DNA of 64,000 bases, from positions 1 to 64,000 of the forward strand of contig JAFIEG010000008.1 of NCBI GenBank assembly GCA_020832665.1. Reading direction: 5' to 3'. Below, one piece after another: positions 1 through 64,000 of this stretch. A model generated the notes under the pieces. The model was not told where the DNA came from. It saw only the letters and a list, made by a program, of their open reading frames with translations, and did not search any database. How positions within the stretch are numbered: the first letter of the stretch is position 1; each line of letters starts with the position of its first letter. This DNA comes from Pararhodobacter sp. Its GTDB lineage: Bacteria; Pseudomonadota; Alphaproteobacteria; Rhodobacterales; Rhodobacteraceae. The position numbers were made by a program, and so were the translations under genes.

Positions 1-222
1 TGCGGGACTTGTGGCGGTTGTTGCGGCGGCAGGCTCGCTCGTCGGGCGGGCCGGCGCCGATGCCGGGCGCGCCGGCGGCACGGGCGATTGGCCCGGCGCC
101 AGCGACGAGGGCGAAGGCGTCTGGGCGCGGGCGGGCTGAACCGCCCCCGGCAGCGCGGAAACGCTGGCCAGCCCGGCGAGAATCAGCCCGATGAAAAGGG
201 TACGCGAATGTATGTGGGACAT
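1..222 (-). CDS. Exported protein, N-terminal fragment (runs off the window)
   Basis: The minus strand has an ATG at 222 followed by 74 open codons to the window edge, so only the N-terminus is visible. Residues 1-34 look like a Sec signal peptide: a short basic start (MSHIHSRT), a hydrophobic core around FIGLILAGLASVSALPG, and an AxA-type end near QPARAQ. After that comes a low-complexity stretch rich in Pro, Ala and Ser, typical of a linker in a periplasmic or envelope protein. The gene is divergent from dapA, with about 130 bases between the two starts. In related bacteria a lytic transglycosylase often sits divergent to dapA. That is a guess from context; no catalytic domain is visible here. 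Confidence 0.6.
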   Translation of the reverse strand, partial: MSHIHSRTLFIGLILAGLASVSALPGAVQPARAQTPSPSSLAPGQSPVPPARPASAPARPTSEPAAATTATSPA

Positions 223-355
223 GCTTGCATCTTGAACCAACCGGCGGAAAAGTCTAACCGCCGGGCTGACTCGCGCAACACACAATACGGTCAAGCGCGC
301 GCAGGCCGGCAGCCGGCGGCAAGACACTGCCGAGAGGCGCAAGGAGAGACAGATC

Positions 356-1231
356 ATGTTCCGTGGCTCATTACCCGCGCTGGTCACCCCGTTTCGCGAT
401 GGCGCGGTGGATTTCGCGGCGCTCGAAGCGCTGGTCGAATGGCAAATCGCCGAGGGCAGCCACGGGCTGGTGCCGGTGGGCACAACCGGCGAAAGCCCGA
501 CGCTGAGCCATGAAGAGCATGAACAGGTGATCGAGGCGGTGGTCAGGGCCGCCGCCGGCCGCGTTCCAGTGATCGCCGGTGCGGGCTCGAACAACACCAT
601 CGAGGCGATCCGCTTCCTGCGCCATGCCGAATCGGTGGGCGCCGATGCCGGGCTGGTCGTCACCCCCTATTACAACAAACCCACCCAGGCCGGGCTGATC
701 GCGCATTACCGGGCGTTGCACGATGCCTGCAGCCTGCCGATCATCATCTACAACATTCCCGGCCGTTCGGTAATCGACATGAGCGTGGAAACCATGGCCG
801 AGCTTTCGAGGCTTGAGCGTATCATCGGCGTGAAGGATGCCACCGGGCGCATCGAGCGGGTCAGCCAGCAGCGCGCCGCCTGCGGCGCCGATTTCGTGCA
901 GGTTTCGGGCGAGGATGCCACCGCGCTGGGCTTCAACGCGCATGGCGGGGTAGGCTGCATCTCGGTAAGTGCCAATGCCGCGCCGCGGCTTTGCGCCGAG
1001 TTCCAGGAGGCGACGCTGGCGGGTGATTACGCGCGCGCGCTGGAGCTGCAGGACCAATTGATGCCCCTGCACGAGGCCATCTTCATTGAGCCCGGCCTGG
1101 CCGGTGCCAAATACGCGCTCTCAAGGCTGGGTCGCTGTCGCGACGAGGTGCGCCTGCCGCTGCTGCCGGTCACCGCGCCAACGCGCGCCAGGATCGATGC
1201 CGCGCTGCGCCATGCCGGGCTGATCAACTGA
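356..1231 (+). CDS. dapA: 4-hydroxy-tetrahydrodipicolinate synthase
   Basis: Catalyses condensation of pyruvate with aspartate semialdehyde, the first committed step of the diaminopimelate/lysine pathway, in the cytoplasm. The 291-residue length is normal for the family. Visible signatures are the GTTGESPTL substrate loop near residue 43, YYNKPTQAG near 106, the tyrosine in YNIPGR near 133 and the Schiff-base lysine in GVKDATG near 161. A GGAG ribosome site lies just before the ATG. A clear hairpin follows the stop, so the gene looks monocistronic. The call is secure. Confidence 0.97.
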
Positions 1232-1239
1232 GTTTTCGG

Positions 1240-1275
1240 AAACCTGCCCGGGGCAATCGGCCGGGCAGGTTTGTT
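1240..1275 (+). terminator. Hairpin terminator after dapA
   Basis: A perfect 12-base-pair stem (1240-1251 with 1261-1272, arm AAACCTGCCCGG) encloses a 9-base loop, starting 9 bases after the dapA stop. The following T-run is weak, so termination may be only partly intrinsic. Confidence 0.7.
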
Positions 1276-1323
1276 CGCGCTTGCAAGAAAACCGGAACCG
1301 GGCCACCTGGCAGACAAGCCGTA

Positions 1324-1743
1324 TCAGATGGACAGGCCCGGCAATTCCCATACCTGTGTCAGCGACCGATCGCCAATGCGCACCAGCCGCGCCCAGATGG
1401 CGCCAAGGGCGATCGCATCATCGCGCTGTGCTGCAATTCCCAGATCACGCGCCGCGCGCGCCAGGCTTGTCAGCCCGATATCGCCCGCCATCTTCGAAAC
1501 ATGCTGTGCCTGATCGGCGATGGCGTCATTCAGGCCACTACGGTAGCGCACTTCGATTTCCGCCAGCAGGTCGGTCATTTCTTCAACCCGGCCGGCGACA
1601 TAGGCTTCTGCCCGCCGGTGCCCGAGTCGGCTGAAAAGCGCCTCAAGGCGGCGCGAGTCGATCAGGATGCGCTCGAACTGTTTGAGCTGCGCGACTTGTC
1701 CCACACTTACCCCCATTTTGTTTTTTGTACCCATTCGCAGCAT
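1324..1743 (-). CDS. Hpt-domain-like protein, function unknown
   Basis: A 139-residue, mostly helical protein. The stretch around HVSKMAGDIGLTSLARAA (about residues 81-98) resembles the phosphoacceptor helix of histidine phosphotransfer (Hpt) domains: a His followed three residues later by Lys, then small residues and an aliphatic helix. By analogy it could accept phosphate from a hybrid kinase, but no kinase or response regulator is nearby. AGGA lies about 10 bases before the chosen ATG; a later Met (residue 4 or 10) could also be the start. The 3' end faces dapA across the dapA terminator. The Hpt identity is an inference from one motif. Confidence 0.65.
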   Translation of the reverse strand: MLRMGTKNKMGVSVGQVAQLKQFERILIDSRRLEALFSRLGHRRAEAYVAGRVEEMTDLLAEIEVRYRSGLNDAIADQAQHVSKMAGDIGLTSLARAARDLGIAAQRDDAIALGAIWARLVRIGDRSLTQVWELPGLSI

Positions 1744-1946
1744 GCACCAGATATCCTAAGATTCCCTTTGCTCTCCCCTGTTCAGGGCCCGGTGGGCCGT
1801 GATTCCCCGACCCACTATAGCAAACTGCAACAGGCGTTAACTATATTCCCTACATTCACCTTCTTGAATTTGACTCTATACATGACCCATATTCTGTGCC
1901 AGAAGCACCGACAACCCGTGACCAGGCGTATCGACAAGAGGCCCCC
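1744..1946. promoter_or_regulatory. AT-richer divergent intergenic region
   Basis: These 203 bases separate the divergent starts of the Hpt-like and SnoaL-like genes and are visibly more AT-rich than the surroundings (for example around 1820-1890). They probably hold two divergent promoters. I could not assign convincing -35/-10 pairs or an operator. Confidence 0.35.
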
Positions 1947-2366
1947 ATGCCGATGACCGCGAAACAGGCCGTTACAAGCCCCGATGAAACCGAGATAATG
2001 CGGCTATTCGATGACTGGAACGAGGCACTAAAAAGCCTCGATCCGGCGCGTGTGGCGGCGCTCTATGCGCCCGATGCGATCCTGCTGCCGACGGTTTCGA
2101 ACCGCGTGCGCCACAACACCGCCGAGATCGAGGATTACTTCGTTCGCTTTCTGGCCAAGGCACCCGTGGGACGGATCCACGAATCGAATATCCGGCTGAT
2201 GGGCGATGTCGCGGTGCATTCGGGCATCTATGTCTTTCGCATGACCCGCGAAGCCGGCACCGGCGATGTGCCGGCACGGTTTTCCTTCGTCTATCAGAGG
2301 ATCGGTGGCGCCTGGAAGATCGTCGAACACCACTCATCCTACATGCCCGAACGCGGCGCCTGGTAG
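1947..2366 (+). CDS. SnoaL-like / DUF4440-type NTF2-fold protein
   Basis: A 139-residue single-domain protein of the NTF2-like superfamily. The pattern is typical of the SgcJ/EcaC and CaMKII-association-domain group: an N-terminal helix with FDDWNEALKSLDPARVAALY, then APDAILLPT, a central YFVRFLAK helix, and the closing strands FSFVYQRIGGAWKIVEHHSS. Such proteins bind small ligands or act as isomerases or cyclases, but the substrate cannot be read from sequence. AAGAGG precedes ATG 1947 at good spacing; an earlier in-frame ATG at 1896 lacks such a site. The gene appears monocistronic. Confidence 0.8.
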   Translation: MPMTAKQAVTSPDETEIMRLFDDWNEALKSLDPARVAALYAPDAILLPTVSNRVRHNTAEIEDYFVRFLAKAPVGRIHESNIRLMGDVAVHSGIYVFRMTREAGTGDVPARFSFVYQRIGGAWKIVEHHSSYMPERGAW

Positions 2367-2407
2367 CCGCAGCTGCCCCGCGCATGCGCCGCTGCGGGCG
2401 GTGACGG

Positions 2408-2863
2408 CTACATCTGCATCAAGAGTGCCGCCAGCCCGGGCTCGGCGACCAGCCGCGCGGCCTTTTCCAGCGGCACCCAGCGCCGGCGGCGCAGCTTGCG
2501 CTCGGGCCATTCCCGGGCGAGATCGGCGACATGCACGCGAAACAGCTCGACACGGCAGGACAGCCCGAAATCGCCCTGGCGCTTTTTTTCGTACAGGTAA
2601 TACCCGACCGGCACCTCATCGACATGACCGATGACCCCGGCCTCTTCCCAAGCTTCCTGCAGTGCGGCGCCAGCCAGGCTGCGCCCCTCCATCGGCCAGC
2701 CCTTGGGCAGAATCCATCGCCTCGTGCCAAGGCTGGTGATGATCAGCACCTCGCGCCCGTCCTTGCCCTCGCGTAGGCACAGCGCCGCCGCCTGCACGAA
2801 TTCGGGCCGCCTGAAGGCCGGCTCGACGAATGACCGGAATCTTTCCAGCGGTGACACTTTCAT
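2408..2863 (-). CDS. Nudix hydrolase
   Basis: A 151-residue Nudix-fold protein. The Nudix box begins at PKGWPMEGRSL and ends QEAWEEAGV, so the metal-binding EExG core is intact while the usual first Glu and Arg are replaced (G-x5-R, Q-E-x-x-E-E). This variant is common in alphaproteobacterial proteins related to diadenosine- and diphosphoinositol-polyphosphate hydrolases. Substrates would be nucleoside diphosphates linked to another group; the exact one is unknown. The gene directly follows arfB and is probably cotranscribed. An upstream ATG at 2878 would overlap arfB by 11 bases; I prefer 2863 because GAGTGAG lies in front of it. Confidence 0.88.
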   Translation of the reverse strand: MKVSPLERFRSFVEPAFRRPEFVQAAALCLREGKDGREVLIITSLGTRRWILPKGWPMEGRSLAGAALQEAWEEAGVIGHVDEVPVGYYLYEKKRQGDFGLSCRVELFRVHVADLAREWPERKLRRRRWVPLEKAARLVAEPGLAALLMQM

Positions 2864-2867
2864 GCGC

Positions 2868-3293
2868 TCACTCGGCATCGGGGGAAACGCCGCCGCGCAA
2901 CGCCTTCACCGCGCCGCGCTTCGTCTTGGCCGCCAGCCGCCGGCGCTTGCTGCCCAGCGTCGGCCGCGTGGGGATACGCCGGCGCGGCGGCGTCAGCGCC
3001 TTGCGGATCAGCTCGGCCAGCCGCTCGCGCGCGATCTCGCGGTTGCGCGCCTGGCTGCGGGTATCCTCGACGCGGATGATCAGCGCGCCATCGAGCGTCC
3101 AGCGCCGCCCGGCCATGCGCTGCAGTCGGCGCTTGACGGGCTCGCTCAGCGACGGGCTGCGCGCCGCCTCGAAACGCAACTCGACGGCGGTGGACACCTT
3201 GTTCACATTCTGCCCGCCCGGCCCCGAGGCGCGGGTGAAAGCCTCGCTCAGCTCCCACTCCTGCAGGGCGACGCGCTCGTCGATCCACAGCAT
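2868..3293 (-). CDS. arfB: Alternative ribosome-rescue factor ArfB (YaeJ/ICT1-type peptidyl-tRNA hydrolase)
   Basis: A 141-residue protein with the class I release-factor GGQ motif in the context SGPGGQNVNKV near residue 25, followed by a basic C-terminal tail (rich in Arg and Lys from about residue 100) that in this family threads into the mRNA channel of stalled ribosomes. It hydrolyses peptidyl-tRNA on ribosomes lacking a stop codon. The length matches ArfB rather than full release factors. The start is ATG 3293. It is followed at once by the Nudix gene, and a small possible transcription unit lies upstream on the same strand. Confidence 0.93.
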   Translation of the reverse strand: MLWIDERVALQEWELSEAFTRASGPGGQNVNKVSTAVELRFEAARSPSLSEPVKRRLQRMAGRRWTLDGALIIRVEDTRSQARNREIARERLAELIRKALTPPRRRIPTRPTLGSKRRRLAAKTKRGAVKALRGGVSPDAE

Positions 3294-3346
3294 TGCACAT
3301 GCCTCTTTTCATGGCCGAAAGGCCGGCGCCCGGTGGCGCAACCGAA

Positions 3347-3371
3347 AGGGCCGCCCGGCTTGGGCGGCCCT
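3347..3371 (-). terminator. Hairpin terminator between a small upstream unit and arfB
   Basis: A perfect 10-base-pair GC stem (arms 3347-3356 and 3362-3371, AGGGCCGCCC) with a 5-base loop. Read on the minus strand it is followed by TTTC. It lies 54 bases before arfB and about 80 bases after the small ORF at 3453-3509, so it could end or attenuate a short transcript starting near 3550. Confidence 0.55.
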
Positions 3372-3452
3372 CACGAGCGTTCAGGAGATGGGGTCGGTTG
3401 AGAGCCGTGTCAACCTGGCCCAATCGAAAGGTCGGCCACCCGAGGGTTGCCT

Positions 3453-3509
3453 TCAGTATGCCCGCCCTCCGACTGTTCCGACACCTCTCTCCAATATCAC
3501 TCTCGACAC
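3453..3509 (-). CDS. Possible 18-codon small ORF with near-perfect ribosome-binding site
   Basis: GTG at 3509 starts an 18-residue frame (MSRVILERGVGTVGGRAY) ending in TGA. The sequence just before it, AAAGGAGGTGATCC, matches the full anti-Shine-Dalgarno tail of 16S rRNA, far stronger than any other site in the window, at ideal spacing. Past the TGA the frame stays open for 23 more codons. TTGACA at 3573-3568 could be a -35 box, and a GC hairpin at 3347-3371 closes the unit. It could be a leader peptide, a small protein gene, or a structured RNA whose sequence mimics a ribosome site. I do not recognise the peptide. Confidence 0.4.
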   Translation of the reverse strand: MSRVILERGVGTVGGRAY

Positions 3510-3567
3510 TGGATCACCTCCTTTCGCTATGTTTCGTTCAAGAGGATCGTGCCACATATTTTGTGTA

Positions 3568-3573
3568 TGTCAA
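3568..3573 (-). promoter_or_regulatory. Candidate -35 box upstream of the small ORF
   Basis: TTGACA on the minus strand sits in an AT-rich patch (3555-3590) otherwise unusual here, about 60 bases before the small ORF. The spacer contains the imperfect inverted repeat CACAAAATATGTG. No clear -10 box could be assigned. Confidence 0.3.
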
Positions 3574-3579
3574 AGAAAA

Positions 3580-4203
3580 TCATGCGACAGGTTGCGTCAT
3601 TCTTCGCACGATGATGCGGAAGGGCAAAAGCGCCAGCAGCGCCAGGGCCAGTTTCACCATCCAGTCGGCCAGAGCCATGCTTGCCCAGAACGGCGCCTCG
3701 ATGCCCCATCCCAGCAGCGGCACCGCCTCGTTGGCCCAGCCCACATCGTTGCCCGGCTCGATGAAGGTGACGACCGCGGCAAAGGCGATCGAGAAGAAAA
3801 GCACGGTATCGACAGTCGAGCCCACCAGGGTGGAAGCCAGCGGCGCCTTCCACCAGCGCCGGTCACGCAGACGGTCGAAGATGGCGACATCAAGCAGTTG
3901 CGCGCTCAGGAAGGCCAGCCCCGAGCCGATGGCGATGCGCAGCGTCACCAGCGGGCCGTATTCGCCGATGATCTGCGTGCCGATCAGCGAGCAGGCAACG
4001 CCGGTGGCGAAACCCGCCCAGACCACGCGGCGCGCGGCGGCGGGGCCATAGACGCGGTTCATCACGTCATTGACCAGAAAGGCCAGCGGATAGGTCAGTG
4101 CTCCCCAGGTGAGGAAATCGCCAAGCAGGAACTGCACGAGAATGTTCGAGGCCACGACGATCGCGGCCATGGCAAGGATGCCGGGCAGATAGGTGCGGGA
4201 CAT
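3580..4203 (-). CDS. Queuosine-precursor-type transporter (VUT/YhhQ family)
   Basis: A 207-residue integral membrane protein of about six helices, in the VUT family that includes E. coli YhhQ, the importer of the queuosine precursors preQ0/preQ1. Visible features are the first helix GILAMAAIVVASNILVQFLL, the conserved YPLAFLVNDVMNRVYG segment near residue 38, and STLVGSTVDTVLFFSIAF near 135. ATG 4203 was chosen because it gives the family N-terminus (MSRTYLPG); longer readings upstream look non-coding. It is monocistronic. Substrate specificity is taken from the family; I found no convincing preQ1 riboswitch upstream. Confidence 0.85.
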   Translation of the reverse strand: MSRTYLPGILAMAAIVVASNILVQFLLGDFLTWGALTYPLAFLVNDVMNRVYGPAAARRVVWAGFATGVACSLIGTQIIGEYGPLVTLRIAIGSGLAFLSAQLLDVAIFDRLRDRRWWKAPLASTLVGSTVDTVLFFSIAFAAVVTFIEPGNDVGWANEAVPLLGWGIEAPFWASMALADWMVKLALALLALLPFRIIVRRMTQPVA

Positions 4204-4390
4204 GTGTTTTTCCGTTTTGACAAGGTAGTCGGAGACTTGGCCGCCGGCAGCATTGCCCGGACGACGCGCCCGCCTAGCCGAAACTGCGCATTGATGCAAG
4301 CGCTGCTGCCCCCGCCCCCGGCCGGCAGGCGCGGGTGGGTGGGTGGGGCGCTCGCCGGCCGGCGGGCGAGGAGGCAGTGCGGGGTGTGCG

Positions 4391-5542
4391 CTACAGCGGC
4401 TCGGCCATGAAGGCCGGCACCGCGCGCCCCTCGGCGCGCGCGGCGATGAAACCGCGCGCCGCCTCCAGCGCCTCGGCGATGGTGACATCCATGTCGAGAT
4501 AGCGATAGGTGCCCAGCCTGCCCAGAAACGTCACTCCCGTCTCGGCCCGCGCGCGGGTGGCGTATTCGGCCAGCATCGCCTTTTCCGCGGCCAGGCGGAT
4601 CGGGTAATAGGGCGTGTCCTCCGCCCCGCAGGCACGCGAATATTCGCGGTAGAGCACGCTTTGCTCGTGGCTCTCCCAGGGTGCGAAATGCTTGTGCTCG
4701 GTGATGCGGGTGAAGGGCACATCGGCATCGGGCCAGTTCATCACCGCGCAGCCCTGCCAGTCGCCGCTGGCGGTGAAGCGCTCGAAATCCAGCGTCCGGT
4801 AGCCCAGCCGCCCGGCATCATGGCCGAACCAGGCATCGAGCGGGCCCGACCAGAAGACGTGATCATGCGCGCGCGCCTCCTGCGGCGTGACGCGGCGGCC
4901 TAGTTGCAGCGCGATGCCGGGGTGATCGAGGATGCGCGCCACCATCTCGGTATAGCCCTCTTCGGGCATGCCCTGGAATGGATGGGCGAAATAATTGTCG
5001 TCATAGTTGAAGCGCATCGGCAGGCGCTTGAGGATGCTGGCCGGCAGCGCCGATGGCGGGCAGCCCCACTGCTTTTCCGTGTAGCCCTTGAAGAAGGCCT
5101 CGTAGAGGGCGCGGCCCATCATCGCCAGCGCCTGCTCCTCGAAGTTGCGCGGCGCTTCGCTGCCCGGTTCGGCCTGCTCGTTGATAAAGGCGCGGGCCTC
5201 GTCGGGGCGCAGGGCACGGCCGAAGAACTGATTGATGGTCAACAGGTTGATCGGCATGGCATAGACTTTGCCGCCAAGCGTTGTCCTGACCTGGTGGCGA
5301 TAGGGCCGGAACCGCGCGAAGCGGTTGACATAGTCCCAGACCGTTTCATTGCCGGTGTGAAAGATATGCGGGCCATGCACATGCACCATGACCCCGGTTT
5401 CGGCGCAGCGTTCGGTATGGCAGTTGCCGGCGACATGGGCGCGCGCATCGGCGACGGTCACGCGAAAACCGGCCTCGGCCAGCGCCCGCCCGGCTACCGC
5501 GCCGGAAAGCCCGGCACCCACCATCAGGATATCGTCGCTCAT
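4391..5542 (-). CDS. glf: UDP-galactopyranose mutase
   Basis: A 383-residue FAD protein that interconverts UDP-galactopyranose and UDP-galactofuranose, supplying Galf for surface polysaccharides. The N-terminus has the dinucleotide-binding motif ILMVGAGLSGAVAGRALAEAG, followed by the Glf-specific stretches HVHGPHIFHT near residue 57 and YTEKQWG near 155. The C-terminal region TYRYLDMDVTIAEAL is also typical. It stands alone here, far from the polysaccharide locus at the other end of the window, and is divergent from the phosphate transporter. Confidence 0.95.
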   Translation of the reverse strand: MSDDILMVGAGLSGAVAGRALAEAGFRVTVADARAHVAGNCHTERCAETGVMVHVHGPHIFHTGNETVWDYVNRFARFRPYRHQVRTTLGGKVYAMPINLLTINQFFGRALRPDEARAFINEQAEPGSEAPRNFEEQALAMMGRALYEAFFKGYTEKQWGCPPSALPASILKRLPMRFNYDDNYFAHPFQGMPEEGYTEMVARILDHPGIALQLGRRVTPQEARAHDHVFWSGPLDAWFGHDAGRLGYRTLDFERFTASGDWQGCAVMNWPDADVPFTRITEHKHFAPWESHEQSVLYREYSRACGAEDTPYYPIRLAAEKAMLAEYATRARAETGVTFLGRLGTYRYLDMDVTIAEALEAARGFIAARAEGRAVPAFMAEPL

Positions 5543-5724
5543 TGCATGCTACCTCTGCGCGCGCCCGGCGCCTGTGTTTCTTGGGGCCCGTGTTTCTTGG
5601 CGCCTGTGTTAGCAGAGCGCCTCGCCCTTTCAACCCCGCCGGGGCCGTGGCTGACGGATTGCAACAGCACCGAAATGCGGGTAGGCGAGCGATCGTGACA
5701 GTTTGGTGACAGCCTGCCGCCGCC

Positions 5725-7221
5725 ATGACGGAGCCCAGCATGCGCCCCCAATCCGACCCGAGCGCCAAGGCGATCAAGACGCTCGACAAGGATCTTGGCC
5801 GCATCAGCCTGATGGAACAGGCGCTTCTGTTCACCGCCCGTCCACTGATCGGCCCCGGCATCGCGCTGGCCTTCCTGGTGGCGGTGGCGCTGGCCGCGCT
5901 GGCGCTGATGGGTGCACAGCCCGGCACATATGTCGTGGTCGCCGCCGCCGTCATCGGCGGCTACATGGCGCTCAATATCGGCGCCAATGACGTGGCCAAC
6001 AACATGGGCCCCTCGGTGGGTTCGAAGGCCATCACCCTGGGCGGCGCGCTGATACTGGCAGCGATCTGCGAAACCGCCGGCGCGCTTCTGGCCGGGGGCG
6101 ATGTGGTGGGCACCGTCTCGCGCGGGATCATCGCGCCCGAATCGGTTGCCGCGCCCGAGATCTTCATCTGGGCGATGATGGCCGCGCTGCTGGCCGGCGC
6201 GCTGTGGATCAACCTCGCCACCTGGATCGGCGCGCCGGTATCGACCACGCATTCCATCGTCGGCGGGGTGATGGGCGCGGGCATCGCCGCGGCGGGCTTT
6301 GCCGCTGTCAACTGGCCGATGATGGGGCGCATCGCCGCCAGCTGGGTGATCTCGCCGGTGCTGGGCGGGCTCATCGCGGCAATCTTCCTGGCCGTCATCA
6401 ACAACCGCATCATCTATCGCGAGGACAAGATCGCCGCCGCCCGGGTCTGGGTGCCGGTGCTGATCGGGGTGATGGGCGGAGTCTTCGCCTGCTACATGGC
6501 GCTCAAGGGGCTGTCGCGGCTGATCAGCTTCTCACTGGGCGAATCGGTGCTGATCGGCATTGCCATCGGCGTGCCGCTGTCGCTGCTCATGCGCCCGGTG
6601 ATCCGGCGCCAGTCGCAAGGGCTGGAGAACCGCAACAAATCGCTCAAGGTGCTGTTCGCCATCCCGCTGGTTTTCTCGGCGGCGCTCTTGTCCTTCGCGC
6701 ATGGCGCCAATGACGTGGCCAATGCGGTGGGCCCGCTCGCCGCCATCGTCCATGCCGTGCAGGAAGGGGGCGCGGCCGATGCCGTGACCATTCCGCTTTG
6801 GGTGATGGTGATCGGCGCGCTGGGGCTGTCCATCGGGCTGGTGCTTTTTGGGCCCAAGCTGATTCACCTGGTGGGCACCGAAATCACCCGGCTGAATGCC
6901 ATGCGCGCCTATTGCGTGGCGCTGTCGGCGGCGGTGGTGGTGATCATCGCTTCCTGGCTGGGCCTGCCGGTGAGTTCCACCCATATCGCCATTGGCGGCG
7001 TGTTCGGCGTGGGCTTCTTCCGCGAGTGGTATCACGAGCGCATCCTGCGCGAGAACCGCGAGATGAACGGGTTGCCGGTCGAGGAACGCACGCGGCGCAA
7101 GGTAGTGCGGCGCGCGCATATCCTGACCATCCTTGCCGCCTGGGTGATCACCGTGCCGGCGGCGGCAACGCTGTCGGCCATCCTGTTTCTGGTCTTCATC
7201 GCGCTCAGCGGTGGCGGCTGA
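5725..7221 (+). CDS. Low-affinity inorganic phosphate transporter, Pit/PHO4 family
   Basis: A 498-residue membrane protein with an N-terminal cytoplasmic tail of about 45 residues and roughly ten helices. The family's duplicated signature is present twice: GANDVANNMGP near residue 88 and GANDVANAVGP near 328. The paired motifs GAPVSTTHSIVGG near 170 and GLPVSSTHIAIGG near 412 are also present. Pit proteins carry metal-phosphate complexes with protons or cations across the inner membrane. The gene lies between divergent glf and a small antisense frame. No PhoU-like partner is adjacent. Confidence 0.94.
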   Translation: MTEPSMRPQSDPSAKAIKTLDKDLGRISLMEQALLFTARPLIGPGIALAFLVAVALAALALMGAQPGTYVVVAAAVIGGYMALNIGANDVANNMGPSVGSKAITLGGALILAAICETAGALLAGGDVVGTVSRGIIAPESVAAPEIFIWAMMAALLAGALWINLATWIGAPVSTTHSIVGGVMGAGIAAAGFAAVNWPMMGRIAASWVISPVLGGLIAAIFLAVINNRIIYREDKIAAARVWVPVLIGVMGGVFACYMALKGLSRLISFSLGESVLIGIAIGVPLSLLMRPVIRRQSQGLENRNKSLKVLFAIPLVFSAALLSFAHGANDVANAVGPLAAIVHAVQEGGAADAVTIPLWVMVIGALGLSIGLVLFGPKLIHLVGTEITRLNAMRAYCVALSAAVVVIIASWLGLPVSSTHIAIGGVFGVGFFREWYHERILRENREMNGLPVEERTRRKVVRRAHILTILAAWVITVPAAATLSAILFLVFIALSGGG

Positions 7222-7336
7222 GGCCAAATCGGGCCGAGAGGTCAAACCACTTTTTTGCGTCTTGCAGGTGTTCGCGGCGATTGGCATGACCATACTGCAG
7301 CGCAAAAAACTTGATCAGCGACTGGAAGCCCCCCAT
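7205..7336 (-). CDS. Possible 43-residue small protein
   Basis: An ATG at 7336 opens a 43-codon frame ending in TGA at 7205, overlapping the 3' end of the phosphate transporter by 17 bases on the other strand. The peptide starts MGGFQSLIKFFALQYGHANR and continues with a charged helix-like half containing AKKWFDLSARFGL. Its composition (aromatic, amphipathic, few Ala/Arg runs) is unlike the Arg/Pro-rich shadow frames around it. It fills a 204-base gap that otherwise has no gene. The ribosome site is weak (GCCGAG). I do not recognise a family. Confidence 0.4.
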   Translation of the reverse strand: MGGFQSLIKFFALQYGHANRREHLQDAKKWFDLSARFGLSRHR

Positions 7337-7425
7337 GCTCGGCGTTGATGGCCGGTCGGTCGGGTTGCGCCTGTTCCTGCCGTCGTCAGTTTCCGCCGCG
7401 GGAGGGGGCGGAAGTGCAAGAGGGC

Positions 7426-8016
7426 ATGCATCGCCGTGACTTTCTGGGCCGGGCCCTTCTCGCGGGGCTTGGCGGGGTGGCGCTGTCCCCGCCCCTGGCC
7501 ATTGCCGCCGGCGCCAGAGAGGGCTCCGATTTGGCCTCGGCGCTGCGCTCGGGCGCGTTCATCCTGTATTTCCGCCACGCGGCAACCGTTGAGGGCGGCA
7601 ATGACCGGCCCTTCACGCCACGCGCCGAGCAGCGCAACCTGTCCGAATACGGCATCAATCAGTCGCGGCTTGTCGGCGCCCGGCTGCGCGCACTGCGCAT
7701 CCCGCTGGGCGAGGTGCTGTGCTCGCCCTTCTACCGCTGCACCGACATGGCCGATCTCGCCTTTGGCCGGCACCGGATCGAGCGCAACCTCATCAGCCTG
7801 GCTAATACCGGCCGGCCCAGGGGGCGTGCCGACTGGCTGCGCCGGCGCCTGTCCGCCCCGCCGCCGCCAGGGGGCAATCTGGTGCTGATCGCGCATGTGC
7901 ACAATTTCCAGCGCGTCGCCCGCCTTTCCCTGCGCGAGGGCGAGGCAGCGATTGTCCAGCCGATGCGCGAGGCCGGCTTTCGGGTGCTCGCGCGGCGCAT
8001 GCCCGAAGATTGGTAG
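7426..8016 (+). CDS. Histidine phosphatase superfamily protein with Tat signal
   Basis: A 196-residue protein. It begins MHRRDFLGRALLAGLGG, a twin-arginine-type signal (RRDFLG) with a hydrophobic segment and a cleavage-like AIAAGA, so it is probably exported folded. The phosphohistidine core is ILYFRHAATVEGGNDRP: the catalytic RH is present, but the usual RHG/RHAE context is RHAA. Later come LCSPFYRCTDMADLAFG and a second conserved His in LIAHVHNFQRVA. The fold suggests a periplasmic phosphatase of unknown substrate. The ATG at 7426 gives a clean signal peptide and has a purine-rich AAGAGGG in front. Confidence 0.82.
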   Translation: MHRRDFLGRALLAGLGGVALSPPLAIAAGAREGSDLASALRSGAFILYFRHAATVEGGNDRPFTPRAEQRNLSEYGINQSRLVGARLRALRIPLGEVLCSPFYRCTDMADLAFGRHRIERNLISLANTGRPRGRADWLRRRLSAPPPPGGNLVLIAHVHNFQRVARLSLREGEAAIVQPMREAGFRVLARRMPEDW

Positions 8017-8088
8017 CGCCGCCAACACCGAAGCTTGCAACCCCCCCACCCGCGCCCCATATTGCCTGCGCAGCAATCGGAGGCAGGC

Positions 8089-8985
8089 ATGGGCTACGTT
8101 AAGACAGCCATTCTCATGGCAGCGATGACCGCCCTGTTTCTGGCCGTGGGCTATGCAATCGGCGGCGGCCTGGGCACGCTGATCGCGCTGGGTGTCGCCG
8201 TCGGCATGAATGCCTTTGCCTACTGGAATTCGGACAAGATGGTGCTGCGCATGTACAATGCCCGGCCCGTCGATGCCCATACCGCGCCCGAATTGCAGGA
8301 AATGGTGGTGCGGCTGGCGCAAAATGCCGACATGCCGGTGCCGAAGATCTACATCATCGAGGAAGACCAGCCCAACGCCTTCGCCACCGGGCGCAACCCC
8401 GACAATGCCGCCGTTGCCGCCACCACCGGCCTGCTGCGCCGCCTCAGCCAGGAAGAAGTTGCGGCGGTGATGGCGCATGAACTGGCCCATATCCGCAATT
8501 ACGACACGCTGATCATGACGATCACCGCCACCTTCGCCGGCGCCATCTCGATGCTGGCCAATTTCGCGCTCATCTTCGGGCGTGGGCGCAACGCCAACCC
8601 GATCGCGCTGATCGCGATGATGATCCTCGCCCCGCTGGCGGCGGCGCTGGTGCAGATGGCGATCTCGCGCTCGCGCGAATATGTCGCCGACCGCGTGGGC
8701 GCCGAAATCGTGGGCAACCCGCTATGGCTTGCCTCGGCGCTGCAGCGCATCCAGGGCAGCGCCGAGCAGATCGACAACAACCGCGCCGAGCAAAACCCGG
8801 CCACCGCGCATATGTTCATCATCAACCCGCTGCATGTGCACAAGCGCGACAAGCTGTTTTCCACGCATCCTTCCACGCATAACCGCATCCAGGCACTGGA
8901 AAAGCTGGCCGCCGAGATGGGTACGTCCGGGCGTGGCGGCATGAGCTTCGGCTCAGGTGGCAGCAGCAGCGGCCCCTGGGGCTGA
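8089..8985 (+). CDS. htpX: Membrane zinc metalloprotease HtpX
   Basis: A 298-residue M48-family protease of the inner membrane that degrades damaged membrane proteins. Two N-terminal helices (residues 5-45) precede the zinc-binding HELAH motif near residue 130. The conserved [13 protein letters not shown], whose Glu is the third zinc ligand, lies near 197, and two further helices lie between them. The C-terminus is Gly/Ser-rich. The start at 8089 (MGYVKTAIL, after GGAGGCAGGC) fits the family N-terminus. The 253 bases after it show no gene I could support. Confidence 0.95.
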
Positions 8986-9238
8986 TGAGCCTATTCCTGG
9001 GGAGAATGGGTCGGGAAGGCACGGGCGGGGAAATACCGCTACCGGATTGAACAGGTGAAAAGCGTGTCCGGACTTGTCGAACAGATTTCGCTTGTTCCCG
9101 CCGACACTCTAACATTCCAATTCGTCACGGCCCTTCCCCGCCCTGCCTCGCCGCCAATCGCCACCCTGCCGGCAATCTGGCGCCGAAACGCCCCCGCAAC
9201 GCTTCACCCATGGCGCGCTTCGCGCTAGAGAGGCGCCT
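8986..9238. other. Intergenic gap without a recognised feature
   Basis: These 253 bases between htpX and the nickel/cobalt exporter gene carry no reading frame with a credible start or family. No strong hairpin was seen. A promoter for the downstream gene is expected somewhere here. Confidence 0.4.
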
Positions 9239-10273
9239 ATGCTGCGCTTTGCCCTCTTTCTCGGCCTTCTCGCACTCGCCCTCTGGGCGGTGATCGCCGG
9301 GCCGCTGGCCGGGCCGGTGCAATCGGCGCTGGCGCCGGTGCTGCAACCCTTCGGGCGCTGGCTTCTGTCGATGCAGGCCGAGTTCCAGCAGGATCTGGCG
9401 CGCGAATTGCGTGGCGCTGCGCGCGGGCAGTCGGCGGCGGTATGGGCGCTTCTTGGTCTGTGTCTTGTCTATGGCTTCGTACATGCCGCCGGACCGGGCC
9501 ACGGCAAGGCGCTGATCGGCGCCTATGGTGTGGCGCGCAGAATCGGCGCGCTCAGACTGGCGGGCATCGGTTTGGCGGCATCGCTGGCGCAGGCCACAGT
9601 GGCGGTGGTGCTGGTGCTGGCGCTGGCGGGGCTGGCCGGGATGGGGCGCGGCACGCTGGAAGGGATTGACCGGCAATGGCTCGAACCGCTGGGGCTGGCA
9701 GCGCTGGCGGCGCTGGGAGTGTGGCTCTTGTGGCGCGCGCTGGCGCGCATGGCGCAGGCCAGCCGGCTCGCAGGCCAGAAACCGCAAACCGCCGCAACCC
9801 AGGGCCAGGGCCCGGCCAGCGCCATGCTCGCAGCCGCGCAATCGAACGCGCCCGCCACCCCCCGCGCCCATGTCTATGGCCCCGCCTGCCCACCCGATTG
9901 CCCCGATTGCGGCGCCCGCCACATGCCACCGCCGCAGGCCATGCTGCAGGCCTCTACCCCGCGCGAGGTAGCAGCGCTGATCACCGCCGTGGCGGTGCGG
10001 CCCTGCTCGGGCGCGCTGCTTCTGCTCTTGCTGACTTGGCAGATGGGGATGATCTGGCTGGGCATCCTTGGCGCCTATGCCATGGGGCTGGGCACCGCCG
10101 GGCTGTCGGTCGCGCTGGCGCTGGCGCTGGTAACCGGGCGCAACGGGCTGATGCGGCTGGGCGGCAGCTGGCTGGCCGGGCCGGGGCGGCTTTGGCTGGC
10201 CGGCACGCTGGAAGCGGGCGTCGGCCTGGCGCTGCTGATCGGGGCGCTGGCGGTGCTGGTGGCGCTGGGCTGA
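9239..10273 (+). CDS. Nickel/cobalt exporter, NicO/RcnA family
   Basis: A 344-residue membrane protein with the NicO hallmark HAAGPGHGKALIGAY near residue 82 and a second conserved block AVRPCSGALLLLLLTW near 251. Between them lies a cytoplasmic or periplasmic loop rich in Cys and His (ACPPDCPDC, ARHMPP), probably metal-binding. The family exports Ni2+ or Co2+; which metal applies here cannot be told. GAGG lies before the ATG. The upstream DUF1007 partner often found with such genes is absent. Confidence 0.9.
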   Translation: MLRFALFLGLLALALWAVIAGPLAGPVQSALAPVLQPFGRWLLSMQAEFQQDLARELRGAARGQSAAVWALLGLCLVYGFVHAAGPGHGKALIGAYGVARRIGALRLAGIGLAASLAQATVAVVLVLALAGLAGMGRGTLEGIDRQWLEPLGLAALAALGVWLLWRALARMAQASRLAGQKPQTAATQGQGPASAMLAAAQSNAPATPRAHVYGPACPPDCPDCGARHMPPPQAMLQASTPREVAALITAVAVRPCSGALLLLLLTWQMGMIWLGILGAYAMGLGTAGLSVALALALVTGRNGLMRLGGSWLAGPGRLWLAGTLEAGVGLALLIGALAVLVALG

Positions 10274-10367
10274 TCGGGGCTTTCCCTTTTCTCCACCCGC
10301 AGGCATAAGCGGGGGCCGCGCCGCGAAACCGGCCCGAAAGCGCCTCCCTTACCAACGCCCCGCCACC

Positions 10368-11768
10368 ATGTCCCAGCACGCCACAACCCTGCCCGATAGC
10401 GCCCCGCCCGGTTTCCGGGTGCAGGCGCGCGCGGTGCTGGGCCTGGGCCTTCCGCTGATCGGCAGCCACCTGGCGCAGTTTGGCCTTCATGTCACCGATA
10501 CCATCATGCTGGGCTGGTATGGGGTGACCGATCTTGCCGCCGGGGCGCTGGGCGCCACCGTCTTCTTCGCCTTCTTCACCTTCGGCACCGGCTACGCCAA
10601 TGCGGTCATGCCCATGGTCGCCACCGCCGCAGCGCGCGACGACGAGCCCGAGGTGCGCCGCGCCACCCGCATGGGGCTGTGGCTGTCGCTGATCTTCGCG
10701 GCGCTGGTGCTGCCCTTCTTCCTGTGGTCGGCGCCGATCCTTGATACGCTGGGCCAGGAAGAGGAAGTCGCCCGCCTTGGCGGCGCCTATCTGGCCATCG
10801 TCGGGCTGGGGCTGGCGCCGGCGCTGATGGTGATGGTGCTCAAAAGCTACCTCGCCGCGCTGGGGCGCACGCAGGTGGTTCTGTGGGTGACGGTGGCGGC
10901 GGTCTTCGTCAACATCTTCTTCAACTGGGTCTTCATCTTCGGCAATCTCGGCGTGGCCGAGATGGGCGCGCGCGGCGCCGCCATCGCCTCGGTTCTGGTG
11001 CAGCTCTTCACGCTGGCGGTGATGCTTGCCTATGCCGCCTGGCTGCCCGCCCTCAGACGCTACGCGCTGCTGGTGCGCTTCTGGCGGCCCGATTGGGCTG
11101 CACTCAGGGCGGTCAACGCGCTGGGCCTGCCCATCGGCCTGGCCATGCTGGCCGAAACAGGCATGTTCGCGGCCTCGGCGGTGATGATGGGCTGGCTCGG
11201 CGCGCAGACGCTGGCGGCGCATTCCATCGCGCTGGAGATCACGGCGATGTTCTTCATGGTCCATATGGGCCTGTCCAACGCCGCCACCGTGCTGGTGGGC
11301 CGCGCCCGCGGCCGGCGCGACCTGCCCGGCCTGCGCGCCGCCGCGCGCGCCTCGGTGATCATCTCGATGGCGGTGGCGCTGGCCACCATGCTTGTCTACA
11401 TCACCCTGGGCGAGTTCATGGTCGGCGCCTTCCTCGCCCCCGACAACCCCGAACGCGCGGTGATCGTGCCGCTCGGGGTGACGCTTCTGTGGGTGGCCGC
11501 GCTCTTCCAGCTTGCCGATGGCGGGCAGGCCATGGCCATGGGCCTTCTGCGCGGCATCCAGGATACGCGCGTGCCCATGGTCATCGCCGCCATCAGCTAC
11601 TGGCTGATCGGCATTCCCGCCGGCTATGCGCTGGCCTTCATGCTGGGGCTTGAGGGCGTGGGGCTGTGGTTCGGCCTCGTCGCCGGGCTGACGGTGGCGG
11701 CGCTGGCGCTGATGCTGCGCTTCTGGCGCGCCGTGCGGCCGGCTGAAAGCGGCGCATTTCACGCTTGA
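10368..11768 (+). CDS. MATE family multidrug/toxin exporter
   Basis: A 466-residue protein with about twelve membrane helices in two halves, the usual size for NorM/DinF-type MATE exporters, which expel cationic or hydrophobic compounds in exchange for Na+ or H+. Helix 1 begins VLGLGLPLIGSHLAQFGLHV; the second half starts near ALRAVNALGLPIGLAMLAET (residue 244). It lies downstream of the nickel exporter in the same direction with a 94-base gap, and is followed by tRNA-Lys. Substrate unknown. Confidence 0.92.
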   Translation: MSQHATTLPDSAPPGFRVQARAVLGLGLPLIGSHLAQFGLHVTDTIMLGWYGVTDLAAGALGATVFFAFFTFGTGYANAVMPMVATAAARDDEPEVRRATRMGLWLSLIFAALVLPFFLWSAPILDTLGQEEEVARLGGAYLAIVGLGLAPALMVMVLKSYLAALGRTQVVLWVTVAAVFVNIFFNWVFIFGNLGVAEMGARGAAIASVLVQLFTLAVMLAYAAWLPALRRYALLVRFWRPDWAALRAVNALGLPIGLAMLAETGMFAASAVMMGWLGAQTLAAHSIALEITAMFFMVHMGLSNAATVLVGRARGRRDLPGLRAAARASVIISMAVALATMLVYITLGEFMVGAFLAPDNPERAVIVPLGVTLLWVAALFQLADGGQAMAMGLLRGIQDTRVPMVIAAISYWLIGIPAGYALAFMLGLEGVGLWFGLVAGLTVAALALMLRFWRAVRPAESGAFHA

Positions 11769-11805
11769 CCCGGCCGGGACTTCTTTCTAGTTAGCGCCGG
11801 TGAGC

Positions 11806-11880
11806 GGGCCCGTAGCTCAGTGGTAGAGCAGTTGACTTTTAATCAATTGGTCGAAGGTTCGAATCCTTCCGGGCTCACCA
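11806..11880 (+). tRNA. tRNA-Lys (anticodon TTT)
   Basis: A complete cloverleaf of 75 bases including an encoded CCA. The acceptor arm is GGGCCCG pairing with CGGGCTC (one G-U pair). The D arm is GCTC/GAGC, the anticodon loop CTTTTAA gives anticodon TTT, and the T arm is GAAGG-TTCGAAT-CCTTC. It follows the MATE gene by 37 bases. Confidence 0.97.
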
Positions 11881-11917
11881 CTCCTCCCCGGAACAGACCA
11901 CCACGCCGGCCTGCACC

Positions 11918-12000
11918 CAAGCCCCATCATCTTGCCCGAAATACTCCGCGGCGAATTGGCCTTCAGGCCAAGAGGGGGCAGCGCCCCCCCCTGCCCCGGC
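11918..12000 (-). repeat. Rhodobacteraceae-type intergenic repeat, copy 1
   Basis: Read on the minus strand this contains GCGCTGCCCCCTC, then GGCCTGAAGGCC (hairpin), then GGAGTATTTCGGGCAAGATGA. The same order of elements appears at 18765-18895 in the other orientation. It abuts the stop of the indolepyruvate oxidoreductase gene. I associate this sequence type with 3' flanks of genes in Rhodobacteraceae; that recollection should be checked by search. Confidence 0.6.
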
Positions 12001-15000
12001 TCAGCCCAGAAGCGCCGCCACCTCGGCGCGTACTTTCTCCGCTGCTTCGGCCTTGATCGGGCCATAGCCGCGAATGCCCATCGGGGCGGCCATGACCTGC
12101 CGCCAGCGCGGCAGATCGCCCTGCGCCTCTGCTGCCGCATGCGCCATCAGCCCCTCGAACCAAGAAATCAACTCGCGCTCCATCCGCCGCTCATGGTGCC
12201 GGCCGAACGGGTCGAGCGCCGTGCCGCGCAGCCCCTTCATCCGCGCCAGAGCCGCGAAGGCGGGGCGCATCGCCCAGCCGGGGAAGCGGCGCTTGTTGGG
12301 CCGGCCGCGATGGTCCTTGCCCGTGGGCCACAAGGGCGGGGCGAGGTGGTAATTCACCTTCGCGCCGGGGCCGAATTCGGCGGCGATCTTCTTGGCGAAG
12401 CCGGCATCGCGGTGCAGGCGCGCCACTTCGTATTCGTCCTTGTAGGCCATCAGCCTGAACAGGCTTTTCGCCGCCGCCTGCGACAATTCCTCATCGCCCA
12501 GCGCCAGCACCGGCGCCAGATTGTCGCGGTAGCGCTGTGCATAGGCCGCGTTCTGGTAATGGGTCAGGAATTCGGCGCGCCGCTCGATCATTTCTTTCAG
12601 CGTTTGCACCGCCGGGCGCGCGCCCACCGCCTCGGCCAGAAGGCCCGGGTTCACCGCCGCCAGCCGGCCCAGCGCCAGGGCGCGGCGGTTCGCCTCGGGC
12701 GTCACGCCATTGAGTTCAATCGCGCGGTCGAGGGCTGCCAGCGATACCGGCACCAGCCCCTGCTGCCAGGCCAAGCCCAGTATGATCATGTTGGCATAGA
12801 CCGCATCACCCAGCAGCGTCTCGGCCAGCCGCCCGGCATCGACCGCGCTTGCCTGCCCCTTGATCGCCGCTTCCAGCGCCTTCAGCCGTGCGGGAATGGC
12901 GAGCGAGGCATCGCGGTTGAGCACGATATCGCCCGTTGGCATCTCGCTGAGCGTCACCACCGCTTTCGTTCCCGGCCGCAGGCAGGCACTGGCCTTGGGC
13001 GCGGTGGAGACCACCAGATCGCAGCCGATCAGCGCATCGGCGCTGGCATGGTCGATGCGCACCTGTTGAATCTCATCAGGTGAGGGCGCCAGCCGCAGAA
13101 AGCTCAGCACCGGGCCGAATTTCTGCGCAAAGCCGGTGAAATCCAGCACCGATGCCCCGCGCCCTTCAAGATGCGCGGCCATCGAGATAAGCGCGCCCAC
13201 CGTCACCACCCCGGTGCCGCCCACGCCGGTCACCAGCAGGTCATAGGGCAGCTCCAGCACAGGCAATTCGGGCTCGGGCAGGGCCGCCAGCGCGCTTTCG
13301 ATCTGCGCCTGTGCCTTTGGCTGGGGTTTCAGCCTTGGCGCACCTTCTACGGTTACGAACGAAGGGCAGAACCCCTTTAGGCAGGAATAATCCTTGTTGC
13401 AGTTCGACTGGTTGATGCGCCGCTTGGGGCCGAATTCGGTCTCAACAGGCTCGACCGACAGGCAGTTCGATTCCTTCGAGCAATCGCCGCAGCCTTCGCA
13501 GACCAGTTCGTTGATGACGACGAATTTGAGCGGGTCTTCCAGCTTGCCGCGCTTGCGCCGGCGGCGCTTTTCGGTGGCGCAGACCTGCTCGTAGATCAGC
13601 ACCGACACGCCCTTGACCTTGCGCAATTCGCGTTGCAGCGCGTCCATCCCGGCGCGGTCATGAAAGCTGGTGCCGGCGGGAAAATCGGCGCGGCGGAACT
13701 TGCCGATATCATCCGACACCAACGCGATACGCTCGACCCCCTCGGCGCGGCAGATTGCGGCGATGGCCTGCACGCTGACGGGACCGTCAACCGGCTGGCC
13801 GCCGGTCATGGCCACCGCATCGTTGTAAAGGATCTTGTAGGTGATGTTGGCGCCGGCGGCGATGGCCTGACGAATGGCCATGCTGCCCGAATGATACCAC
13901 GTCCCCTCACCCAGATTCTGGAAGACATGGCCCTTGCCTGTAAAGCGGCTCGATGCCGCCCAGTTCACCCCCTCGCCGCCCATCTGGATCAGCGAGGTGG
14001 TTTCGCGGTTCATCCAGCTGGCCATGAAATGACAGCCGATCCCGGCCAGCGCCTTTGACCCCTCGGGCACGCGGGTCGAGGTGTTGTGCGGACAGCCTGA
14101 GCAGAAATAGGGTGTGCGCGTGGCGCCTGGGATGTTCAGAAGCTTCGCCTGTACGCCCAGCACCTGATCGGCGCGAGCCGGAAAGCCCTCGCCGGGGAAC
14201 AGCCGGTCAAGCCGGCGGGCGACGATGGGCAGAAGCTGGCGCGGCGAAAGCTCGCCCGTCCAGGGGATCAGCCTTTCGCCGCGCTCGTCGCGCTTGCCCA
14301 CCATCAGCCGGGGCTTTTCGCCATCCCAGTCGTAGAAATATTCCTTGAGCTGGCTCTCGATGATGCCGCGCTTTTCCTCGATGACGAGGATTTCCTCTTT
14401 CCCCGCCACGAATTCCAGCGCGCTTTTGCGCGCCAACGGCCAGACCATGCCCACCTTGTAGATATCGATGCCCAACCGCGCGCATTCGTCGCGGCCAAGC
14501 CCGAGAAGGCGCAGTGCCTCCATCAGATCAAGATGTGCCTTGCCGGTGGTAACAAAGCCGAAGCGCGCGCGCGGCAGGTCATGGATGCTTGTGTCGATGG
14601 GGTTGGCCTCGGCAAAGGCCATGACCGCCTGTTTCTTTGCCTCCATCCGCTCTTCGATCTGGAAGCCGGGCAGATCGGGCCAGCGGTAATGCAGCCCCTC
14701 GGCGGGCGGGGTGTATTCGGGCGCGGCAAAGGTGCGGTCTGGCAGCAGATCGACCGACATGCCGCTTTCCACCACATCCGAGATCGCCTTGAAGCCCACC
14801 CACATGCCCGAAAAACGCGAAAGCGCATAGCCCCACTCGCCGAAGGGCAGGAACTCGGCCACGCTGGCCGGGTTCAGCGTGGGCATGAACCAGGCCATGA
14901 AGGCCACATCCGACTGGTGCGGCATGGATGACGACACGCAGCCATGATCATCGCCCGCCACCACCAGCACGCCGCCACGCGGGCTGGAGCCATAGGCGTT

Positions 15001-15402
15001 GCCGTGTTTCAGCGCATCGCCGGCGCGGTCCACCCCCGGGCCCTTGCCATACCACAGGCCGAAAACGCCCTGAACCTGCGCGCCCGGCTCGGTTTCCACC
15101 TGCTGGCTGCCCAATATGGCGGTGGCGGCGAGGTCTTCGTTCACCGCCGGCAGGAACTCGATATTGCCCGCTTTCAACAAATCGCGCGAGCGCCACAGCT
15201 CCAGATCCAGCGCGCCCAGCGGCGAGCCGCGATAGCCACTGACCAGCGCGCCGGTGCGAAGCCCCGCCGCGCGGTCGCGCCGCGCCTGATCAAGCACCAC
15301 GCGCACCAGCGCCTGGGTGCCGGTCAGGAAAACCCGGCCATGGCTGCGGGTGTAGCGATCGGAAAGCGCGTAGTCATCAAGCGGGCGCAGGGGGGCGTTC
15401 AT
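12001..15402 (-). CDS. Indolepyruvate ferredoxin oxidoreductase, fused subunits
   Basis: A 1133-residue fusion of the alpha (TPP) and beta (gamma-type) parts of indolepyruvate:ferredoxin oxidoreductase, which oxidatively decarboxylates aryl pyruvates from aromatic amino acid breakdown to aryl-acetyl-CoA. In order: a transketolase-like pyrimidine domain at the N-terminus (SGYRGSPLGALD); a TPP region with CSGCPHNTSTRVPEG near residue 433; an iron-sulfur cluster region with CEGCGDC and CLKGFC near 633-680; and the gamma-type domain starting VTGVGGTGVVTVG near 720. The start at 15402 has GGAGG five bases before it. It is divergent from an Lrp-type regulator, its likely controller. Confidence 0.93.
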   Translation of the reverse strand: MNAPLRPLDDYALSDRYTRSHGRVFLTGTQALVRVVLDQARRDRAAGLRTGALVSGYRGSPLGALDLELWRSRDLLKAGNIEFLPAVNEDLAATAILGSQQVETEPGAQVQGVFGLWYGKGPGVDRAGDALKHGNAYGSSPRGGVLVVAGDDHGCVSSSMPHQSDVAFMAWFMPTLNPASVAEFLPFGEWGYALSRFSGMWVGFKAISDVVESGMSVDLLPDRTFAAPEYTPPAEGLHYRWPDLPGFQIEERMEAKKQAVMAFAEANPIDTSIHDLPRARFGFVTTGKAHLDLMEALRLLGLGRDECARLGIDIYKVGMVWPLARKSALEFVAGKEEILVIEEKRGIIESQLKEYFYDWDGEKPRLMVGKRDERGERLIPWTGELSPRQLLPIVARRLDRLFPGEGFPARADQVLGVQAKLLNIPGATRTPYFCSGCPHNTSTRVPEGSKALAGIGCHFMASWMNRETTSLIQMGGEGVNWAASSRFTGKGHVFQNLGEGTWYHSGSMAIRQAIAAGANITYKILYNDAVAMTGGQPVDGPVSVQAIAAICRAEGVERIALVSDDIGKFRRADFPAGTSFHDRAGMDALQRELRKVKGVSVLIYEQVCATEKRRRRKRGKLEDPLKFVVINELVCEGCGDCSKESNCLSVEPVETEFGPKRRINQSNCNKDYSCLKGFCPSFVTVEGAPRLKPQPKAQAQIESALAALPEPELPVLELPYDLLVTGVGGTGVVTVGALISMAAHLEGRGASVLDFTGFAQKFGPVLSFLRLAPSPDEIQQVRIDHASADALIGCDLVVSTAPKASACLRPGTKAVVTLSEMPTGDIVLNRDASLAIPARLKALEAAIKGQASAVDAGRLAETLLGDAVYANMIILGLAWQQGLVPVSLAALDRAIELNGVTPEANRRALALGRLAAVNPGLLAEAVGARPAVQTLKEMIERRAEFLTHYQNAAYAQRYRDNLAPVLALGDEELSQAAAKSLFRLMAYKDEYEVARLHRDAGFAKKIAAEFGPGAKVNYHLAPPLWPTGKDHRGRPNKRRFPGWAMRPAFAALARMKGLRGTALDPFGRHHERRMERELISWFEGLMAHAAAEAQGDLPRWRQVMAAPMGIRGYGPIKAEAAEKVRAEVAALLG

Positions 15403-15554
15403 GGCATCCTCCATCGGCTGGCGGGGGGCTGGCGTGATCCATGATAGCGCGACAGAGGCGAAAAGGGGTGTCAAATATGCCGGTTTATACCTGGCTTGAT
15501 TGCAGAAGTTTTCAGTGTAAGGCTCGTTGGTGAAAAGGATTGTCAGGTGCCTGC

Positions 15555-16013
15555 ATGGAACTGGAAGAACGTGACAAAAGGATACTGGCCCTGCTGCAAA
15601 GCAATGCGCGGCTTTCCAACCAGGAACTGGCCGAGCGCGCGGGGATGTCGCCCTCAAGCTGCTGGCGCCGGGTGCGGGCGCTTGAAGAGGCCGGTGTCAT
15701 TCGCGGCTACCGCGCCGAGATCGACCCGCGGCGCGCGGGGCTTGGTTTTCACGCCATCATCCATGTGCAGCTTACCCGCCACGCACGCGAGATCGTCGAG
15801 CGATTCAAGGCCGAGGTGATGCGCCATGACGAGGTGATCGACTGCTTTGCCACCACCGGGGCGGCCGATTACCATCTGCGCGTGCTCTGCGCCGATCTTG
15901 ACGCCTTCAACGCCTTCATGGAGCGCACGCTGTTCAGGCTCGACGGCATCGCCAATATCCAGACCAATCTGGTGCTGAGCCATGTGAAGGGGCAAAGCGG
16001 TTCGGTGCGGTAA
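15555..16013 (+). CDS. Lrp/AsnC family transcriptional regulator
   Basis: A 152-residue regulator: N-terminal winged helix-turn-helix (DKRILALLQSNARLSNQELA, then AERAGMSPSSCWRRVRALEE) and a C-terminal RAM ligand-binding domain (ADYHLRVLCADLDAFNAFME). It is divergent from the indolepyruvate oxidoreductase gene across about 150 bases, the usual arrangement for a local amino-acid-responsive regulator. An aromatic amino acid as ligand is an inference from that neighbour. ATG 15555 (MELEERDK) is preferred over 15540. Confidence 0.92.
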   Translation: MELEERDKRILALLQSNARLSNQELAERAGMSPSSCWRRVRALEEAGVIRGYRAEIDPRRAGLGFHAIIHVQLTRHAREIVERFKAEVMRHDEVIDCFATTGAADYHLRVLCADLDAFNAFMERTLFRLDGIANIQTNLVLSHVKGQSGSVR

Positions 16014-16134
16014 AGGGGAAGGCAAACCCGATACCCCGGCCTGCATGCAAGCCAATGCGCCGGCAGCGCCCGCAAGGCGCGCGGGAGCACGGCTTGCGGG
16101 CGCTTCGCACACGCCCAGCGCGGAGCGGGCGCCG

Positions 16135-16596
16135 CTATTCCTTGATCAAATGTCGCTCCAGCGCCACGCGCATCGGTGCGGGCATTTCCGCCGATTTGCG
16201 AGTCTTCGGGTCGAAGATGACCTCGGTCAGATCATAGGTGGCGTGCAGCGCGCCGGTATCGGTGTGGATCATGCGCAGCTGGAAATCGGCGCTGCGCCCC
16301 CCGATGCGCGTGACCGCCCCGTCGATGAGAAAGGTATCACCAGCCTTCAGCTCCTGTATGAAACTTGTCACCGCGCGCGCCGAGACCATGTGCACGCCAT
16401 GCTCAGCCAGCATAGCCTCGAGGCTCAGCCCCAGAGCCGGGTAGAGGTGAAAGGTGGCATCGTCGAAAAACGGCGCGTAATGGCGCACATTCATGTGGCC
16501 ATAGATATCCTGGTGCCAGGGATGCACCACGCCGCGGCTGAGCAGCAGGCGGGCGGCAGGGGCGGTATCGGTCTTTTCAGGCATTGATTCAGGCAT
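16135..16596 (-). CDS. Hotdog-fold acyl-CoA thioesterase (4HBT type)
   Basis: A 153-residue single hotdog domain. The 4-hydroxybenzoyl-CoA thioesterase-type active site lies in HQDIYGHMNVRHYAPFFDD near residue 29, with the helix-start Asp/Asn positions intact. The C-terminal strand motif DLTEVIFDPKTRKS is common in YbgC-like and carnitine-type thioesterases. It hydrolyses an acyl-CoA of unknown chain. It overlaps the upstream membrane-protein gene by 8 bases, so the two are probably cotranscribed and translationally coupled. A second in-frame ATG at 16584 is an alternative start. Confidence 0.88.
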   Translation of the reverse strand: MPESMPEKTDTAPAARLLLSRGVVHPWHQDIYGHMNVRHYAPFFDDATFHLYPALGLSLEAMLAEHGVHMVSARAVTSFIQELKAGDTFLIDGAVTRIGGRSADFQLRMIHTDTGALHATYDLTEVIFDPKTRKSAEMPAPMRVALERHLIKE

Positions 16597-17368
16597 TGAG
16601 TGGTCTGTCCTCGATGAAATGTCCGTAAAGGGTGGTCAACACGCTGGCCCCCACCATGAGCGAGGCCCAGTGCAGCGCGAAGCCCCACAGAAAGGCGAGC
16701 GTTGGCGCGATGCGTGCCAGCGGCGCCAGCGGCAGCGAGGCCAGCGCATAAAGCAGCCCCGAGGCCAGCGCCAGCACCACCAGTGCCAGCCCCGCAGTGC
16801 CGGTGCGATACCACGCCTCCTTGAGCTGCAGCCGCTCGCCCAGCGCCGCCGCCGGCAGGATCGGCGCCAGACGGTAGGCGATGAAGACCAGCGGCAGCCA
16901 GACGACGCCCAGAAAAACCGCCATCGGCCACCAGCCCGGCCTTACCAGCGCCGCCGGGCCGATGAGCAGGAAGGCCAGCAAGAAAAGCGGAATCGCCGCC
17001 AGAAGCAGGATCAGCACATAGAGCAGCCCGACACCGAGATAGCGCAGCATCACACGACCCCGGAAATGGGGCACGATTCCAACCGGCGCCTCTTCGCACA
17101 GGATGAAACGGTGCCAGGCGACGGCGATCCACAGCGCCGAGAAAAGCTGCACCAGCCACAGAAGGGGCGCCGCCGCGGGCAGAACGGCGTCGAGCGGATC
17201 AATATGCTGCATCTGCACCGGATCGATGGAAAGGTACAGAACCTGCAGCCCCAGCCCCACGACCAGCGCGAACTGGAACGCCATCAGCAGCCCCGAGATG
17301 CGCAGCGCTGGGCCGAGATTGCCCAGCACCATGCCAATGGCGTGGGTGAGTATGCCGATGCCTTTCAT
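16589..17368 (-). CDS. Integral membrane protein, function unknown
   Basis: A 259-residue hydrophobic protein with about six predicted helices, among them ALRISGLLMAFQFALVVGLG, LLYVLILLLAAIPLFLLAFL and ALVVLALASGLLYALASLPL. A short soluble loop HRFILCEEAP and the basic HFRGRVMLRYLG lie between helices 2 and 3. The layout resembles uncharacterised YccF/DUF-type proteins of Rhodobacteraceae, but I cannot name a family. It is coupled to the thioesterase gene and divergent from argG. Confidence 0.75.
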   Translation of the reverse strand: MKGIGILTHAIGMVLGNLGPALRISGLLMAFQFALVVGLGLQVLYLSIDPVQMQHIDPLDAVLPAAAPLLWLVQLFSALWIAVAWHRFILCEEAPVGIVPHFRGRVMLRYLGVGLLYVLILLLAAIPLFLLAFLLIGPAALVRPGWWPMAVFLGVVWLPLVFIAYRLAPILPAAALGERLQLKEAWYRTGTAGLALVVLALASGLLYALASLPLAPLARIAPTLAFLWGFALHWASLMVGASVLTTLYGHFIEDRPLNA

Positions 17369-17525
17369 TCACCCTCTCGCTTGTGGGGCTTCAAACTAAG
17401 GCGTTGGGCACCGGGGCTGTCAAGCCTTGCCACGCCCCACGCCCCGCCCCTGCCCTGCCCGGGTGTTGCGCCGCCGCGCCAAAGCGGATAGCGAAGCGCG
17501 AACTGAAAACACCGGAGCCCCGAAA

Positions 17526-18761
<1,236 letters not shown>

Positions 18762-18764
18762 AAG

Positions 18765-18895
18765 GGGGCGCTGCCCCCCATCCGCATTGCCCTGGGCTCC
18801 GCCCGTTCCTTCGCTGAAATCGCTCCACTGAAGCGATTTCCGGGCGCTCGGAACCCCCCCGGCGTATTTTTCGCCAAGATGAAATGGGGAGTGGT
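18765..18895 (+). repeat. Rhodobacteraceae-type intergenic repeat, copy 2
   Basis: Immediately after argG: GGGGGCGCTGCCCCC, a central hairpin (AATCGCT / AGCGATT region near 18820), then GGCGTATTTTTCGCCAAGATGA. It shares its end elements and their order with the copy at 11918-12000, in the opposite orientation; the central hairpin differs. The sequence may act as a terminator for argG. Confidence 0.6.
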
Positions 18896-18949
18896 CATGC
18901 CGGGGCTGGCTATTGCGTGTCGCGCTCATTCGAGTTCGCCAGACACGCC

Positions 18950-19013
18950 ATAACCTTTTGTTTTCGCATGTCCGAGTAGCGGAAAACCGGTTCCCACTTT
19001 TTCGCGACATGTT
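18950..19013. repeat. Candidate dispersed element around AACCGGTT
   Basis: The stretch contains GGAAAACCGGTTCCCACTTT, a sequence I recall as a frequent intergenic motif in alphaproteobacterial genomes. It interrupts the tail of the symporter remnant on the minus strand. Only one copy is in the window, so repeat status is not shown here. Confidence 0.3.
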
Positions 19014-19206
19014 CTGGATGGCGGCGCCGGTGCGGCGCAGCAGTACGGCGACGACGATATCACCGGTGACATTGACCGATGTGCGGCACATTTAGAGCAG
19101 GCGATCGACGCCAAGGATGATCACCACGCCCTCGATCGGGATGTTCAGGCTGGCCGCCACCGGGATCAGGATGGCGATGGACACGCCCGGCGTGCCTGCC
19201 TTGCCC
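18996..19206 (-). pseudogene. Remnant of a dicarboxylate/amino acid:cation symporter
   Basis: On the minus strand, GKAGTPGVSIAILIPVAAS continues through IPIEGVVIILGVDRLL, a TAA stop at 19092-19094, then MCRTSVNVTGDIVVAVLL in the same frame. This is the last third of a DctA/GltP-type symporter (SDF family): the signature GTPG and the substrate-site region D-R-T-x-x-N-V-T-G-D are recognisable. The stop replaces the conserved Asp before RT. The N-terminal two thirds are missing, and the tail runs into a repeat-like sequence. It is therefore a truncated, stop-containing relic. Confidence 0.8.
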
Positions 19207-19213
19207 GGCGATG

Positions 19214-19357
19214 CTAGAGAAACAGCGCGAACAGCCCCGCCCAGCAAAGCGTGCCGGCCATGACCGCAATCATGACCCCGGCGCCATGGGGCGCACGTTC
19301 GGGCCGCATGTCGAGCGGCCGCAGGGGTTGCTGATCCATCGGTTCCTGGCCGCGCAT
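19214..19357 (-). CDS. 47-residue single-helix membrane protein
   Basis: ATG 19357 is preceded by AAGGAG six bases away, an excellent ribosome site. The 47-residue product has a polar N-terminus (MRGQEPMDQQPLRPLDMRPE) and one C-terminal hydrophobic segment (GVMIAVMAGTLCWAGLFALF), so it should be a small inner-membrane protein with its tail inside. The stop lies 8 bases before the symporter remnant. It may once have been a companion of that transporter, or it is an independent small protein. No family recognised. Confidence 0.65.
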   Translation of the reverse strand: MRGQEPMDQQPLRPLDMRPERAPHGAGVMIAVMAGTLCWAGLFALFL

Positions 19358-19528
19358 CGATAGCTCCTTGTCCCGGCAAATGTAACGTAAAACCTACAAT
19401 TAAAGAAATCCTTAATACTGGCCGGATCATGGCCGTGGAGTGGCAATGCGATGGATGGGCTGCGCGCCGCGGGCTTGTCGGTGGCGAAAGGCGCCCCATC
19501 TTGGGTTCAGGTGACAAGGGAGGCGGCT

Positions 19529-20176
19529 ATGTTGAGGCGTCTGGTAGTGTCGATGGTTTGTGCGACCGCCCTCTGGCAAGGAGCGCCGGTGGTGGCACAG
19601 GAGACGGCGCAGGAGACGGCGCTGCTGGCCGGCGGCTGCTTCTGGTGCGTCGAATCGGATTTCCGGCGCGTGCAGGGGGTGCTCGGTGTAACGGTCGGCT
19701 TTGCCGGGGGCGAGCTGGAGAACCCCAGCTATGATACGGTGGTGCGTGGCGGCACCGGGCATCTGGAGGCGGCGCTGGTTACCTATGATCCGGCGCATGT
19801 GAGCTATGCGCAGATCCTGCATCTGTTCATGCGTTCAATCGACCCGCTGGATGATGGCGGGCAGTTTTGCGACCGTGGCGCGCATTACACCACGGCGGTC
19901 TTTGCATCGGAGGCGCAAATGCCGGCGGCAAGGGCGGCGCTCGAGCGCGCGAGCGCCGCGTTGGGCCAGCCGGTGGTGACGGCGCTGCGCCCGCTGGCGC
20001 GGTTCTGGCCGGCAGAGGATTTTCACCAGGGCTATGCCTATAGCGATTCGATCGTGATCACCCGCTTCGGCCCGATCCCAAAGCGCACCGCCTATCGGCG
20101 CTATCGCGAGACCTGCGGGCGCGATGCGCGGGTGGAAGAGCTGTGGGGCGAAGATGCGCCCTTCGTGTCGCGCTGA
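19529..20176 (+). CDS. msrA: Peptide-methionine (S)-S-oxide reductase, exported
   Basis: A 215-residue MsrA with an N-terminal signal peptide (MLRRLVVSMVCATALW, ending near VVAQE), so it probably repairs oxidised methionines in the periplasm. The catalytic motif GGCFWCVESDFRRV lies near residue 34, followed by TVGFAGG, the conserved HLEAALVTYDP and DFHQGYAY near 166. AAGGGAGG precedes ATG 19529. The gene stands alone and ends with a small hairpin terminator. Export is unusual for the common cytoplasmic form but known for some MsrA proteins. Confidence 0.93.
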   Translation: MLRRLVVSMVCATALWQGAPVVAQETAQETALLAGGCFWCVESDFRRVQGVLGVTVGFAGGELENPSYDTVVRGGTGHLEAALVTYDPAHVSYAQILHLFMRSIDPLDDGGQFCDRGAHYTTAVFASEAQMPAARAALERASAALGQPVVTALRPLARFWPAEDFHQGYAYSDSIVITRFGPIPKRTAYRRYRETCGRDARVEELWGEDAPFVSR

Positions 20177-20203
20177 TCGTCGCTGTGGCTGGGCGGGCGC
20201 ACG

Positions 20204-20223
20204 CGCCTTGAAAGGCGATTTTT
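20204..20223 (+). terminator. Intrinsic terminator after msrA
   Basis: A five-base-pair stem CGCCT-TGAA-AGGCG is followed by ATTTTT, 28 bases after the msrA stop. It lies between two convergent genes and could serve msrA. Confidence 0.55.
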
Positions 20224-20244
20224 GCCACTTCACCGCAGGCGGGA

Positions 20245-22506
<2,262 letters not shown>

Positions 22507-22679
22507 GTTGCGGGCGCTCCTTGTGGCGGTTCCTTGGAATACAAGCGCTTGGGGTGCGCGGCAACCGCCCTCTGCTTGTGCCCGTGCTGGCGTCCCACGC
22601 CCAAATTCCTCTATCAGCGCAACCACGCATCATCGCCGCTTTTCGCCGGCCCGGCGGTTTTGTAGGGTCCGCAGGAAAG

Positions 22680-25391
22680 ATGGAGGGGCAGGTGAGCGGC
22701 GCGCAGGGCCAAGTCACGCCAATGATGGCGCAGTATCTGGAGATCAAGGCGCAGCACCCTGATGCGCTCTTGTTCTACCGGATGGGCGATTTCTACGAGA
22801 TGTTCTTCGACGACGCGGCGGCGGCGGCGGCGGCGCTGGATATCGCGCTCACCAAGCGCGGCCAGCATCAGGGCGCCGACATTGCCATGTGCGGCGTGCC
22901 GGTGCATTCGGCGGAAGGGTATTTGCTGACGCTGATCCGCAAGGGTTTTCGCGTGGCCATTGCCGAGCAGATGGAAGACCCGGCGGAGGCAAAGAAACGC
23001 GGCCACAAATCGGTGGTGCGGCGCGAGGTGGTGCGGCTGGTCACGCCGGGCACGCTGACCGAGGACAGTCTGCTGGAGCCGCGACGGCACAATTATCTGG
23101 CCGCCTTTGCCGAGCTGCGCGGCGAGGGGGCACTGGCCTGGGCCGATATTTCCACCGGCGAGTTGCGGGTGATGCCCTGCCCGCGCGCGCGGCTGGGGCC
23201 AGAACTGGCGCGGCTGGGCGCGCGCGAGTTGCTGGTGGCCGAAGAAGACGAGCCAGCCTTTCGCGAGCTTGCCGAGGAATTCGGCCTGGCGCTGAGCGCG
23301 CTCGCGCGCGCGCGCTTCGATTCGACTGGCGCACGCAAGCGGCTTTGCGCGCTGTTCGGGGTGGAAACGCTTGATGGCTTCGGCGCGTTCGGCCGGGCAG
23401 AGCTGTCGGCGCTGGGCGCACTTGAGGCGTATCTGGACCTGACCCAGCGCGGGCAGATGCCGCTCTTGCAGCCGCCACGGCGCGAAACAAGCGGCGCGGC
23501 GATGCAGATCGACGCCGCCACGCGGCGCAATCTGGAACTGACGCAAGCGCTGGGCGGGGGGCGCGAGGGCTCGCTGCTGGCTTCGGTGGACATGACGCTT
23601 ACCGCCGGCGGCGGGCGGCTTCTGGAGCGGCGCATCAGCGGGCCCTCGGCCGATCTTACGGTGATCTCGGGGCGGTTGGCGGCGGTGGCGCGGCTGGTCG
23701 ATGACGACGCGCTGCGCGGTGATCTGCGCGAAGCGCTCAGGGCGGTGCCCGATATCGACCGCGCGCTGTCACGGCTGGCGCTGGAACGCGGCGGGCCGCG
23801 CGATCTGGGCGTGATCCGCGCCGGGCTGCGCGCGGCTGGGCAGATCGCCGCGCGGCTGGGCGCGGCGCTGGCCGGGGAAGAGTTGGCCGATGGGCTGCTG
23901 GCCGAGGCCGCCCGGGCGCTGCAAGGCCACGAGTTGCTGGCCGAAAGGCTGGAGGCGATGCTGGTGGCGGAACTGCCGATGCTGGCGCGCGATGGCGGGT
24001 TCATCGCCGAAGGCGTGGACAGTGATCTCGACCAGGCGCGGCGGCTGCGCGACGAGGGGCGCGGGGTGATCGCGCAGATGCAGGCGCAATATGCCGAGGA
24101 AAGCGGCATTGCCTCGCTCAAGATCAGGCACAACAACGTGCTGGGCTATTTCATCGAGACCACCGCCACCCATGCCACGAAGATGCAGGCGCCGCCGCTG
24201 TCGGAGCGCTTCATCCACCGCCAGACCACGGCGAATGCGCTGCGCTTCACCACGCTGGAACTTTCCGAACTGGAAACACGCATTCTGAATGCCGGCGGGC
24301 GGGCACAGGAGATTGAACAGCGGCTGTTTGGCGAATTGCGCGCTGTGGTGATCGAGGCGGCGCCGGCGATTCACGGCGCGGCGCGGGCGCTGGCGGCGCT
24401 GGATGTAAACGCGGCGCTGGCCGAGCTGGCGCGCGGGCGCGACTGGTGCCGCCCGGTGGTGGATGACAGCCGCGCCTTTGCCATCGAGGGCGGGCGCCAC
24501 CCGGTGGTCGAGCGCGCGCTGATGCGTGAGGGCGCGGCCTTCGTGGCCAATGACGCCGATCTGACGCCGCAGGGCGATGCGGCCGCCATCTGGCTGGTGA
24601 CCGGGCCCAACATGGCCGGCAAATCGACTTTCCTGCGCCAGAACGCGCTGATCGCGCTCCTGGCGCAGGCGGGCAGCTTCGTGCCTGCGTGCGCGGCGCA
24701 TATCGGGCGCGTCGAGCAGCTATTCAGCCGCGTCGGCGCCTCGGACGATCTGGCGCGGGGGCGCTCGACCTTCATGGTCGAGATGGTGGAAACCGCGGCG
24801 ATCCTCAACCAGGCGGGCGAGCGGGCGCTGGTGATCCTTGACGAGATCGGGCGCGGCACCGCCACCTGGGACGGGCTGTCAATCGCCTGGGCGGTGCTGG
24901 AACATCTGCATGATGTCAATCGCTGCCGGGCGCTGTTCGCCACGCATTATCACGAGATGACGGCGCTGGCTGAAAGGCTTGAAGGGGTACACAACGCCAC
25001 CGTTGCGGTGCGCGAATGGGAAGGCGAGGTGATCTTCCTGCATGAGTTGCGCCGGGGCGCGGCGGATCGGTCCTATGGCGTGCAGGTGGCGCGGCTGGCC
25101 GGGCTGCCTGATGCGGTGATCGCGCGCGCGCGCATGGTGCTGGAAAGGCTTGAAAAAGGCGCCGAGGGCCAGCCGGGGGTGCCGGCGCTGATCGAGGATC
25201 TGCCGCTCTTTGCCGCCGGGCGCGGGGCGGCCAATGAAGCGGCGGTCGTGCCGGCCACGCCGGCGCTGAGCGCAGGCCGGCAGACGGCGCTGGCGCGGCT
25301 GGAGGGGCTGGAGCCCGACACGCTGAGCCCGCGCGAGGCGCTGGCGGCGCTTTACGATCTGCACGAGTTGTTGCGCCGGGACGAGGGCTGA
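22680..25391 (+). CDS. mutS: DNA mismatch repair protein MutS
   Basis: A 903-residue mismatch-recognition ATPase. The N-terminal mismatch-binding Phe-x-Glu is in YRMGDFYEMFF near residue 31. The lever and clamp helices fill the middle. The C-terminal ATPase has Walker A GPNMAGKST near 642, a signature region SDDLARGRSTFMVEM, Walker B LVILDEIGRGT near 718 and a conserved FATHYHEMT. The C-terminal helix-turn-helix tail is present. AGGA precedes ATG 22680. It is convergent with grpE. Confidence 0.97.
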   Translation: MEGQVSGAQGQVTPMMAQYLEIKAQHPDALLFYRMGDFYEMFFDDAAAAAAALDIALTKRGQHQGADIAMCGVPVHSAEGYLLTLIRKGFRVAIAEQMEDPAEAKKRGHKSVVRREVVRLVTPGTLTEDSLLEPRRHNYLAAFAELRGEGALAWADISTGELRVMPCPRARLGPELARLGARELLVAEEDEPAFRELAEEFGLALSALARARFDSTGARKRLCALFGVETLDGFGAFGRAELSALGALEAYLDLTQRGQMPLLQPPRRETSGAAMQIDAATRRNLELTQALGGGREGSLLASVDMTLTAGGGRLLERRISGPSADLTVISGRLAAVARLVDDDALRGDLREALRAVPDIDRALSRLALERGGPRDLGVIRAGLRAAGQIAARLGAALAGEELADGLLAEAARALQGHELLAERLEAMLVAELPMLARDGGFIAEGVDSDLDQARRLRDEGRGVIAQMQAQYAEESGIASLKIRHNNVLGYFIETTATHATKMQAPPLSERFIHRQTTANALRFTTLELSELETRILNAGGRAQEIEQRLFGELRAVVIEAAPAIHGAARALAALDVNAALAELARGRDWCRPVVDDSRAFAIEGGRHPVVERALMREGAAFVANDADLTPQGDAAAIWLVTGPNMAGKSTFLRQNALIALLAQAGSFVPACAAHIGRVEQLFSRVGASDDLARGRSTFMVEMVETAAILNQAGERALVILDEIGRGTATWDGLSIAWAVLEHLHDVNRCRALFATHYHEMTALAERLEGVHNATVAVREWEGEVIFLHELRRGAADRSYGVQVARLAGLPDAVIARARMVLERLEKGAEGQPGVPALIEDLPLFAAGRGAANEAAVVPATPALSAGRQTALARLEGLEPDTLSPREALAALYDLHELLRRDEG

Positions 25392-25517
25392 GCACGGCAC
25401 CTGCGCGGGGACGGCAAGTGAGGATGGGCAGAAATGCCCAACCTGCGGGCCGGGGGCGCGGGCAGGACGGGCAAAGCTGACCATCTCGCAAGGTTCAGGC
25501 CGAATTTCGGGCGCGCT

Positions 25518-26117
25518 TCAGCCAGGCTTGGCGCAGACGCCCACCTTGGCGGGGCGCAGAAGCTGGTCATGCATGCGAAAGCCCTCGGCCATCACCTGGA
25601 TCACCTGGCCGGGCTGGAAATCGGGCAAGGCGGCTTCGAACATCGCTTCGTGCATATGCGGGTCGAAAAGCTCGCCCGGCTGTGGTGAGACGCGCTGCAC
25701 GCCGTGGCGTTCGAGGATATTGAGCAGCTCGCGCATGGTCAGCTCAACCCCTTCAACCAGCCCGGCAGCCTGCGCGCGCGTGCTCTCGTCGGCGGCGGCA
25801 AGGGCGCGGGCGAGGCTGTCATGCACCGGCAAGAGATCGCGCGCCAGTTTCGAGCCGCCATAGAGCGCGGCCTCGCGGCGGTCTTTCTCGGCGCGTTTGC
25901 GGGTGTTTTCCAGTTCGGCAAAGGCGCGCATCAGCCGGTCGCGCATCTCGGCGCGCTCGGCCTCGAAATCGGCGAGCGCCTGCTCGATGACGTCAGTGGT
26001 TTCCGGCGTATCGCCCTGCTCGGCGGCGGGCTGGCCGGTTTCAGGCGGGGTCTGCGCGGAAGGGGCCGTATCGCCCTCGGGCTGGCTGCTGGCGGTGTTT
26101 TCCTGCGGTCTTGCCAT
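25518..26117 (-). CDS. grpE: Nucleotide exchange factor GrpE
   Basis: A 199-residue cochaperone that releases ADP from DnaK. An acidic, Gln/Pro-rich N-terminus (residues 1-45) is followed by the long coiled coil (ADFEAERAEMRDRLMRAFAE, then RKRAEKDRREA) and the C-terminal beta domain with GELFDPHMHEAMF near 150. It lies 12 bases after hrcA on the same strand, the common hrcA-grpE pairing. No CIRCE palindrome was seen upstream of the pair. Confidence 0.95.
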   Translation of the reverse strand: MARPQENTASSQPEGDTAPSAQTPPETGQPAAEQGDTPETTDVIEQALADFEAERAEMRDRLMRAFAELENTRKRAEKDRREAALYGGSKLARDLLPVHDSLARALAAADESTRAQAAGLVEGVELTMRELLNILERHGVQRVSPQPGELFDPHMHEAMFEAALPDFQPGQVIQVMAEGFRMHDQLLRPAKVGVCAKPG

Positions 26118-26129
26118 GATGTCCTCTCG

Positions 26130-27197
26130 TCAATCCGGCGCACGCTCGTTGAGCATGCGCCCGATCAGTTGGGCAGTGTAGTCGACGATCGGCACGATGC
26201 GGCCGTAATTGAGCCGCGTGGGCCCGATGACGCCGACCGCGCCGATGATTCGGCGGTCGGCATTCATATAGGGAGAAACCACGAGAGTGGAACCCGTCAG
26301 CGAGAAAAGCCTGTTCTCGGAGCCGATGAAAATTCGCACCCCGTCGCCCGTCTCGGTGAGTTCCAGCACCTCGGCGATATCGCGCTTGCGCTCCAGATCA
26401 TCGAAAAGCTCGCGGATTCGTGTCAGGTTCTCGGCATCGGTCTCGCCCAGCAGATGCGCGCGCCCGCGCACGATCAGCCTTTCCTCGGGCTCGCCGGCAT
26501 TTTCCCACACGGCCATGCCGCGCTCGACCAGATCGCGGGCAAGCGAATTGATTTCCTGCCGGCGGTGGCCGATCTCGCTGCGGATGCGCGTTTGCAGCTC
26601 GCCCAGACTGCGGCCATCGGCGAAGGCGTTGAGGAAATTCGCCGCCTCGCGCATCGCCGAGGGCGGCAGGCCGGGCGGCGGCGTGAAGACGCGGTTCTCG
26701 ACATGGCCATCGGCGAAGACCAGCACCACCAGCGCGCGGTCGGCGGCGAGCGAGACGAATTCGATGTGCTTGAGGGGTGCCTCGTGCTTTGGGGTCAGCA
26801 CCAGGCTGGCTCCCTGGGTGATCGACGACAGCGCCTTGCCGACATTATCGAGCATGGTGGACATGTCGCGCTCGTTCGAGGCACGGGTGGCATCGAGCTT
26901 CTCGCGGTCGGTGGCCGCGACCGGGTCGATTTCCAGCAGGCTGTCGACGAAAAGCCGCAGCCCGGTCTGGGTAGGCACGCGCCCGGCCGAGACATGCGGG
27001 CTTTCCAAGAGGCCGATATATTCCAGGTCCTGCATCACGTTGCGGATGGTCGCCGCCGAAACCTTTTCGCTGAAGTCGCGGGTCAGGCTTCGCGAGCCCA
27101 CCGGCATGCCGGTATGCAGATAAGATTCGACAACGCGGCGAAAGACCTCGCGCGAGCGGTCGTTCAGCGCGTCGATGATCGGATTCGTCGTGTTCAT
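26130..27197 (-). CDS. hrcA: Heat-inducible transcription repressor HrcA
   Basis: A 355-residue repressor that binds CIRCE operators of chaperonin genes. The N-terminal winged helix includes VSAATIRNVMQDLEYIGLLE and PHVSAGRVPTQTGLRLFVD. The C-terminal GAF-like part ends with GVRIFIGSEN and the family's closing motif IGAVGVIGPTRLNYGRIVP. Upstream of grpE in one unit, and divergent from rph with about 120 bases between starts. Confidence 0.96.
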   Translation of the reverse strand: MNTTNPIIDALNDRSREVFRRVVESYLHTGMPVGSRSLTRDFSEKVSAATIRNVMQDLEYIGLLESPHVSAGRVPTQTGLRLFVDSLLEIDPVAATDREKLDATRASNERDMSTMLDNVGKALSSITQGASLVLTPKHEAPLKHIEFVSLAADRALVVLVFADGHVENRVFTPPPGLPPSAMREAANFLNAFADGRSLGELQTRIRSEIGHRRQEINSLARDLVERGMAVWENAGEPEERLIVRGRAHLLGETDAENLTRIRELFDDLERKRDIAEVLELTETGDGVRIFIGSENRLFSLTGSTLVVSPYMNADRRIIGAVGVIGPTRLNYGRIVPIVDYTAQLIGRMLNERAPD

Positions 27198-27316
27198 GGG
27201 GCGTGCGGGCCGGTTCTGGCAAGTGAACGGATAGGGGGATGATCAAGCATCGTTGCGGGTTGCGCAAGGGTTCGGCGCGGCGTATCCGGGCGGGCAGGAA
27301 ACAGGAGGCGGGCAGG

Positions 27317-28027
27317 ATGCGACCCTCAGGGCGAAAACTAGACGAGTTGCGCGCGGTTTCAATTGAAACCGGCGTGATGCGGCATGCAGAAGGGTCGTGC
27401 CTGATCAGGCTGGGCGACACGCAGGTGATCTGCTCAGCCTCGCTGGAAGAGCGCCTGCCGCCATTTCTGCGCAATACCGGCCAAGGCTGGGTGACGGCAG
27501 AATACGGGATGCTGCCGCGCGCCACCACCACGCGCAACCGCCGCGAGGCGGCAAGCGGCAAGCAGACCGGAAGAACCGTTGAAATACAGCGTCTTATCGG
27601 GCGAGCGCTGCGTGCCTGCGTGGACCGCCAGGCGCTGGGAGAGCGCCAGATTACCATCGATTGCGATGTCATAGCCGCCGATGGCGGCACCCGTTGTGCG
27701 GCGATCACCGGCGGCTGGGTGGCGCTGCGGCTGGCGGTGAGCAAGATGCTTCAGGCCGGTCTGCTGACCAGCGATCCGATGCTCGATCACGTCGCCGCCG
27801 TTTCCTGCGGATTCTATGCCGGGCAGCCGGTGCTGGACCTGGATTATGCCGAGGACAGCGAGGCCGGCGCGGATGGCAATTTCATCATGCGCGGCGACGG
27901 TCGACTGGTCGAGGTGCAGCTTTCCGCCGAGGGCGCGGTGTTTTCGCGTGCCGAACTCGATACGCTGATGGATCTGGCGCAGGCTGGTGTTGAACGGCTG
28001 ATCGCGGTGCAAAAGGCGGTGCTGTAA
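27317..28027 (+). CDS. rph: Ribonuclease PH
   Basis: A 236-residue phosphorolytic exoribonuclease that trims tRNA 3' ends. Signatures: [19 protein letters not shown] at the start, [14 protein letters not shown] near 61, [12 protein letters not shown] with the catalytic Arg region near 91, and [19 protein letters not shown] near 115. The start follows GGCAGG. Its stop overlaps the next ATG (TAATG), so translation of rdgB is probably coupled. Confidence 0.95.
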
Positions 28028-28695
28028 TGACAAGTGCCGGCGCGGCAGATGTGCTTATGCCGGGGACGCGGCTTCTGGTGGCCACGCATAACGCCGGCAA
28101 GCTGGAAGAGATGCGCGCGCTACTGGCGCCGCTGGGCTTGGGCGTGGTTTCGGCCGGCGAGTTGGGGCTGGACGAGCCCGAAGAGACCGAAGACAGCTTT
28201 CTGGGCAATGCCCGCATCAAGGCGCATGCGGCGGCGCTGGCAACGGGGCTGCCGGCGCTGGCGGATGACAGCGGGCTGGAGGTGGCGGCGCTCGATGGCG
28301 CGCCGGGCGTGCGCACCGCGGATTGGGCCGAAACGCCAACGGGCCGCGATTTCGGGCTGGCGATGCGGTGCACGCATGCGGCACTGGTGGCCCGGGGTGC
28401 CGCGCAGCCCTGGCGGGCGCGGTTTCGCTGCACGCTGGTGCTGGCCTGGCCCGACGGGCGCGAGGCGGTGTTCGAGGGCAGCGCCGTGGGTCAGCTTGTC
28501 TGGCCGATCAGGGGTGCCGAGGGGCATGGCTATGACCCGATGTTCCTGCCCGATGGCGAGAGCGAGACCTTTGCCGAGATGAGCGCGGCGAGCAAGAACG
28601 CCATCAGCCACCGCGCGCAGGCGCTGGCGGCGCTTGTGGAGAGCGGTGTTTTCGCCGCGCAAGCCGGCAAGGCCGGGGCGCATGGCGGCGGTTGA
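28027..28695 (+). CDS. rdgB: XTP/dITP pyrophosphatase (Ham1/RdgB)
   Basis: A 222-residue house-cleaning enzyme that hydrolyses non-canonical purine triphosphates (XTP, ITP, dITP) to monophosphates. The substrate loop is VATHNAGKLEEM near residue 18. Metal and base-recognition motifs are PALADDSGLEVAALDGAPGV near 76 and EGHGYDPMFLPDG near 164, and the C-terminal SHRAQAL follows. It sits in the rph-rdgB-hemW unit, overlapping both neighbours. Confidence 0.95.
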   Translation: MTSAGAADVLMPGTRLLVATHNAGKLEEMRALLAPLGLGVVSAGELGLDEPEETEDSFLGNARIKAHAAALATGLPALADDSGLEVAALDGAPGVRTADWAETPTGRDFGLAMRCTHAALVARGAAQPWRARFRCTLVLAWPDGREAVFEGSAVGQLVWPIRGAEGHGYDPMFLPDGESETFAEMSAASKNAISHRAQALAALVESGVFAAQAGKAGAHGGG

Positions 28696-29860
28696 TTCAC
28701 CGGTGCCGGGCGAGGATTGGCGCGCCGGCGGGTTCGGGCTTTACTTGCACTGGCCATTTTGCGCGGCGAAATGCCCCTATTGCGACTTCAACAGCCATGT
28801 TGTTGAGAATATTGATATAGACCGCTGGGAACGCGCCTATCTGCACGAGATCGACCGGCTGGGTGAGGCGCTTGGCGAGCGCGTGCTGGACAGTGTCTTT
28901 TTCGGCGGCGGTACGCCATCGCTTATGCCGCCGGCGTTGGTGGCGCGGCTTCTGGATGCGATCACGCGGCGCTGGCGGTTGGCCAATGCGCTGGAAGTGA
29001 CGCTGGAGGCGAACCCGACATCATCGGATGCGGCAAAGTTTCGTGCCTTTGCCGATGCCGGGGTGAACCGGCTTTCGGTCGGGCTGCAGGCGCTTGATGA
29101 TGGCGCGCTGCGTCTTCTGGGGCGGCTGCATGGGGCCGATGAGGGAATCGCGGCCTATGAGGCGGCGCGGCGCGCGGTGGATCGGGTCAGTTTCGATCTG
29201 ATCTATGCGCGGCAGGAGCAGACTCTGGCGGGCTGGAAGGAAGAACTGGGGCGAGCGCTGGCGCTGGAGCCCGCGCATCTGTCGCTTTACCAGCTGACCA
29301 TCGAGGAAGGCACGGTTTTTGCCGAACGGCACCGGCGCGGGCGGCTGCGTGGGCTGCCGGGTGAGGATCTGGCGGTGGATCTTTACAGCCACACGCTGCA
29401 GGCCTGTGCGGCGGCAGGGCTGGAAAGCTACGAGATTTCGAATTTCGCGAAGCATGGGCAGGAATCGTTGCACAATCTGATCTATTGGCGCGGGGGCGAT
29501 TATGCCGGTATCGGGCCCGGGGCGCATGGGCGGCTGACAATGAACGGCCAGCGCCTTGCGACGCGCTGCGCGTCGGCGCCGGGGGCTTGGTTGCAACTGG
29601 TCGAACAGGAAGGCAGCGGCGAGGATCTGCGCGAGACGTTGCCAGAGGGCGAAGCCGCAGAGGAGTATCTGCTGATGGGGTTGCGGCTGGCCGAGGGGAT
29701 CGACATTGCGCGCTATCGGCTTCTGGGTGGAAAGGGGTTGGCGGCGGAAGAGATCGCCGATCTGAGCGCACAGGGCTATCTGCGGCACCGGGGCGAGCGG
29801 CTGGGGCTGACCCCGGCTGGGCGGCTGGTGATGGATGCGCTGCTGGCGCGGCTGGCCTGA
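28682..29860 (+). CDS. hemW: Radical SAM heme chaperone HemW
   Basis: A 392-residue radical SAM protein of the HemN/HemW group. The cluster-binding CxxxCxxC is in WPFCAAKCPYCDFNSH near residue 24, followed by FFGGGTPSLM and YQLTIEEGT. Short length and the absence of the N-terminal HemN extension favour the heme-insertion chaperone HemW over coproporphyrinogen dehydrogenase. ATG 28682 overlaps rdgB by 14 bases. It is convergent with parB across 29 bases. Confidence 0.92.
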   Translation: MAAVDSPVPGEDWRAGGFGLYLHWPFCAAKCPYCDFNSHVVENIDIDRWERAYLHEIDRLGEALGERVLDSVFFGGGTPSLMPPALVARLLDAITRRWRLANALEVTLEANPTSSDAAKFRAFADAGVNRLSVGLQALDDGALRLLGRLHGADEGIAAYEAARRAVDRVSFDLIYARQEQTLAGWKEELGRALALEPAHLSLYQLTIEEGTVFAERHRRGRLRGLPGEDLAVDLYSHTLQACAAAGLESYEISNFAKHGQESLHNLIYWRGGDYAGIGPGAHGRLTMNGQRLATRCASAPGAWLQLVEQEGSGEDLRETLPEGEAAEEYLLMGLRLAEGIDIARYRLLGGKGLAAEEIADLSAQGYLRHRGERLGLTPAGRLVMDALLARLA

Positions 29861-29889
29861 GCCGCGCCTTGGGGAAAATCAACGGTAAT

Positions 29890-30804
29890 TCAGCGTGTTG
29901 ACAGGAGTTGGCAGAGCTGGTCGAGCTGGTCGAGCGAATGGTAGCGGATGGTGACCCGCCCCTCGCCGCCGGGACGGTGATCGATCACCACGCCCATGCC
30001 GAGGCTGGCGGACAGATCCGATTCCAGCATGCGGGTATCGGCATCCTTGGCCGGTTTCGCGCCAGATGAAGCTGAACCGGACCTGTTTGCCCTTGTCGGT
30101 TGCTGGCTGCGCGTCAGCGCCTCGGTCTCGCGCACCGACAGCCCGTCGGCGATGACGCGCTGTGCCAACGCCAGCGGGTCAGGCGCGGTGATCAGGGCGC
30201 GGGCATGGCCAATGGTGAGCTTGCGCTCGATGAGCATGGTCTGCACTTCGCCGGGCAGCTGAAGAAGGCGCAGCAGATTGGCGATGTAGCTGCGGCTCTT
30301 GCCCAGCGCCTCGGCCAGTTTTTCCTGAGTATGACCAAAGGTTTCAATCAATTGGCGATAGCCTTGGGCCTCTTCGATCGGATCGAGATCCTCGCGCTGG
30401 ATGTTCTCGATGATGGCAATCTCGAGGACCTCGTTGTCGGTCAGCTCGCGCAAGATGACCGGCACCTCGTGCAGCGGCACCTGCTGGGCGGCGCGCCAGC
30501 GGCGCTCACCGGCCACGATCTGGAACTGGTTGGCGATATCGGGCAGGGGGCGCGCGATCAGCGGTTGCAGGATACCGCGCTCGCGGATCGAGGCGGTGAG
30601 TTCGCGCATGGCATCGGGGGCGAAATTGCGTCGCGGCTGATTCGGGTTCGGGTGCAGGGCTTCGATCGGCAGCATGCGCACCGATACGCCGGCGCCAGAC
30701 TGGCCGCTGGTGCTGTTGTCGGCTGCCAGATCAGCGCCGACTTCGGCCATGAGCGCCGACAGGCCTCGGCCAAGTCCCCGGCGTTTGTTTGGCTGGTCGC
30801 TCAT
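29890..30804 (-). CDS. parB: Chromosome partitioning protein ParB
   Basis: A 304-residue CTP-dependent clamp that loads at parS and spreads along DNA. The N-terminus (KRRGLGRGLSALM) interacts with ParA. The CTP-binding core has the GERRWRAAQ box near residue 103 and ENIQREDLDPIEEAQGY near 133. The helix-turn-helix is EKLAEALGKSRSYIANLLRL near 160, and a C-terminal dimer domain follows a polar linker. It overlaps parA by 4 bases (ATGA). Three parS-type sites lie within 8 kb. Confidence 0.97.
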   Translation of the reverse strand: MSDQPNKRRGLGRGLSALMAEVGADLAADNSTSGQSGAGVSVRMLPIEALHPNPNQPRRNFAPDAMRELTASIRERGILQPLIARPLPDIANQFQIVAGERRWRAAQQVPLHEVPVILRELTDNEVLEIAIIENIQREDLDPIEEAQGYRQLIETFGHTQEKLAEALGKSRSYIANLLRLLQLPGEVQTMLIERKLTIGHARALITAPDPLALAQRVIADGLSVRETEALTRSQQPTRANRSGSASSGAKPAKDADTRMLESDLSASLGMGVVIDHRPGGEGRVTIRYHSLDQLDQLCQLLSTR

Positions 30805-31595
30805 GCTTCGATCCTCGCAGCTTGTTTCTCGTTGTTTTCAAGAAATTCCTGCGCCAGCGCGCGATAGGCACGCGCGCCCGAGGAATTGGGATCATAGGTG
30901 ATGACCGGCACCGCATGCGAGGGTGCCTCGCTCAGCCGCACATTGCGTGGAATCACCGTGCGATAGACGATTTCGCCGAGCGTTTCGCGGGCATCACTCT
31001 CGACCTGTTGCGACAGATTGTTGCGCTGGTCATGCATGGTGAGCAGCACCCCCTCGATGCGCAGCGCGGGATTGGCGGTCTGGCGTATTTCGCGAATGGT
31101 CAGAAGCAGATGCGAAAGACCTTCAAGCGCGAAGAACTCGCTCTGCAGGGGCACCAGAACCGAATCGGCTGCAACCAGGGCGTTGACTGTGAGCAGGTTG
31201 AGCGATGGCGGGCAATCGATCAGGCAGTAATGGTAGGTATCGGTTTGCGCGGCCGGGCTGCGCAGCCGGTCGCGCAGCAGATGGCTGCGCCGCGTTATTC
31301 CCTGCATCTCGACATCGGATGAGGACAGATCGGTTGTTGAAGGGATGATCGAGATGCCTTGTGTGGGCGTGGCGGAAACGACATCAGGCACGCTCGCCTC
31401 GCCCAGAAGCAGATCATAGACCGTGTTGTCGCGCTCGCCGAGTTCGATGCCCAGCCCGGTGGAGGCGTTGCCCTGAGGGTCCATGTCGATCAGCAACACC
31501 TGCTTGCCAAGCTCGGCCAGGGCGGCAGCCAGATTGATGGCGGTGGTTGTCTTGGCGACACCGCCCTTCTGGTTGGCAATGGCAATGATTTTCAT
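30801..31595 (-). CDS. parA: Chromosome partitioning ATPase ParA
   Basis: A 264-residue Walker-type ATPase working with ParB to segregate origins. The deviant Walker A motif is NQKGGVAKTTTAINLAAAL near residue 8, then VLLIDMDPQGNAST, and Walker B LIDCPPSLNLLTVNAL near 126. It overlaps the end of rsmG by 4 bases and the start of parB by 4 bases, so the three are translated together. ATG 31595 gives the usual N-terminus. Confidence 0.97.
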   Translation of the reverse strand: MKIIAIANQKGGVAKTTTAINLAAALAELGKQVLLIDMDPQGNASTGLGIELGERDNTVYDLLLGEASVPDVVSATPTQGISIIPSTTDLSSSDVEMQGITRRSHLLRDRLRSPAAQTDTYHYCLIDCPPSLNLLTVNALVAADSVLVPLQSEFFALEGLSHLLLTIREIRQTANPALRIEGVLLTMHDQRNNLSQQVESDARETLGEIVYRTVIPRNVRLSEAPSHAVPVITYDPNSSGARAYRALAQEFLENNEKQAARIEA

Positions 31596-32242
31596 GGTGA
31601 CGGCTTCTGCAAGGGCTGGATATCGGTTATTTGCAGTATGCTGGCCCTGCTGTCCACCTTGCTGGGGTTTTGTTTCAGTGAAAATTCCCAGATCCTTTTG
31701 GCCTCTTGCAACTCTTTGGCGAGATTTTGACCCTTGGGAAGCAACGCGATGCCGCCGGGAGCAAGGTGGCAAGCGACAAGGCCGAGAAGCCTTGGCAGCG
31801 GTGCGAGTGCGCGGGCGCTCACCGTTTGTGCCTGGATAGGTGGAAGAACTTCCAGCCTAGCGGCATGCAGCGTGAAGCCAAGATTCTGGCGGCTGTCGAT
31901 GTAGCGCAGGAAGGCGGCCTTGCGCCGGTCGCTCTCGACAAGATGGAAAGCTGTGTCTGGCGACAGTTCGCGGGCGATGATGGCCACGACCACGCCGGGA
32001 AGGCCACCGCCTGTGCCGAGATCGGCCCAGGATTTCGTGTTGGGATGGCGCAGGGGCCAAAGCTGGGCGCAATCCAGAATGTGGCGTTGCCAGAGGCGGC
32101 TTTCCTCGGCTTTCGATACAAGGCTTATGGCGCTCGACCATTTGATCAGGCAATCGCAGTAATCACCGAGCCTGTCCCAGGTTTCACGTGAAACCCTGAC
32201 CCCGGCCAGATCACCGCTGCAGTAGGGCGGCGCCAGGAGCAC
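31592..32242 (-). CDS. rsmG: 16S rRNA (guanine527-N7)-methyltransferase RsmG
   Basis: A methyltransferase modifying G527 of 16S rRNA with S-adenosylmethionine. The SAM site is [18 protein letters not shown], followed by [17 protein letters not shown] and the later [14 protein letters not shown] chose GTG 32242 (216 residues) because AGGAAAGG lies eight bases before it; it overlaps the mnmG stop by 32 bases. An ATG at 32305 is also open but would add 21 Cys/Leu-rich residues. The codons for VSRET carry a parS palindrome. Confidence 0.92.
32180..32195. other. parS site 1 (inside rsmG)
   Basis: GGTTTCACGTGAAACC is a perfect 16-base palindrome, differing from the canonical parS TGTTTCACGTGAAACA only at the outermost base pair. 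It lies in the rsmG coding region near its 5' end, 1.4 kb before the parB start. Confidence 0.88.
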
Positions 32243-34100
32243 GTTTGCGGCCTTTCCTGATATGAGACAGGATAAGCAGCACAGCAGAGGGGGTAAGCCC
32301 CTCAATGCGCGCGGCCTGGGCGATGGTCTGTGGCTGGTGGCGGCTGAGCTTTTCGCAGGCCTCGTTGCTCAGGCCAGGGATGGCGGCGTAATCAAGCCAG
32401 TACGGGATGGCAAGTGCTTCGTCGCGGCGGATCGCGGCCGCCTCTTCCTGTTGGCGGGCAACGTAAGGGGCATAGATCGCTTCGGCGCGCAGATGGGCGA
32501 GATCGGTTTCATCCATGTCCTGCATGACCGGAACCTTCGGTTTCAGCGCGGCCGGATCAAGCGGGGCGAGGCCAAGGAGATCGAAAGCTGACCATTTCTT
32601 TGCCTTGGGCAGGTTGGCGATTTCAAGCCCGGCGACATCCGCCAGAGCGACCTGCTGTGCGGTGAGCGCGTCTCGATAAGCGGCAATCCGTTCGCGCCGT
32701 TGCTCGAATATACGGTAGCGAAGATTTGACACACAGCCAAGTTCCCGGCCCTTTTCCGTCAGGCGCATATCGGCATTATCGACCCGAAGCGAGAGGCGGA
32801 ACTCGGCGCGCGAGGTAAACATGCGGTAGGGCTCGCTCACCCCGCGGGTGATCAGGTCGTCGATCATCACGCCGATATAGCTGTCGGTGCGGGAAAAGAC
32901 CGCCTGCTCCAGATCGAGCGCGATGGCGGCTGCGTTCAGGCCGGCGACGAGCCCCTGCGCGGCGGCTTCTTCGTAGCCCGTGGTACCGTTGATCTGCCCG
33001 GCGAGAAATAGCCCTTGCACCTTCCGCGATTGCAACGTGGGCGATAGCGAGCGTGGATCGACGTAATCATACTCGATAGCATAACCAGGCTGCAGGATTT
33101 CTGCTGCTTCCAGGCCGGGGATATGGCGCAGAAAGGCCTCCTGGACATCTTCAGGCAATGAGGTGGAGATGCCATTGGGATAGACAACATCGCAATCGAG
33201 ACCCTCGGGCTCGAGGAAAATCTGGTGCGAGAGTTTGTTGGCAAAACGATGGATCTTGTCCTCGATAGACGGGCAGTAACGCGGGCCTGTACCGGTTATG
33301 TTTCCCGAATACATTGCTGAGCGGGCGAGATTTTGGCGGATGATATCATGGCTTTTCTCACTGGTATGAGTGATCCCGCAACTAATCTGCCGTGCAACCG
33401 GGTAGGTATTGATAAAGGAAAGCATTTCTGGGGTTTCGTCACCCGGCTGGGCTTCGACTCGCGACCAATCGATACTGCCTGATCGCAGGCGTGGCGGCGT
33501 ACCGGTCTTCAGGCGACCGACGCCGCTGGTAATTTCTCTAATCGTTTCTGCCAATGCCGTGGAAGCGGAATTACCCTTGCGGCCACCCCGATAGCGGCGC
33601 TCGCCGACATGGATGACCCCGCCCAGAAAGGTGCCGGTGGTAAGCACAAGTGCGGGCGCCAAGATTTCCTGGCCCGAAGCGAGCCGGACACCGGCTATCC
33701 TGGCGTTTCTGATAAGGAGATCGGTGACTTCCGCGTAAACAAGCTCCACTAATTCCTGATTGGCCAGGTATCGGGTGACGAAATCCTGATAGCGGCGTCT
33801 ATCTGACTGCGACCGCGGGCCCTGTACTGCCGGGCCGCGTGAGCGATTCAGGAGCCGGAAATGAATGCCGGCATGGTCAGCCGCGAGAGCCATCATTCCG
33901 TCAAGTGCATCGATTTCGCGAACGAGATGCCCTTTTCCCAGCCCGCCGATGGCTGGGTTGCACGACATGACGCCAAGATCGCCAGACGAGAAGGTCACCA
34001 GCGCTACACTCGCGCCGCGCCGGGCAGCGGCGAGCGCCGCCTCGGCCCCGGCATGGCCGCCGCCAACAATGATGACATCAAACCGTTTCACGTGAAACAC
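32211..34100 (-). CDS. mnmG: tRNA uridine 5-carboxymethylaminomethyl modification enzyme MnmG (GidA)
   Basis: A 629-residue FAD enzyme that, with MnmE, modifies U34 of several tRNAs. The FAD motif [19 protein letters not shown] begins at residue 10. Other signatures are [20 protein letters not shown] near 45 and [20 protein letters not shown] near 350. Its start codons (ATGTTTCACGTGAAACG, reading MFHVKR) overlap a parS site. It lies 3 bases after mnmE and shares the unit with rsmG, parA and parB. Confidence 0.97.
34084..34099. other. parS site 2 (at the mnmG start codon)
   Basis: TGTTTCACGTGAAACG on the minus strand matches canonical parS in 15 of 16 bases. It covers the T and G of the mnmG start codon and the next codons, so ParB binding here would sit on the translation start region. 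Confidence 0.9.
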
Positions 34101-34103
34101 ACC

Positions 34104-35384
34104 CTATTTTCCGATGCAGAACGACGCGAAGATGCCGCCCAACACGTCCTCTACATCGATGCGCCCCAGTATCATGTCAAGCCGACTGACCGCCTCACGC
34201 GCCAATTCGGCGACAACTTCCTCGCTGTAACTACCTTTGGCCAGCATCTCGCAGGCCAAATCCAGGTTTTGAACAGACCGCTCAAGCTGCGAGAAATGCC
34301 GCGCGCGAGAAAAGAGTGCCGAGTGCCTTTCGCCGACGCCGAGCCTTTGGCCAATCTCTCTAACCAGCGCATCAACACCATCTCCGGTCTTGCCTGATAC
34401 CCCAGGGAGCTTCCAGAAATCACATTTCGATAGAATTACAATGTCATCGGTTCGTTCGGGCTTGATATCGTCGTCCGGACCATCCTTGAGATAGACCCTC
34501 AAATCGGCCTCCGAGGCGCGCCGCGCGCCGCGCTCGATACCAATCGCCTCGACCGGGTTCTCCGCCACTCGCAGTCCCGCGGTATCGATCAGGGTTACCG
34601 GAAAACCGTGCAGGTCCATCCTGACCTCGATTACATCGCGTGTCGTTCCCGCATGTTCAGAGGTGATCGCTGCCTCGCGCCCCGCAAGCACATTCAGCAG
34701 CGTTGATTTCCCGACATTCACCTTGCCGACGATCGCAACCTCGAATCCCTCGCGCAGCCGTTCCGATACCGTGCGTCCGGCAAGTTCAGCCACGATATCT
34801 CGCGATACAACGGACAAATTTTCATGGGCCCGCCCTATCATGCCGGCAGGCAGCTCCTCGTCGGCGAAATCAATACCTGCCTCAAGAAGAACCAGAGCCT
34901 GCACCAGTGCCTCTCGCCAGGCGAGAGCCTTCCTTTCCGCCTCGCCGCCCATCAGCCGCATCGCCTGTTGTCGTTGCCGGTCAGTTTCGGCATTCAGCAG
35001 ATCGGCCAATCCCTCGACCTGCGTGAGCGAGAGCCGTCCCGCTTCATAAGCCCGCCATGTGAACTCACCTGGCTCGGCCGCACGCACATCTTCGGCCTGC
35101 AAACAGTGGTCAAGCACCGCCGAAACAACAGCCGGGCTTCCATGTACATGAAATTCTACAACTTTTTCACCAGTGAAACTGGCGCCTTCGCCAAAGGCGA
35201 TGACCAGCGCGTGGTCGATTTCCGCTCCATCGAAACCCCGCAAGGCACGCAACGATGCCCTTCTTTCGGCTGGAACCGCCCCGCAAAGCTGCTCGCATAC
35301 TCGCCAGGCTCCATCACCGGAAACACGGATGACCGCCACCCCCGCCCGGCCGGGTGCGGAAGCCAGCGCAACGATCGTATCCAT
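34104..35384 (-). CDS. mnmE: tRNA modification GTPase MnmE (TrmE)
   Basis: A 426-residue GTPase partner of MnmG. An N-terminal tetrahydrofolate-binding domain (TIVALASAPGRAGVAVIRVSG) precedes a helical domain and the inserted G domain: G1 GKVNVGKSTLL near residue 220, G2 region GTTRDVIE, G3 DTAG. The protein ends FASFCIGK, the family's C-terminal Cys motif. It is followed immediately by mnmG and preceded by rho on the same strand. Confidence 0.97.
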   Translation of the reverse strand: MDTIVALASAPGRAGVAVIRVSGDGAWRVCEQLCGAVPAERRASLRALRGFDGAEIDHALVIAFGEGASFTGEKVVEFHVHGSPAVVSAVLDHCLQAEDVRAAEPGEFTWRAYEAGRLSLTQVEGLADLLNAETDRQRQQAMRLMGGEAERKALAWREALVQALVLLEAGIDFADEELPAGMIGRAHENLSVVSRDIVAELAGRTVSERLREGFEVAIVGKVNVGKSTLLNVLAGREAAITSEHAGTTRDVIEVRMDLHGFPVTLIDTAGLRVAENPVEAIGIERGARRASEADLRVYLKDGPDDDIKPERTDDIVILSKCDFWKLPGVSGKTGDGVDALVREIGQRLGVGERHSALFSRARHFSQLERSVQNLDLACEMLAKGSYSEEVVAELAREAVSRLDMILGRIDVEDVLGGIFASFCIGK

Positions 35385-35400
35385 TTCGCCTCGCGACTAC

Positions 35401-36672
35401 CTAGGAATTCATTGAATCGAAGAATTCTCCATTGGTCTTCGTTTGCTTGAGCTTGGAAATCAGGAACTCGATCGCATCGGTGGCGCCCATCGGGTTGAGA
35501 ATTCGGCGCAAGACGAAGGTTTTCTGAAGATTGTTGCGATCAACCAGCAACTCTTCCTTCCTGGTGCCTGACTTCAATATGTCGATGGCTGGGAACACCC
35601 GCTTGTCGGCGATCTTGCGGTCAAGCACGATTTCACTGTTGCCGGTGCCCTTGAACTCCTCGAAGATCACCTCATCCATTCGGCTGCCGGTATCGATCAG
35701 CGCTGTTGCGATGATGGTCAGGGACCCGCCCTCCTCGATATTGCGCGCAGCCCCGAAAAACCGCTTAGGGCGCTGCAGCGCATTCGCATCGACACCGCCG
35801 GTCAACACCTTGCCCGAGGACGGCACCACGGTGTTGAATGCACGCCCCAAGCGTGTGATCGAATCGAGCAAGATCACAACATCGCGCTTGTGCTCGACCA
35901 ACCGCTTGGCCTTTTCAATCACCATCTCGGCCACGGCGACATGACGCGCGGCGGGCTCGTCGAAGGTTGACGACACAACCTCGCCCTTCACGCTTCGCTG
36001 CATGTCGGTCACCTCTTCGGGACGCTCATCAATCAGCAACACGATCAGATAGCATTCAGGATGATTCTGCGCGATGGAATGGGCAATGTTCTGCATCAAC
36101 ACCGTCTTGCCGGTTCGTGGCGGCGCCACGATCAGCCCGCGCTGCCCCTTTCCCAAAGGCGAGACGATATCAATGATCCGCGCCGAACGGTCCTTGGTCG
36201 TCGCATCCTCGGTCTCCATCTTCAGCCGCTCATCAGGATAAAGCGGCGTCAGATTGTCAAAATGAACCTTGTGGCGTGCCCTTTCCGGATCGTCAAAATT
36301 GATGCGTGTTGTCTTGGTCAACCGGAAATAGCGCTCGTTTTCAAAAGGCGCCTGAATCATTCCCTCGACGGTGTCGCCAGTGCGCAGCGAAAGCTGACGG
36401 ATCATCTGCGGCGAAACATAAATGTCATCCGGCCCGGGCAGATAGTTCGCCTCGGTCGAGCGCAGGAAGCCGAACCCGTCTTGCAACACCTCGAGCACGC
36501 CATCGCCATAGATCTCCCACCCCTCCTCGGCGCGCTCCTTGAGGATGGAGAACATCATCTCGCCCTTGCGCATGGATGACGCGTTCTCGATCTCAAGCTC
36601 TTCGGCCATGGCCAGAAGCTCGGCAGGGGTCTGTGCCTTCAGGTCAGACAGATTCAAGGTTTGCTCGGTCAT
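35401..36672 (-). CDS. rho: Transcription termination factor Rho
   Basis: A 423-residue hexameric RNA helicase. The N-terminal RNA-binding domain starts [20 protein letters not shown] and includes [20 protein letters not shown] near 65. The ATPase has Walker [16 protein letters not shown] near 180 and [12 protein letters not shown] near 212, with Q- and R-loop regions following. ATG 36672 gives the standard N-terminus. Upstream lies the AT-rich gap proposed as oriC, so rho points away from the origin. Confidence 0.98.
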
Positions 36673-37225
36673 GAATGATGCTCCTGCACGCAAATCGGCG
36701 CTGCATCCAATGAAAAGGGAGAGTCGAAACCCGAACGGGTTCCACGCCCTGTTAAGTCTCTGACGGCAACTAGTCAACTCACATATCGCAGCACGCTTAC
36801 GCCGTGTTCTTCTACTTATAAGAAGAAAATAAGAAAGATTATGATTGTTGTTTTGCCTGTGGATATGTGTAAATCCAGATATCCACCAGGCTATCCACAA
36901 CCATACAGTTGCCAATGAACTCTACACCGGATATTTTGAAATAAATCCAGGAACTTATAAGTTACTCTAGCCCACTCGCCTACCTTTACGGCAATTTTCC
37001 CCAGTCCGTGGGTAACATTTTCAACAGGGAAAAGCCGCGCCGGACATCTTGTCGAAATGGGGGTAACCTGACTTCGGAAAGTTCATTGCTGCCCGCCAAC
37101 CGATAGTACCGACTTCGTTCACAGCAGGTTGTGGAGTGTTTGCTTGCGATGCGTCTTCGCCGGTTTGCCATCGATGGGAACGCGTAGTAATGCTGTGCCT
37201 CAAGGTTGAAATGCTGGGGTAAACC
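36673..37225. other. oriC: Putative chromosomal replication origin (oriC)
   Basis: A 553-base gap, markedly AT-rich against the rest, between divergent rho and aroE. It holds clustered DnaA-box-like nonamers, each one mismatch from TTWTNCACA: ATATCCACA (36858-36866, minus), ATTTACACA (36866-36874, minus) and CTATCCACA (36891-36899, plus), plus a weaker ATATCCACC at 36879. Two CTTATAAG-centred palindromes (36815-36822 and AACTTATAAGTT at 36952-36963) flank them. A/T runs near 36815-36850 could be the unwinding element. Neighbours (parAB, mnmG, mnmE, rho, aroE, coaE, dnaQ) match the origin region of many alphaproteobacteria. Confidence 0.8.
36858..36899. promoter_or_regulatory. Cluster of DnaA-box-like sequences
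   Basis: Three nonamers with TCCACA or TACACA cores and one near-match lie within 42 bases, in mixed orientation. This density is far above expectation for the window and supports initiator binding. Confidence 0.65.
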
Positions 37226-38044
37226 ATGCCGCTTCTGGCCGCCGTTCTCGGTGATCCTGTCGATCACAGCCTTTCCCCGCTGTTGCATGGTCATTGGTTG
37301 AAACGCCACGCGATTTCAGGCCATTACATACCAGTTCGCGTTTCCCTGGATGGCCTTCAACATGCCCTCGAGTCCCTGCCTAGGCTCGGCTTTTCCGGGG
37401 TAAACGTAACCGTGCCGCTCAAGGAAGCCGCGCTGATAATGGCAAACGAGGCCAGTGATGCCGCACGCCGAATCGGTGCCGCCAACACGCTCACCTTCTC
37501 TGCGCAGGGCATCCATGCCGACAATACCGATGCCTATGGTTTCACGTGGAACATACGCGACAGGTTACCCGACTGGAAGCCAGAACGCGCCGCTGTGCTG
37601 GGCGCTGGCGGCGCCAGCCGCGCCGTGCTTGCCGCACTGCTCGATCAGGGCGTAAACGAGATTTTCCTCAGTAACCGCAGTGTAGAACGCGCCCGGGCGA
37701 TCGCCTCAGAATTCGGCCCCAATGTGCATCCGATCCCCTGGAAAGACCGCCACGCCATGCTCGAAGCCTGCGACACGCTGGTCAACGCGACCGCGCTGGG
37801 CATGACGGGAAAACCCACGCTCGATATCCGCCTCGACGCACTCCCACGCGGCGCCATGGTTACCGATATCGTTTATTCTCCGCTGGAAACGCAGCTTCTT
37901 GCCACAGCGCGCAAGCGCGGCAACCGGGTTGTTGACGGTCTGGGCATGCTCCTGCATCAGGCTGTGCCAGCCTTCGAACGCTGGTTCGGCACCAGACCGG
38001 AGGTCGATGAGAGCCTGCGCAACGCAATCCTGAGGCCGCGATGA
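37226..38044 (+). CDS. aroE: Shikimate dehydrogenase
   Basis: A 272-residue NADPH enzyme reducing 3-dehydroshikimate in aromatic amino acid synthesis. The substrate site is [16 protein letters not shown] near residue 10 and [10 protein letters not shown] with catalytic Lys near 60. The cofactor loop is [15 protein letters not shown] near 127, then NRSVERA and VNATALGM. The gene starts at the edge of the oriC gap, without the maf gene often found between them. Its end overlaps coaE by 4 bases (ATGA). A parS-like site lies inside it. Confidence 0.96.
37538..37553. other. parS-like site 3 (inside aroE)
   Basis: GGTTTCACGTGGAACA keeps the central CACGTG and matches known parS variants (TGTTCCACGTGAAACx on the other strand). 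It is on the opposite side of the putative oriC from the other two, in codons for GFTWN of aroE. Confidence 0.75.
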
Positions 38045-38628
38045 TCATCCTTGGCCTCACCGGCTCCATCGGCATGGGCAAGAGCACCGCCGCCGGCTTC
38101 TTCCGCGAATTCGGGGTGCCGGTCTGGGATGCCGACGCCACGGTTCACAAACTCTACGCACAAGGAGGCAGCGCTGTCGAACCCATTGCCCAACTTTGCC
38201 CGGATGCCGTGAAGAATGACGCCGTTGATCGGGCCACCCTGCGCGACTGGCTGAACCGCCACCCCGACGCGTTGCAAACACTCGAAGCAATCGTCCACCC
38301 CCTCGTGCAAAAGGATCGCACCGCCTTCATCGAGCAGCACCGCCAGGCCGGCACCCCCCTCGTCGTGCTCGATATTCCGCTGCTGTTCGAAACCGGCGCC
38401 GACGCCCAATGCGACGCTACACTTGTCGTCACCGCGAACTCCGAAGAACAGCGCCGCCGCGTCCTTGCCCGCCCCGGCATGACCGAGGCAGATTTCGAAA
38501 GTCTGAACGAACGGCAGATGCCCGATGCCGAGAAGCGCCGCCGCGCCAGCCATGTTATCGAGACCAGGAGCAAAGCCCAGACCCGCGTAGAAATCGCCGC
38601 TCTTGTTAAAAAACTGTATGAAAAATAA
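38041..38628 (+). CDS. coaE: Dephospho-CoA kinase
   Basis: A 195-residue kinase for the last step of coenzyme A synthesis. The P-loop is [17 protein letters not shown] near residue 5, followed by [14 protein letters not shown] and the lid region. [13 protein letters not shown] near 108 is typical. It overlaps aroE by 4 bases and is followed by dnaQ 11 bases later, forming an aroE-coaE-dnaQ unit. Confidence 0.96.
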
Positions 38629-38639
38629 CGGGAATATCA

Positions 38640-39335
38640 ATGCGCCAGATCGTTCTCGACACCGAAACCACGGGACTCGACCCGGCCGAAGGCCACCGCA
38701 TCGTCGAAATCGGTGCTGTCGAGCTGTCGGGCCATGTGACCACCGGCAATGTCTATCACCAATACATCAACCCCTTGCGCGACATGCCCGCCGAGGCAGA
38801 ACGCGTTCACGGCCTCGGCACTGATTTTCTTAAGGATTTCCCCCCTTTCGAGCAGATCATCGACGATTTCCTCACCTTCATCGGTGATTCGAAGCTGATC
38901 ATTCACAACGCCGCCTTCGACCTGCGCTTTCTCAATGCCGAGCTGGCCCGCTTCGGCCAGCCCGCTATCCCCGACAGCCGAAGCATCGACACACTCAGCC
39001 TGGCGCGTCGGCGCTTCCCCGGCTCGCCGGCCTCCCTCGACGCGCTTTGCCGCCGCTTCGGCATCGACAACACCTCGCGCGAGAAGCACGGAGCGCTGCT
39101 CGACAGTGAGTTGCTCGCCCAAGTCTATCTGGAACTGATCGGCGGCAGACAGCCCGATTTCGCCCTCTCCGTCAGCCATGAACGCAAGGACCGAGCAAGT
39201 CAGGCCAGCAACTGGAAGTCTGCACCACGCCAGCACCAGTTGCCACCGCGCCTGAGCTCCGAAGAGAAATCCGCCCATGCCGCCTTCATCGAGGAGCTGG
39301 GCGAAAACGCCATATGGAACCGGCGCCGCCCATGA
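38640..39335 (+). CDS. dnaQ: DNA polymerase III epsilon subunit (3'-5' exonuclease)
   Basis: A 231-residue proofreading subunit. ExoI motif VLDTETTGLDPAEGHRIVEI at residue 4 supplies the metal-binding DxE. ExoII lies in LIIHNAAFDLRFLNAEL near 85, and ExoIII is in HGALLDSELLAQVYLEL near 152 with its His and Asp. The C-terminal tail binds the polymerase subunit. It is in one unit with aroE and coaE and overlaps the next gene by 4 bases. Confidence 0.96.
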   Translation: MRQIVLDTETTGLDPAEGHRIVEIGAVELSGHVTTGNVYHQYINPLRDMPAEAERVHGLGTDFLKDFPPFEQIIDDFLTFIGDSKLIIHNAAFDLRFLNAELARFGQPAIPDSRSIDTLSLARRRFPGSPASLDALCRRFGIDNTSREKHGALLDSELLAQVYLELIGGRQPDFALSVSHERKDRASQASNWKSAPRQHQLPPRLSSEEKSAHAAFIEELGENAIWNRRRP

Positions 39336-40558
39336 TCGGTCTTCCATCGCCGGCACTCGTCATCGGCGCTGGCCCGGCGGGGCTCATGGCCGCCGATACA
39401 ATGCTCGCCGCGGGCCTTCCCGTCATCGTCGCCGAGGCAAAACCCTCACCGGCGCGAAAGCTGCTGATGGCAGGGAAATCCGGGCTCAACCTCACCAAAG
39501 ATGAACCCTTTGAGCGCTTCATCGCCCGGTATGATGAGGCCGCCCCATGGCTCGCACCCATTATCGCGCGTTTCGGACCGCCCGAAATCATGCGCTGGGC
39601 GCAAAACCATGGGCAAGACGTGTTCACTGGTAGTTCCGGGCGGGTGTTTCCCCGCGCCATGAAAGCCTCGCCGCTGCTACGCCGCTGGCTGAAGGATCTG
39701 GCCGCGCGCGGGCTCGATCTGCGCCTGCGCTGGCGCTGGGCGGGATTTCGCGGCGATGCCCTCGTTTTCGACACCCCACAGGGCGAAGCGCTGCTCAATC
39801 CCGCCGTCACCGTGCTGGCGCTCGGCGGCAAAAGCTGGTCGCGGCTGGGCTCCGATGGCGCTTGGTTGCCGTGGCTGGAGAAAAAAGGGGTCAAGATCAC
39901 CCCCTTCGCGCCCGCAAATATGGGTTTTCGCATCAACTGGTCGGCGCATATGCAACCCCATTTCGGCGCTCCGGTGAAAAACCTGCGCCTCATGGCCGGC
40001 GCGCAAACCAGCCGCGGCGAGATCGTGATCACATCCAAGGGTATCGAGGGCGGCGGCCTCTACCCGCTGGCGAAAACCCTGCGCTGCGGTGCTCCGCTGT
40101 TGCTCGATCTCTTCCCCGATCATGACGAAACCCGCCTGCGCGCCAGGCTCGCCGCCCGCCCGGCGCGCGAAAGCTCCACCGCCCGGCTGCGCAAGGCGCT
40201 GCGCCTCGATGCTGCGCGCCTGGCGCTGGTGCTCGAATGCGCCCGCCCCCTGCCGCGCGACCCGGCGCAACTGGCAGCACTGCTCAAGGCGCTGCGGGTG
40301 CCGCTGGGCCCACCCGCCCCCATTGACGAGGCGATCTCGGTCGCCGGCGGCATCAACCGCGCCGCGCTGAATGATGATCTGATGCTCAAGGCCCTGCCAG
40401 GCATCTTTGCCGCCGGCGAGATGCTCGATTGGGAGGCGCCAACCGGTGGCTATCTGCTCACCGCCTGCCTTGCCACCGGGCTTCATGCCGGTCGCGCGGC
40501 CGCGCGCTGGTCAATAGCGCAGCGCCACGGTGCTGACGATCAACCCGCCCACGGCTGA
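39332..40558 (+). CDS. HI0933/YhiN-type FAD-dependent oxidoreductase
   Basis: A 408-residue flavoprotein of the HI0933 (YhiN/BaiN-like) group. It starts with the FAD loop ALVIGAGPAGLMAADTMLAAG and the diagnostic KLLMAGKSGLNLTKDEP near residue 45. The end has the second FAD contact GIFAAGEMLDWEAPTGGYLL near 370. Substrate unknown; related proteins reduce C=C bonds or act in RNA modification. The ATG at 39332 overlaps the dnaQ stop (ATGA), suggesting coupling; an ATG at 39314 would also be possible. It is convergent with the phosphopantetheinyl transferase, overlapping it by 48 bases. Confidence 0.88.
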   Translation: MIGLPSPALVIGAGPAGLMAADTMLAAGLPVIVAEAKPSPARKLLMAGKSGLNLTKDEPFERFIARYDEAAPWLAPIIARFGPPEIMRWAQNHGQDVFTGSSGRVFPRAMKASPLLRRWLKDLAARGLDLRLRWRWAGFRGDALVFDTPQGEALLNPAVTVLALGGKSWSRLGSDGAWLPWLEKKGVKITPFAPANMGFRINWSAHMQPHFGAPVKNLRLMAGAQTSRGEIVITSKGIEGGGLYPLAKTLRCGAPLLLDLFPDHDETRLRARLAARPARESSTARLRKALRLDAARLALVLECARPLPRDPAQLAALLKALRVPLGPPAPIDEAISVAGGINRAALNDDLMLKALPGIFAAGEMLDWEAPTGGYLLTACLATGLHAGRAAARWSIAQRHGADDQPAHG

Positions 40559-41215
40559 ATACCGCCCCGTTATGCATTCCCCGGCGCGAAACGGTGCCAC
40601 ATCTTCCATGAAGCGCGCGCAGAACGCGCCCCGCCTGGCATCCAGCGCCACCTCAATCACCTCGAAACCGAAAAGCCGCAAGCTGAGCGGATATTGCGCC
40701 TTGTAGACGCATTCCTTGATGCTGAAAATCGTCCGAGCTTTCAGCCCGCCATTTTCGCAGCCGGCGATAGCCGCGCGCTCCGATTCCAGCAGAACGCTGT
40801 CATGCAGCTCGGCCGGCAAGGCCCGATCTTCCTCGATATCCAGACCCAGCGATTGCAACCCGCCTTGCCGCCGACCCAGCACCGCTATCGCCACGCCACC
40901 GTCATGGCTGATCGAGCCACAAAAGCCCTCGGGCCAGAACGGTGCGCGGTTTGTGCTGCTGGCCACTGCGAATGGCGCCACCCCAAGCGCCGCCTGCGCC
41001 CGGCGCAGCGCCAGCCGTCCAGCGGCGAACTCGGCCCGCCGTTTCGGCACCATCCGGCCCAGCCCGTCACCCTCGGCGCCGATCAGAATCGACTCGCCAC
41101 CCTCGCCAATCCGCGCCAGCCCCAGCCCCAGCGGCAAATCACGCGCGAAAAGGCCCCGCACCTGCTCCAGCAGAGCCAATGCCGCAGTATCAGAATGGCC
41201 CGGCCCCGCGCCCAA
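40511..41215 (-). CDS. 4'-phosphopantetheinyl transferase (Sfp/EntD type)
   Basis: A 234-residue enzyme that attaches phosphopantetheine from CoA to carrier-protein serines. Visible motifs: FCGSISHDGGVAIAVLG near residue 98, the magnesium-binding GLDIEED near 123 and FSIKECVYKAQYPL near 163. The size and the KEC-x-YKA signature fit the EntD-like branch used for NRPS/PKS activation. It lies 6 bases after the NRPS gene on the same strand, so it should activate the PCP and ACP of this cluster. Confidence 0.92.
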   Translation of the reverse strand: MGAGPGHSDTAALALLEQVRGLFARDLPLGLGLARIGEGGESILIGAEGDGLGRMVPKRRAEFAAGRLALRRAQAALGVAPFAVASSTNRAPFWPEGFCGSISHDGGVAIAVLGRRQGGLQSLGLDIEEDRALPAELHDSVLLESERAAIAGCENGGLKARTIFSIKECVYKAQYPLSLRLFGFEVIEVALDARRGAFCARFMEDVAPFRAGECITGRYSAVGGLIVSTVALRY

Positions 41216-41221
41216 ACGCCC

Positions 41222-44200
41222 TCACCCGGCCTGGTTCATCCGCCCGGCGCGCATTGCCCGGCGCCGCGCCATCGCCGCGCGCCGCGCCTGCCCGGCGCCG
41301 GAAGCATCTTCGGCACCATTCGGGCGCTCCGGTCCGTCGTCATCTGCATCGCTGCCGGGCAGCGGTCGCAACTTGCCATCGACATGCGCGGCGAAGTCCG
41401 AGAGCACCGGAAAACGGAAGATATCGGTGATCGAGAGTCCCGGGAGCGCCAGCTTCTCACGCATCTGGCGATGGGCATGAACTGCCAGCAGAGAATGCCC
41501 GCCCAGCGCAAAGAAGCTGTCCTGCGCGCCCACCTGCTCGACCCCCAGCACCGCCTTCCAGATCGCCGCAACCTGCGCCATGGTGTCGCTGCCTGCGCCG
41601 ATTCCAGCCCCCGGCGAGGCGACAGCCGGCACTGGTCTGGCGGCCTCGCGCGGCGATGGCAGCGCGTTGCGGTCGATCTTCTTGTTCGGCGTCAGCGGAA
41701 AGCGTTCCATCGCCACGAAGATCGACGGGCACAGCGCCGCCGGAAGGCTTGCCGCCGCCTGTGCGCGCAGCAAGGCCTGGTCATTCGCGCGCGGGCCGCT
41801 GACATAAGCCACCAATTGCCCTTCGCCCGCTGCGCTGTTGTCTGCGCCGCGCATGATCACTACCGCCTGTTCGATGCCCTCGGCGGCCTCCAGCACTTGC
41901 TCGATCTCGCTCGCCTCGGCGCGATGGCCGCGGATCTTGATCTGCCCGTCGGCGCGGCCCAGAAACGCCAGCCGCCCCGCCCCATCCATCCGCACCCGGT
42001 CGCCGGTGCGGTAAAGCCGCCCCGCGCCGCCCAGGTGCTCCGGCACGGGCACGAAGCGCTCGGCGCTCAGCGCCTGCTGGCGCCAATAGCCGCGCGCCAC
42101 CCCCGCGCCGCCGATCCACAGTTCGCCCGGCACGCCCAGCGGGACCGGGCGCATCCGTTCGTCCAGAACATGCAGCGTGGTATTGGCGATTGGGCTGCCC
42201 AGCAATGCCACCGGTTCGCCCGTGTCCGCCGGCCCGCTGGTTGACCAGATGGTGGTTTCGGTTGGCCCGTACATGTTGAGCACAGCGCCGCCGCAGGCAT
42301 CGTCCAATTCGCGCGCCAGCGCTGCCGGCAGCGCCTCGCCGCCGATCAGCGTCTGGCGCAGCCCGCCAAGCGCCGCGCGCGCACCGTCATCGGCCATCAG
42401 CAGCCGCGCAAAGGACGGCGTGCATTGCAGATGCGTCACCGCGTGGCGCCTGATCTGCGCGGCGACGGAAAAATCGTCCTCGCCTGGCGCCGAGGGCCGA
42501 TTGCTACGCGCCAGCACCTCGGCCAACGGGTAAAGCCCCTCCAGCACCTGCTCGGTGGGAATGCCGTAATCGATCAGGCAGGCGATCTCGCTCACCCCGA
42601 TACGTTTGAGCTGTTCCACCCGCGCCAGGCAATCCTCGACGGTGCCGAACAGCCCCGAATCGTTGAAATAGCGGTTGAAGGCATAATCCAGCACGCCCTC
42701 CACCTCGTCGGCACTGAGCGAGCTCAGGTCGATATCCATCGGGCTGGTCGCGCCTTTGGGGCGCTTGAAGGCCGGGAACGACCAGGCAAACTGCTTCACC
42801 AGCCCCGCCGCCGAGGAAAGATAGCTCTTCATCGGCCCGCGCGCGGTCTCGCGCGCCGCTTCGTGCGAGCGGGCCACGAAAGTATGCAGCATCAGCGTGA
42901 CCTTGAAATCGGCCGGGTCGCGCCCACCCTTGCGAAGCGCCTCGTGATAGATGCCGATCTTCTGTGCCACCTCATCGATCGACTGCCCCAGCAGATGGGT
43001 CAGCACATGCGCGCCAATCTCGCCCGCTTCGCGCCAGGTATCGGGGTTGCCGGCGATGGTCAGCCACAACTCCAGCTCTTTCGAGACCGGCCGCGGCAGG
43101 GTGGTGATCGGCTCCATCTCGCCGCCGCCGCGGTCGAAATCAACCGCCTCGCCGCGCCACAGACGGCGCACCTTGTCGATGGTGTCGAACATCGCCACCT
43201 TGTTGTGCGGGTGGCGGTTCTCCGGGCGCAGAACGAAATCCACCGGGTGCCAACCTGATGCGATGCCCAGCCCGACGCGCCCGCCGGTCAGATTGTCGAT
43301 CATCGCCCATTCCTCGGCGATGCGCACCGGGTGGTGCAGCGGCGCCACCACCGAGCCCGAGCGCACGCCGATATTGCGCGTCACCGCCGCCACCGCCGCG
43401 CCGGCCACCGAGGGGCTGGGATAGGGCCCGCCAAAGGCGTGGAAATGGCGCTCGGGCACCCAGACGGCGCTGAAGCCGTGATTGTCGGCAAAGCGCGCGC
43501 CTTCCAGCAGCAGCTCGTATTTCTTCGGCCCCGGCCCGTCATCATTGCCCCAGTAGAAGAGGCTGAAATCCATCGGTTTTTCCGAAACCGTCACGCCCGG
43601 CGCCGAAAGCGTGAGGCGGTCCTCATCCGAGGTCAGCACCAGCTTGAAGCCGCGCGCAAGCGTCCAGAACAGCTCCAGCACCGAGATGTCGAAATTCAGC
43701 GAGGTCAGCGCGAGCCATACGCCGCCCGCCTCATGCTCGATGCGCGCATCCATTCCGGTGAAGAAATTGACGACATTGCAATGCTCGACCATCACGCCCT
43801 TGGGCTGGCCGGTCGAGCCCGAAGTATAGATCAGATAGGCCAGGTTATCGGGCCCGGCGCCGTTTTCCGGCGCGCTTTCCGGCGCGCTTTCAAGCCGCGT
43901 GTCTGTGTCGATGACCAGTAATTCGGCCGCATGCGCGGGCAGGCTGTCCACCAGCGCCGCCTGCGTAACGATCACCGGCGCACCGCTGTCGCGCAGATAG
44001 TGGTCAAGCCGCGCCGCCGGATAGGCCGGGTCAAGCGGCACATAGGCGCCGCCGGCCTTCATGATCCCCAGCGCGCCGATCAGCATGTCGGGGCTGCGCC
44101 GCGCGCATAGCGCGACCGGCACATCGGGCCCCACCCCCATCCCCTGCAGTACATGCGCCAGCCGGTTGGCGCGCGCGTCAAGCTCGCGATAGGTCAGTTG

Positions 44201-45892
44201 GCGGTCCTCGAACACCAGCGCCGTGGCATCGGGGCTGCGCGCCACCTGCGCCTCGAACAGTTGGCTCAGCGTGGCACTCTCGTCATAGGGATGCGCAGTG
44301 TCATTGAGCGCGGCGAGCACCGCCCGTTCGGGAGGTGCGAGCAGATTCATCGTATCAAGCGGCGCCTCGCCATCGGCGCCCGCCAGATGCGCGATCCGCG
44401 CCTGCCAGATATCCAGCGCGCTTGCGTCGATGCGCCCCAGATCGGCCACCAGCCGCGCCGCGCCGCTTTCTTCACCCACCACGCAAAGCGCACAGCCGGG
44501 GATGGAATCACCGTGTTCCGACAGACCCAGCGCCGGCACCGCCAGCGGCGAAAGCCCGGGCTCGCGCGCCACCAGATCGCGTGCAAAACCGGGGTGCCGG
44601 TTGGTCATCTCTGCGCAGGCATCGATGGCGCTCTCAAGATCGGCCAGGCAGCCCCCCGCGGGCTGCAACGGCACAAAGGGGGCGATGTCATCGGGCGCCA
44701 GTGCAATCGTGGCGGCCAGCGCGGCATTGGCAAAGGCCATGCCCGATGCGCCGCCATCCAGCCCGGCATGGGCGGCCAGCACCGCCGCCGCCCGCCGTGC
44801 GCTCACTCCATCGGGCAGGTCGCGGCTGACGATGTCGCTGTCCGCCCTGTCGCCCGCCGCCGCGCCGCCCTCGCGCAGCCCCAGCGGCCGCGCCGGCGCG
44901 AACCCGGCCAGAACCTTGCGCCAATACCCTTCGCCGGCGGCAATGCGCGCCAGCGCCTGTTGCGGGCCTTCCATCTGCGGGATTGGCAGTTGCTCGCCCG
45001 GGATGGCAATCTGTGGTGGCGATACCGGCAGGCCCTGCAGGCAGGTCAACGCCTCGATCCGCAAGGTACCTTCGCCGCAGGCCACGCTCAGCCCGGCGTC
45101 ATCGACTTCCAGCACCGTAAAAGGGGCGGCCCCTTCGGGCTGCAGCATGGCCGGTTCGGCCCGGCCCACGGCGTAAACTCCGTTTGCGGTTTGCAGCTTG
45201 GGCAGGGTCAGAGGGTTGCGGTAACTGCCGTGATCGAGCGCCCTGACAAACGCCGCCAGCGCCGGTGCCGGGCGCGAGAAGTCCAACCGCCCAGCCCCCT
45301 CGGGCCTGTCGTGGCGCCGATGCAGGCTTCGCTGGGTCATGTCCTGCTTGTGCAGGCGCAAATCGCCCGTCTCGATCGCCGCCACCACGGCCGGAAAGGA
45401 ATCGAGCCCGCGCGCGAAGCAGCGCGCATTGAGGCTCAGCGCGGTTTCGCCGGGCTCGATATCGAAAATCACCTGCTCGACGATATCGCCCATATCCACG
45501 CCCTGGGTGATCATGTGCCAGCTCACGCCCCAGCGTGTCTCGCCCTCCAGCAGCCCCCAGACAGGCGCGTTCAGCCCGGCATGGCGCGGCAGCGGCCCGT
45601 CATGGAAGTTGATCGCCCCGGCGCGCGCCAACTCCAGCACCGGCTGAGCGATCAGCCGCGTGTTGCCGATCGAGAAAAGCCAGTCGAAACCCTCAGGCAC
45701 TGCCTCGGCCAGCCGCATCTCCAGCCCCGGCCCGGGCGCCAGAACCGGCATGGCCGCGCCCTCGGCCCAGCTTGTCACCTCGGCATTGTCGCTGACCACC
45801 GCCACTACCTTGTGGCCGCGCTCGACAAGCAGTTTGCCACATTGCACCAGCAGGCTTTCATGGCCGATGAGAAGGGCGTTGATAGGCTTCAT
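41222..45892 (-). CDS. NRPS: formyltransferase - truncated condensation - adenylation split by luciferase-like monooxygenase - PCP
   Basis: A 1556-residue single-module synthetase. Residues 1-290: formyltransferase-like domain with INFHDGPLPRHAGLNAPVW near 94. Residues about 310-500: only the C-terminal part of a condensation domain (FVPLQPA, NRHPGFARDLVAREP); no HHxxxDG motif. Residues 545-760: adenylation domain, first part (YTSGSTGQPKG 689-699, NFDIS 733). Residues 773-1115: inserted FMN-dependent luciferase-like monooxygenase, MupA/Atu3671 type (FSLFYWG, WVPERHFHAFGG). Residues 1125-1430: rest of adenylation (NMYGPTETT 1206, YRTGD 1294, PNKKIDR 1402). Residues 1440-1505: PCP with Ser1467 in GGHSLL. 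The tail is Arg-rich; there is no thioesterase. The specificity code reads about D-I-L-Q-L-G-M-I-W, the glycine type. Confidence 0.93.
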   Translation of the reverse strand: MKPINALLIGHESLLVQCGKLLVERGHKVVAVVSDNAEVTSWAEGAAMPVLAPGPGLEMRLAEAVPEGFDWLFSIGNTRLIAQPVLELARAGAINFHDGPLPRHAGLNAPVWGLLEGETRWGVSWHMITQGVDMGDIVEQVIFDIEPGETALSLNARCFARGLDSFPAVVAAIETGDLRLHKQDMTQRSLHRRHDRPEGAGRLDFSRPAPALAAFVRALDHGSYRNPLTLPKLQTANGVYAVGRAEPAMLQPEGAAPFTVLEVDDAGLSVACGEGTLRIEALTCLQGLPVSPPQIAIPGEQLPIPQMEGPQQALARIAAGEGYWRKVLAGFAPARPLGLREGGAAAGDRADSDIVSRDLPDGVSARRAAAVLAAHAGLDGGASGMAFANAALAATIALAPDDIAPFVPLQPAGGCLADLESAIDACAEMTNRHPGFARDLVAREPGLSPLAVPALGLSEHGDSIPGCALCVVGEESGAARLVADLGRIDASALDIWQARIAHLAGADGEAPLDTMNLLAPPERAVLAALNDTAHPYDESATLSQLFEAQVARSPDATALVFEDRQLTYRELDARANRLAHVLQGMGVGPDVPVALCARRSPDMLIGALGIMKAGGAYVPLDPAYPAARLDHYLRDSGAPVIVTQAALVDSLPAHAAELLVIDTDTRLESAPESAPENGAGPDNLAYLIYTSGSTGQPKGVMVEHCNVVNFFTGMDARIEHEAGGVWLALTSLNFDISVLELFWTLARGFKLVLTSDEDRLTLSAPGVTVSEKPMDFSLFYWGNDDGPGPKKYELLLEGARFADNHGFSAVWVPERHFHAFGGPYPSPSVAGAAVAAVTRNIGVRSGSVVAPLHHPVRIAEEWAMIDNLTGGRVGLGIASGWHPVDFVLRPENRHPHNKVAMFDTIDKVRRLWRGEAVDFDRGGGEMEPITTLPRPVSKELELWLTIAGNPDTWREAGEIGAHVLTHLLGQSIDEVAQKIGIYHEALRKGGRDPADFKVTLMLHTFVARSHEAARETARGPMKSYLSSAAGLVKQFAWSFPAFKRPKGATSPMDIDLSSLSADEVEGVLDYAFNRYFNDSGLFGTVEDCLARVEQLKRIGVSEIACLIDYGIPTEQVLEGLYPLAEVLARSNRPSAPGEDDFSVAAQIRRHAVTHLQCTPSFARLLMADDGARAALGGLRQTLIGGEALPAALARELDDACGGAVLNMYGPTETTIWSTSGPADTGEPVALLGSPIANTTLHVLDERMRPVPLGVPGELWIGGAGVARGYWRQQALSAERFVPVPEHLGGAGRLYRTGDRVRMDGAGRLAFLGRADGQIKIRGHRAEASEIEQVLEAAEGIEQAVVIMRGADNSAAGEGQLVAYVSGPRANDQALLRAQAAASLPAALCPSIFVAMERFPLTPNKKIDRNALPSPREAARPVPAVASPGAGIGAGSDTMAQVAAIWKAVLGVEQVGAQDSFFALGGHSLLAVHAHRQMREKLALPGLSITDIFRFPVLSDFAAHVDGKLRPLPGSDADDDGPERPNGAEDASGAGQARRAAMARRRAMRAGRMNQAG

Positions 45893-45893
45893 G

Positions 45894-46862
45894 TCACTGC
45901 TCCGGACCGATACGCATTGCCAGGCTGTGTTTCACCAGATCGCGGAAAAAATATGGCGGGTTTCGGCTGTTGCCGGAACCAAGTGCCACCCTCAGCCCGT
46001 GCAGCCCCAGCCCTGCAAGCTGCGCGAGCGTGGCCAGCCCAGCATAGACCCGCCCGTGATTCTTGGCAAAGTAATGCCAGCGTGAATCAAACCAGTAACC
46101 TGGCACGCGGCGCCATTCCTTCATACCGGTGCTGGCCGAGCCGATATGCATCACCCGGCTTTCCACCACGTAATGGGTCTTCCAGCCCTTCCGCGCGCCG
46201 CGCAGCATCAGGTCGGTTTCCTCGAAATACAGGAAGAACCGCTCGTCGAAGAGCCCGATCGCGTCCAGCATGTCCTGGCGCATCATCACGCTGGCGCCCG
46301 CCAACCAGTCAACCGGTCCGGTCTGCGCCGGCACCGGCAGGGGCACCACATGCCGGCTCAGCAGACGGGTCACTGGCCCGGTATGCGCCGCGCCCTCGAA
46401 TTCGGACATCATCGAGGGAAAGCGAAAGGCGGTGACATGCGGCTCACCCTCGGGGCCGTGAATATGGCTGCCGGCAAAGCCCGCGGCGGGGTTTGCCTGC
46501 ATGTGCCGCAACAGCGCGGCGATCGCATCGGGGGCGGGGAAGGCATCGGAGTTGAGGATATGCACGTAATCGGGGCGCGCGCCGTCGGGCAACCCGGCGC
46601 GGATGCCAAAATTGTTGCCCGCGCCGAAACCGCCATTGTGTCCCGATTGCAAAACCCGCACCCGCCCGCCCTGGCTGTCACCCGCGCCGCCTTCGCCGAG
46701 TGCCGCGCAAAGTCGCTCGAACGAGCCATCCTGCGAATCGTTGTCAATCACGGTGATGGCGCCCTCGATGCCCTCCATTGCGCGCTGCGCCGCAGCGACC
46801 GCCTTGAGCGTCATCTCGGCGGTGCGCCAATTCAGGATGATGCAGTGAACTTGCGCGCTCAT
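45894..46862 (-). CDS. Family 2 glycosyltransferase (rhamnosyltransferase-like)
   Basis: A 322-residue GT-A enzyme. It opens with CIILNWRTAEMTLKAV, then VIDNDSQDGS near residue 37 and the nucleotide/metal region HILNSDAFPAPDA near 103. WLAGASVMMRQD and FLYFEETDLMLRGARKG near 215 are typical of dTDP-rhamnose-type transferases. It overlaps the PKS stop by 4 bases and ends one base before the NRPS start, so it is locked into the biosynthetic operon. It may glycosylate the NRPS-PKS product or belong to the polysaccharide pathway next door; sequence alone cannot decide. Confidence 0.9.
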   Translation of the reverse strand: MSAQVHCIILNWRTAEMTLKAVAAAQRAMEGIEGAITVIDNDSQDGSFERLCAALGEGGAGDSQGGRVRVLQSGHNGGFGAGNNFGIRAGLPDGARPDYVHILNSDAFPAPDAIAALLRHMQANPAAGFAGSHIHGPEGEPHVTAFRFPSMMSEFEGAAHTGPVTRLLSRHVVPLPVPAQTGPVDWLAGASVMMRQDMLDAIGLFDERFFLYFEETDLMLRGARKGWKTHYVVESRVMHIGSASTGMKEWRRVPGYWFDSRWHYFAKNHGRVYAGLATLAQLAGLGLHGLRVALGSGNSRNPPYFFRDLVKHSLAMRIGPEQ

Positions 46863-49800
46863 GCCGCCCCGCGAATGCCGGCTTCGCCCTCGTCGCTGGC
46901 GGCCCTTTCGCCGGCCTCGTCCTCGGCCTCATGGATCAGACCGCGCAGAATTGCCGCCGTGGCGCGCACATTGGGCTCCAGCACCATCGAATCATGATCG
47001 CCCGGCACCTCATGCACGCTCAGCCGTGCCATCCATTCCGACCAGCCATTGTCATCGCTGACGAATTCCTTTTCGCGGCTCACCCAGCGCCCGCCGGTCA
47101 CCTTCCAGTGCCGGTCGAGAGGCGGGCGCAGCAGCGCGGCGCGCCCGTCATAGGGGCGCAGCGCCACCTGCCCCAGCGCAGCGCGAAAGGCGGCCTCGAT
47201 GCGCCGGTTGTGAAAGCCGCTTTCGCCGCCCTCGGCGGCGGCCTCGGCGTCCATGCGGCGCTTCTCTTCTTCCCATGCGCGCCTTGCTGCAAGCCACTCT
47301 GCCAGGTAGCGCGGCCCCTTGTGACGAAATTCCTGCAGCTTGATCAGGGCCTTGTCGGCGCGGCTCAGCCCGGGGCGGTGGGGAAGGGGGGTGTCGAGCA
47401 ACACCAGAAGCGCCACCTTTTCGCCCGCCTCCTGCAGCGCCCTTGCCATCTCCAGCGCCGTCAGCCCGCCGCCCGAGAACCCGCCCAGGAAATAGGGGCC
47501 CTGCGGCTGCACCTGCCGGATCTCGGCGAGATAGTCGCGCGCGGCCTCGTCGAGCCGCTCATGCGGTGCGCTGTCGCCCAGCAACCCGCGCGCCTGCAAC
47601 CCGTAGAACGGCCGCTCCTGGCCCAGCAGCCCGGCCAGATGGCGCAGATTGAGCACATTGCCGAACATCCCCGCCACCAGGAAGAAAGGCGCGGCGCGGC
47701 CGACATCGCCCTGATGCATGGGCACCAGATAGTCGAAACGCTGCCCGGCGCGCCGGGGCGCTTTCTCGACACCTTCGGCATCGGCGCCCGCCCCGCCGGT
47801 GCGCTGGGCAATAAGCGCGGCGCAGGCGGTGATGGTTGGCGCCTCGAACAGCACCGAGATGGGAAATTCCACCCCGAAGGCTCTCTTGACCTGCGCAAAA
47901 AGTCGCACCGCGATCAACGAATGCCCGCCCAGGTCGAAGAAGGAATCCTCGACCCCGATCCCCTTCACGCCCAGCAGGTTTTCCCAGAAACCGACAAGCT
48001 GGCGCTCGATTTCGTTGCGCGGTGCGACATAGGCGCCGTCCAACTCGGGGCGATCGAATTTCTGGCCATCGGCGGTTTCAACCTCAAGCGGCACGTCGGC
48101 CTCGGCAATCAGCGCCGGCAGGCTCAGCGAAGAGACTACAACCTGCGACAGCCCGGTGGCCCGGGCGCGGAAAAACGCCTCGGCGCCCTCATCGGGGCGG
48201 ATGCCCAGGGCGAGGTTTCGCGCCAGCCGCTCCTCGGCCGGGTTCAGCCGCCCTCCATCGCCGCCCCCCGCGTCGTCATCAAGGCGAATCTCGGACGCCT
48301 GCACCGGCGCGGCACCTTCCAGCCGGCCATCGAGCCGTTTCATGGTGAAACCGCCGATCTCGGCGCAGATCGTGCCGTCGGGCGCGGCCAGCACCACGTC
48401 GAAACGCGCAAAGCCGGGCTCGGATGGCGCCAGCCTGACCCAGCTGACAATCTCGGCAGGCAGCGCCTGCCAGACAGCGATGCGCTCATACGAGACCGGC
48501 ACCCACAGCGCGCCGACATCATAGCCCTCGGCCAGTTCCAGCGCCCAGCCAGTGGCGATATCCATCAGCGCCGGGTGCAGCACATGGCTGCCGGCCTCGC
48601 GCCGAAAGGGGGCGGGCAGCGACAGATGCGCAAGGCCCTCGCCCTGCCCAAAGCCGCGCCGGTTGAGAACCCGCCAGCGCGGGCCAAAGGCCAGATGTGC
48701 CTCTTGCGGCACCGAAAGCCCCTCGGCACTGGCCTCGACCTCGTATTTGCAGCGCGCTTCGATGGCAGCCGGGTCCATCGCGGGAGGTCGCGCCGGTGCG
48801 GCATGGCCGAACGCCACCGCCCCTTGAGCGTTGAGAACGAAACCGCGCCGCCCGTGATGCGTTGCTTCAGAGCGCAGCGCAAAATCGAAGCCCGCGTCGC
48901 TCTTCGTCAGCGTCAGTTCGATCTCGCGCGGGACGTCGATTTCCAGCGCGCGCAGGAACAGCATGTCGCGTAGCTCGAACGGCCCTTCCTTGCCCGCCTC
49001 GCGCAGCGCCTCGGCAATGATCTCGACCATGCCGGTGCCGGGCATGAAGGCGCGGCCATCGCGCGTGCGGTGCTCGTCGAGCAGCCACAGGCCGTCGTCA
49101 AGGCGCGCGGTGAAGCGGCGATTGCCCTGCGCGTCGAAACCGGCCCTGTCCAGGAGCGGCATCTGCGCCGGTTGCGGTGGCAGAGCAAGAGCGCGGCCTT
49201 GCCTTTGCGCCATGGCATCAGCGGCCATGCCCACCTCGGCCCAGATGCCCCAGTCGATGGCCCAGACCCGCGTCTTGCCGCCCGCCCGTGCGCGGGCAAA
49301 GGCGTTGAGATACTCATTGGCGGCGATGTAATCGGCCTGGCCCGCAGGGTTGGTCAGCGTCGAGGTCGAGGAAAACAGCACCATCTCGGCCAGTGTGCCA
49401 TCTGGCAGCAGCGAATCAAGCACCCGCAATCCGTGGATCTTCGGCGCCAGCACTGCATCGGCGCCGGCCTGGGTTTTCGCCGCCAGCGGCGCGTCGTCGA
49501 TATGCCCGGCGGCATGGATCAGCCCGTGCAGCGGGCCCAGCTCTTCGCGCACGCGTTCCAGCGCCGCGCGCATCTCGGCGATGTTGCAGACATCGGCCTG
49601 CAGTGCCAGAACCCGGCCGCCCAGCGCCTCGAGCCGCTCGATGGCGGCGACGCGCCGCGCGCGCGGGTCGGCGGGGTTTTCGCGCAGTCCCGGCCATTGC
49701 GCGCGTGGGGGAATGGGCGAGCGTGCGATCAGCGCCACGCTGGCCTCACTGCTTGTGATCAGCTCTTCGGCCAGCCGCAGCCCGATACCGCCAAAGCCGC

Positions 49801-52800
49801 CGGTGATAAGCCAGACCGCGCCTTTCGGCATCTCGGGTCCGGGTGCTGCGGGCAGTTCCTGCGCGCGCAGTACCCGCTCATGGCGCCGCCCGCCGCGCAG
49901 CGCGGCGCGAGCGTTGCCCGGCCGCGCCATCAGCTCTTCCAGCAGAAGCGCCAGCGGCGCCGGCTGGCGCCGCGAGGGCGGCTCGATATCGAGCATCGAC
50001 ACGCTCATGCCTGGCAATTCGCGCGGCAACACGCCGGCCGGGCCGGCGATGGCAGATTTCTCGGGCCAGGGCAGCGCCTCGCCGCGCAGCGATTCGGCGC
50101 CCGAGGTGACGATGGAGATGTGCAACTTATCGGTATGCCCCTCGCCGGCCAGTACCTGGCCCAGGAAGAACAGGCTGTAGAAGCCTTGCTCCATGTTGCG
50201 CTGGAATTCGCTCGATCCGGGGCGAAAGCGCCCCTCGCCCCCGGCCAGCCAGAAATGAGCAATGCGTGTGGGCATGCGCCCCTGCGCCACCAGTGCCTGC
50301 ACGAGTTGCGCGTAAGGTTCCCGCCCCAGTTCGGGCGCGATGCGGAAATCCTCGCCCTCTTGCGCGAAAACATCGCCCGCGCGCACCGTCACCACCGCAT
50401 GGCCGGCGCCGCGCAGCCGCTCGATGACCGGCGTGGCGATGCCGTCGTCATCGGCAAAGATCAGCCAGCTTTCGGGCGCGGATTCCAGCTCGGTCTCGAC
50501 ATCGATATCGACCTGCGCGCCGCGCGGCAGCCAGTGCAGCCGCGTGCCCCAATCGGCAATATCGGCCAGCCGCTCGGGCTCGGGCGCGGCGGGCTCGGCC
50601 TGCGGCGCGGCGGGTTCGATGAAATACTCGCTGCGCTGGAAGGGGTAGGCGGGCAGCACCACCCGGCGCCGGCGTGCCTCGCCCCAAAGCTGCGCGCGGT
50701 CGAAGCCCGCGCCCAGCGCCCAAAGCCGGCCCAGAAGCCCGATATGGTAAAGATCGTCGGCGATATCCTCTTCAGGGTGGCGCAGCGCGGCCAGCACCTG
50801 CTGGGCGGGAATGGCCCCTTGCATCCGCGCCAGCGACGACAGCGCCTTGCCCGGCCCCACTTCCAGATAGATACGGTTGGGTTTTTCCGCCAGCGTGGCC
50901 AGCCCGTCGGCAAAGCGCACCGTGTTGCGCAGATGCTCGACCCAGTAATCGGGGCTTTGTGCCTGATCGGCACTCAGCGTCTGGCCGCTGCGGTTGGAGA
51001 TGACCGGCATCTGCGGTGCATGCAGCGTCATGCCGGCCAGATGGGCGCGGAAATCGGCCAGGATGGGTTCGAGCATGCGTGAATGTGCGGCGATATCGAT
51101 GGCGATGCGCTGGCATTCAACCTCCTCGCCGCGCAGCCTTTCGGCCAGCGCATCGAGCGCGGCATCGGGGCCCGAAACCACGGTCAGCTCGGGCGCGTTC
51201 AGCGCGGCGATGTCGATATCCTCGCCCAGATGCTTGCGCAGCGCCTCGGCCGGCAGCGGCACCGACAGCATGCCCCCCGCCGGCACGGTATCGAAAAGCT
51301 GCCCGCGCCGGTGTACCAGCGAAATGCAATCCTCGAAGCCCATCACCCCGGCCAGGCAGGCGGCGGTGTTCTCGCCCATCGAATGGCCGATCAGCGCCGC
51401 CGGGCGCACGCCCCAGGAGATCAGCATCTGCGCCAGCGCGTATTCGGTGATCATGATCAGCGGCAATTGCAGCGAGGGGCGCTTGAGCGCCGCATTCGCC
51501 GCCGCTTCCTGCCCCTTTTCGGGCAACCACAGCGCGCGCGGGTCATCCGTGGCCAGCGTTGCCAGATGCGCCAGCCCACGATCCATCCATTCGGCAAAGA
51601 CCGGCTCGGTCTCATAGAGATCGCGCGCCATGCCGGCATATTGCGCGCCGCCGCCGGGGAACATGAACACGATATCGGGGTTATCGAGCGCGGTATGGGT
51701 GAATACCCGCCCCGGATCGCCCGCTTCCAGCAGGCGCGCGGCCTCGTCATGGCTTTTGGCCACCAGCACGCGCCGGCGCGGCAGGGCGCGGCGGCCCTCC
51801 AGCAGGGTATTGGCTACATCGGCCAGCGCCTCGTCCTTGTTCTTGCGCAGATGCGTGGCCAGGTTTTCGCCCGCCTGATCGAGCGCGGGTTTCGAGCGCG
51901 CCGACAGCGCGATCAGCTCGAAGGGCCATTCCGAGGGCTCCGACACCGCTGCCTCGGGCGGTTCCTCAAGCACGGCGAAGGCGTTGGTGCCGCCCACGCC
52001 CAGGCTGTTCACCCCTGCCCTTCGCGGATGCGCGCCGCGTTCCCACACTGTCAGCCGGTCATTGACCACAAAGGGTGAGTTGTCGAAATCGATGGCGGGG
52101 TTGGGCGCCTCATAGCCAAGCGAGGGCGGCATCTCGCCATGTTTAAGCGCCAGCGCGGCCTTGATCAGGCTGGCCACGCCGGCGGCAGTATCAAGATGCC
52201 CGATACCGGTTTTTACCGATCCGATGCGGCAAGACCCGGTGCTGCCGGCGCCCTTACGGCGAAAAGCCTCGCTCAGCGCCGCCACCTCGATCGGATCACC
52301 CAGATAGGTGCCGGTGCCGTGGCATTCGACATAGCCCACGCTTTCGGCGGGCACGCCCGCCACTTCCAGCGCCTCGGCGACGCATTCCGCCTGCCCCTCC
52401 ACCGAGGGCGCCAGGTAACCCGCCTTTTGCGCACCGTCATTGTTGATCGCCGTGCCCTTGACCACGGCCCATATGTGATCGCCGTCGCGTTTGGCGTCGG
52501 CCAGCCGCTTGAGCACCACGCAGCCCGCGCCCGAGCCGAACACCGTGCCCTGCGCGCGATGATCAAAGGCATGGCATTCGCCATCGGGTGAGAGGATCTC
52601 GTTTTCCTTGTAGAGATAGCCGCGCCCATGCGGCAACTCGATGGTCACGCCGCCGGCCAGCGCCATGTCGCATTCGCCGCCCAACAGCGCCTGTGTCGCG
52701 TAATGCACCGCCACCAGCGAGGTTGAGCAGGCAGTCTGCACATTCACCGCCGGCCCGCGCAGGTCAAGGATATGGCTGACCCGCGTGGCGAGGAAATCCT

Positions 52801-53281
52801 TGTCATTGCCGGTATGGCGCAGAAGGAACAGCCCGACATCGCGCACCAGATCGCGGTTCGAGCACAGATTGACGTAGAAATAACTGCCCATGCCGCAGCC
52901 GGCATAGACCGCCACGCGGCCCTCGCCCGGCTCGGCGCGCCGGCCCGCATTTTCGAGCGCCTCCCACGCAACCTCAAGAAACTGCCGGTGCTGCGGGTCG
53001 AGGATCGCGGCTTCCTTGGGCGAGAAGCCGAAGAACTCGGCATCGAAGCCCTTGAAACCGTCCAGCGGCGCGGCGAAAGGCACATAATTGGGCTGGCGCA
53101 TCAGCGCGCGGTCCTCGCCGGCAGCAAGCAACTCTTCCTCGCTCAGCCGGCGAATGGCGCTCTGGCCCGCGCGCAGATTCTGCCAGTATTGCGCAACCGA
53201 TGCCGCGCCGGGCAGATGTGCCGCCATGCCGATTATGGCTATGTCGGTGTCGATATCGGGCATAGCCTCGTCTGCTGACAT
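46859..53281 (-). CDS. Type I polyketide synthase: KS-AT-KR-DH-ACP-TE
   Basis: A 2140-residue modular synthase from ATG 53281. Ketosynthase (residues 10-440): Cys185 in VQTACSTSL, His321 in ECHGTGT, His362 in TGIGHLD. Acyltransferase (about 535-850): Ser634 in GHSMGE. Ketoreductase: WLITGGFGGIG near 1157, Ser1304/1305 and Tyr1318 in GQADYIAAN; HIDDAPL suggests the B type. Dehydratase (about 1390-1660): His1404 in DEHRTRDGRAFMPG and Asp1574 in HPALMD, placed after rather than before the ketoreductase. ACP: Ser1788 in GGHSLI. Thioesterase: Ser1936 in GGFSGGG, His2096 in PGDHDS. It runs one extension cycle and releases the product. ATG 53329 is an alternative start. Confidence 0.94.
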   Translation of the reverse strand: MSADEAMPDIDTDIAIIGMAAHLPGAASVAQYWQNLRAGQSAIRRLSEEELLAAGEDRALMRQPNYVPFAAPLDGFKGFDAEFFGFSPKEAAILDPQHRQFLEVAWEALENAGRRAEPGEGRVAVYAGCGMGSYFYVNLCSNRDLVRDVGLFLLRHTGNDKDFLATRVSHILDLRGPAVNVQTACSTSLVAVHYATQALLGGECDMALAGGVTIELPHGRGYLYKENEILSPDGECHAFDHRAQGTVFGSGAGCVVLKRLADAKRDGDHIWAVVKGTAINNDGAQKAGYLAPSVEGQAECVAEALEVAGVPAESVGYVECHGTGTYLGDPIEVAALSEAFRRKGAGSTGSCRIGSVKTGIGHLDTAAGVASLIKAALALKHGEMPPSLGYEAPNPAIDFDNSPFVVNDRLTVWERGAHPRRAGVNSLGVGGTNAFAVLEEPPEAAVSEPSEWPFELIALSARSKPALDQAGENLATHLRKNKDEALADVANTLLEGRRALPRRRVLVAKSHDEAARLLEAGDPGRVFTHTALDNPDIVFMFPGGGAQYAGMARDLYETEPVFAEWMDRGLAHLATLATDDPRALWLPEKGQEAAANAALKRPSLQLPLIMITEYALAQMLISWGVRPAALIGHSMGENTAACLAGVMGFEDCISLVHRRGQLFDTVPAGGMLSVPLPAEALRKHLGEDIDIAALNAPELTVVSGPDAALDALAERLRGEEVECQRIAIDIAAHSRMLEPILADFRAHLAGMTLHAPQMPVISNRSGQTLSADQAQSPDYWVEHLRNTVRFADGLATLAEKPNRIYLEVGPGKALSSLARMQGAIPAQQVLAALRHPEEDIADDLYHIGLLGRLWALGAGFDRAQLWGEARRRRVVLPAYPFQRSEYFIEPAAPQAEPAAPEPERLADIADWGTRLHWLPRGAQVDIDVETELESAPESWLIFADDDGIATPVIERLRGAGHAVVTVRAGDVFAQEGEDFRIAPELGREPYAQLVQALVAQGRMPTRIAHFWLAGGEGRFRPGSSEFQRNMEQGFYSLFFLGQVLAGEGHTDKLHISIVTSGAESLRGEALPWPEKSAIAGPAGVLPRELPGMSVSMLDIEPPSRRQPAPLALLLEELMARPGNARAALRGGRRHERVLRAQELPAAPGPEMPKGAVWLITGGFGGIGLRLAEELITSSEASVALIARSPIPPRAQWPGLRENPADPRARRVAAIERLEALGGRVLALQADVCNIAEMRAALERVREELGPLHGLIHAAGHIDDAPLAAKTQAGADAVLAPKIHGLRVLDSLLPDGTLAEMVLFSSTSTLTNPAGQADYIAANEYLNAFARARAGGKTRVWAIDWGIWAEVGMAADAMAQRQGRALALPPQPAQMPLLDRAGFDAQGNRRFTARLDDGLWLLDEHRTRDGRAFMPGTGMVEIIAEALREAGKEGPFELRDMLFLRALEIDVPREIELTLTKSDAGFDFALRSEATHHGRRGFVLNAQGAVAFGHAAPARPPAMDPAAIEARCKYEVEASAEGLSVPQEAHLAFGPRWRVLNRRGFGQGEGLAHLSLPAPFRREAGSHVLHPALMDIATGWALELAEGYDVGALWVPVSYERIAVWQALPAEIVSWVRLAPSEPGFARFDVVLAAPDGTICAEIGGFTMKRLDGRLEGAAPVQASEIRLDDDAGGGDGGRLNPAEERLARNLALGIRPDEGAEAFFRARATGLSQVVVSSLSLPALIAEADVPLEVETADGQKFDRPELDGAYVAPRNEIERQLVGFWENLLGVKGIGVEDSFFDLGGHSLIAVRLFAQVKRAFGVEFPISVLFEAPTITACAALIAQRTGGAGADAEGVEKAPRRAGQRFDYLVPMHQGDVGRAAPFFLVAGMFGNVLNLRHLAGLLGQERPFYGLQARGLLGDSAPHERLDEAARDYLAEIRQVQPQGPYFLGGFSGGGLTALEMARALQEAGEKVALLVLLDTPLPHRPGLSRADKALIKLQEFRHKGPRYLAEWLAARRAWEEEKRRMDAEAAAEGGESGFHNRRIEAAFRAALGQVALRPYDGRAALLRPPLDRHWKVTGGRWVSREKEFVSDDNGWSEWMARLSVHEVPGDHDSMVLEPNVRATAAILRGLIHEAEDEAGERAASDEGEAGIRGAA

Positions 53282-53391
53282 GCTGAAAACCGTTTTTCCT
53301 TGCAATCTTCTACCGTTTGGCTGCGCCATTCATTCGTCGAAACTGGTTCGCAATGGCGGCGAAACCGTGGCCTGCGCCGAAACTCAATGGA

Positions 53392-54936
53392 TCAAAGCAC
53401 GCTGCGCGGGCCCGGCGCGGCCGGCTTCGTGCTGGTGGCGTCATCGTTATCTGCCGTTCCCGTGCCCTCGCCCGTGCCCATGCCCAGCGTCACGCGCGCG
53501 CGCCTCGGCTGCGTTCGCTCCTCTTCTGCCTTCTCGACGCTGCGCCGCATTTCCTCGGCATGGCCCAGAATGGCCCCGCCCATCAGCAGCGTGAAGGGAA
53601 TAAGCGTGGCATTGGGCAACAGATCCAGCAGATTTGCAGCGTAGATAAGCACCATCGCCGAAACTGCAAAGGGCAGCTGGGGCGCCAATTCCCGGCGCGA
53701 TTGCCACCAGAGCGAGAACAGCGGCAGCGCCAGCAGGCCGAACAGCGCGATATAGCCCAGCCACCCATAATGGCCGATGGTGATGATCCACTGGCCGTCA
53801 ACAATAACGCGGGTATTGCCGGTGAGCAGATCATACGGCACGAAACGGCCCCACCCGCCCCAGCCGAAAAGCGGCTTGTCGGCGACATGCGCGATGACCC
53901 GGTCCTCGTTCATGAAGCGGAATTCCAGCGATTGCGCGCGGTCGGGGTTGAAACGCTCAAGCTGCGCCACGATGGCATCGGTGGGCACAAGCCCGGCGCC
54001 GCGCAGCATGGGATAGGCCAGCACTAGAACCGAAACCGCCACTCCGAAGAGCAGCTGCACCCGCCGCGGCATGAAGAGCAGCAGCGGCAGCAGCATGAGC
54101 GCCAGCATGATCGGCCCCAGCGAACGGCACAGCAACAACAGCACGAAAAGCCACAGGCTGAGAAACAGCATCCGGCCCTGGCGCTCGGGCGGCGTCGTGA
54201 TGGTCAGCGCGACCGCGGCCGCGAAGGCCTTGAAGGCAAACAGTGCCACCCACAGCCCGTGCGGCATGAACACGAAGGGCCTGTACCCCCCCTCGCGGAT
54301 CGCCTGCAGGAAATTGTGCTGGAAGAAGCCATAAACCCAGGTGTGAAGCTGCGGGCTGATGCGCATCTCAAGCAGCATCGGCAGCGTGTAGATCAGCGCG
54401 GCAATGACCAGCGCGCGCAGCATTTCCCTGATTGCCGCTTCGCTGCGCAGGAATTCCCGCGCCAGGAAGAAGGGCAACAGGATGATGAATTGTCGCGCCA
54501 GCTCCGAAAACGAGTCATAGGCCCTGAGTGCCGGAAGTTCGACGCGCGCCAGCCCGGAGGGGTCGAAAACCGAGAATCCACCATAGTTCTGGATACCGAA
54601 GCGAACCGGTTCCAGATTGTTGAGCACCGTCACCGCCGGGCTGAGCACGAAAAGCACCATGAGCACCCGCCCGACCCATGAGCGTGGCAAAAGCCGCGGA
54701 ACCCGGCCGAGCATCACCACGATGACGACAAAGACCGTCAGATTGGGGATCGACACCTTGTTGAAGGCCGGGATGCCGGGAAAGTTGATCTCGGAAAGCT
54801 GCGGCAGCAGCATGTAACCGCCCAGGATTGACCAGATCAGCGCCCGTTCCAGCGTCATCACCCGAAACATGATGACGATCACCAGCGGCCAGGCCAGAAG
54901 CGCCGACAAGGCGAAGATATTGCCGATATTCAGCAT
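53392..54936 (-). CDS. O-antigen polymerase/ligase-like membrane protein
   Basis: A 514-residue protein with about ten to twelve helices and a large loop before the last group (GWGGWGRFVPYDLLTG near residue 355), the layout of Wzy-type polysaccharide polymerases and O-antigen ligases. ATG 54936 gives a helix directly (MLNIGNIFALSALLAWPLV). The C-terminal 45 residues are polar and Gly/Thr-rich. The stop lies about 110 bases before the PKS start on the same strand, and the start is divergent from a WecG/TagA transferase. A role in chain polymerisation is inferred from topology and neighbours. Confidence 0.78.
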   Translation of the reverse strand: MLNIGNIFALSALLAWPLVIVIMFRVMTLERALIWSILGGYMLLPQLSEINFPGIPAFNKVSIPNLTVFVVIVVMLGRVPRLLPRSWVGRVLMVLFVLSPAVTVLNNLEPVRFGIQNYGGFSVFDPSGLARVELPALRAYDSFSELARQFIILLPFFLAREFLRSEAAIREMLRALVIAALIYTLPMLLEMRISPQLHTWVYGFFQHNFLQAIREGGYRPFVFMPHGLWVALFAFKAFAAAVALTITTPPERQGRMLFLSLWLFVLLLLCRSLGPIMLALMLLPLLLFMPRRVQLLFGVAVSVLVLAYPMLRGAGLVPTDAIVAQLERFNPDRAQSLEFRFMNEDRVIAHVADKPLFGWGGWGRFVPYDLLTGNTRVIVDGQWIITIGHYGWLGYIALFGLLALPLFSLWWQSRRELAPQLPFAVSAMVLIYAANLLDLLPNATLIPFTLLMGGAILGHAEEMRRSVEKAEEERTQPRRARVTLGMGTGEGTGTADNDDATSTKPAAPGPRSVL

Positions 54937-55187
54937 TGCCGGGCCGTGCTCCCGGCGCCTGGACAGGCGGTTGCTGGCGGGTTGCGGGGCTGCAAGGGCC
55001 TGCCTCTTGCCGGACGCGGGCGCGGCCTGTTGGCGCACCCTGGCTTCGCTTTGCGTTGCGATACGGGTTCCTGCGCGGCCAGCGCAACCCTCTGCGGGGT
55101 CTTTCGCCGACTGCAAGGGCGAGTATAACAAGGCGATTGGCAATTGTCTGCCGAAACCTGTCGCATCAACCGAAAGCCGGGCCGGAT

Positions 55188-55943
55188 TTGGAGTTTCGCT
55201 TTCCGCCACAACGCATCGCGGTCAACCTGCCCGACCGGGCGGCGCTGATGAGCCGGGTCGCGGCGCTACTGGCGGCGGGCGAGGGTTTCGCCTTGGCCAC
55301 GATCAATCTCGATCATCTGGTAAAGCTGGTGCGCGAGCCTGAATTTCGCGACATCTATGCCGCGCAGGACCTGGTGGTGGCCGATGGCAACCCCATCGTC
55401 TGGCTGTCGCGCCTGGCGCGGCGGCCGGTGACGCTGGTGCCGGGCTCGGACATGGTGGTGCCGCTGGCCCGGCTCGCGGCGCAGCAGGGGGTGCCTGTGG
55501 CGCTGGTTGGCGCCACCGCGCCGGTGCTCGACGCCGCCGCGAAGGCGCTGAGCGCGCGCCTGCCCGACCTGCAGATCGCCGCGCGGATCGCCCCGCCCAT
55601 GGAGTTTGATCCGCAAGGCGCCGATGCGCGCGATATCCTCGCCACGCTTGAACATTCGGGTGCGCGGCTGTGCTTTCTGGCGCTGGGCGCGCCGAAGCAA
55701 GAGGCCCTTGCCGCGCTGGGCCGTCAGCTGGCGCCAGGCATCGGCTTCGCCTCGATCGGGGCGGGTCTCGATTTCCTGGCCGGCAGCCAAAAGCGCGCGC
55801 CGCGCTGGGTGCGCGCCATCGCCATGGAGTGGCTATGGCGTATGCTGGGCAATCCGCGCCGGCTGTTCAGGCGCTATGCGCTATGCGCGCTCATCCTGCC
55901 CGGTCAGGCGCTGGCCGCCTGGCGGCTGCGCCGCGAGGGGTAA
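55188..55943 (+). CDS. WecG/TagA/CpsF family glycosyltransferase
   Basis: A GT26-family enzyme, about 251 residues, that adds N-acetylmannosamine(uronate) or glucose to a lipid-linked acceptor. Signatures in order: ATINLDHLVKLV near residue 38, VVADGNPIVWLSRL near 63, and the diagnostic LGAPKQEALA near 165 followed by GAGLDFLAGSQKRAPRW. The reading frame extends upstream, but that part looks non-coding. TTG 55188 gives the normal family length, although its ribosome site is weak, so the start is uncertain. Divergent from the polymerase-like gene. Confidence 0.88.
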   Translation: MEFRFPPQRIAVNLPDRAALMSRVAALLAAGEGFALATINLDHLVKLVREPEFRDIYAAQDLVVADGNPIVWLSRLARRPVTLVPGSDMVVPLARLAAQQGVPVALVGATAPVLDAAAKALSARLPDLQIAARIAPPMEFDPQGADARDILATLEHSGARLCFLALGAPKQEALAALGRQLAPGIGFASIGAGLDFLAGSQKRAPRWVRAIAMEWLWRMLGNPRRLFRRYALCALILPGQALAAWRLRREG

Positions 55944-56113
55944 GGGCGGCGGTTGCGGCGATTGTGTCGCGGTAGGCAGATAACGGCTCAGGTTGATCGC
56001 TTCGCAAGCGCCGAACTGGCGGGACGGGGAATATTGCTCACTCTGCGGTTGGCGCGGTGCCGGCGAGCCCTCGATACAGGCGCCGCGAGCGATCGAATCA
56101 TCTGGCGACGGCA

Positions 56114-57109
56114 TCACTTGTATTCGATCAGTGTTGAATCGCGCCGCGTCAGGCGGCGCAGGTGAAAGCGCAGCACGCCAACCGCCTCGGGGAACTTGCC
56201 CAGCGTGTTGAAAAAGGCCGCCCGCCAGCCCATCCGCCCGCGCAATCGCCAGATTTGCGCCGGATAGGCCAGCAACAGAAGCGCCGCCACCGGGTGCCAT
56301 GCCAGCGCCAGAAACACCGTCGCCCCCGGCAGCGCCAGCCCCCAGCCCAGGGCGCGGCGGTATTCGCGCCGCTGAAACGGTTCGTCGCGGCTGGCAAAGC
56401 GCGTGGCGCCCTCGGCAAAGGCATGGCCGGCGCGTTCCACCCGCCGCCACCACTGGCCAAAGCGCGATATCGCTGCGTCATGCAGGGTCATCTCGGCGTC
56501 GATGCGCCAGATCTTCCAGCCGGCCTGGCGCAGCCGCAGGCACAGCTCGGGCTCTTCGCCGGCGATCAGATCGTCGCGGAAACCGCCCGCTGCGGCCAGC
56601 GGCGCGTAGCGCATGAGCGAATCGCCGCCGCAGGCGTTGGCCTCGCCCTCCGGTGTGTCCCACTCGGCGTCGCACAGGGCATTGTAGATCGAGGCCTCGG
56701 GGAAGCGCTCGCGCCGGCGCCCGCAAACCACCGCAACGCCCGGGTTTTCCGCCAGAAAACGCGATGCGCTGTCGATCCAGCCCGGTTGCAGCGTGCAATC
56801 GCCATCGATGAACTGCACCAGCGCCGGCGGGTCGGTTGCCAGCGCCCGCAGCCCGGCATTGCGCGCCCGCGCAGCGGTGAAGGGCTTTGCCATGTCCAGC
56901 GCGATGACCTTGGCGCCGGCGGCGATGGCGGCATCTGGGCTGCCATCGGTGGAGCCCGAATCGACATAGATGATGCGGCGCGCCTGGCCTTGCAGCGATC
57001 GCAGGCAGGCGATCAGCCGCGCCCCCTCGTTGCGACCGATCACAACGGCATCGATCACGGCATCGGCTGCGATATAGACAGGCTCAGCGCTGTCGGACTG
57101 CCGCGACAT
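56114..57109 (-). CDS. Family 2 glycosyltransferase with C-terminal membrane segment
   Basis: A 331-residue inverting transferase. The GT-A core has DAVVIGRNEGARLIACL near residue 19, YVDSGSTDGS near 48 and the DxD-type FIDGDCTLQPGW near 100. The acceptor-side motif GEEPELCLRLRQAGW near 181 is followed by a QWWRR-like element. A hydrophobic C-terminal stretch (GATVFLALAWHPVAALLLLA) anchors it to the inner membrane. It probably extends a polyprenyl-linked repeat unit. It lies 6 bases after the Wzz-type gene and is probably cotranscribed with it. Confidence 0.9.
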   Translation of the reverse strand: MSRQSDSAEPVYIAADAVIDAVVIGRNEGARLIACLRSLQGQARRIIYVDSGSTDGSPDAAIAAGAKVIALDMAKPFTAARARNAGLRALATDPPALVQFIDGDCTLQPGWIDSASRFLAENPGVAVVCGRRRERFPEASIYNALCDAEWDTPEGEANACGGDSLMRYAPLAAAGGFRDDLIAGEEPELCLRLRQAGWKIWRIDAEMTLHDAAISRFGQWWRRVERAGHAFAEGATRFASRDEPFQRREYRRALGWGLALPGATVFLALAWHPVAALLLLAYPAQIWRLRGRMGWRAAFFNTLGKFPEAVGVLRFHLRRLTRRDSTLIEYK

Positions 57110-57115
57110 GCGCGC

Positions 57116-58408
57116 TCAGCTCGCCATGATCTGCAGGGCCAGCACCAGCGCCGCGGCGGCCAGAATGCCGGCGCCGAAGAAGACCCATGCCATCCGCCGT
57201 CGGCGCGTCTCGCGTGGCGATGGAGTCAACGGAATGCTGATAACCGGGCGCAGCTGCAACTCGCGTTCCATCCGCTGCGCCGTGCGCAGCACCGGGTTCA
57301 TGGCCTCGACGGCGAAGGCAATGGCGACCCCGCCCATCAGCCCGGCGATGGCGCCGAGCATGGCGATGGCCCGGCGCGAGCGCGAAACCGGGTATTCGGG
57401 CGTGATCGCGGCTTCGAGCAGAACGAAACGCTCCGATTGCTCATCGACCTCGATGCGCTGACCCAGCTCGGCGGCGCGGCGCTGCTGCGCGATGGTGGCA
57501 AGCTGCGCCTGCATCTGTTCCATGCGCCGCTCCAGATTGCCCAATTCGCGGGCAATGCCGGGTGCTTCCTGAAAACGGTCCCTGGTCTGGGTGATGCGCA
57601 GATCGATCAGCCGCATGTCGCCTTCGCGCTGGGCGATCTGCTCGTCAAGCTCGGCGATGCGTCTGCGGCTGACCGCACGGCCGGCATCGGCCTCGAGCAC
57701 GCTGCGCTCGCCCTGCAGTTGCGAAAGCTGCCGCTCGAGCGAAAGCCGGCTTTCCTCAAGCCGGTGCAGATCATCGCGCCTGAGCGTCATGGCGCCGGGC
57801 AGAAGCGCCTCGTTCTCGATCTGGAAGGCGATGATCTCGTCTTCAAGATCGCTGATCGCCGCTTCCAGCCGCTCTTCTTCCTGGCGGTAGAATGACAGCG
57901 CCTGCTGCGCGCGCTCGCGCGCGGCGCTGGCGCTCTGGGCGACAACGGATTCGGCCAGTTCGTTGGCGATGTCGGCCACAACCTCGCGATCGCCCAGATT
58001 GACGGTGATGATGATCGCCGAAAGGGCGCCGCCGGTGGGCATGCCGGGCCGCGAGGGCGCGGCGGCAACGCTGTCGATGTTGATCGCCTGGCGCAGCGCC
58101 GCGACCCGCTCGACGCTGCTTAGCGCCGTGCCTTCGAACAGGGCATGGCGCTCGGCAAGCTCCAGCAGATTGTCGCGTGCCATCAGCCGCTGTTCGATCA
58201 TCTGCGCCCGGCGCTGCCCGCCGCCGGTGCCGTCTTCGCCGACAACGGGGTTGATGACCTGCAGCACGGTGATGGCCGAATAGACCCGCTCGGTGGAAAG
58301 CGCGGCGACCAGCCCGCCCAGCATGCCCAGAAAGCCGAAAAAGGCGATCAGCCGCGCACGCCGGCGCAGCCAGCTGACGAATTCCTGATAGGACTGGATC
58401 GGACCCAT
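57116..58408 (-). CDS. Wzz/GumC-type polysaccharide chain-length and export protein
   Basis: A 430-residue PCP-type protein. The first membrane helix is LIAFFGFLGMLGGLVAAL near residue 19, followed by a periplasmic Wzz domain start (ERVYSAITVLQV). A long coiled coil spans about 150-310 (QQALSFYRQEEERLEAAISD and further heptads). The second helix is WVFFGAGILAAAALVLAL near the C-terminus. It would set polymer length together with the CpsD-like ATPase encoded 14 bases upstream. There is no outer-membrane exporter in view. Confidence 0.9.
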   Translation of the reverse strand: MGPIQSYQEFVSWLRRRARLIAFFGFLGMLGGLVAALSTERVYSAITVLQVINPVVGEDGTGGGQRRAQMIEQRLMARDNLLELAERHALFEGTALSSVERVAALRQAINIDSVAAAPSRPGMPTGGALSAIIITVNLGDREVVADIANELAESVVAQSASAARERAQQALSFYRQEEERLEAAISDLEDEIIAFQIENEALLPGAMTLRRDDLHRLEESRLSLERQLSQLQGERSVLEADAGRAVSRRRIAELDEQIAQREGDMRLIDLRITQTRDRFQEAPGIARELGNLERRMEQMQAQLATIAQQRRAAELGQRIEVDEQSERFVLLEAAITPEYPVSRSRRAIAMLGAIAGLMGGVAIAFAVEAMNPVLRTAQRMERELQLRPVISIPLTPSPRETRRRRMAWVFFGAGILAAAALVLALQIMAS

Positions 58409-58422
58409 TGCCCGCCCCCTTT

Positions 58423-59322
58423 TCAGTTCCGGCCGCGGCGGCCGCGGTCTTCGGATTTGTTGAGCACCACACCCAGAAGCGGCGCGCGCCCTTCCAGAAG
58501 CGCCTCGCTATCGGTGATGTCGCGCGCCTGACTGCGCGTGCCGTCGGCAACCAGCAGCACGGCATCGAGCTGGCCCAGCAGCGCCGTCGAGACACCGCTT
58601 TCCAGCAGCGGCGGCATGTCCATCAGCAGCACATCGGGCGCCAGCGTATCGAGCAGCCGGCGCAGCATGTTGGCCAGCGCCGGGCTCTGGGCGATGTCGC
58701 CGGCGTTGTCGAGCGCGCGATCGTTGAGCATGAGCGCCAGATTGTCGCCGATGCGGCGCAGCACGGCCTCGGGTGGCAAGGCGCCAGCGACAAGCTCGCC
58801 CAGCCCCGGCGGCGCGGCCAGTTCCAGATTTGTGGCCAGGCGCGGGGCGGCAAGGTCCATGTCGGCGAGCAGCACGCGCATGTAGTCGAGCCGGGCAATG
58901 CTGGCGGCCAGCCCGGCGGCCACGAAGGTGGCGCCGCCGCCGCGATGGGGCGCGCAGACACCGATGCGCCGCCAGCCGTGCTCCTGCAGCGCCGGCATGA
59001 GTTGCGAACGCAGCCGGTCGAGCGCCGCGGCCGCCTCACCGCGCCGGTCGATGGAATGCAGCGCGCCGTGCCTTGCGGGAAGCTGGTCGGTGCTCTCGGC
59101 CAGTTTTGGCAGCGCTGCCCAGGCCTGGGCGACGGCTTCGCGCCTGGCCGGCGGCAATACCCCGGTTGCGGCACGCCCGCCGACACGCCCCTGCAACATC
59201 GGCGCATGCGCCATGCCGCGCGGCTCGGGCAGGGGCACCACGCGGGCGCTGCTCTCGGCCTCGTCGCCTTCCTGGCGCTGTTGCCAGCCCAGCCTTTCTT
59301 CAAGAATTCGCGTATTGACCAT
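58423..59322 (-). CDS. CpsD/CapB-like polysaccharide ATPase with degenerate Walker A
   Basis: A 299-residue relative of bacterial tyrosine kinases that partner Wzz proteins. The nucleotide fold is visible: GVCAPHRGGGATFVAAGLAA near residue 130 occupies the Walker A position, VLLADMDLAAPRLA near 160 is Walker A', and DVLLMDMPPLLES near 230 is Walker B. The invariant Walker A Lys is replaced by Ala, and the C-terminus (DRGRRGRN) has no Tyr cluster. Kinase activity is therefore doubtful; it may act as a non-catalytic regulator. It heads the unit with the Wzz protein and a GT2. Confidence 0.8.
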   Translation of the reverse strand: MVNTRILEERLGWQQRQEGDEAESSARVVPLPEPRGMAHAPMLQGRVGGRAATGVLPPARREAVAQAWAALPKLAESTDQLPARHGALHSIDRRGEAAAALDRLRSQLMPALQEHGWRRIGVCAPHRGGGATFVAAGLAASIARLDYMRVLLADMDLAAPRLATNLELAAPPGLGELVAGALPPEAVLRRIGDNLALMLNDRALDNAGDIAQSPALANMLRRLLDTLAPDVLLMDMPPLLESGVSTALLGQLDAVLLVADGTRSQARDITDSEALLEGRAPLLGVVLNKSEDRGRRGRN

Positions 59323-59586
59323 TGATTTAACCAGTACCGGATTTCGGCTTGAACATAGCGGCTTGTTACGCGCAAAGCCTGTCACAATTAGGGCAAGACA
59401 GCGGCGCGGTTTTTTCATTCGCGGGTTTCTCGGCTCCGCCGCAGCCGGGCGGGCGGTGACGGGGGCGACACTGACGTGCCCTTTGCCTTGCACGCCATCG
59501 CCCGGGCCCCGAGTTTTCTTGAAATGGCCGCAATCAGGGGCTAGCGCAAGCCCGGCAGGATCGAGGCGCCAAGCGGGGAGGACCTA
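59323..59586. promoter_or_regulatory. Divergent intergenic region in the polysaccharide locus
   Basis: 264 bases separate the CpsD-like gene from the divergent GT4 gene. The part nearest the CpsD-like gene (59323-59410) is AT-richer and probably carries its promoter. I could not assign boxes or operators. Confidence 0.3.
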
Positions 59587-60807
59587 GTGAAGATCGGTTA
59601 TGTCGTCAATACCTACCCCTCGCCCTCGCACAGCTTCATCCGCCGCGAGATCCGCGCGCTCGAGCGCCGCGGGCTGAGCATCACGCGGCTGGCCATGCGC
59701 CCCCATCCCGGCGCGCTGGGCGATCCTGCCGACATTGAAGAAGACGCAGCGACCGAGCATGTGCTGGCGCAGGGCGCGCTGGCGCTTCTCGCGGCACTTC
59801 TGGGCGCGGCGCTGGGTGCGCCCTCGCGCTTTGTCTCGGCGCTGGGGCTGGCGATGCGCGCGGGCCGTGCGGTGCCGGGCGGGCGGTTGCGCCATCTGGT
59901 CTATCTGGCCGAGGGCGCCTGGCTGGCGCGGCGCGCGCGGGCGCTGGGGCTGGCGCGGCTGCATGCGCATTTCGGCACAAATTCGGCGGCGGTGGCGATG
60001 CTGGCGCATGCGCTGGGTGGGCCGCCCTACAGCTTCACCGTGCACGGCCCCGAGGAGTTCGACCGACCCGAGGCCATCGCGCTGGGGCTGAAGCTGGCGC
60101 GCGCTGATTTCGCGGTGGCGATTTCCAGCTTCGGGCGCAGCCAGCTCAGCCGCTGGGTGGCCCCGCGCCACTGGAAGCGGCTGCATGTGGTGCATTGCGG
60201 CATCGAGCCCGGCCACTACGCCGAGCCCGCGCCGCTGCCGCCCCCGCAGCCGCTGCGGCTGGTCAATATCGGCCGTTTCGCCGAACAGAAGGGGCAGCTT
60301 TTGCTCATCGAGGCGCTGGCCGAGGCGGTACGGCGCGGGGTCGATCTGCAGCTGACGCTGCTGGGCGACGGCCCCCTGCGCCCGCAGATCGAGGCCGCCA
60401 TCGCCGCGAGCGGGCTTGAAAGCCGCGTCACCCTCGCCGGCTGGCTGGACGAGGCCGGCGTGCGCGGCGCCATCGACGACTCGCATGCGCTGGTGCTGCC
60501 ATCCTTTGCCGAGGGGCTGCCGATGGTTGTGATGGAGGCCATGGCCGCCGCGCGGCCGGTGATCGCCACCTGGGTGGCCGGCATCCCCGAACTGATGCGC
60601 CACGGCCGCACCGGCTGGCTGGTGCCGGCGGGCGATGCCGAGGCGCTATGCGACGCCATTTGCGAATTGTCGGTGGCCGGGCCCGAAAAGCTGGCAAGGA
60701 TGGGCCGCTCCGGGCGCGCGCGCGCGCTGACTCGCCACGATATCGACGCCTCGGCGGAAAAGCTGGCGGCGCTCTTCGCTCAGCGCCCGCGCGCCCAGCC
60801 GGGCTGA
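59587..60807 (+). CDS. Family 4 glycosyltransferase
   Basis: A 406-residue GT-B retaining transferase starting with GTG 59587 behind a strong GGGGAGG. The N-terminal half has YVVNTYPSPSHSFIRREIRA and the FTVHGPEEFDRP segment near 155. The donor half starts VNIGRFAEQKGQLLLIEAL near 225 and ends with the family's EX7E-type FAEGLPMVVMEAMAA near 305. This domain order resembles colanic acid and succinoglycan transferases. Its last 28 bases overlap the convergent GT2 gene. Confidence 0.92.
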   Translation: MKIGYVVNTYPSPSHSFIRREIRALERRGLSITRLAMRPHPGALGDPADIEEDAATEHVLAQGALALLAALLGAALGAPSRFVSALGLAMRAGRAVPGGRLRHLVYLAEGAWLARRARALGLARLHAHFGTNSAAVAMLAHALGGPPYSFTVHGPEEFDRPEAIALGLKLARADFAVAISSFGRSQLSRWVAPRHWKRLHVVHCGIEPGHYAEPAPLPPPQPLRLVNIGRFAEQKGQLLLIEALAEAVRRGVDLQLTLLGDGPLRPQIEAAIAASGLESRVTLAGWLDEAGVRGAIDDSHALVLPSFAEGLPMVVMEAMAAARPVIATWVAGIPELMRHGRTGWLVPAGDAEALCDAICELSVAGPEKLARMGRSGRARALTRHDIDASAEKLAALFAQRPRAQPG

Positions 60808-61667
60808 TCGGCCCGCGCCGCGCAGCGCAGCCTGACCGCCAGCGCCACAAGCGCATAGGCCACAAAGCCCGCCGGATCACGCAGCGCGAGCGCCGCCAGC
60901 GCGCCTGCACCGGGCCGGGTGGGGCCGGCATTGGCCATCAGCGCCGGGTACAGGCGGGCGATCTCGGCCACGCCCCGGTCCTGCCGGGCGCGCACGCGCA
61001 CCAGCCGCGAAAAACCCTCGATCATCGGCCAGTCATAAGTTGCGGGCAGGCGGTGACGCTCTTGCGGGGTGAAATGCAGCCGCACGAAGGTATCGTCGGA
61101 TATGATTTCGGGGAAGGCACCCCAGCGCGCGCGCCCGGCGGCGTTCACCGCGAACAGGCCAAAGCCCGGCGCCCCTTCGGCGACAAAGGGCAGGCGCCGC
61201 CAGAACCGGGCATAGGCGCGCGCAAAGGCACCGTGGGCGGTAATGCGCGGCGTGCCGCTGGCGTAGCAGGGCGCGCCGTGATCGAGCCGCGCCGCGATCT
61301 GTGCCAGCAGCGGCGGCGAGAGTGTGACATCGGCATCGAGATAGGCGCGCATCGGGTAAAGGGCAGCCGCATCGCCGGTATTGAGCGCGCCGGGCTTGCC
61401 GGGTTTCGCGCGCTCAATCACATCCAGCTGCCAGCCGCGCGCGGCGTATTCGCCGGTCATGGCGCGGGCGCGGGCGGCGGTGTCGTCGCGGCAGCCATTG
61501 GCCACCACCACCACCTGCAGGCGAACGCCGTCAGAGGCCAGCAGCGCGCGCAGGCAGGGCTCAATAAAACCGGCCTCGTTGCTCGCGGGCACGATGACGC
61601 TCAGCGTCGCCTCCGCCGGCACCGCCCCGCCGCCCGTGCTTGCGCCGCTATCGGGACCGGCGCTCAC
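60780..61667 (-). CDS. Family 2 glycosyltransferase
   Basis: A 295-residue GT-A enzyme: LSVIVPASNEAGFIEPCL near residue 22, VVANGCRDDTAARAR near 54, the DxD in AYLDADVTLSPPLLA near 111, and a possible Q/R-x-x-RW-like element around YDWPMIEGFSRL. A short hydrophobic C-terminal segment (FVAYALVALAVRLR) may tether it to the membrane. It overlaps the glycosidase-like gene by 4 bases, so both are in one unit with the SGNH-like gene. Confidence 0.88.
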   Translation of the reverse strand: MSAGPDSGASTGGGAVPAEATLSVIVPASNEAGFIEPCLRALLASDGVRLQVVVVANGCRDDTAARARAMTGEYAARGWQLDVIERAKPGKPGALNTGDAAALYPMRAYLDADVTLSPPLLAQIAARLDHGAPCYASGTPRITAHGAFARAYARFWRRLPFVAEGAPGFGLFAVNAAGRARWGAFPEIISDDTFVRLHFTPQERHRLPATYDWPMIEGFSRLVRVRARQDRGVAEIARLYPALMANAGPTRPGAGALAALALRDPAGFVAYALVALAVRLRCAARADQPGWARGR

Positions 61668-63439
61668 GGGGCGGTGGCTTCCATCAGCGCACGCCAGCGC
61701 GGGTTGTCGTCGTTAAGGTGGCGCAGATGCCCCCAGTAGCCCCAGCGCATGGGAATGCCGATATCGCCATAGGCGTTGAAAGGCGCCTCGCTCAGCCCTG
61801 CCCAACCCGCGATCAGAGCGCGATAGAGATCGGCCATTTCCTCGCTGAAGTTCAGCGCCTCGTAGAAGGCCAGGATCTCGTCATCGCCATGCTGATCGGG
61901 ACGCGCCAGCGCATGCGTCCCGCCCTCATACATCACCAGCGCCAGATCATGCGTGGCGGCGACGGCGGCGTGGTGCAGCAGCACGCGGTCCAGCCGGTCG
62001 CGCAGCGTGGTCTCGCGCCTGCCGGTCAGCGAGCCATCGCCGATATCGGCTGCCGCCTGCGCGATGGCGTGATCGAAGCGATGCGCGGCAATGTATTCCT
62101 CGCGTGCCGCGCCTTCCAGCTCCTGTTCGTCGGCCCCGGCCTGGGCGCGGGCGAGGCTCTCGTCCAGCCATTCGCGCATGATCGGGTCGTTTTCCTCGTG
62201 TCGCAGCTCATGGCCGATATAGGCAGTCACCGCATAGACATCGAAGAAGGTATAGGGCGCCGGCGCCTCGGGGTCTTCGGCGCGCAGCTGCGGCGGGTCC
62301 AGGATATCCTGCTCCAGATCGAGCCAGTTGGTGAAAACCGCCAGTACGCGCACCAGCCGCTCGGGCTGATCGGCGAAAACCTCGTCGACGATCTGCACCA
62401 TCTCGCTGGCGCGCAGCGCGTAATACTGCACCCATACGTTTTCAGTGCCCCAGCGCGCGCGGCCCTGCTCTTCGGCCCAGTTGGCCTGCGCGAAGCTCCA
62501 GTTCCAGACCTCGTTGGAAAACTCCACCCAGGCGCGCAGATCGTCGCGCAGATCGGCACGCAGCATCTCGGCGAAGCGGCGCATGTAATCGTCATCGGCC
62601 AGATGCGGCAGGGTGAACCAGGGCTCGGCGCCGGTTTCATTGGCAAGCGCGATCATCACCTCAAGCGGCACGCCACGCGCCCAGCTGAAATGCGCGGGAA
62701 GCGGGCGTTCCTGCCAGGATGAAATCTCGGAATGGTTGGTGTGCATCCAGTCCACGAAACGCAGATTTTCGGCATCACCAATCAGCGCCAGCCAGTCGGG
62801 GTTGAAGATCTCGCCGGCCTCGTGGCGCTCGAGATGGCGCTCATGCACCACGGTGAGGTTGCGCAGATCGCCGCGGTTGAATTCCAGCATCACATGGCCG
62901 GGGCCGGGGCTGTATTCGAATGTGGCGCTGTTGCGTCCGCTGTAGCGCACATTGCGCGCGCGGCCAGAAAAGCCCAGATAGGCCGAGCCCTCCCATTGCA
63001 CATGATAGCGCCCGGCCAGCGAGGTCATCTCCTCGGGCATGTCCACCAGGATCATCGTTGCCAGCTTCACCACATTGCCCGGCACCGACAGCGCCCAGCC
63101 ATCGCTGTCGAGATGCCCGCCATCAATCAAATCCTGCTCGCTAACCCCGCCCCACTGGCCGCGAAGATGCCCCTGCCAGGGGCGGGCAAAGCGGATAAGG
63201 TCGATGAAGGGCTGCTGGGTGGACCAGTCGCCATGATTGAGCAGGTTGAAGGCCAGGTTGCGCCGCCCCTCGCGCGCGGCCACCGGCACGGTCTGCGCCG
63301 CGCCGGCGCCGGTGCCGGGCAGGGTTCCGGCGACATTGCCCAATAACGCCGGGGCCACGGCCAGCAAAAGGGCCAGAAGCGCCAGCATCGGCGCGCTTGT
63401 GGCGGATTTGCGGGCAGGCAGGGTAAGGCGGCGCTTCAT
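61664..63439 (-). CDS. Exported glycosidase-like protein of the polysaccharide locus
   Basis: A 591-residue protein with an N-terminal signal or anchor (MKRRLTL, then LALLALLLAVAPALLGNVAG). Residues about 55-220 look beta-rich (NLAFNLLNHGDW, VMLEFNRGDLRNLTVV). Residues about 230-590 resemble a TIM-barrel glycoside hydrolase: WVEFSNEVWNW near 305 is the Asn-Glu acid/base motif, and LVMYEGGTHA near 503 fits the nucleophile strand. By analogy it may cut or trim the polysaccharide in the periplasm. The family assignment rests on these two motifs; no substrate can be named. It overlaps both neighbours by 4 bases. Confidence 0.75.
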   Translation of the reverse strand: MKRRLTLPARKSATSAPMLALLALLLAVAPALLGNVAGTLPGTGAGAAQTVPVAAREGRRNLAFNLLNHGDWSTQQPFIDLIRFARPWQGHLRGQWGGVSEQDLIDGGHLDSDGWALSVPGNVVKLATMILVDMPEEMTSLAGRYHVQWEGSAYLGFSGRARNVRYSGRNSATFEYSPGPGHVMLEFNRGDLRNLTVVHERHLERHEAGEIFNPDWLALIGDAENLRFVDWMHTNHSEISSWQERPLPAHFSWARGVPLEVMIALANETGAEPWFTLPHLADDDYMRRFAEMLRADLRDDLRAWVEFSNEVWNWSFAQANWAEEQGRARWGTENVWVQYYALRASEMVQIVDEVFADQPERLVRVLAVFTNWLDLEQDILDPPQLRAEDPEAPAPYTFFDVYAVTAYIGHELRHEENDPIMREWLDESLARAQAGADEQELEGAAREEYIAAHRFDHAIAQAAADIGDGSLTGRRETTLRDRLDRVLLHHAAVAATHDLALVMYEGGTHALARPDQHGDDEILAFYEALNFSEEMADLYRALIAGWAGLSEAPFNAYGDIGIPMRWGYWGHLRHLNDDNPRWRALMEATAP

Positions 63440-64000
63440 GGTGAATTCCCGTTTGTTGTGTCGGCGGTTGCGACGCCGGTGACGGGCAGCGCGCTGACCA
63501 CCTGCCAGACGGTTTCCTGCATCAGCGCCGCGGCCTCGGGCGACGGGGCATCGGCGGTGCTGCCATCGGCGCGCATGAGTTCATGCGGCAGCCCGGCGGG
63601 CGAGCGCTGATAGAGAACGGCGAAATGGGTCAGCGCCACCAGATAGTTGCCGATGTCGTTCATGTGGATATCGTCGATCTCACCCGCCTCGGTGCGTCTG
63701 AACAGGGCGCTCTCATCCTCCATGCCGGGCAGGCCGCCGCGCTCGGCCAGCGCGCGGGTGAAACGCGCCAGCACCCTGCCCGCCGGGATCACATGCACCG
63801 GGCCGGCGCGGCGGTCGGCCCAGACCTGCGCCAGCACCCGGCCCTCCCACAACTCGGCGGGGTCGTTATCGAGCCGCGCCAGCCATTCACCGGTATCGGT
63901 GCGCGGATGCCAGGTCTCGTAAAGAAAGATGCGTGAATCGGCGCGCACGGCGCGGATGGCATGCACCCAGCGCTGCACATAGCCCGGCGAGTCATGCCAG
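63436..64000 (-). CDS. SGNH/GDSL-like hydrolase, C-terminal fragment (runs off the window)
   Basis: The frame is open to the window edge, so the true start lies beyond. The visible 188 residues include FLYETWHPRTDTGEW and the C-terminal block DDIHMNDIGNYLVALTHFAV, where DxxH matches block V of SGNH hydrolases (catalytic Asp-His). The Ser-containing N-terminal block is outside the window. Such proteins in polysaccharide loci are often acetyl-esterases. It is coupled (ATGA overlap) to the glycosidase-like gene. Confidence 0.75.
   Translation of the reverse strand, partial: WHDSPGYVQRWVHAIRAVRADSRIFLYETWHPRTDTGEWLARLDNDPAELWEGRVLAQVWADRRAGPVHVIPAGRVLARFTRALAERGGLPGMEDESALFRRTEAGEIDDIHMNDIGNYLVALTHFAVLYQRSPAGLPHELMRADGSTADAPSPEAAALMQETVWQVVSALPVTGVATADTTNGNSP

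Follow-up and report, generated by a model that had tools for sequence, protein, structure and literature searches.

Monooxygenases (MOX) inserted into glycine-activating adenylation (A) domains have been described from the myxothiazol and melithiazol pathways, where they lie between the core motifs A4 and A5 (PMC10204066; this and the other papers are cited for their retrieved sections). They are said to hydroxylate the glycyl alpha carbon, after which the amide departs and a glyoxylyl group remains on the carrier (PMC10204066, PMC11342130), and alpha-hydroxyglycine amides are described as prone to cleave unless stabilised (PMC10204066). In a survey of 2051 A domains, all four glycine domains with a MOX had the pocket code DILQLGMIWK (PMC12283262). 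MupA, after which the monooxygenase family is named, has been shown in vitro to alpha-hydroxylate a thioester bound to an ACP and required a beta-keto substrate (PMC10952193), and Baeyer–Villiger-type oxidation has also been proposed for other luciferase-like enzymes in such pathways (PMC8739492).

Formyltransferase (FT) domains are known from loading modules. In the phthoxazolin pathway, loading of formylglycine onto a KS domain was proposed for PtxE, an FT-A(Gly)-PCP loading module, and oxazolomycin and conglobatin serve as its precedents (PMC5764310). Formyltransferase loading modules are also reported for discodermin, and a legend in the same paper lists, for the calyxamide domains, a formyltransferase as well as an oxygenase (PMC12858407); neither "monooxygenase" nor "polysaccharide" occurs in its main text.

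Here, we analysed the first 64,000 nucleotides of contig JAFIEG010000008.1 of Pararhodobacter sp. (assembly GCA_020832665.1), hereafter called the window, which encodes an NRPS protein that carries both an FT domain and a MOX-split A domain. Our leading reading, which is tentative and stands close to an even chance, is that this protein may be the loading module of a two-protein peptide–polyketide line, which would formylate and alpha-hydroxylate glycine and prime a PKS, the acyl group probably being passed to a sugar of an exopolysaccharide.

Results

Domain organization of the NRPS protein

The NRPS protein is encoded by a single uninterrupted open reading frame with an ATG start (Table 1). 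A previous sequence-only reading had given its order as formyltransferase, partial condensation, first part of the A domain, monooxygenase, second part of the A domain and PCP, and this order is correct because Pfam and NCBIfam place the parts in that sequence. Pfam matched Formyl_trans_N at residues 77–165, the first AMP-binding part at 546–761 and PP-binding at 1440–1504, and the Bac_luciferase match sits between two AMP-binding stretches. Formyl_trans_C (201–284) scored 20.6 bits, slightly below its cut-off of 21.1, and AMP-binding_C was likewise below the Pfam cut-off. A thioesterase (TE) was not found in this protein by Pfam. Conservation was determined over 80 aligned members, namely the window and 79 of the 80 best loci among at least 579 relatives (L120 was omitted for length), and the carrier serine, Ser1467, was kept in 79 of them. 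The architecture is retained over these 80 members and its front half recurs in 74 of 199 family genomes (see below), so that the arrangement is not a chance reading.

Table 1. Features of the NRPS gene and its neighbours in the window
Feature	Position	Strand	Evidence
NRPS protein, 1556 aa: FT – C-lobe remnant – A (N-part) – LLM/MOX – A (C-part) – PCP – basic tail	41222..45892	−	
Formyltransferase domain, about residues 1–300; Asn95, His97, Asp133	44993..45892	−	Pfam, conservation, AF2, Foldseek
Condensation-domain C-lobe remnant, about residues 305–540, without HHxxxDG	44273..44980	−	Profile, motif scan, AF2
Adenylation domain, first part, about residues 541–770, motifs up to A4	43583..44272	−	Pfam
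FMN luciferase-like monooxygenase, TIGR04020, residues 776–1126, between A4 and A5	42515..43567	−	NCBIfam, 6KET match
Adenylation domain, second part, about residues 1138–1411, A5 to A10	41660..42481	−	Pfam
Peptidyl carrier domain, residues 1440–1504, Ser1467 in GGHSL	41381..41575	−	Pfam
Sfp/PptT-like phosphopantetheinyl transferase, directly 3′ of the NRPS gene	40511..41215	−	Pfam
GT2 glycosyltransferase between PKS and NRPS genes	45894..46862	−	Pfam
Type I PKS, KS-AT-KR-DH-ACP-TE, 2156 aa	46859..53329	−	Pfam; catalytic motifs by eye
Wzy_C/O-antigen-ligase-like protein	53392..55209	−	25.8 bits, below Pfam cut-off 31.7
GT2 glycosyltransferase	56114..57109	−	Pfam
Polysaccharide chain-length determinant-like	57116..58408	−	TIGR03007, E 1.8e-24, 85.8 bits, below equivalog cut-off 278.85
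Polysaccharide tyrosine autokinase-like	58423..59493	−	TIGR03018, E 2e-17, 63.2 bits, below cut-off 230.65
GT4 glycosyltransferase	59587..60807	+	Pfam
GT2 glycosyltransferase	60780..61667	−	Pfam

Formyltransferase domain and condensation remnant

In the FT domain, Asn95 and His97 were each present in 78 and Asp133 in 79 of the 80 aligned members (best of 579), the remainder being gaps. By comparison with methionyl-tRNA formyltransferase, we take these three residues to be the catalytic triad, which is intact in the window protein. The AF2 model of residues 1–545, comprising the FT domain and the remnant, had a mean pLDDT of 95.7, and the Foldseek matches shown for this combined query were formyltransferase-type proteins, with ArnA and methionyl-tRNA formyltransferases on top.

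The stretch between the FT and A domains matched no Pfam family in any of 61 members, including the window. A profile built from these 61 members matched the end of condensation (C) domains and the C–A linker in solved C–A structures, with McyB as the best (2.6e-12), followed by Txo2, Txo1, PvdL and others, and there was an additional weak collinear match higher up the C-lobe. HHxxxD was found within residues 290–545 in none of the 80 aligned members (best of 579). A complete C domain (PF00668, with two lobes and HHxxxDG) was thus rejected, the N-lobe being absent. The term "partial condensation" used earlier holds when it is taken to mean a C-lobe remnant, because the profile matches C-domain ends and the C–A linker and HHxxxD is missing.

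A monooxygenase is inserted between A4 and A5 of a glycine-type A domain

The inserted domain (residues 776–1126) scored 474.1 bits against TIGR04020, for which the curated NCBIfam cut-off is 244.45. It matched the Ox domain of PuwE (6KET) in sequence (E 1.6e-103, 45% identity) and in structure (target TM 0.92, rmsd 2.7). His816, His853 and His966 were present in 80/80 and His818 and His854 in 79/80 aligned members (best of 579). By family score, fold and conservation, the domain is a predicted FMN-type monooxygenase. The AF2 model of residues 532–1510 had a mean pLDDT of 84.3 and a pTM of 0.60, which makes the domain packing in this model uncertain.

The monooxygenase falls between A4 (FDISVLE, residues 734–740) and A5 (NMYGPTE, 1206–1212). 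The claim that it splits a glycine A domain as in MtaG/MelG is borne out, since the A4–A5 site matches the description in the retrieved sections of PMC10204066, from which, rather than from the MtaG sequence, the comparison was made. The pocket residues D735, I736, L739, Q1156, L1182, G1184, M1207, I1215, W1216 and K1405, assigned by eye from the core motifs without superposition on PheA, read DILQLGMIWK. This is the code of the MOX-bearing glycine domains in the survey cited above (PMC12283262), in agreement with the glycine-type pocket proposed previously, and nothing clearly non-glycine was seen in it. Across the 80 aligned members (best of 579), the pocket varied at positions 299 and/or 330 only: DILQMGMIWK occurred in 46, DILQLGMIWK in 18, DILQFGMIWK in 11, DILQLGMVWK and DILQYGMIWK in two each and DILQFGMVWK in one. 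Module 2 of LgrA, which presumably loads glycine, was aligned as a control for the glycine code and gave it no support, because its pocket letters differ from DILQ....

The NRPS gene adjoins a PKS gene

In the window, the NRPS gene is preceded on its strand by a PKS gene and a GT2 gene and followed by a phosphopantetheinyl transferase (PPTase) gene, an operon that the sequence-only reading had missed together with its polysaccharide setting. The GT2 start and the PKS stop overlap by 4 bases. Inspection by eye showed that the KS cysteine, the AT motif GHSMG, the KR tyrosine, a DH motif resembling HxxxGxxxxP and the TE motif GFSGG are present in the PKS. No OzmP/CongE-like cyclodehydratase was found among the window ORFs scanned with Pfam.

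Gene order was compared over 89 loci, consisting of the best 80 of at least 579 relatives from a genome scan, which were picked by likeness to the window and are hence biased towards Rhodobacteraceae, and nine plasmid loci. The result showed that the PKS adjoins the NRPS gene in 87 of the 89 (a count that leaves out L128, where the match is a carrier domain alone; L119 has almost no upstream DNA). It lies upstream on the same strand in 77 loci, the window among these, upstream on the opposite strand in six, and downstream on the same strand in three and on the opposite strand in one. A GT2 gene stands between the PKS and NRPS genes in 75 of the 89 loci, and the PPTase gene comes next downstream in 74 of the 86 with room for it.

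In six loci (L042, L044, L045, L153, L154 and L156) the PKS gene comes directly after the NRPS gene, both in the same orientation; in one of them, the Deinococcus locus L042, the FT is encoded by a gene of its own ahead of an A-LLM-A-PCP protein. The PKS has a terminal TE in the window, L044 and L153; its last domains are C-A-PCP-TE in L045, a C domain in L042 and C-A in L156, where the fetched stretch stops. The common core is FT-A[MOX]-PCP plus KS-AT-KR-DH-ACP, with a variable exit, and a constant core with a variable exit fits a loading module. The usual family order, with the PKS first, gives by itself no support for a loading module. Taken together, the PKS beside the gene in 87 of the 89 loci and the NRPS-then-PKS order in six loci suggest that the protein is probably a loading module and not an MtaG-like terminal one.

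Distribution and phylogeny

A tblastn search of plasmids gave 17 records that cover 80% or more of the NRPS protein, from Ruegeria, Parasedimentitalea, Paracoccus, Shinella, Aminobacter, Rhizobium, Methylobacterium and others; 12 of these 17 carry the NCBI label "MupA/Atu3671 family" at the match. In an even sample of the family, a profile of the FT domain and the remnant matched 74 of 199 genomes at E 1e-60, own genome included (in one, G354, the first 189 profile positions were absent). Pairing of an FT with a split A domain, previously called unusual, is therefore not rare in this family. At the same threshold, only three of 192 genomes in an even class sample matched, own included and all in this family; class-wide spread was thus rejected, and the front half appears concentrated in one family, as judged by a profile that comes mostly from Rhodobacteraceae itself and that distant members may escape.

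In a phylum sample, TIGR04020 exceeded its cut-off in 24 of 397 genomes, own included. Among the 11 loci of this sample outside the family, six were FT-A[LLM]-A beside a PKS, two (L155 and L161) were C-A[LLM]-PCP without FT, and three (L160, L162 and L163) had other arrangements. The window's polysaccharide genes were not detected by tblastn in the six FT loci, a search that divergent genes would escape.

In a monooxygenase tree of 37 rows, all 30 FT-linked rows, including L042 with its separate FT, fell on one side, with weak support (58/79). This tree is compatible with a single origin of the FT-bearing form by one change yet does not demonstrate it, and four rows have long branches. A Hydrogenophaga locus grouped within the Rhodobacteraceae-type rows, whose first branch was a Myxococcales locus; this placement suggests transfer. 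The nearest named row to the window was a Rhodobacteraceae bacterium.

Linkage to polysaccharide genes

Four markers were scored in the 89 loci (best 80 of 579 plus nine plasmid): the Wzy-like, chain-length and tyrosine kinase genes and a second GT2 (GT2b) not overlapping the operon's GT2. L068, in which the GT2b query matches the operon's own GT2, was not counted. The ORFs at 59584–60603 (−) and 60648–61739 (+) look like antisense frames of GT genes and were rejected as markers. At least one marker was present in 77 of the 89 loci and in 61 of the 68 that are at least 24 kb long, and at least two in 51 of these 68; without GT2b, the counts were 70 of 89 and 55 of 68. None of the four was found in seven of the 68 long loci.

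As a control within the genus, the Wzy-like gene was single-copy in 10 of 12 genomes, own included, and was not found in the other two; it lies within 300 bases of the PKS in all nine genomes that have both. In G005 and G008 the chain-length gene shares a contig with the PKS at a distance of about 60–77 kb, and it is less tightly tied to the PKS than the Wzy-like gene. PKS and monooxygenase were jointly present or absent in 10 of the 11 other genus genomes (G001–G011), the exception (G003, PKS only) being an 80%-complete assembly. In annotated records of Ruegeria, Aminobacter, Deinococcus and Shinella, polysaccharide genes surround the NRPS/PKS pair; the annotated Aliiroseovarius locus has no surrounding polysaccharide genes and adjoins nitrous-oxide reductase genes.

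It is also possible, although unlikely, that the product is a free small molecule and that the polysaccharide genes are co-regulated or co-transferred neighbours rather than the acceptor pathway. TE domains usually release free products, and the marker-free long loci, the six outside-family FT loci and the Aliiroseovarius locus would all fit such a product. However, the linkage in 61 of 68 long loci, the GT2 gene inside the operon in 75 of 89, the single-copy Wzy-like gene beside the PKS in all nine genus genomes and the annotated records from four genera argue against it.

Discussion

Proposed mechanism

From the domains, conserved residues, pocket, insertion site and gene linkage seen in sequences and models, we infer the reactions and their order, how many rounds the PKS performs and the sugar acceptor as follows. 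In the loading-module reading, the A domain would load glycine onto its own PCP, the FT domain would formylate the glycyl amine with 10-formyl-tetrahydrofolate as donor, and the monooxygenase would hydroxylate the alpha carbon with FMNH2 from a general reductase. The N-formyl-alpha-hydroxyglycyl unit would then pass to the KS of the adjoining PKS, which would add one malonyl-type unit, followed by reduction and dehydration, and the TE would release the acyl group, probably onto a sugar of the exopolysaccharide from the same cluster; it is the gene linkage that points to a sugar as acceptor. The FT would thus take over the N-acylation done by the C domain in MtaG-like modules; of this C domain, the C-lobe alone is left here.

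The sequence-only reading had suggested a formylated or oxidised glycine unit, and a unit that is both is the natural prediction from an FT, a MOX and a glycine pocket. Given the PtxE precedent and the chemistry of MOX and MupA, formylation is expected to supply an N-acyl glycine for the monooxygenase before PKS priming. Since MupA needs a beta-keto substrate, hydroxylation of a formylglycyl thioester would differ from the demonstrated chemistry. Several observations count against the loading-module reading. The PKS gene precedes the NRPS gene in 77 of the 89 loci (best 80 of 579 plus nine plasmid), which is the reverse of the assumed order, and the Baeyer–Villiger proposals and the cleavage-prone nature of hydroxyglycine amides also weigh on it, as do the seven marker-free long loci, the Aliiroseovarius locus and the distant chain-length genes of G005 and G008.

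The same loading module could also produce a different starter: the unit may collapse, with loss of formamide, so that glyoxylyl-S-PCP is the true PKS starter and the formyl group serves temporarily for the C–N cut by the MOX. We regard this as improbable, although it has support in the myxothiazol and melithiazol carbinolamide, which is said to cleave and leave the glyoxylyl group in place (PMC10204066, PMC11342130), and in the description of MOX-bearing glycine domains of identical code as glycine-cleaving (PMC12283262). Against it, solanimycin B keeps and extends its hydroxyglycyl unit, though the insertion there is at A8–A9 (PMC10204066). A combined proposal, in which glycine and a formyl group would give an oxidised, aldehyde-like starter, either N-formyl-alpha-hydroxyglycyl or glyoxylyl, that would be extended and hung on the exopolysaccharide, making the NRPS–PKS a polysaccharide-decorating enzyme and a widespread two-enzyme line, is more speculative and must be considered doubtful. 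If true, a reactive acyl group on the exopolysaccharide could bind metals or cross-link the matrix.

Other functions of the protein appear far less probable than the loading role. Formylation of an amino sugar of the polysaccharide by an ArnA-like FT merely fused to the NRPS, which the polysaccharide setting and the presence of ArnA and sugar formyltransferases among the closest solved structures might suggest, is very unlikely, because methionyl-tRNA formyltransferases score about equally, the FT is kept in the six outside-family loci, in which tblastn detected none of the window's polysaccharide genes, and in the FT-A(Gly)-PCP precedents the proposed substrate is the amino acid (PMC5764310). 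There is very little probability, too, of an MtaG/MelG-like terminal module, in which an upstream chain would be joined to glycine and then cut to an amide. The identical insertion site and code and the PKS gene upstream in 77 of 89 loci speak for it, but cleavage to a terminal amide was discarded as the leading interpretation: there is no C N-lobe, HHxxxD occurs in none of the 80 aligned members, and the NRPS protein has no TE whereas the adjoining PKS, which starts with KS, ends in its own TE. Hydroxylation of nitrogen by the monooxygenase to give a metal-binding hydroxamate, a hadacidin-like N-formyl-N-hydroxyglycine, for which an FT, an oxygenase and glycine would suffice, is the least probable of all, since among related domains action on the alpha carbon was shown for MupA (PMC10952193) and proposed for PuwE, MtaG/MelG and SolF.

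Comparison with known systems

An FT-A[MOX]-PCP protein with a PKS line or a polysaccharide setting was not found in the open-licence literature among the matches listed, and the retrieved sections of PMC4219810 and PMC9396620 likewise do not describe the combination. Should our reading hold, monooxygenases so far known for releasing chains would also act at initiation, and a formyltransferase would be seen to replace a half-deleted C domain. It would further point to a large and apparently uncharacterised group of assembly lines with a possible role in modifying the surface polysaccharides of Alphaproteobacteria, both marine and other. With two proteins, a GT and a PPTase, the system is compact enough for reconstitution in vitro, which would make the fate of the hydroxyglycyl unit open to a direct test.

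MtaG/MelG, OzmO and CongA are compared here through descriptions in other papers. In MtaG and MelG, as in the window protein, a glycine A domain is interrupted between A4 and A5 by an FMN monooxygenase; those two modules, however, come at the end of a chain, after a condensation step, and an amide remains, whereas the window protein begins with an FT and a C-lobe remnant and has a PKS partner. PtxE, OzmO and CongA share the FT-A-PCP order (with glycine in PtxE) and the proposed feeding of a KS, but the retrieved description of PtxE names no monooxygenase (PMC5764310). The initiation module of LgrA from linear gramicidin is also FT-A-PCP and is the best PDB sequence relative of the whole NRPS protein; it has no monooxygenase and, in the alignment, no C remnant, and its FT aligns weakly (17 bits). 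The PuwE Ox domain (6KET) and MupA belong to the same monooxygenase family, the former lying between PKS and NRPS modules and the latter acting in trans, neither within a glycine A domain. The NCBI label "MupA/Atu3671 family" covers the monooxygenase alone and gives no product. SolF of solanimycin likewise combines a glycine A domain with an FMN monooxygenase, and its hydroxyglycine is kept and extended, but its insertion is at A8–A9 in a chain-extending module and that of the window protein at A4–A5 (PMC10204066). All parts of the window protein are known, from formylglycine loading modules and from the A4–A5 monooxygenases of MtaG/MelG, and their combination in one initiating module appears to be new.

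Distribution of FT-bearing proteins

Proteins with the FT-A[LLM]-PCP arrangement (formyltransferase, adenylation domain split by a luciferase-like monooxygenase, and carrier domain) were found in two hosts outside the Alphaproteobacteria, Hydrogenophaga pseudoflava (locus L054) and a Myxococcales MAG (locus L123). In the monooxygenase tree (37 rows), L054 was nested among the Rhodobacteraceae-type rows and L123 formed their first branch, suggesting horizontal transfer. In one Paracoccus marcusii record, the match to the window NRPS was in nine pieces, spanning nine hypothetical and three monooxygenase-type annotations, and this copy is apparently decayed or poorly sequenced.

Neighbouring genes and related systems

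The NRPS/PKS and polysaccharide gene cluster may lie near the replication origin, given the genes that adjoin it (table). The 591-aa protein showed no match in Pfam or NCBIfam, and tblastn found a relative in 37 of the 89 related loci.

Coordinates of the features discussed
Feature	Sequence	Position
parAB, gidAB, mnmE, rho, aroE, coaE, exonuclease gene	window	29890-39335
591-aa protein	window	61664-63439
Match to window NRPS	NZ_CP143307.1	248005-252187
C-A[LLM]-methyltransferase-PCP protein	L155	7360-12918
NRPS with MupA/Atu3671-type monooxygenase	L048	12618-18412

The L155 protein, which lacks an FT and adjoins a PKS, is possibly a condensation-domain (C) relative of the window's FT-type system. 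At locus L048, on a Streptomyces plasmid, a flavin reductase gene directly follows the NRPS gene, an order in line with a two-component oxygenase.
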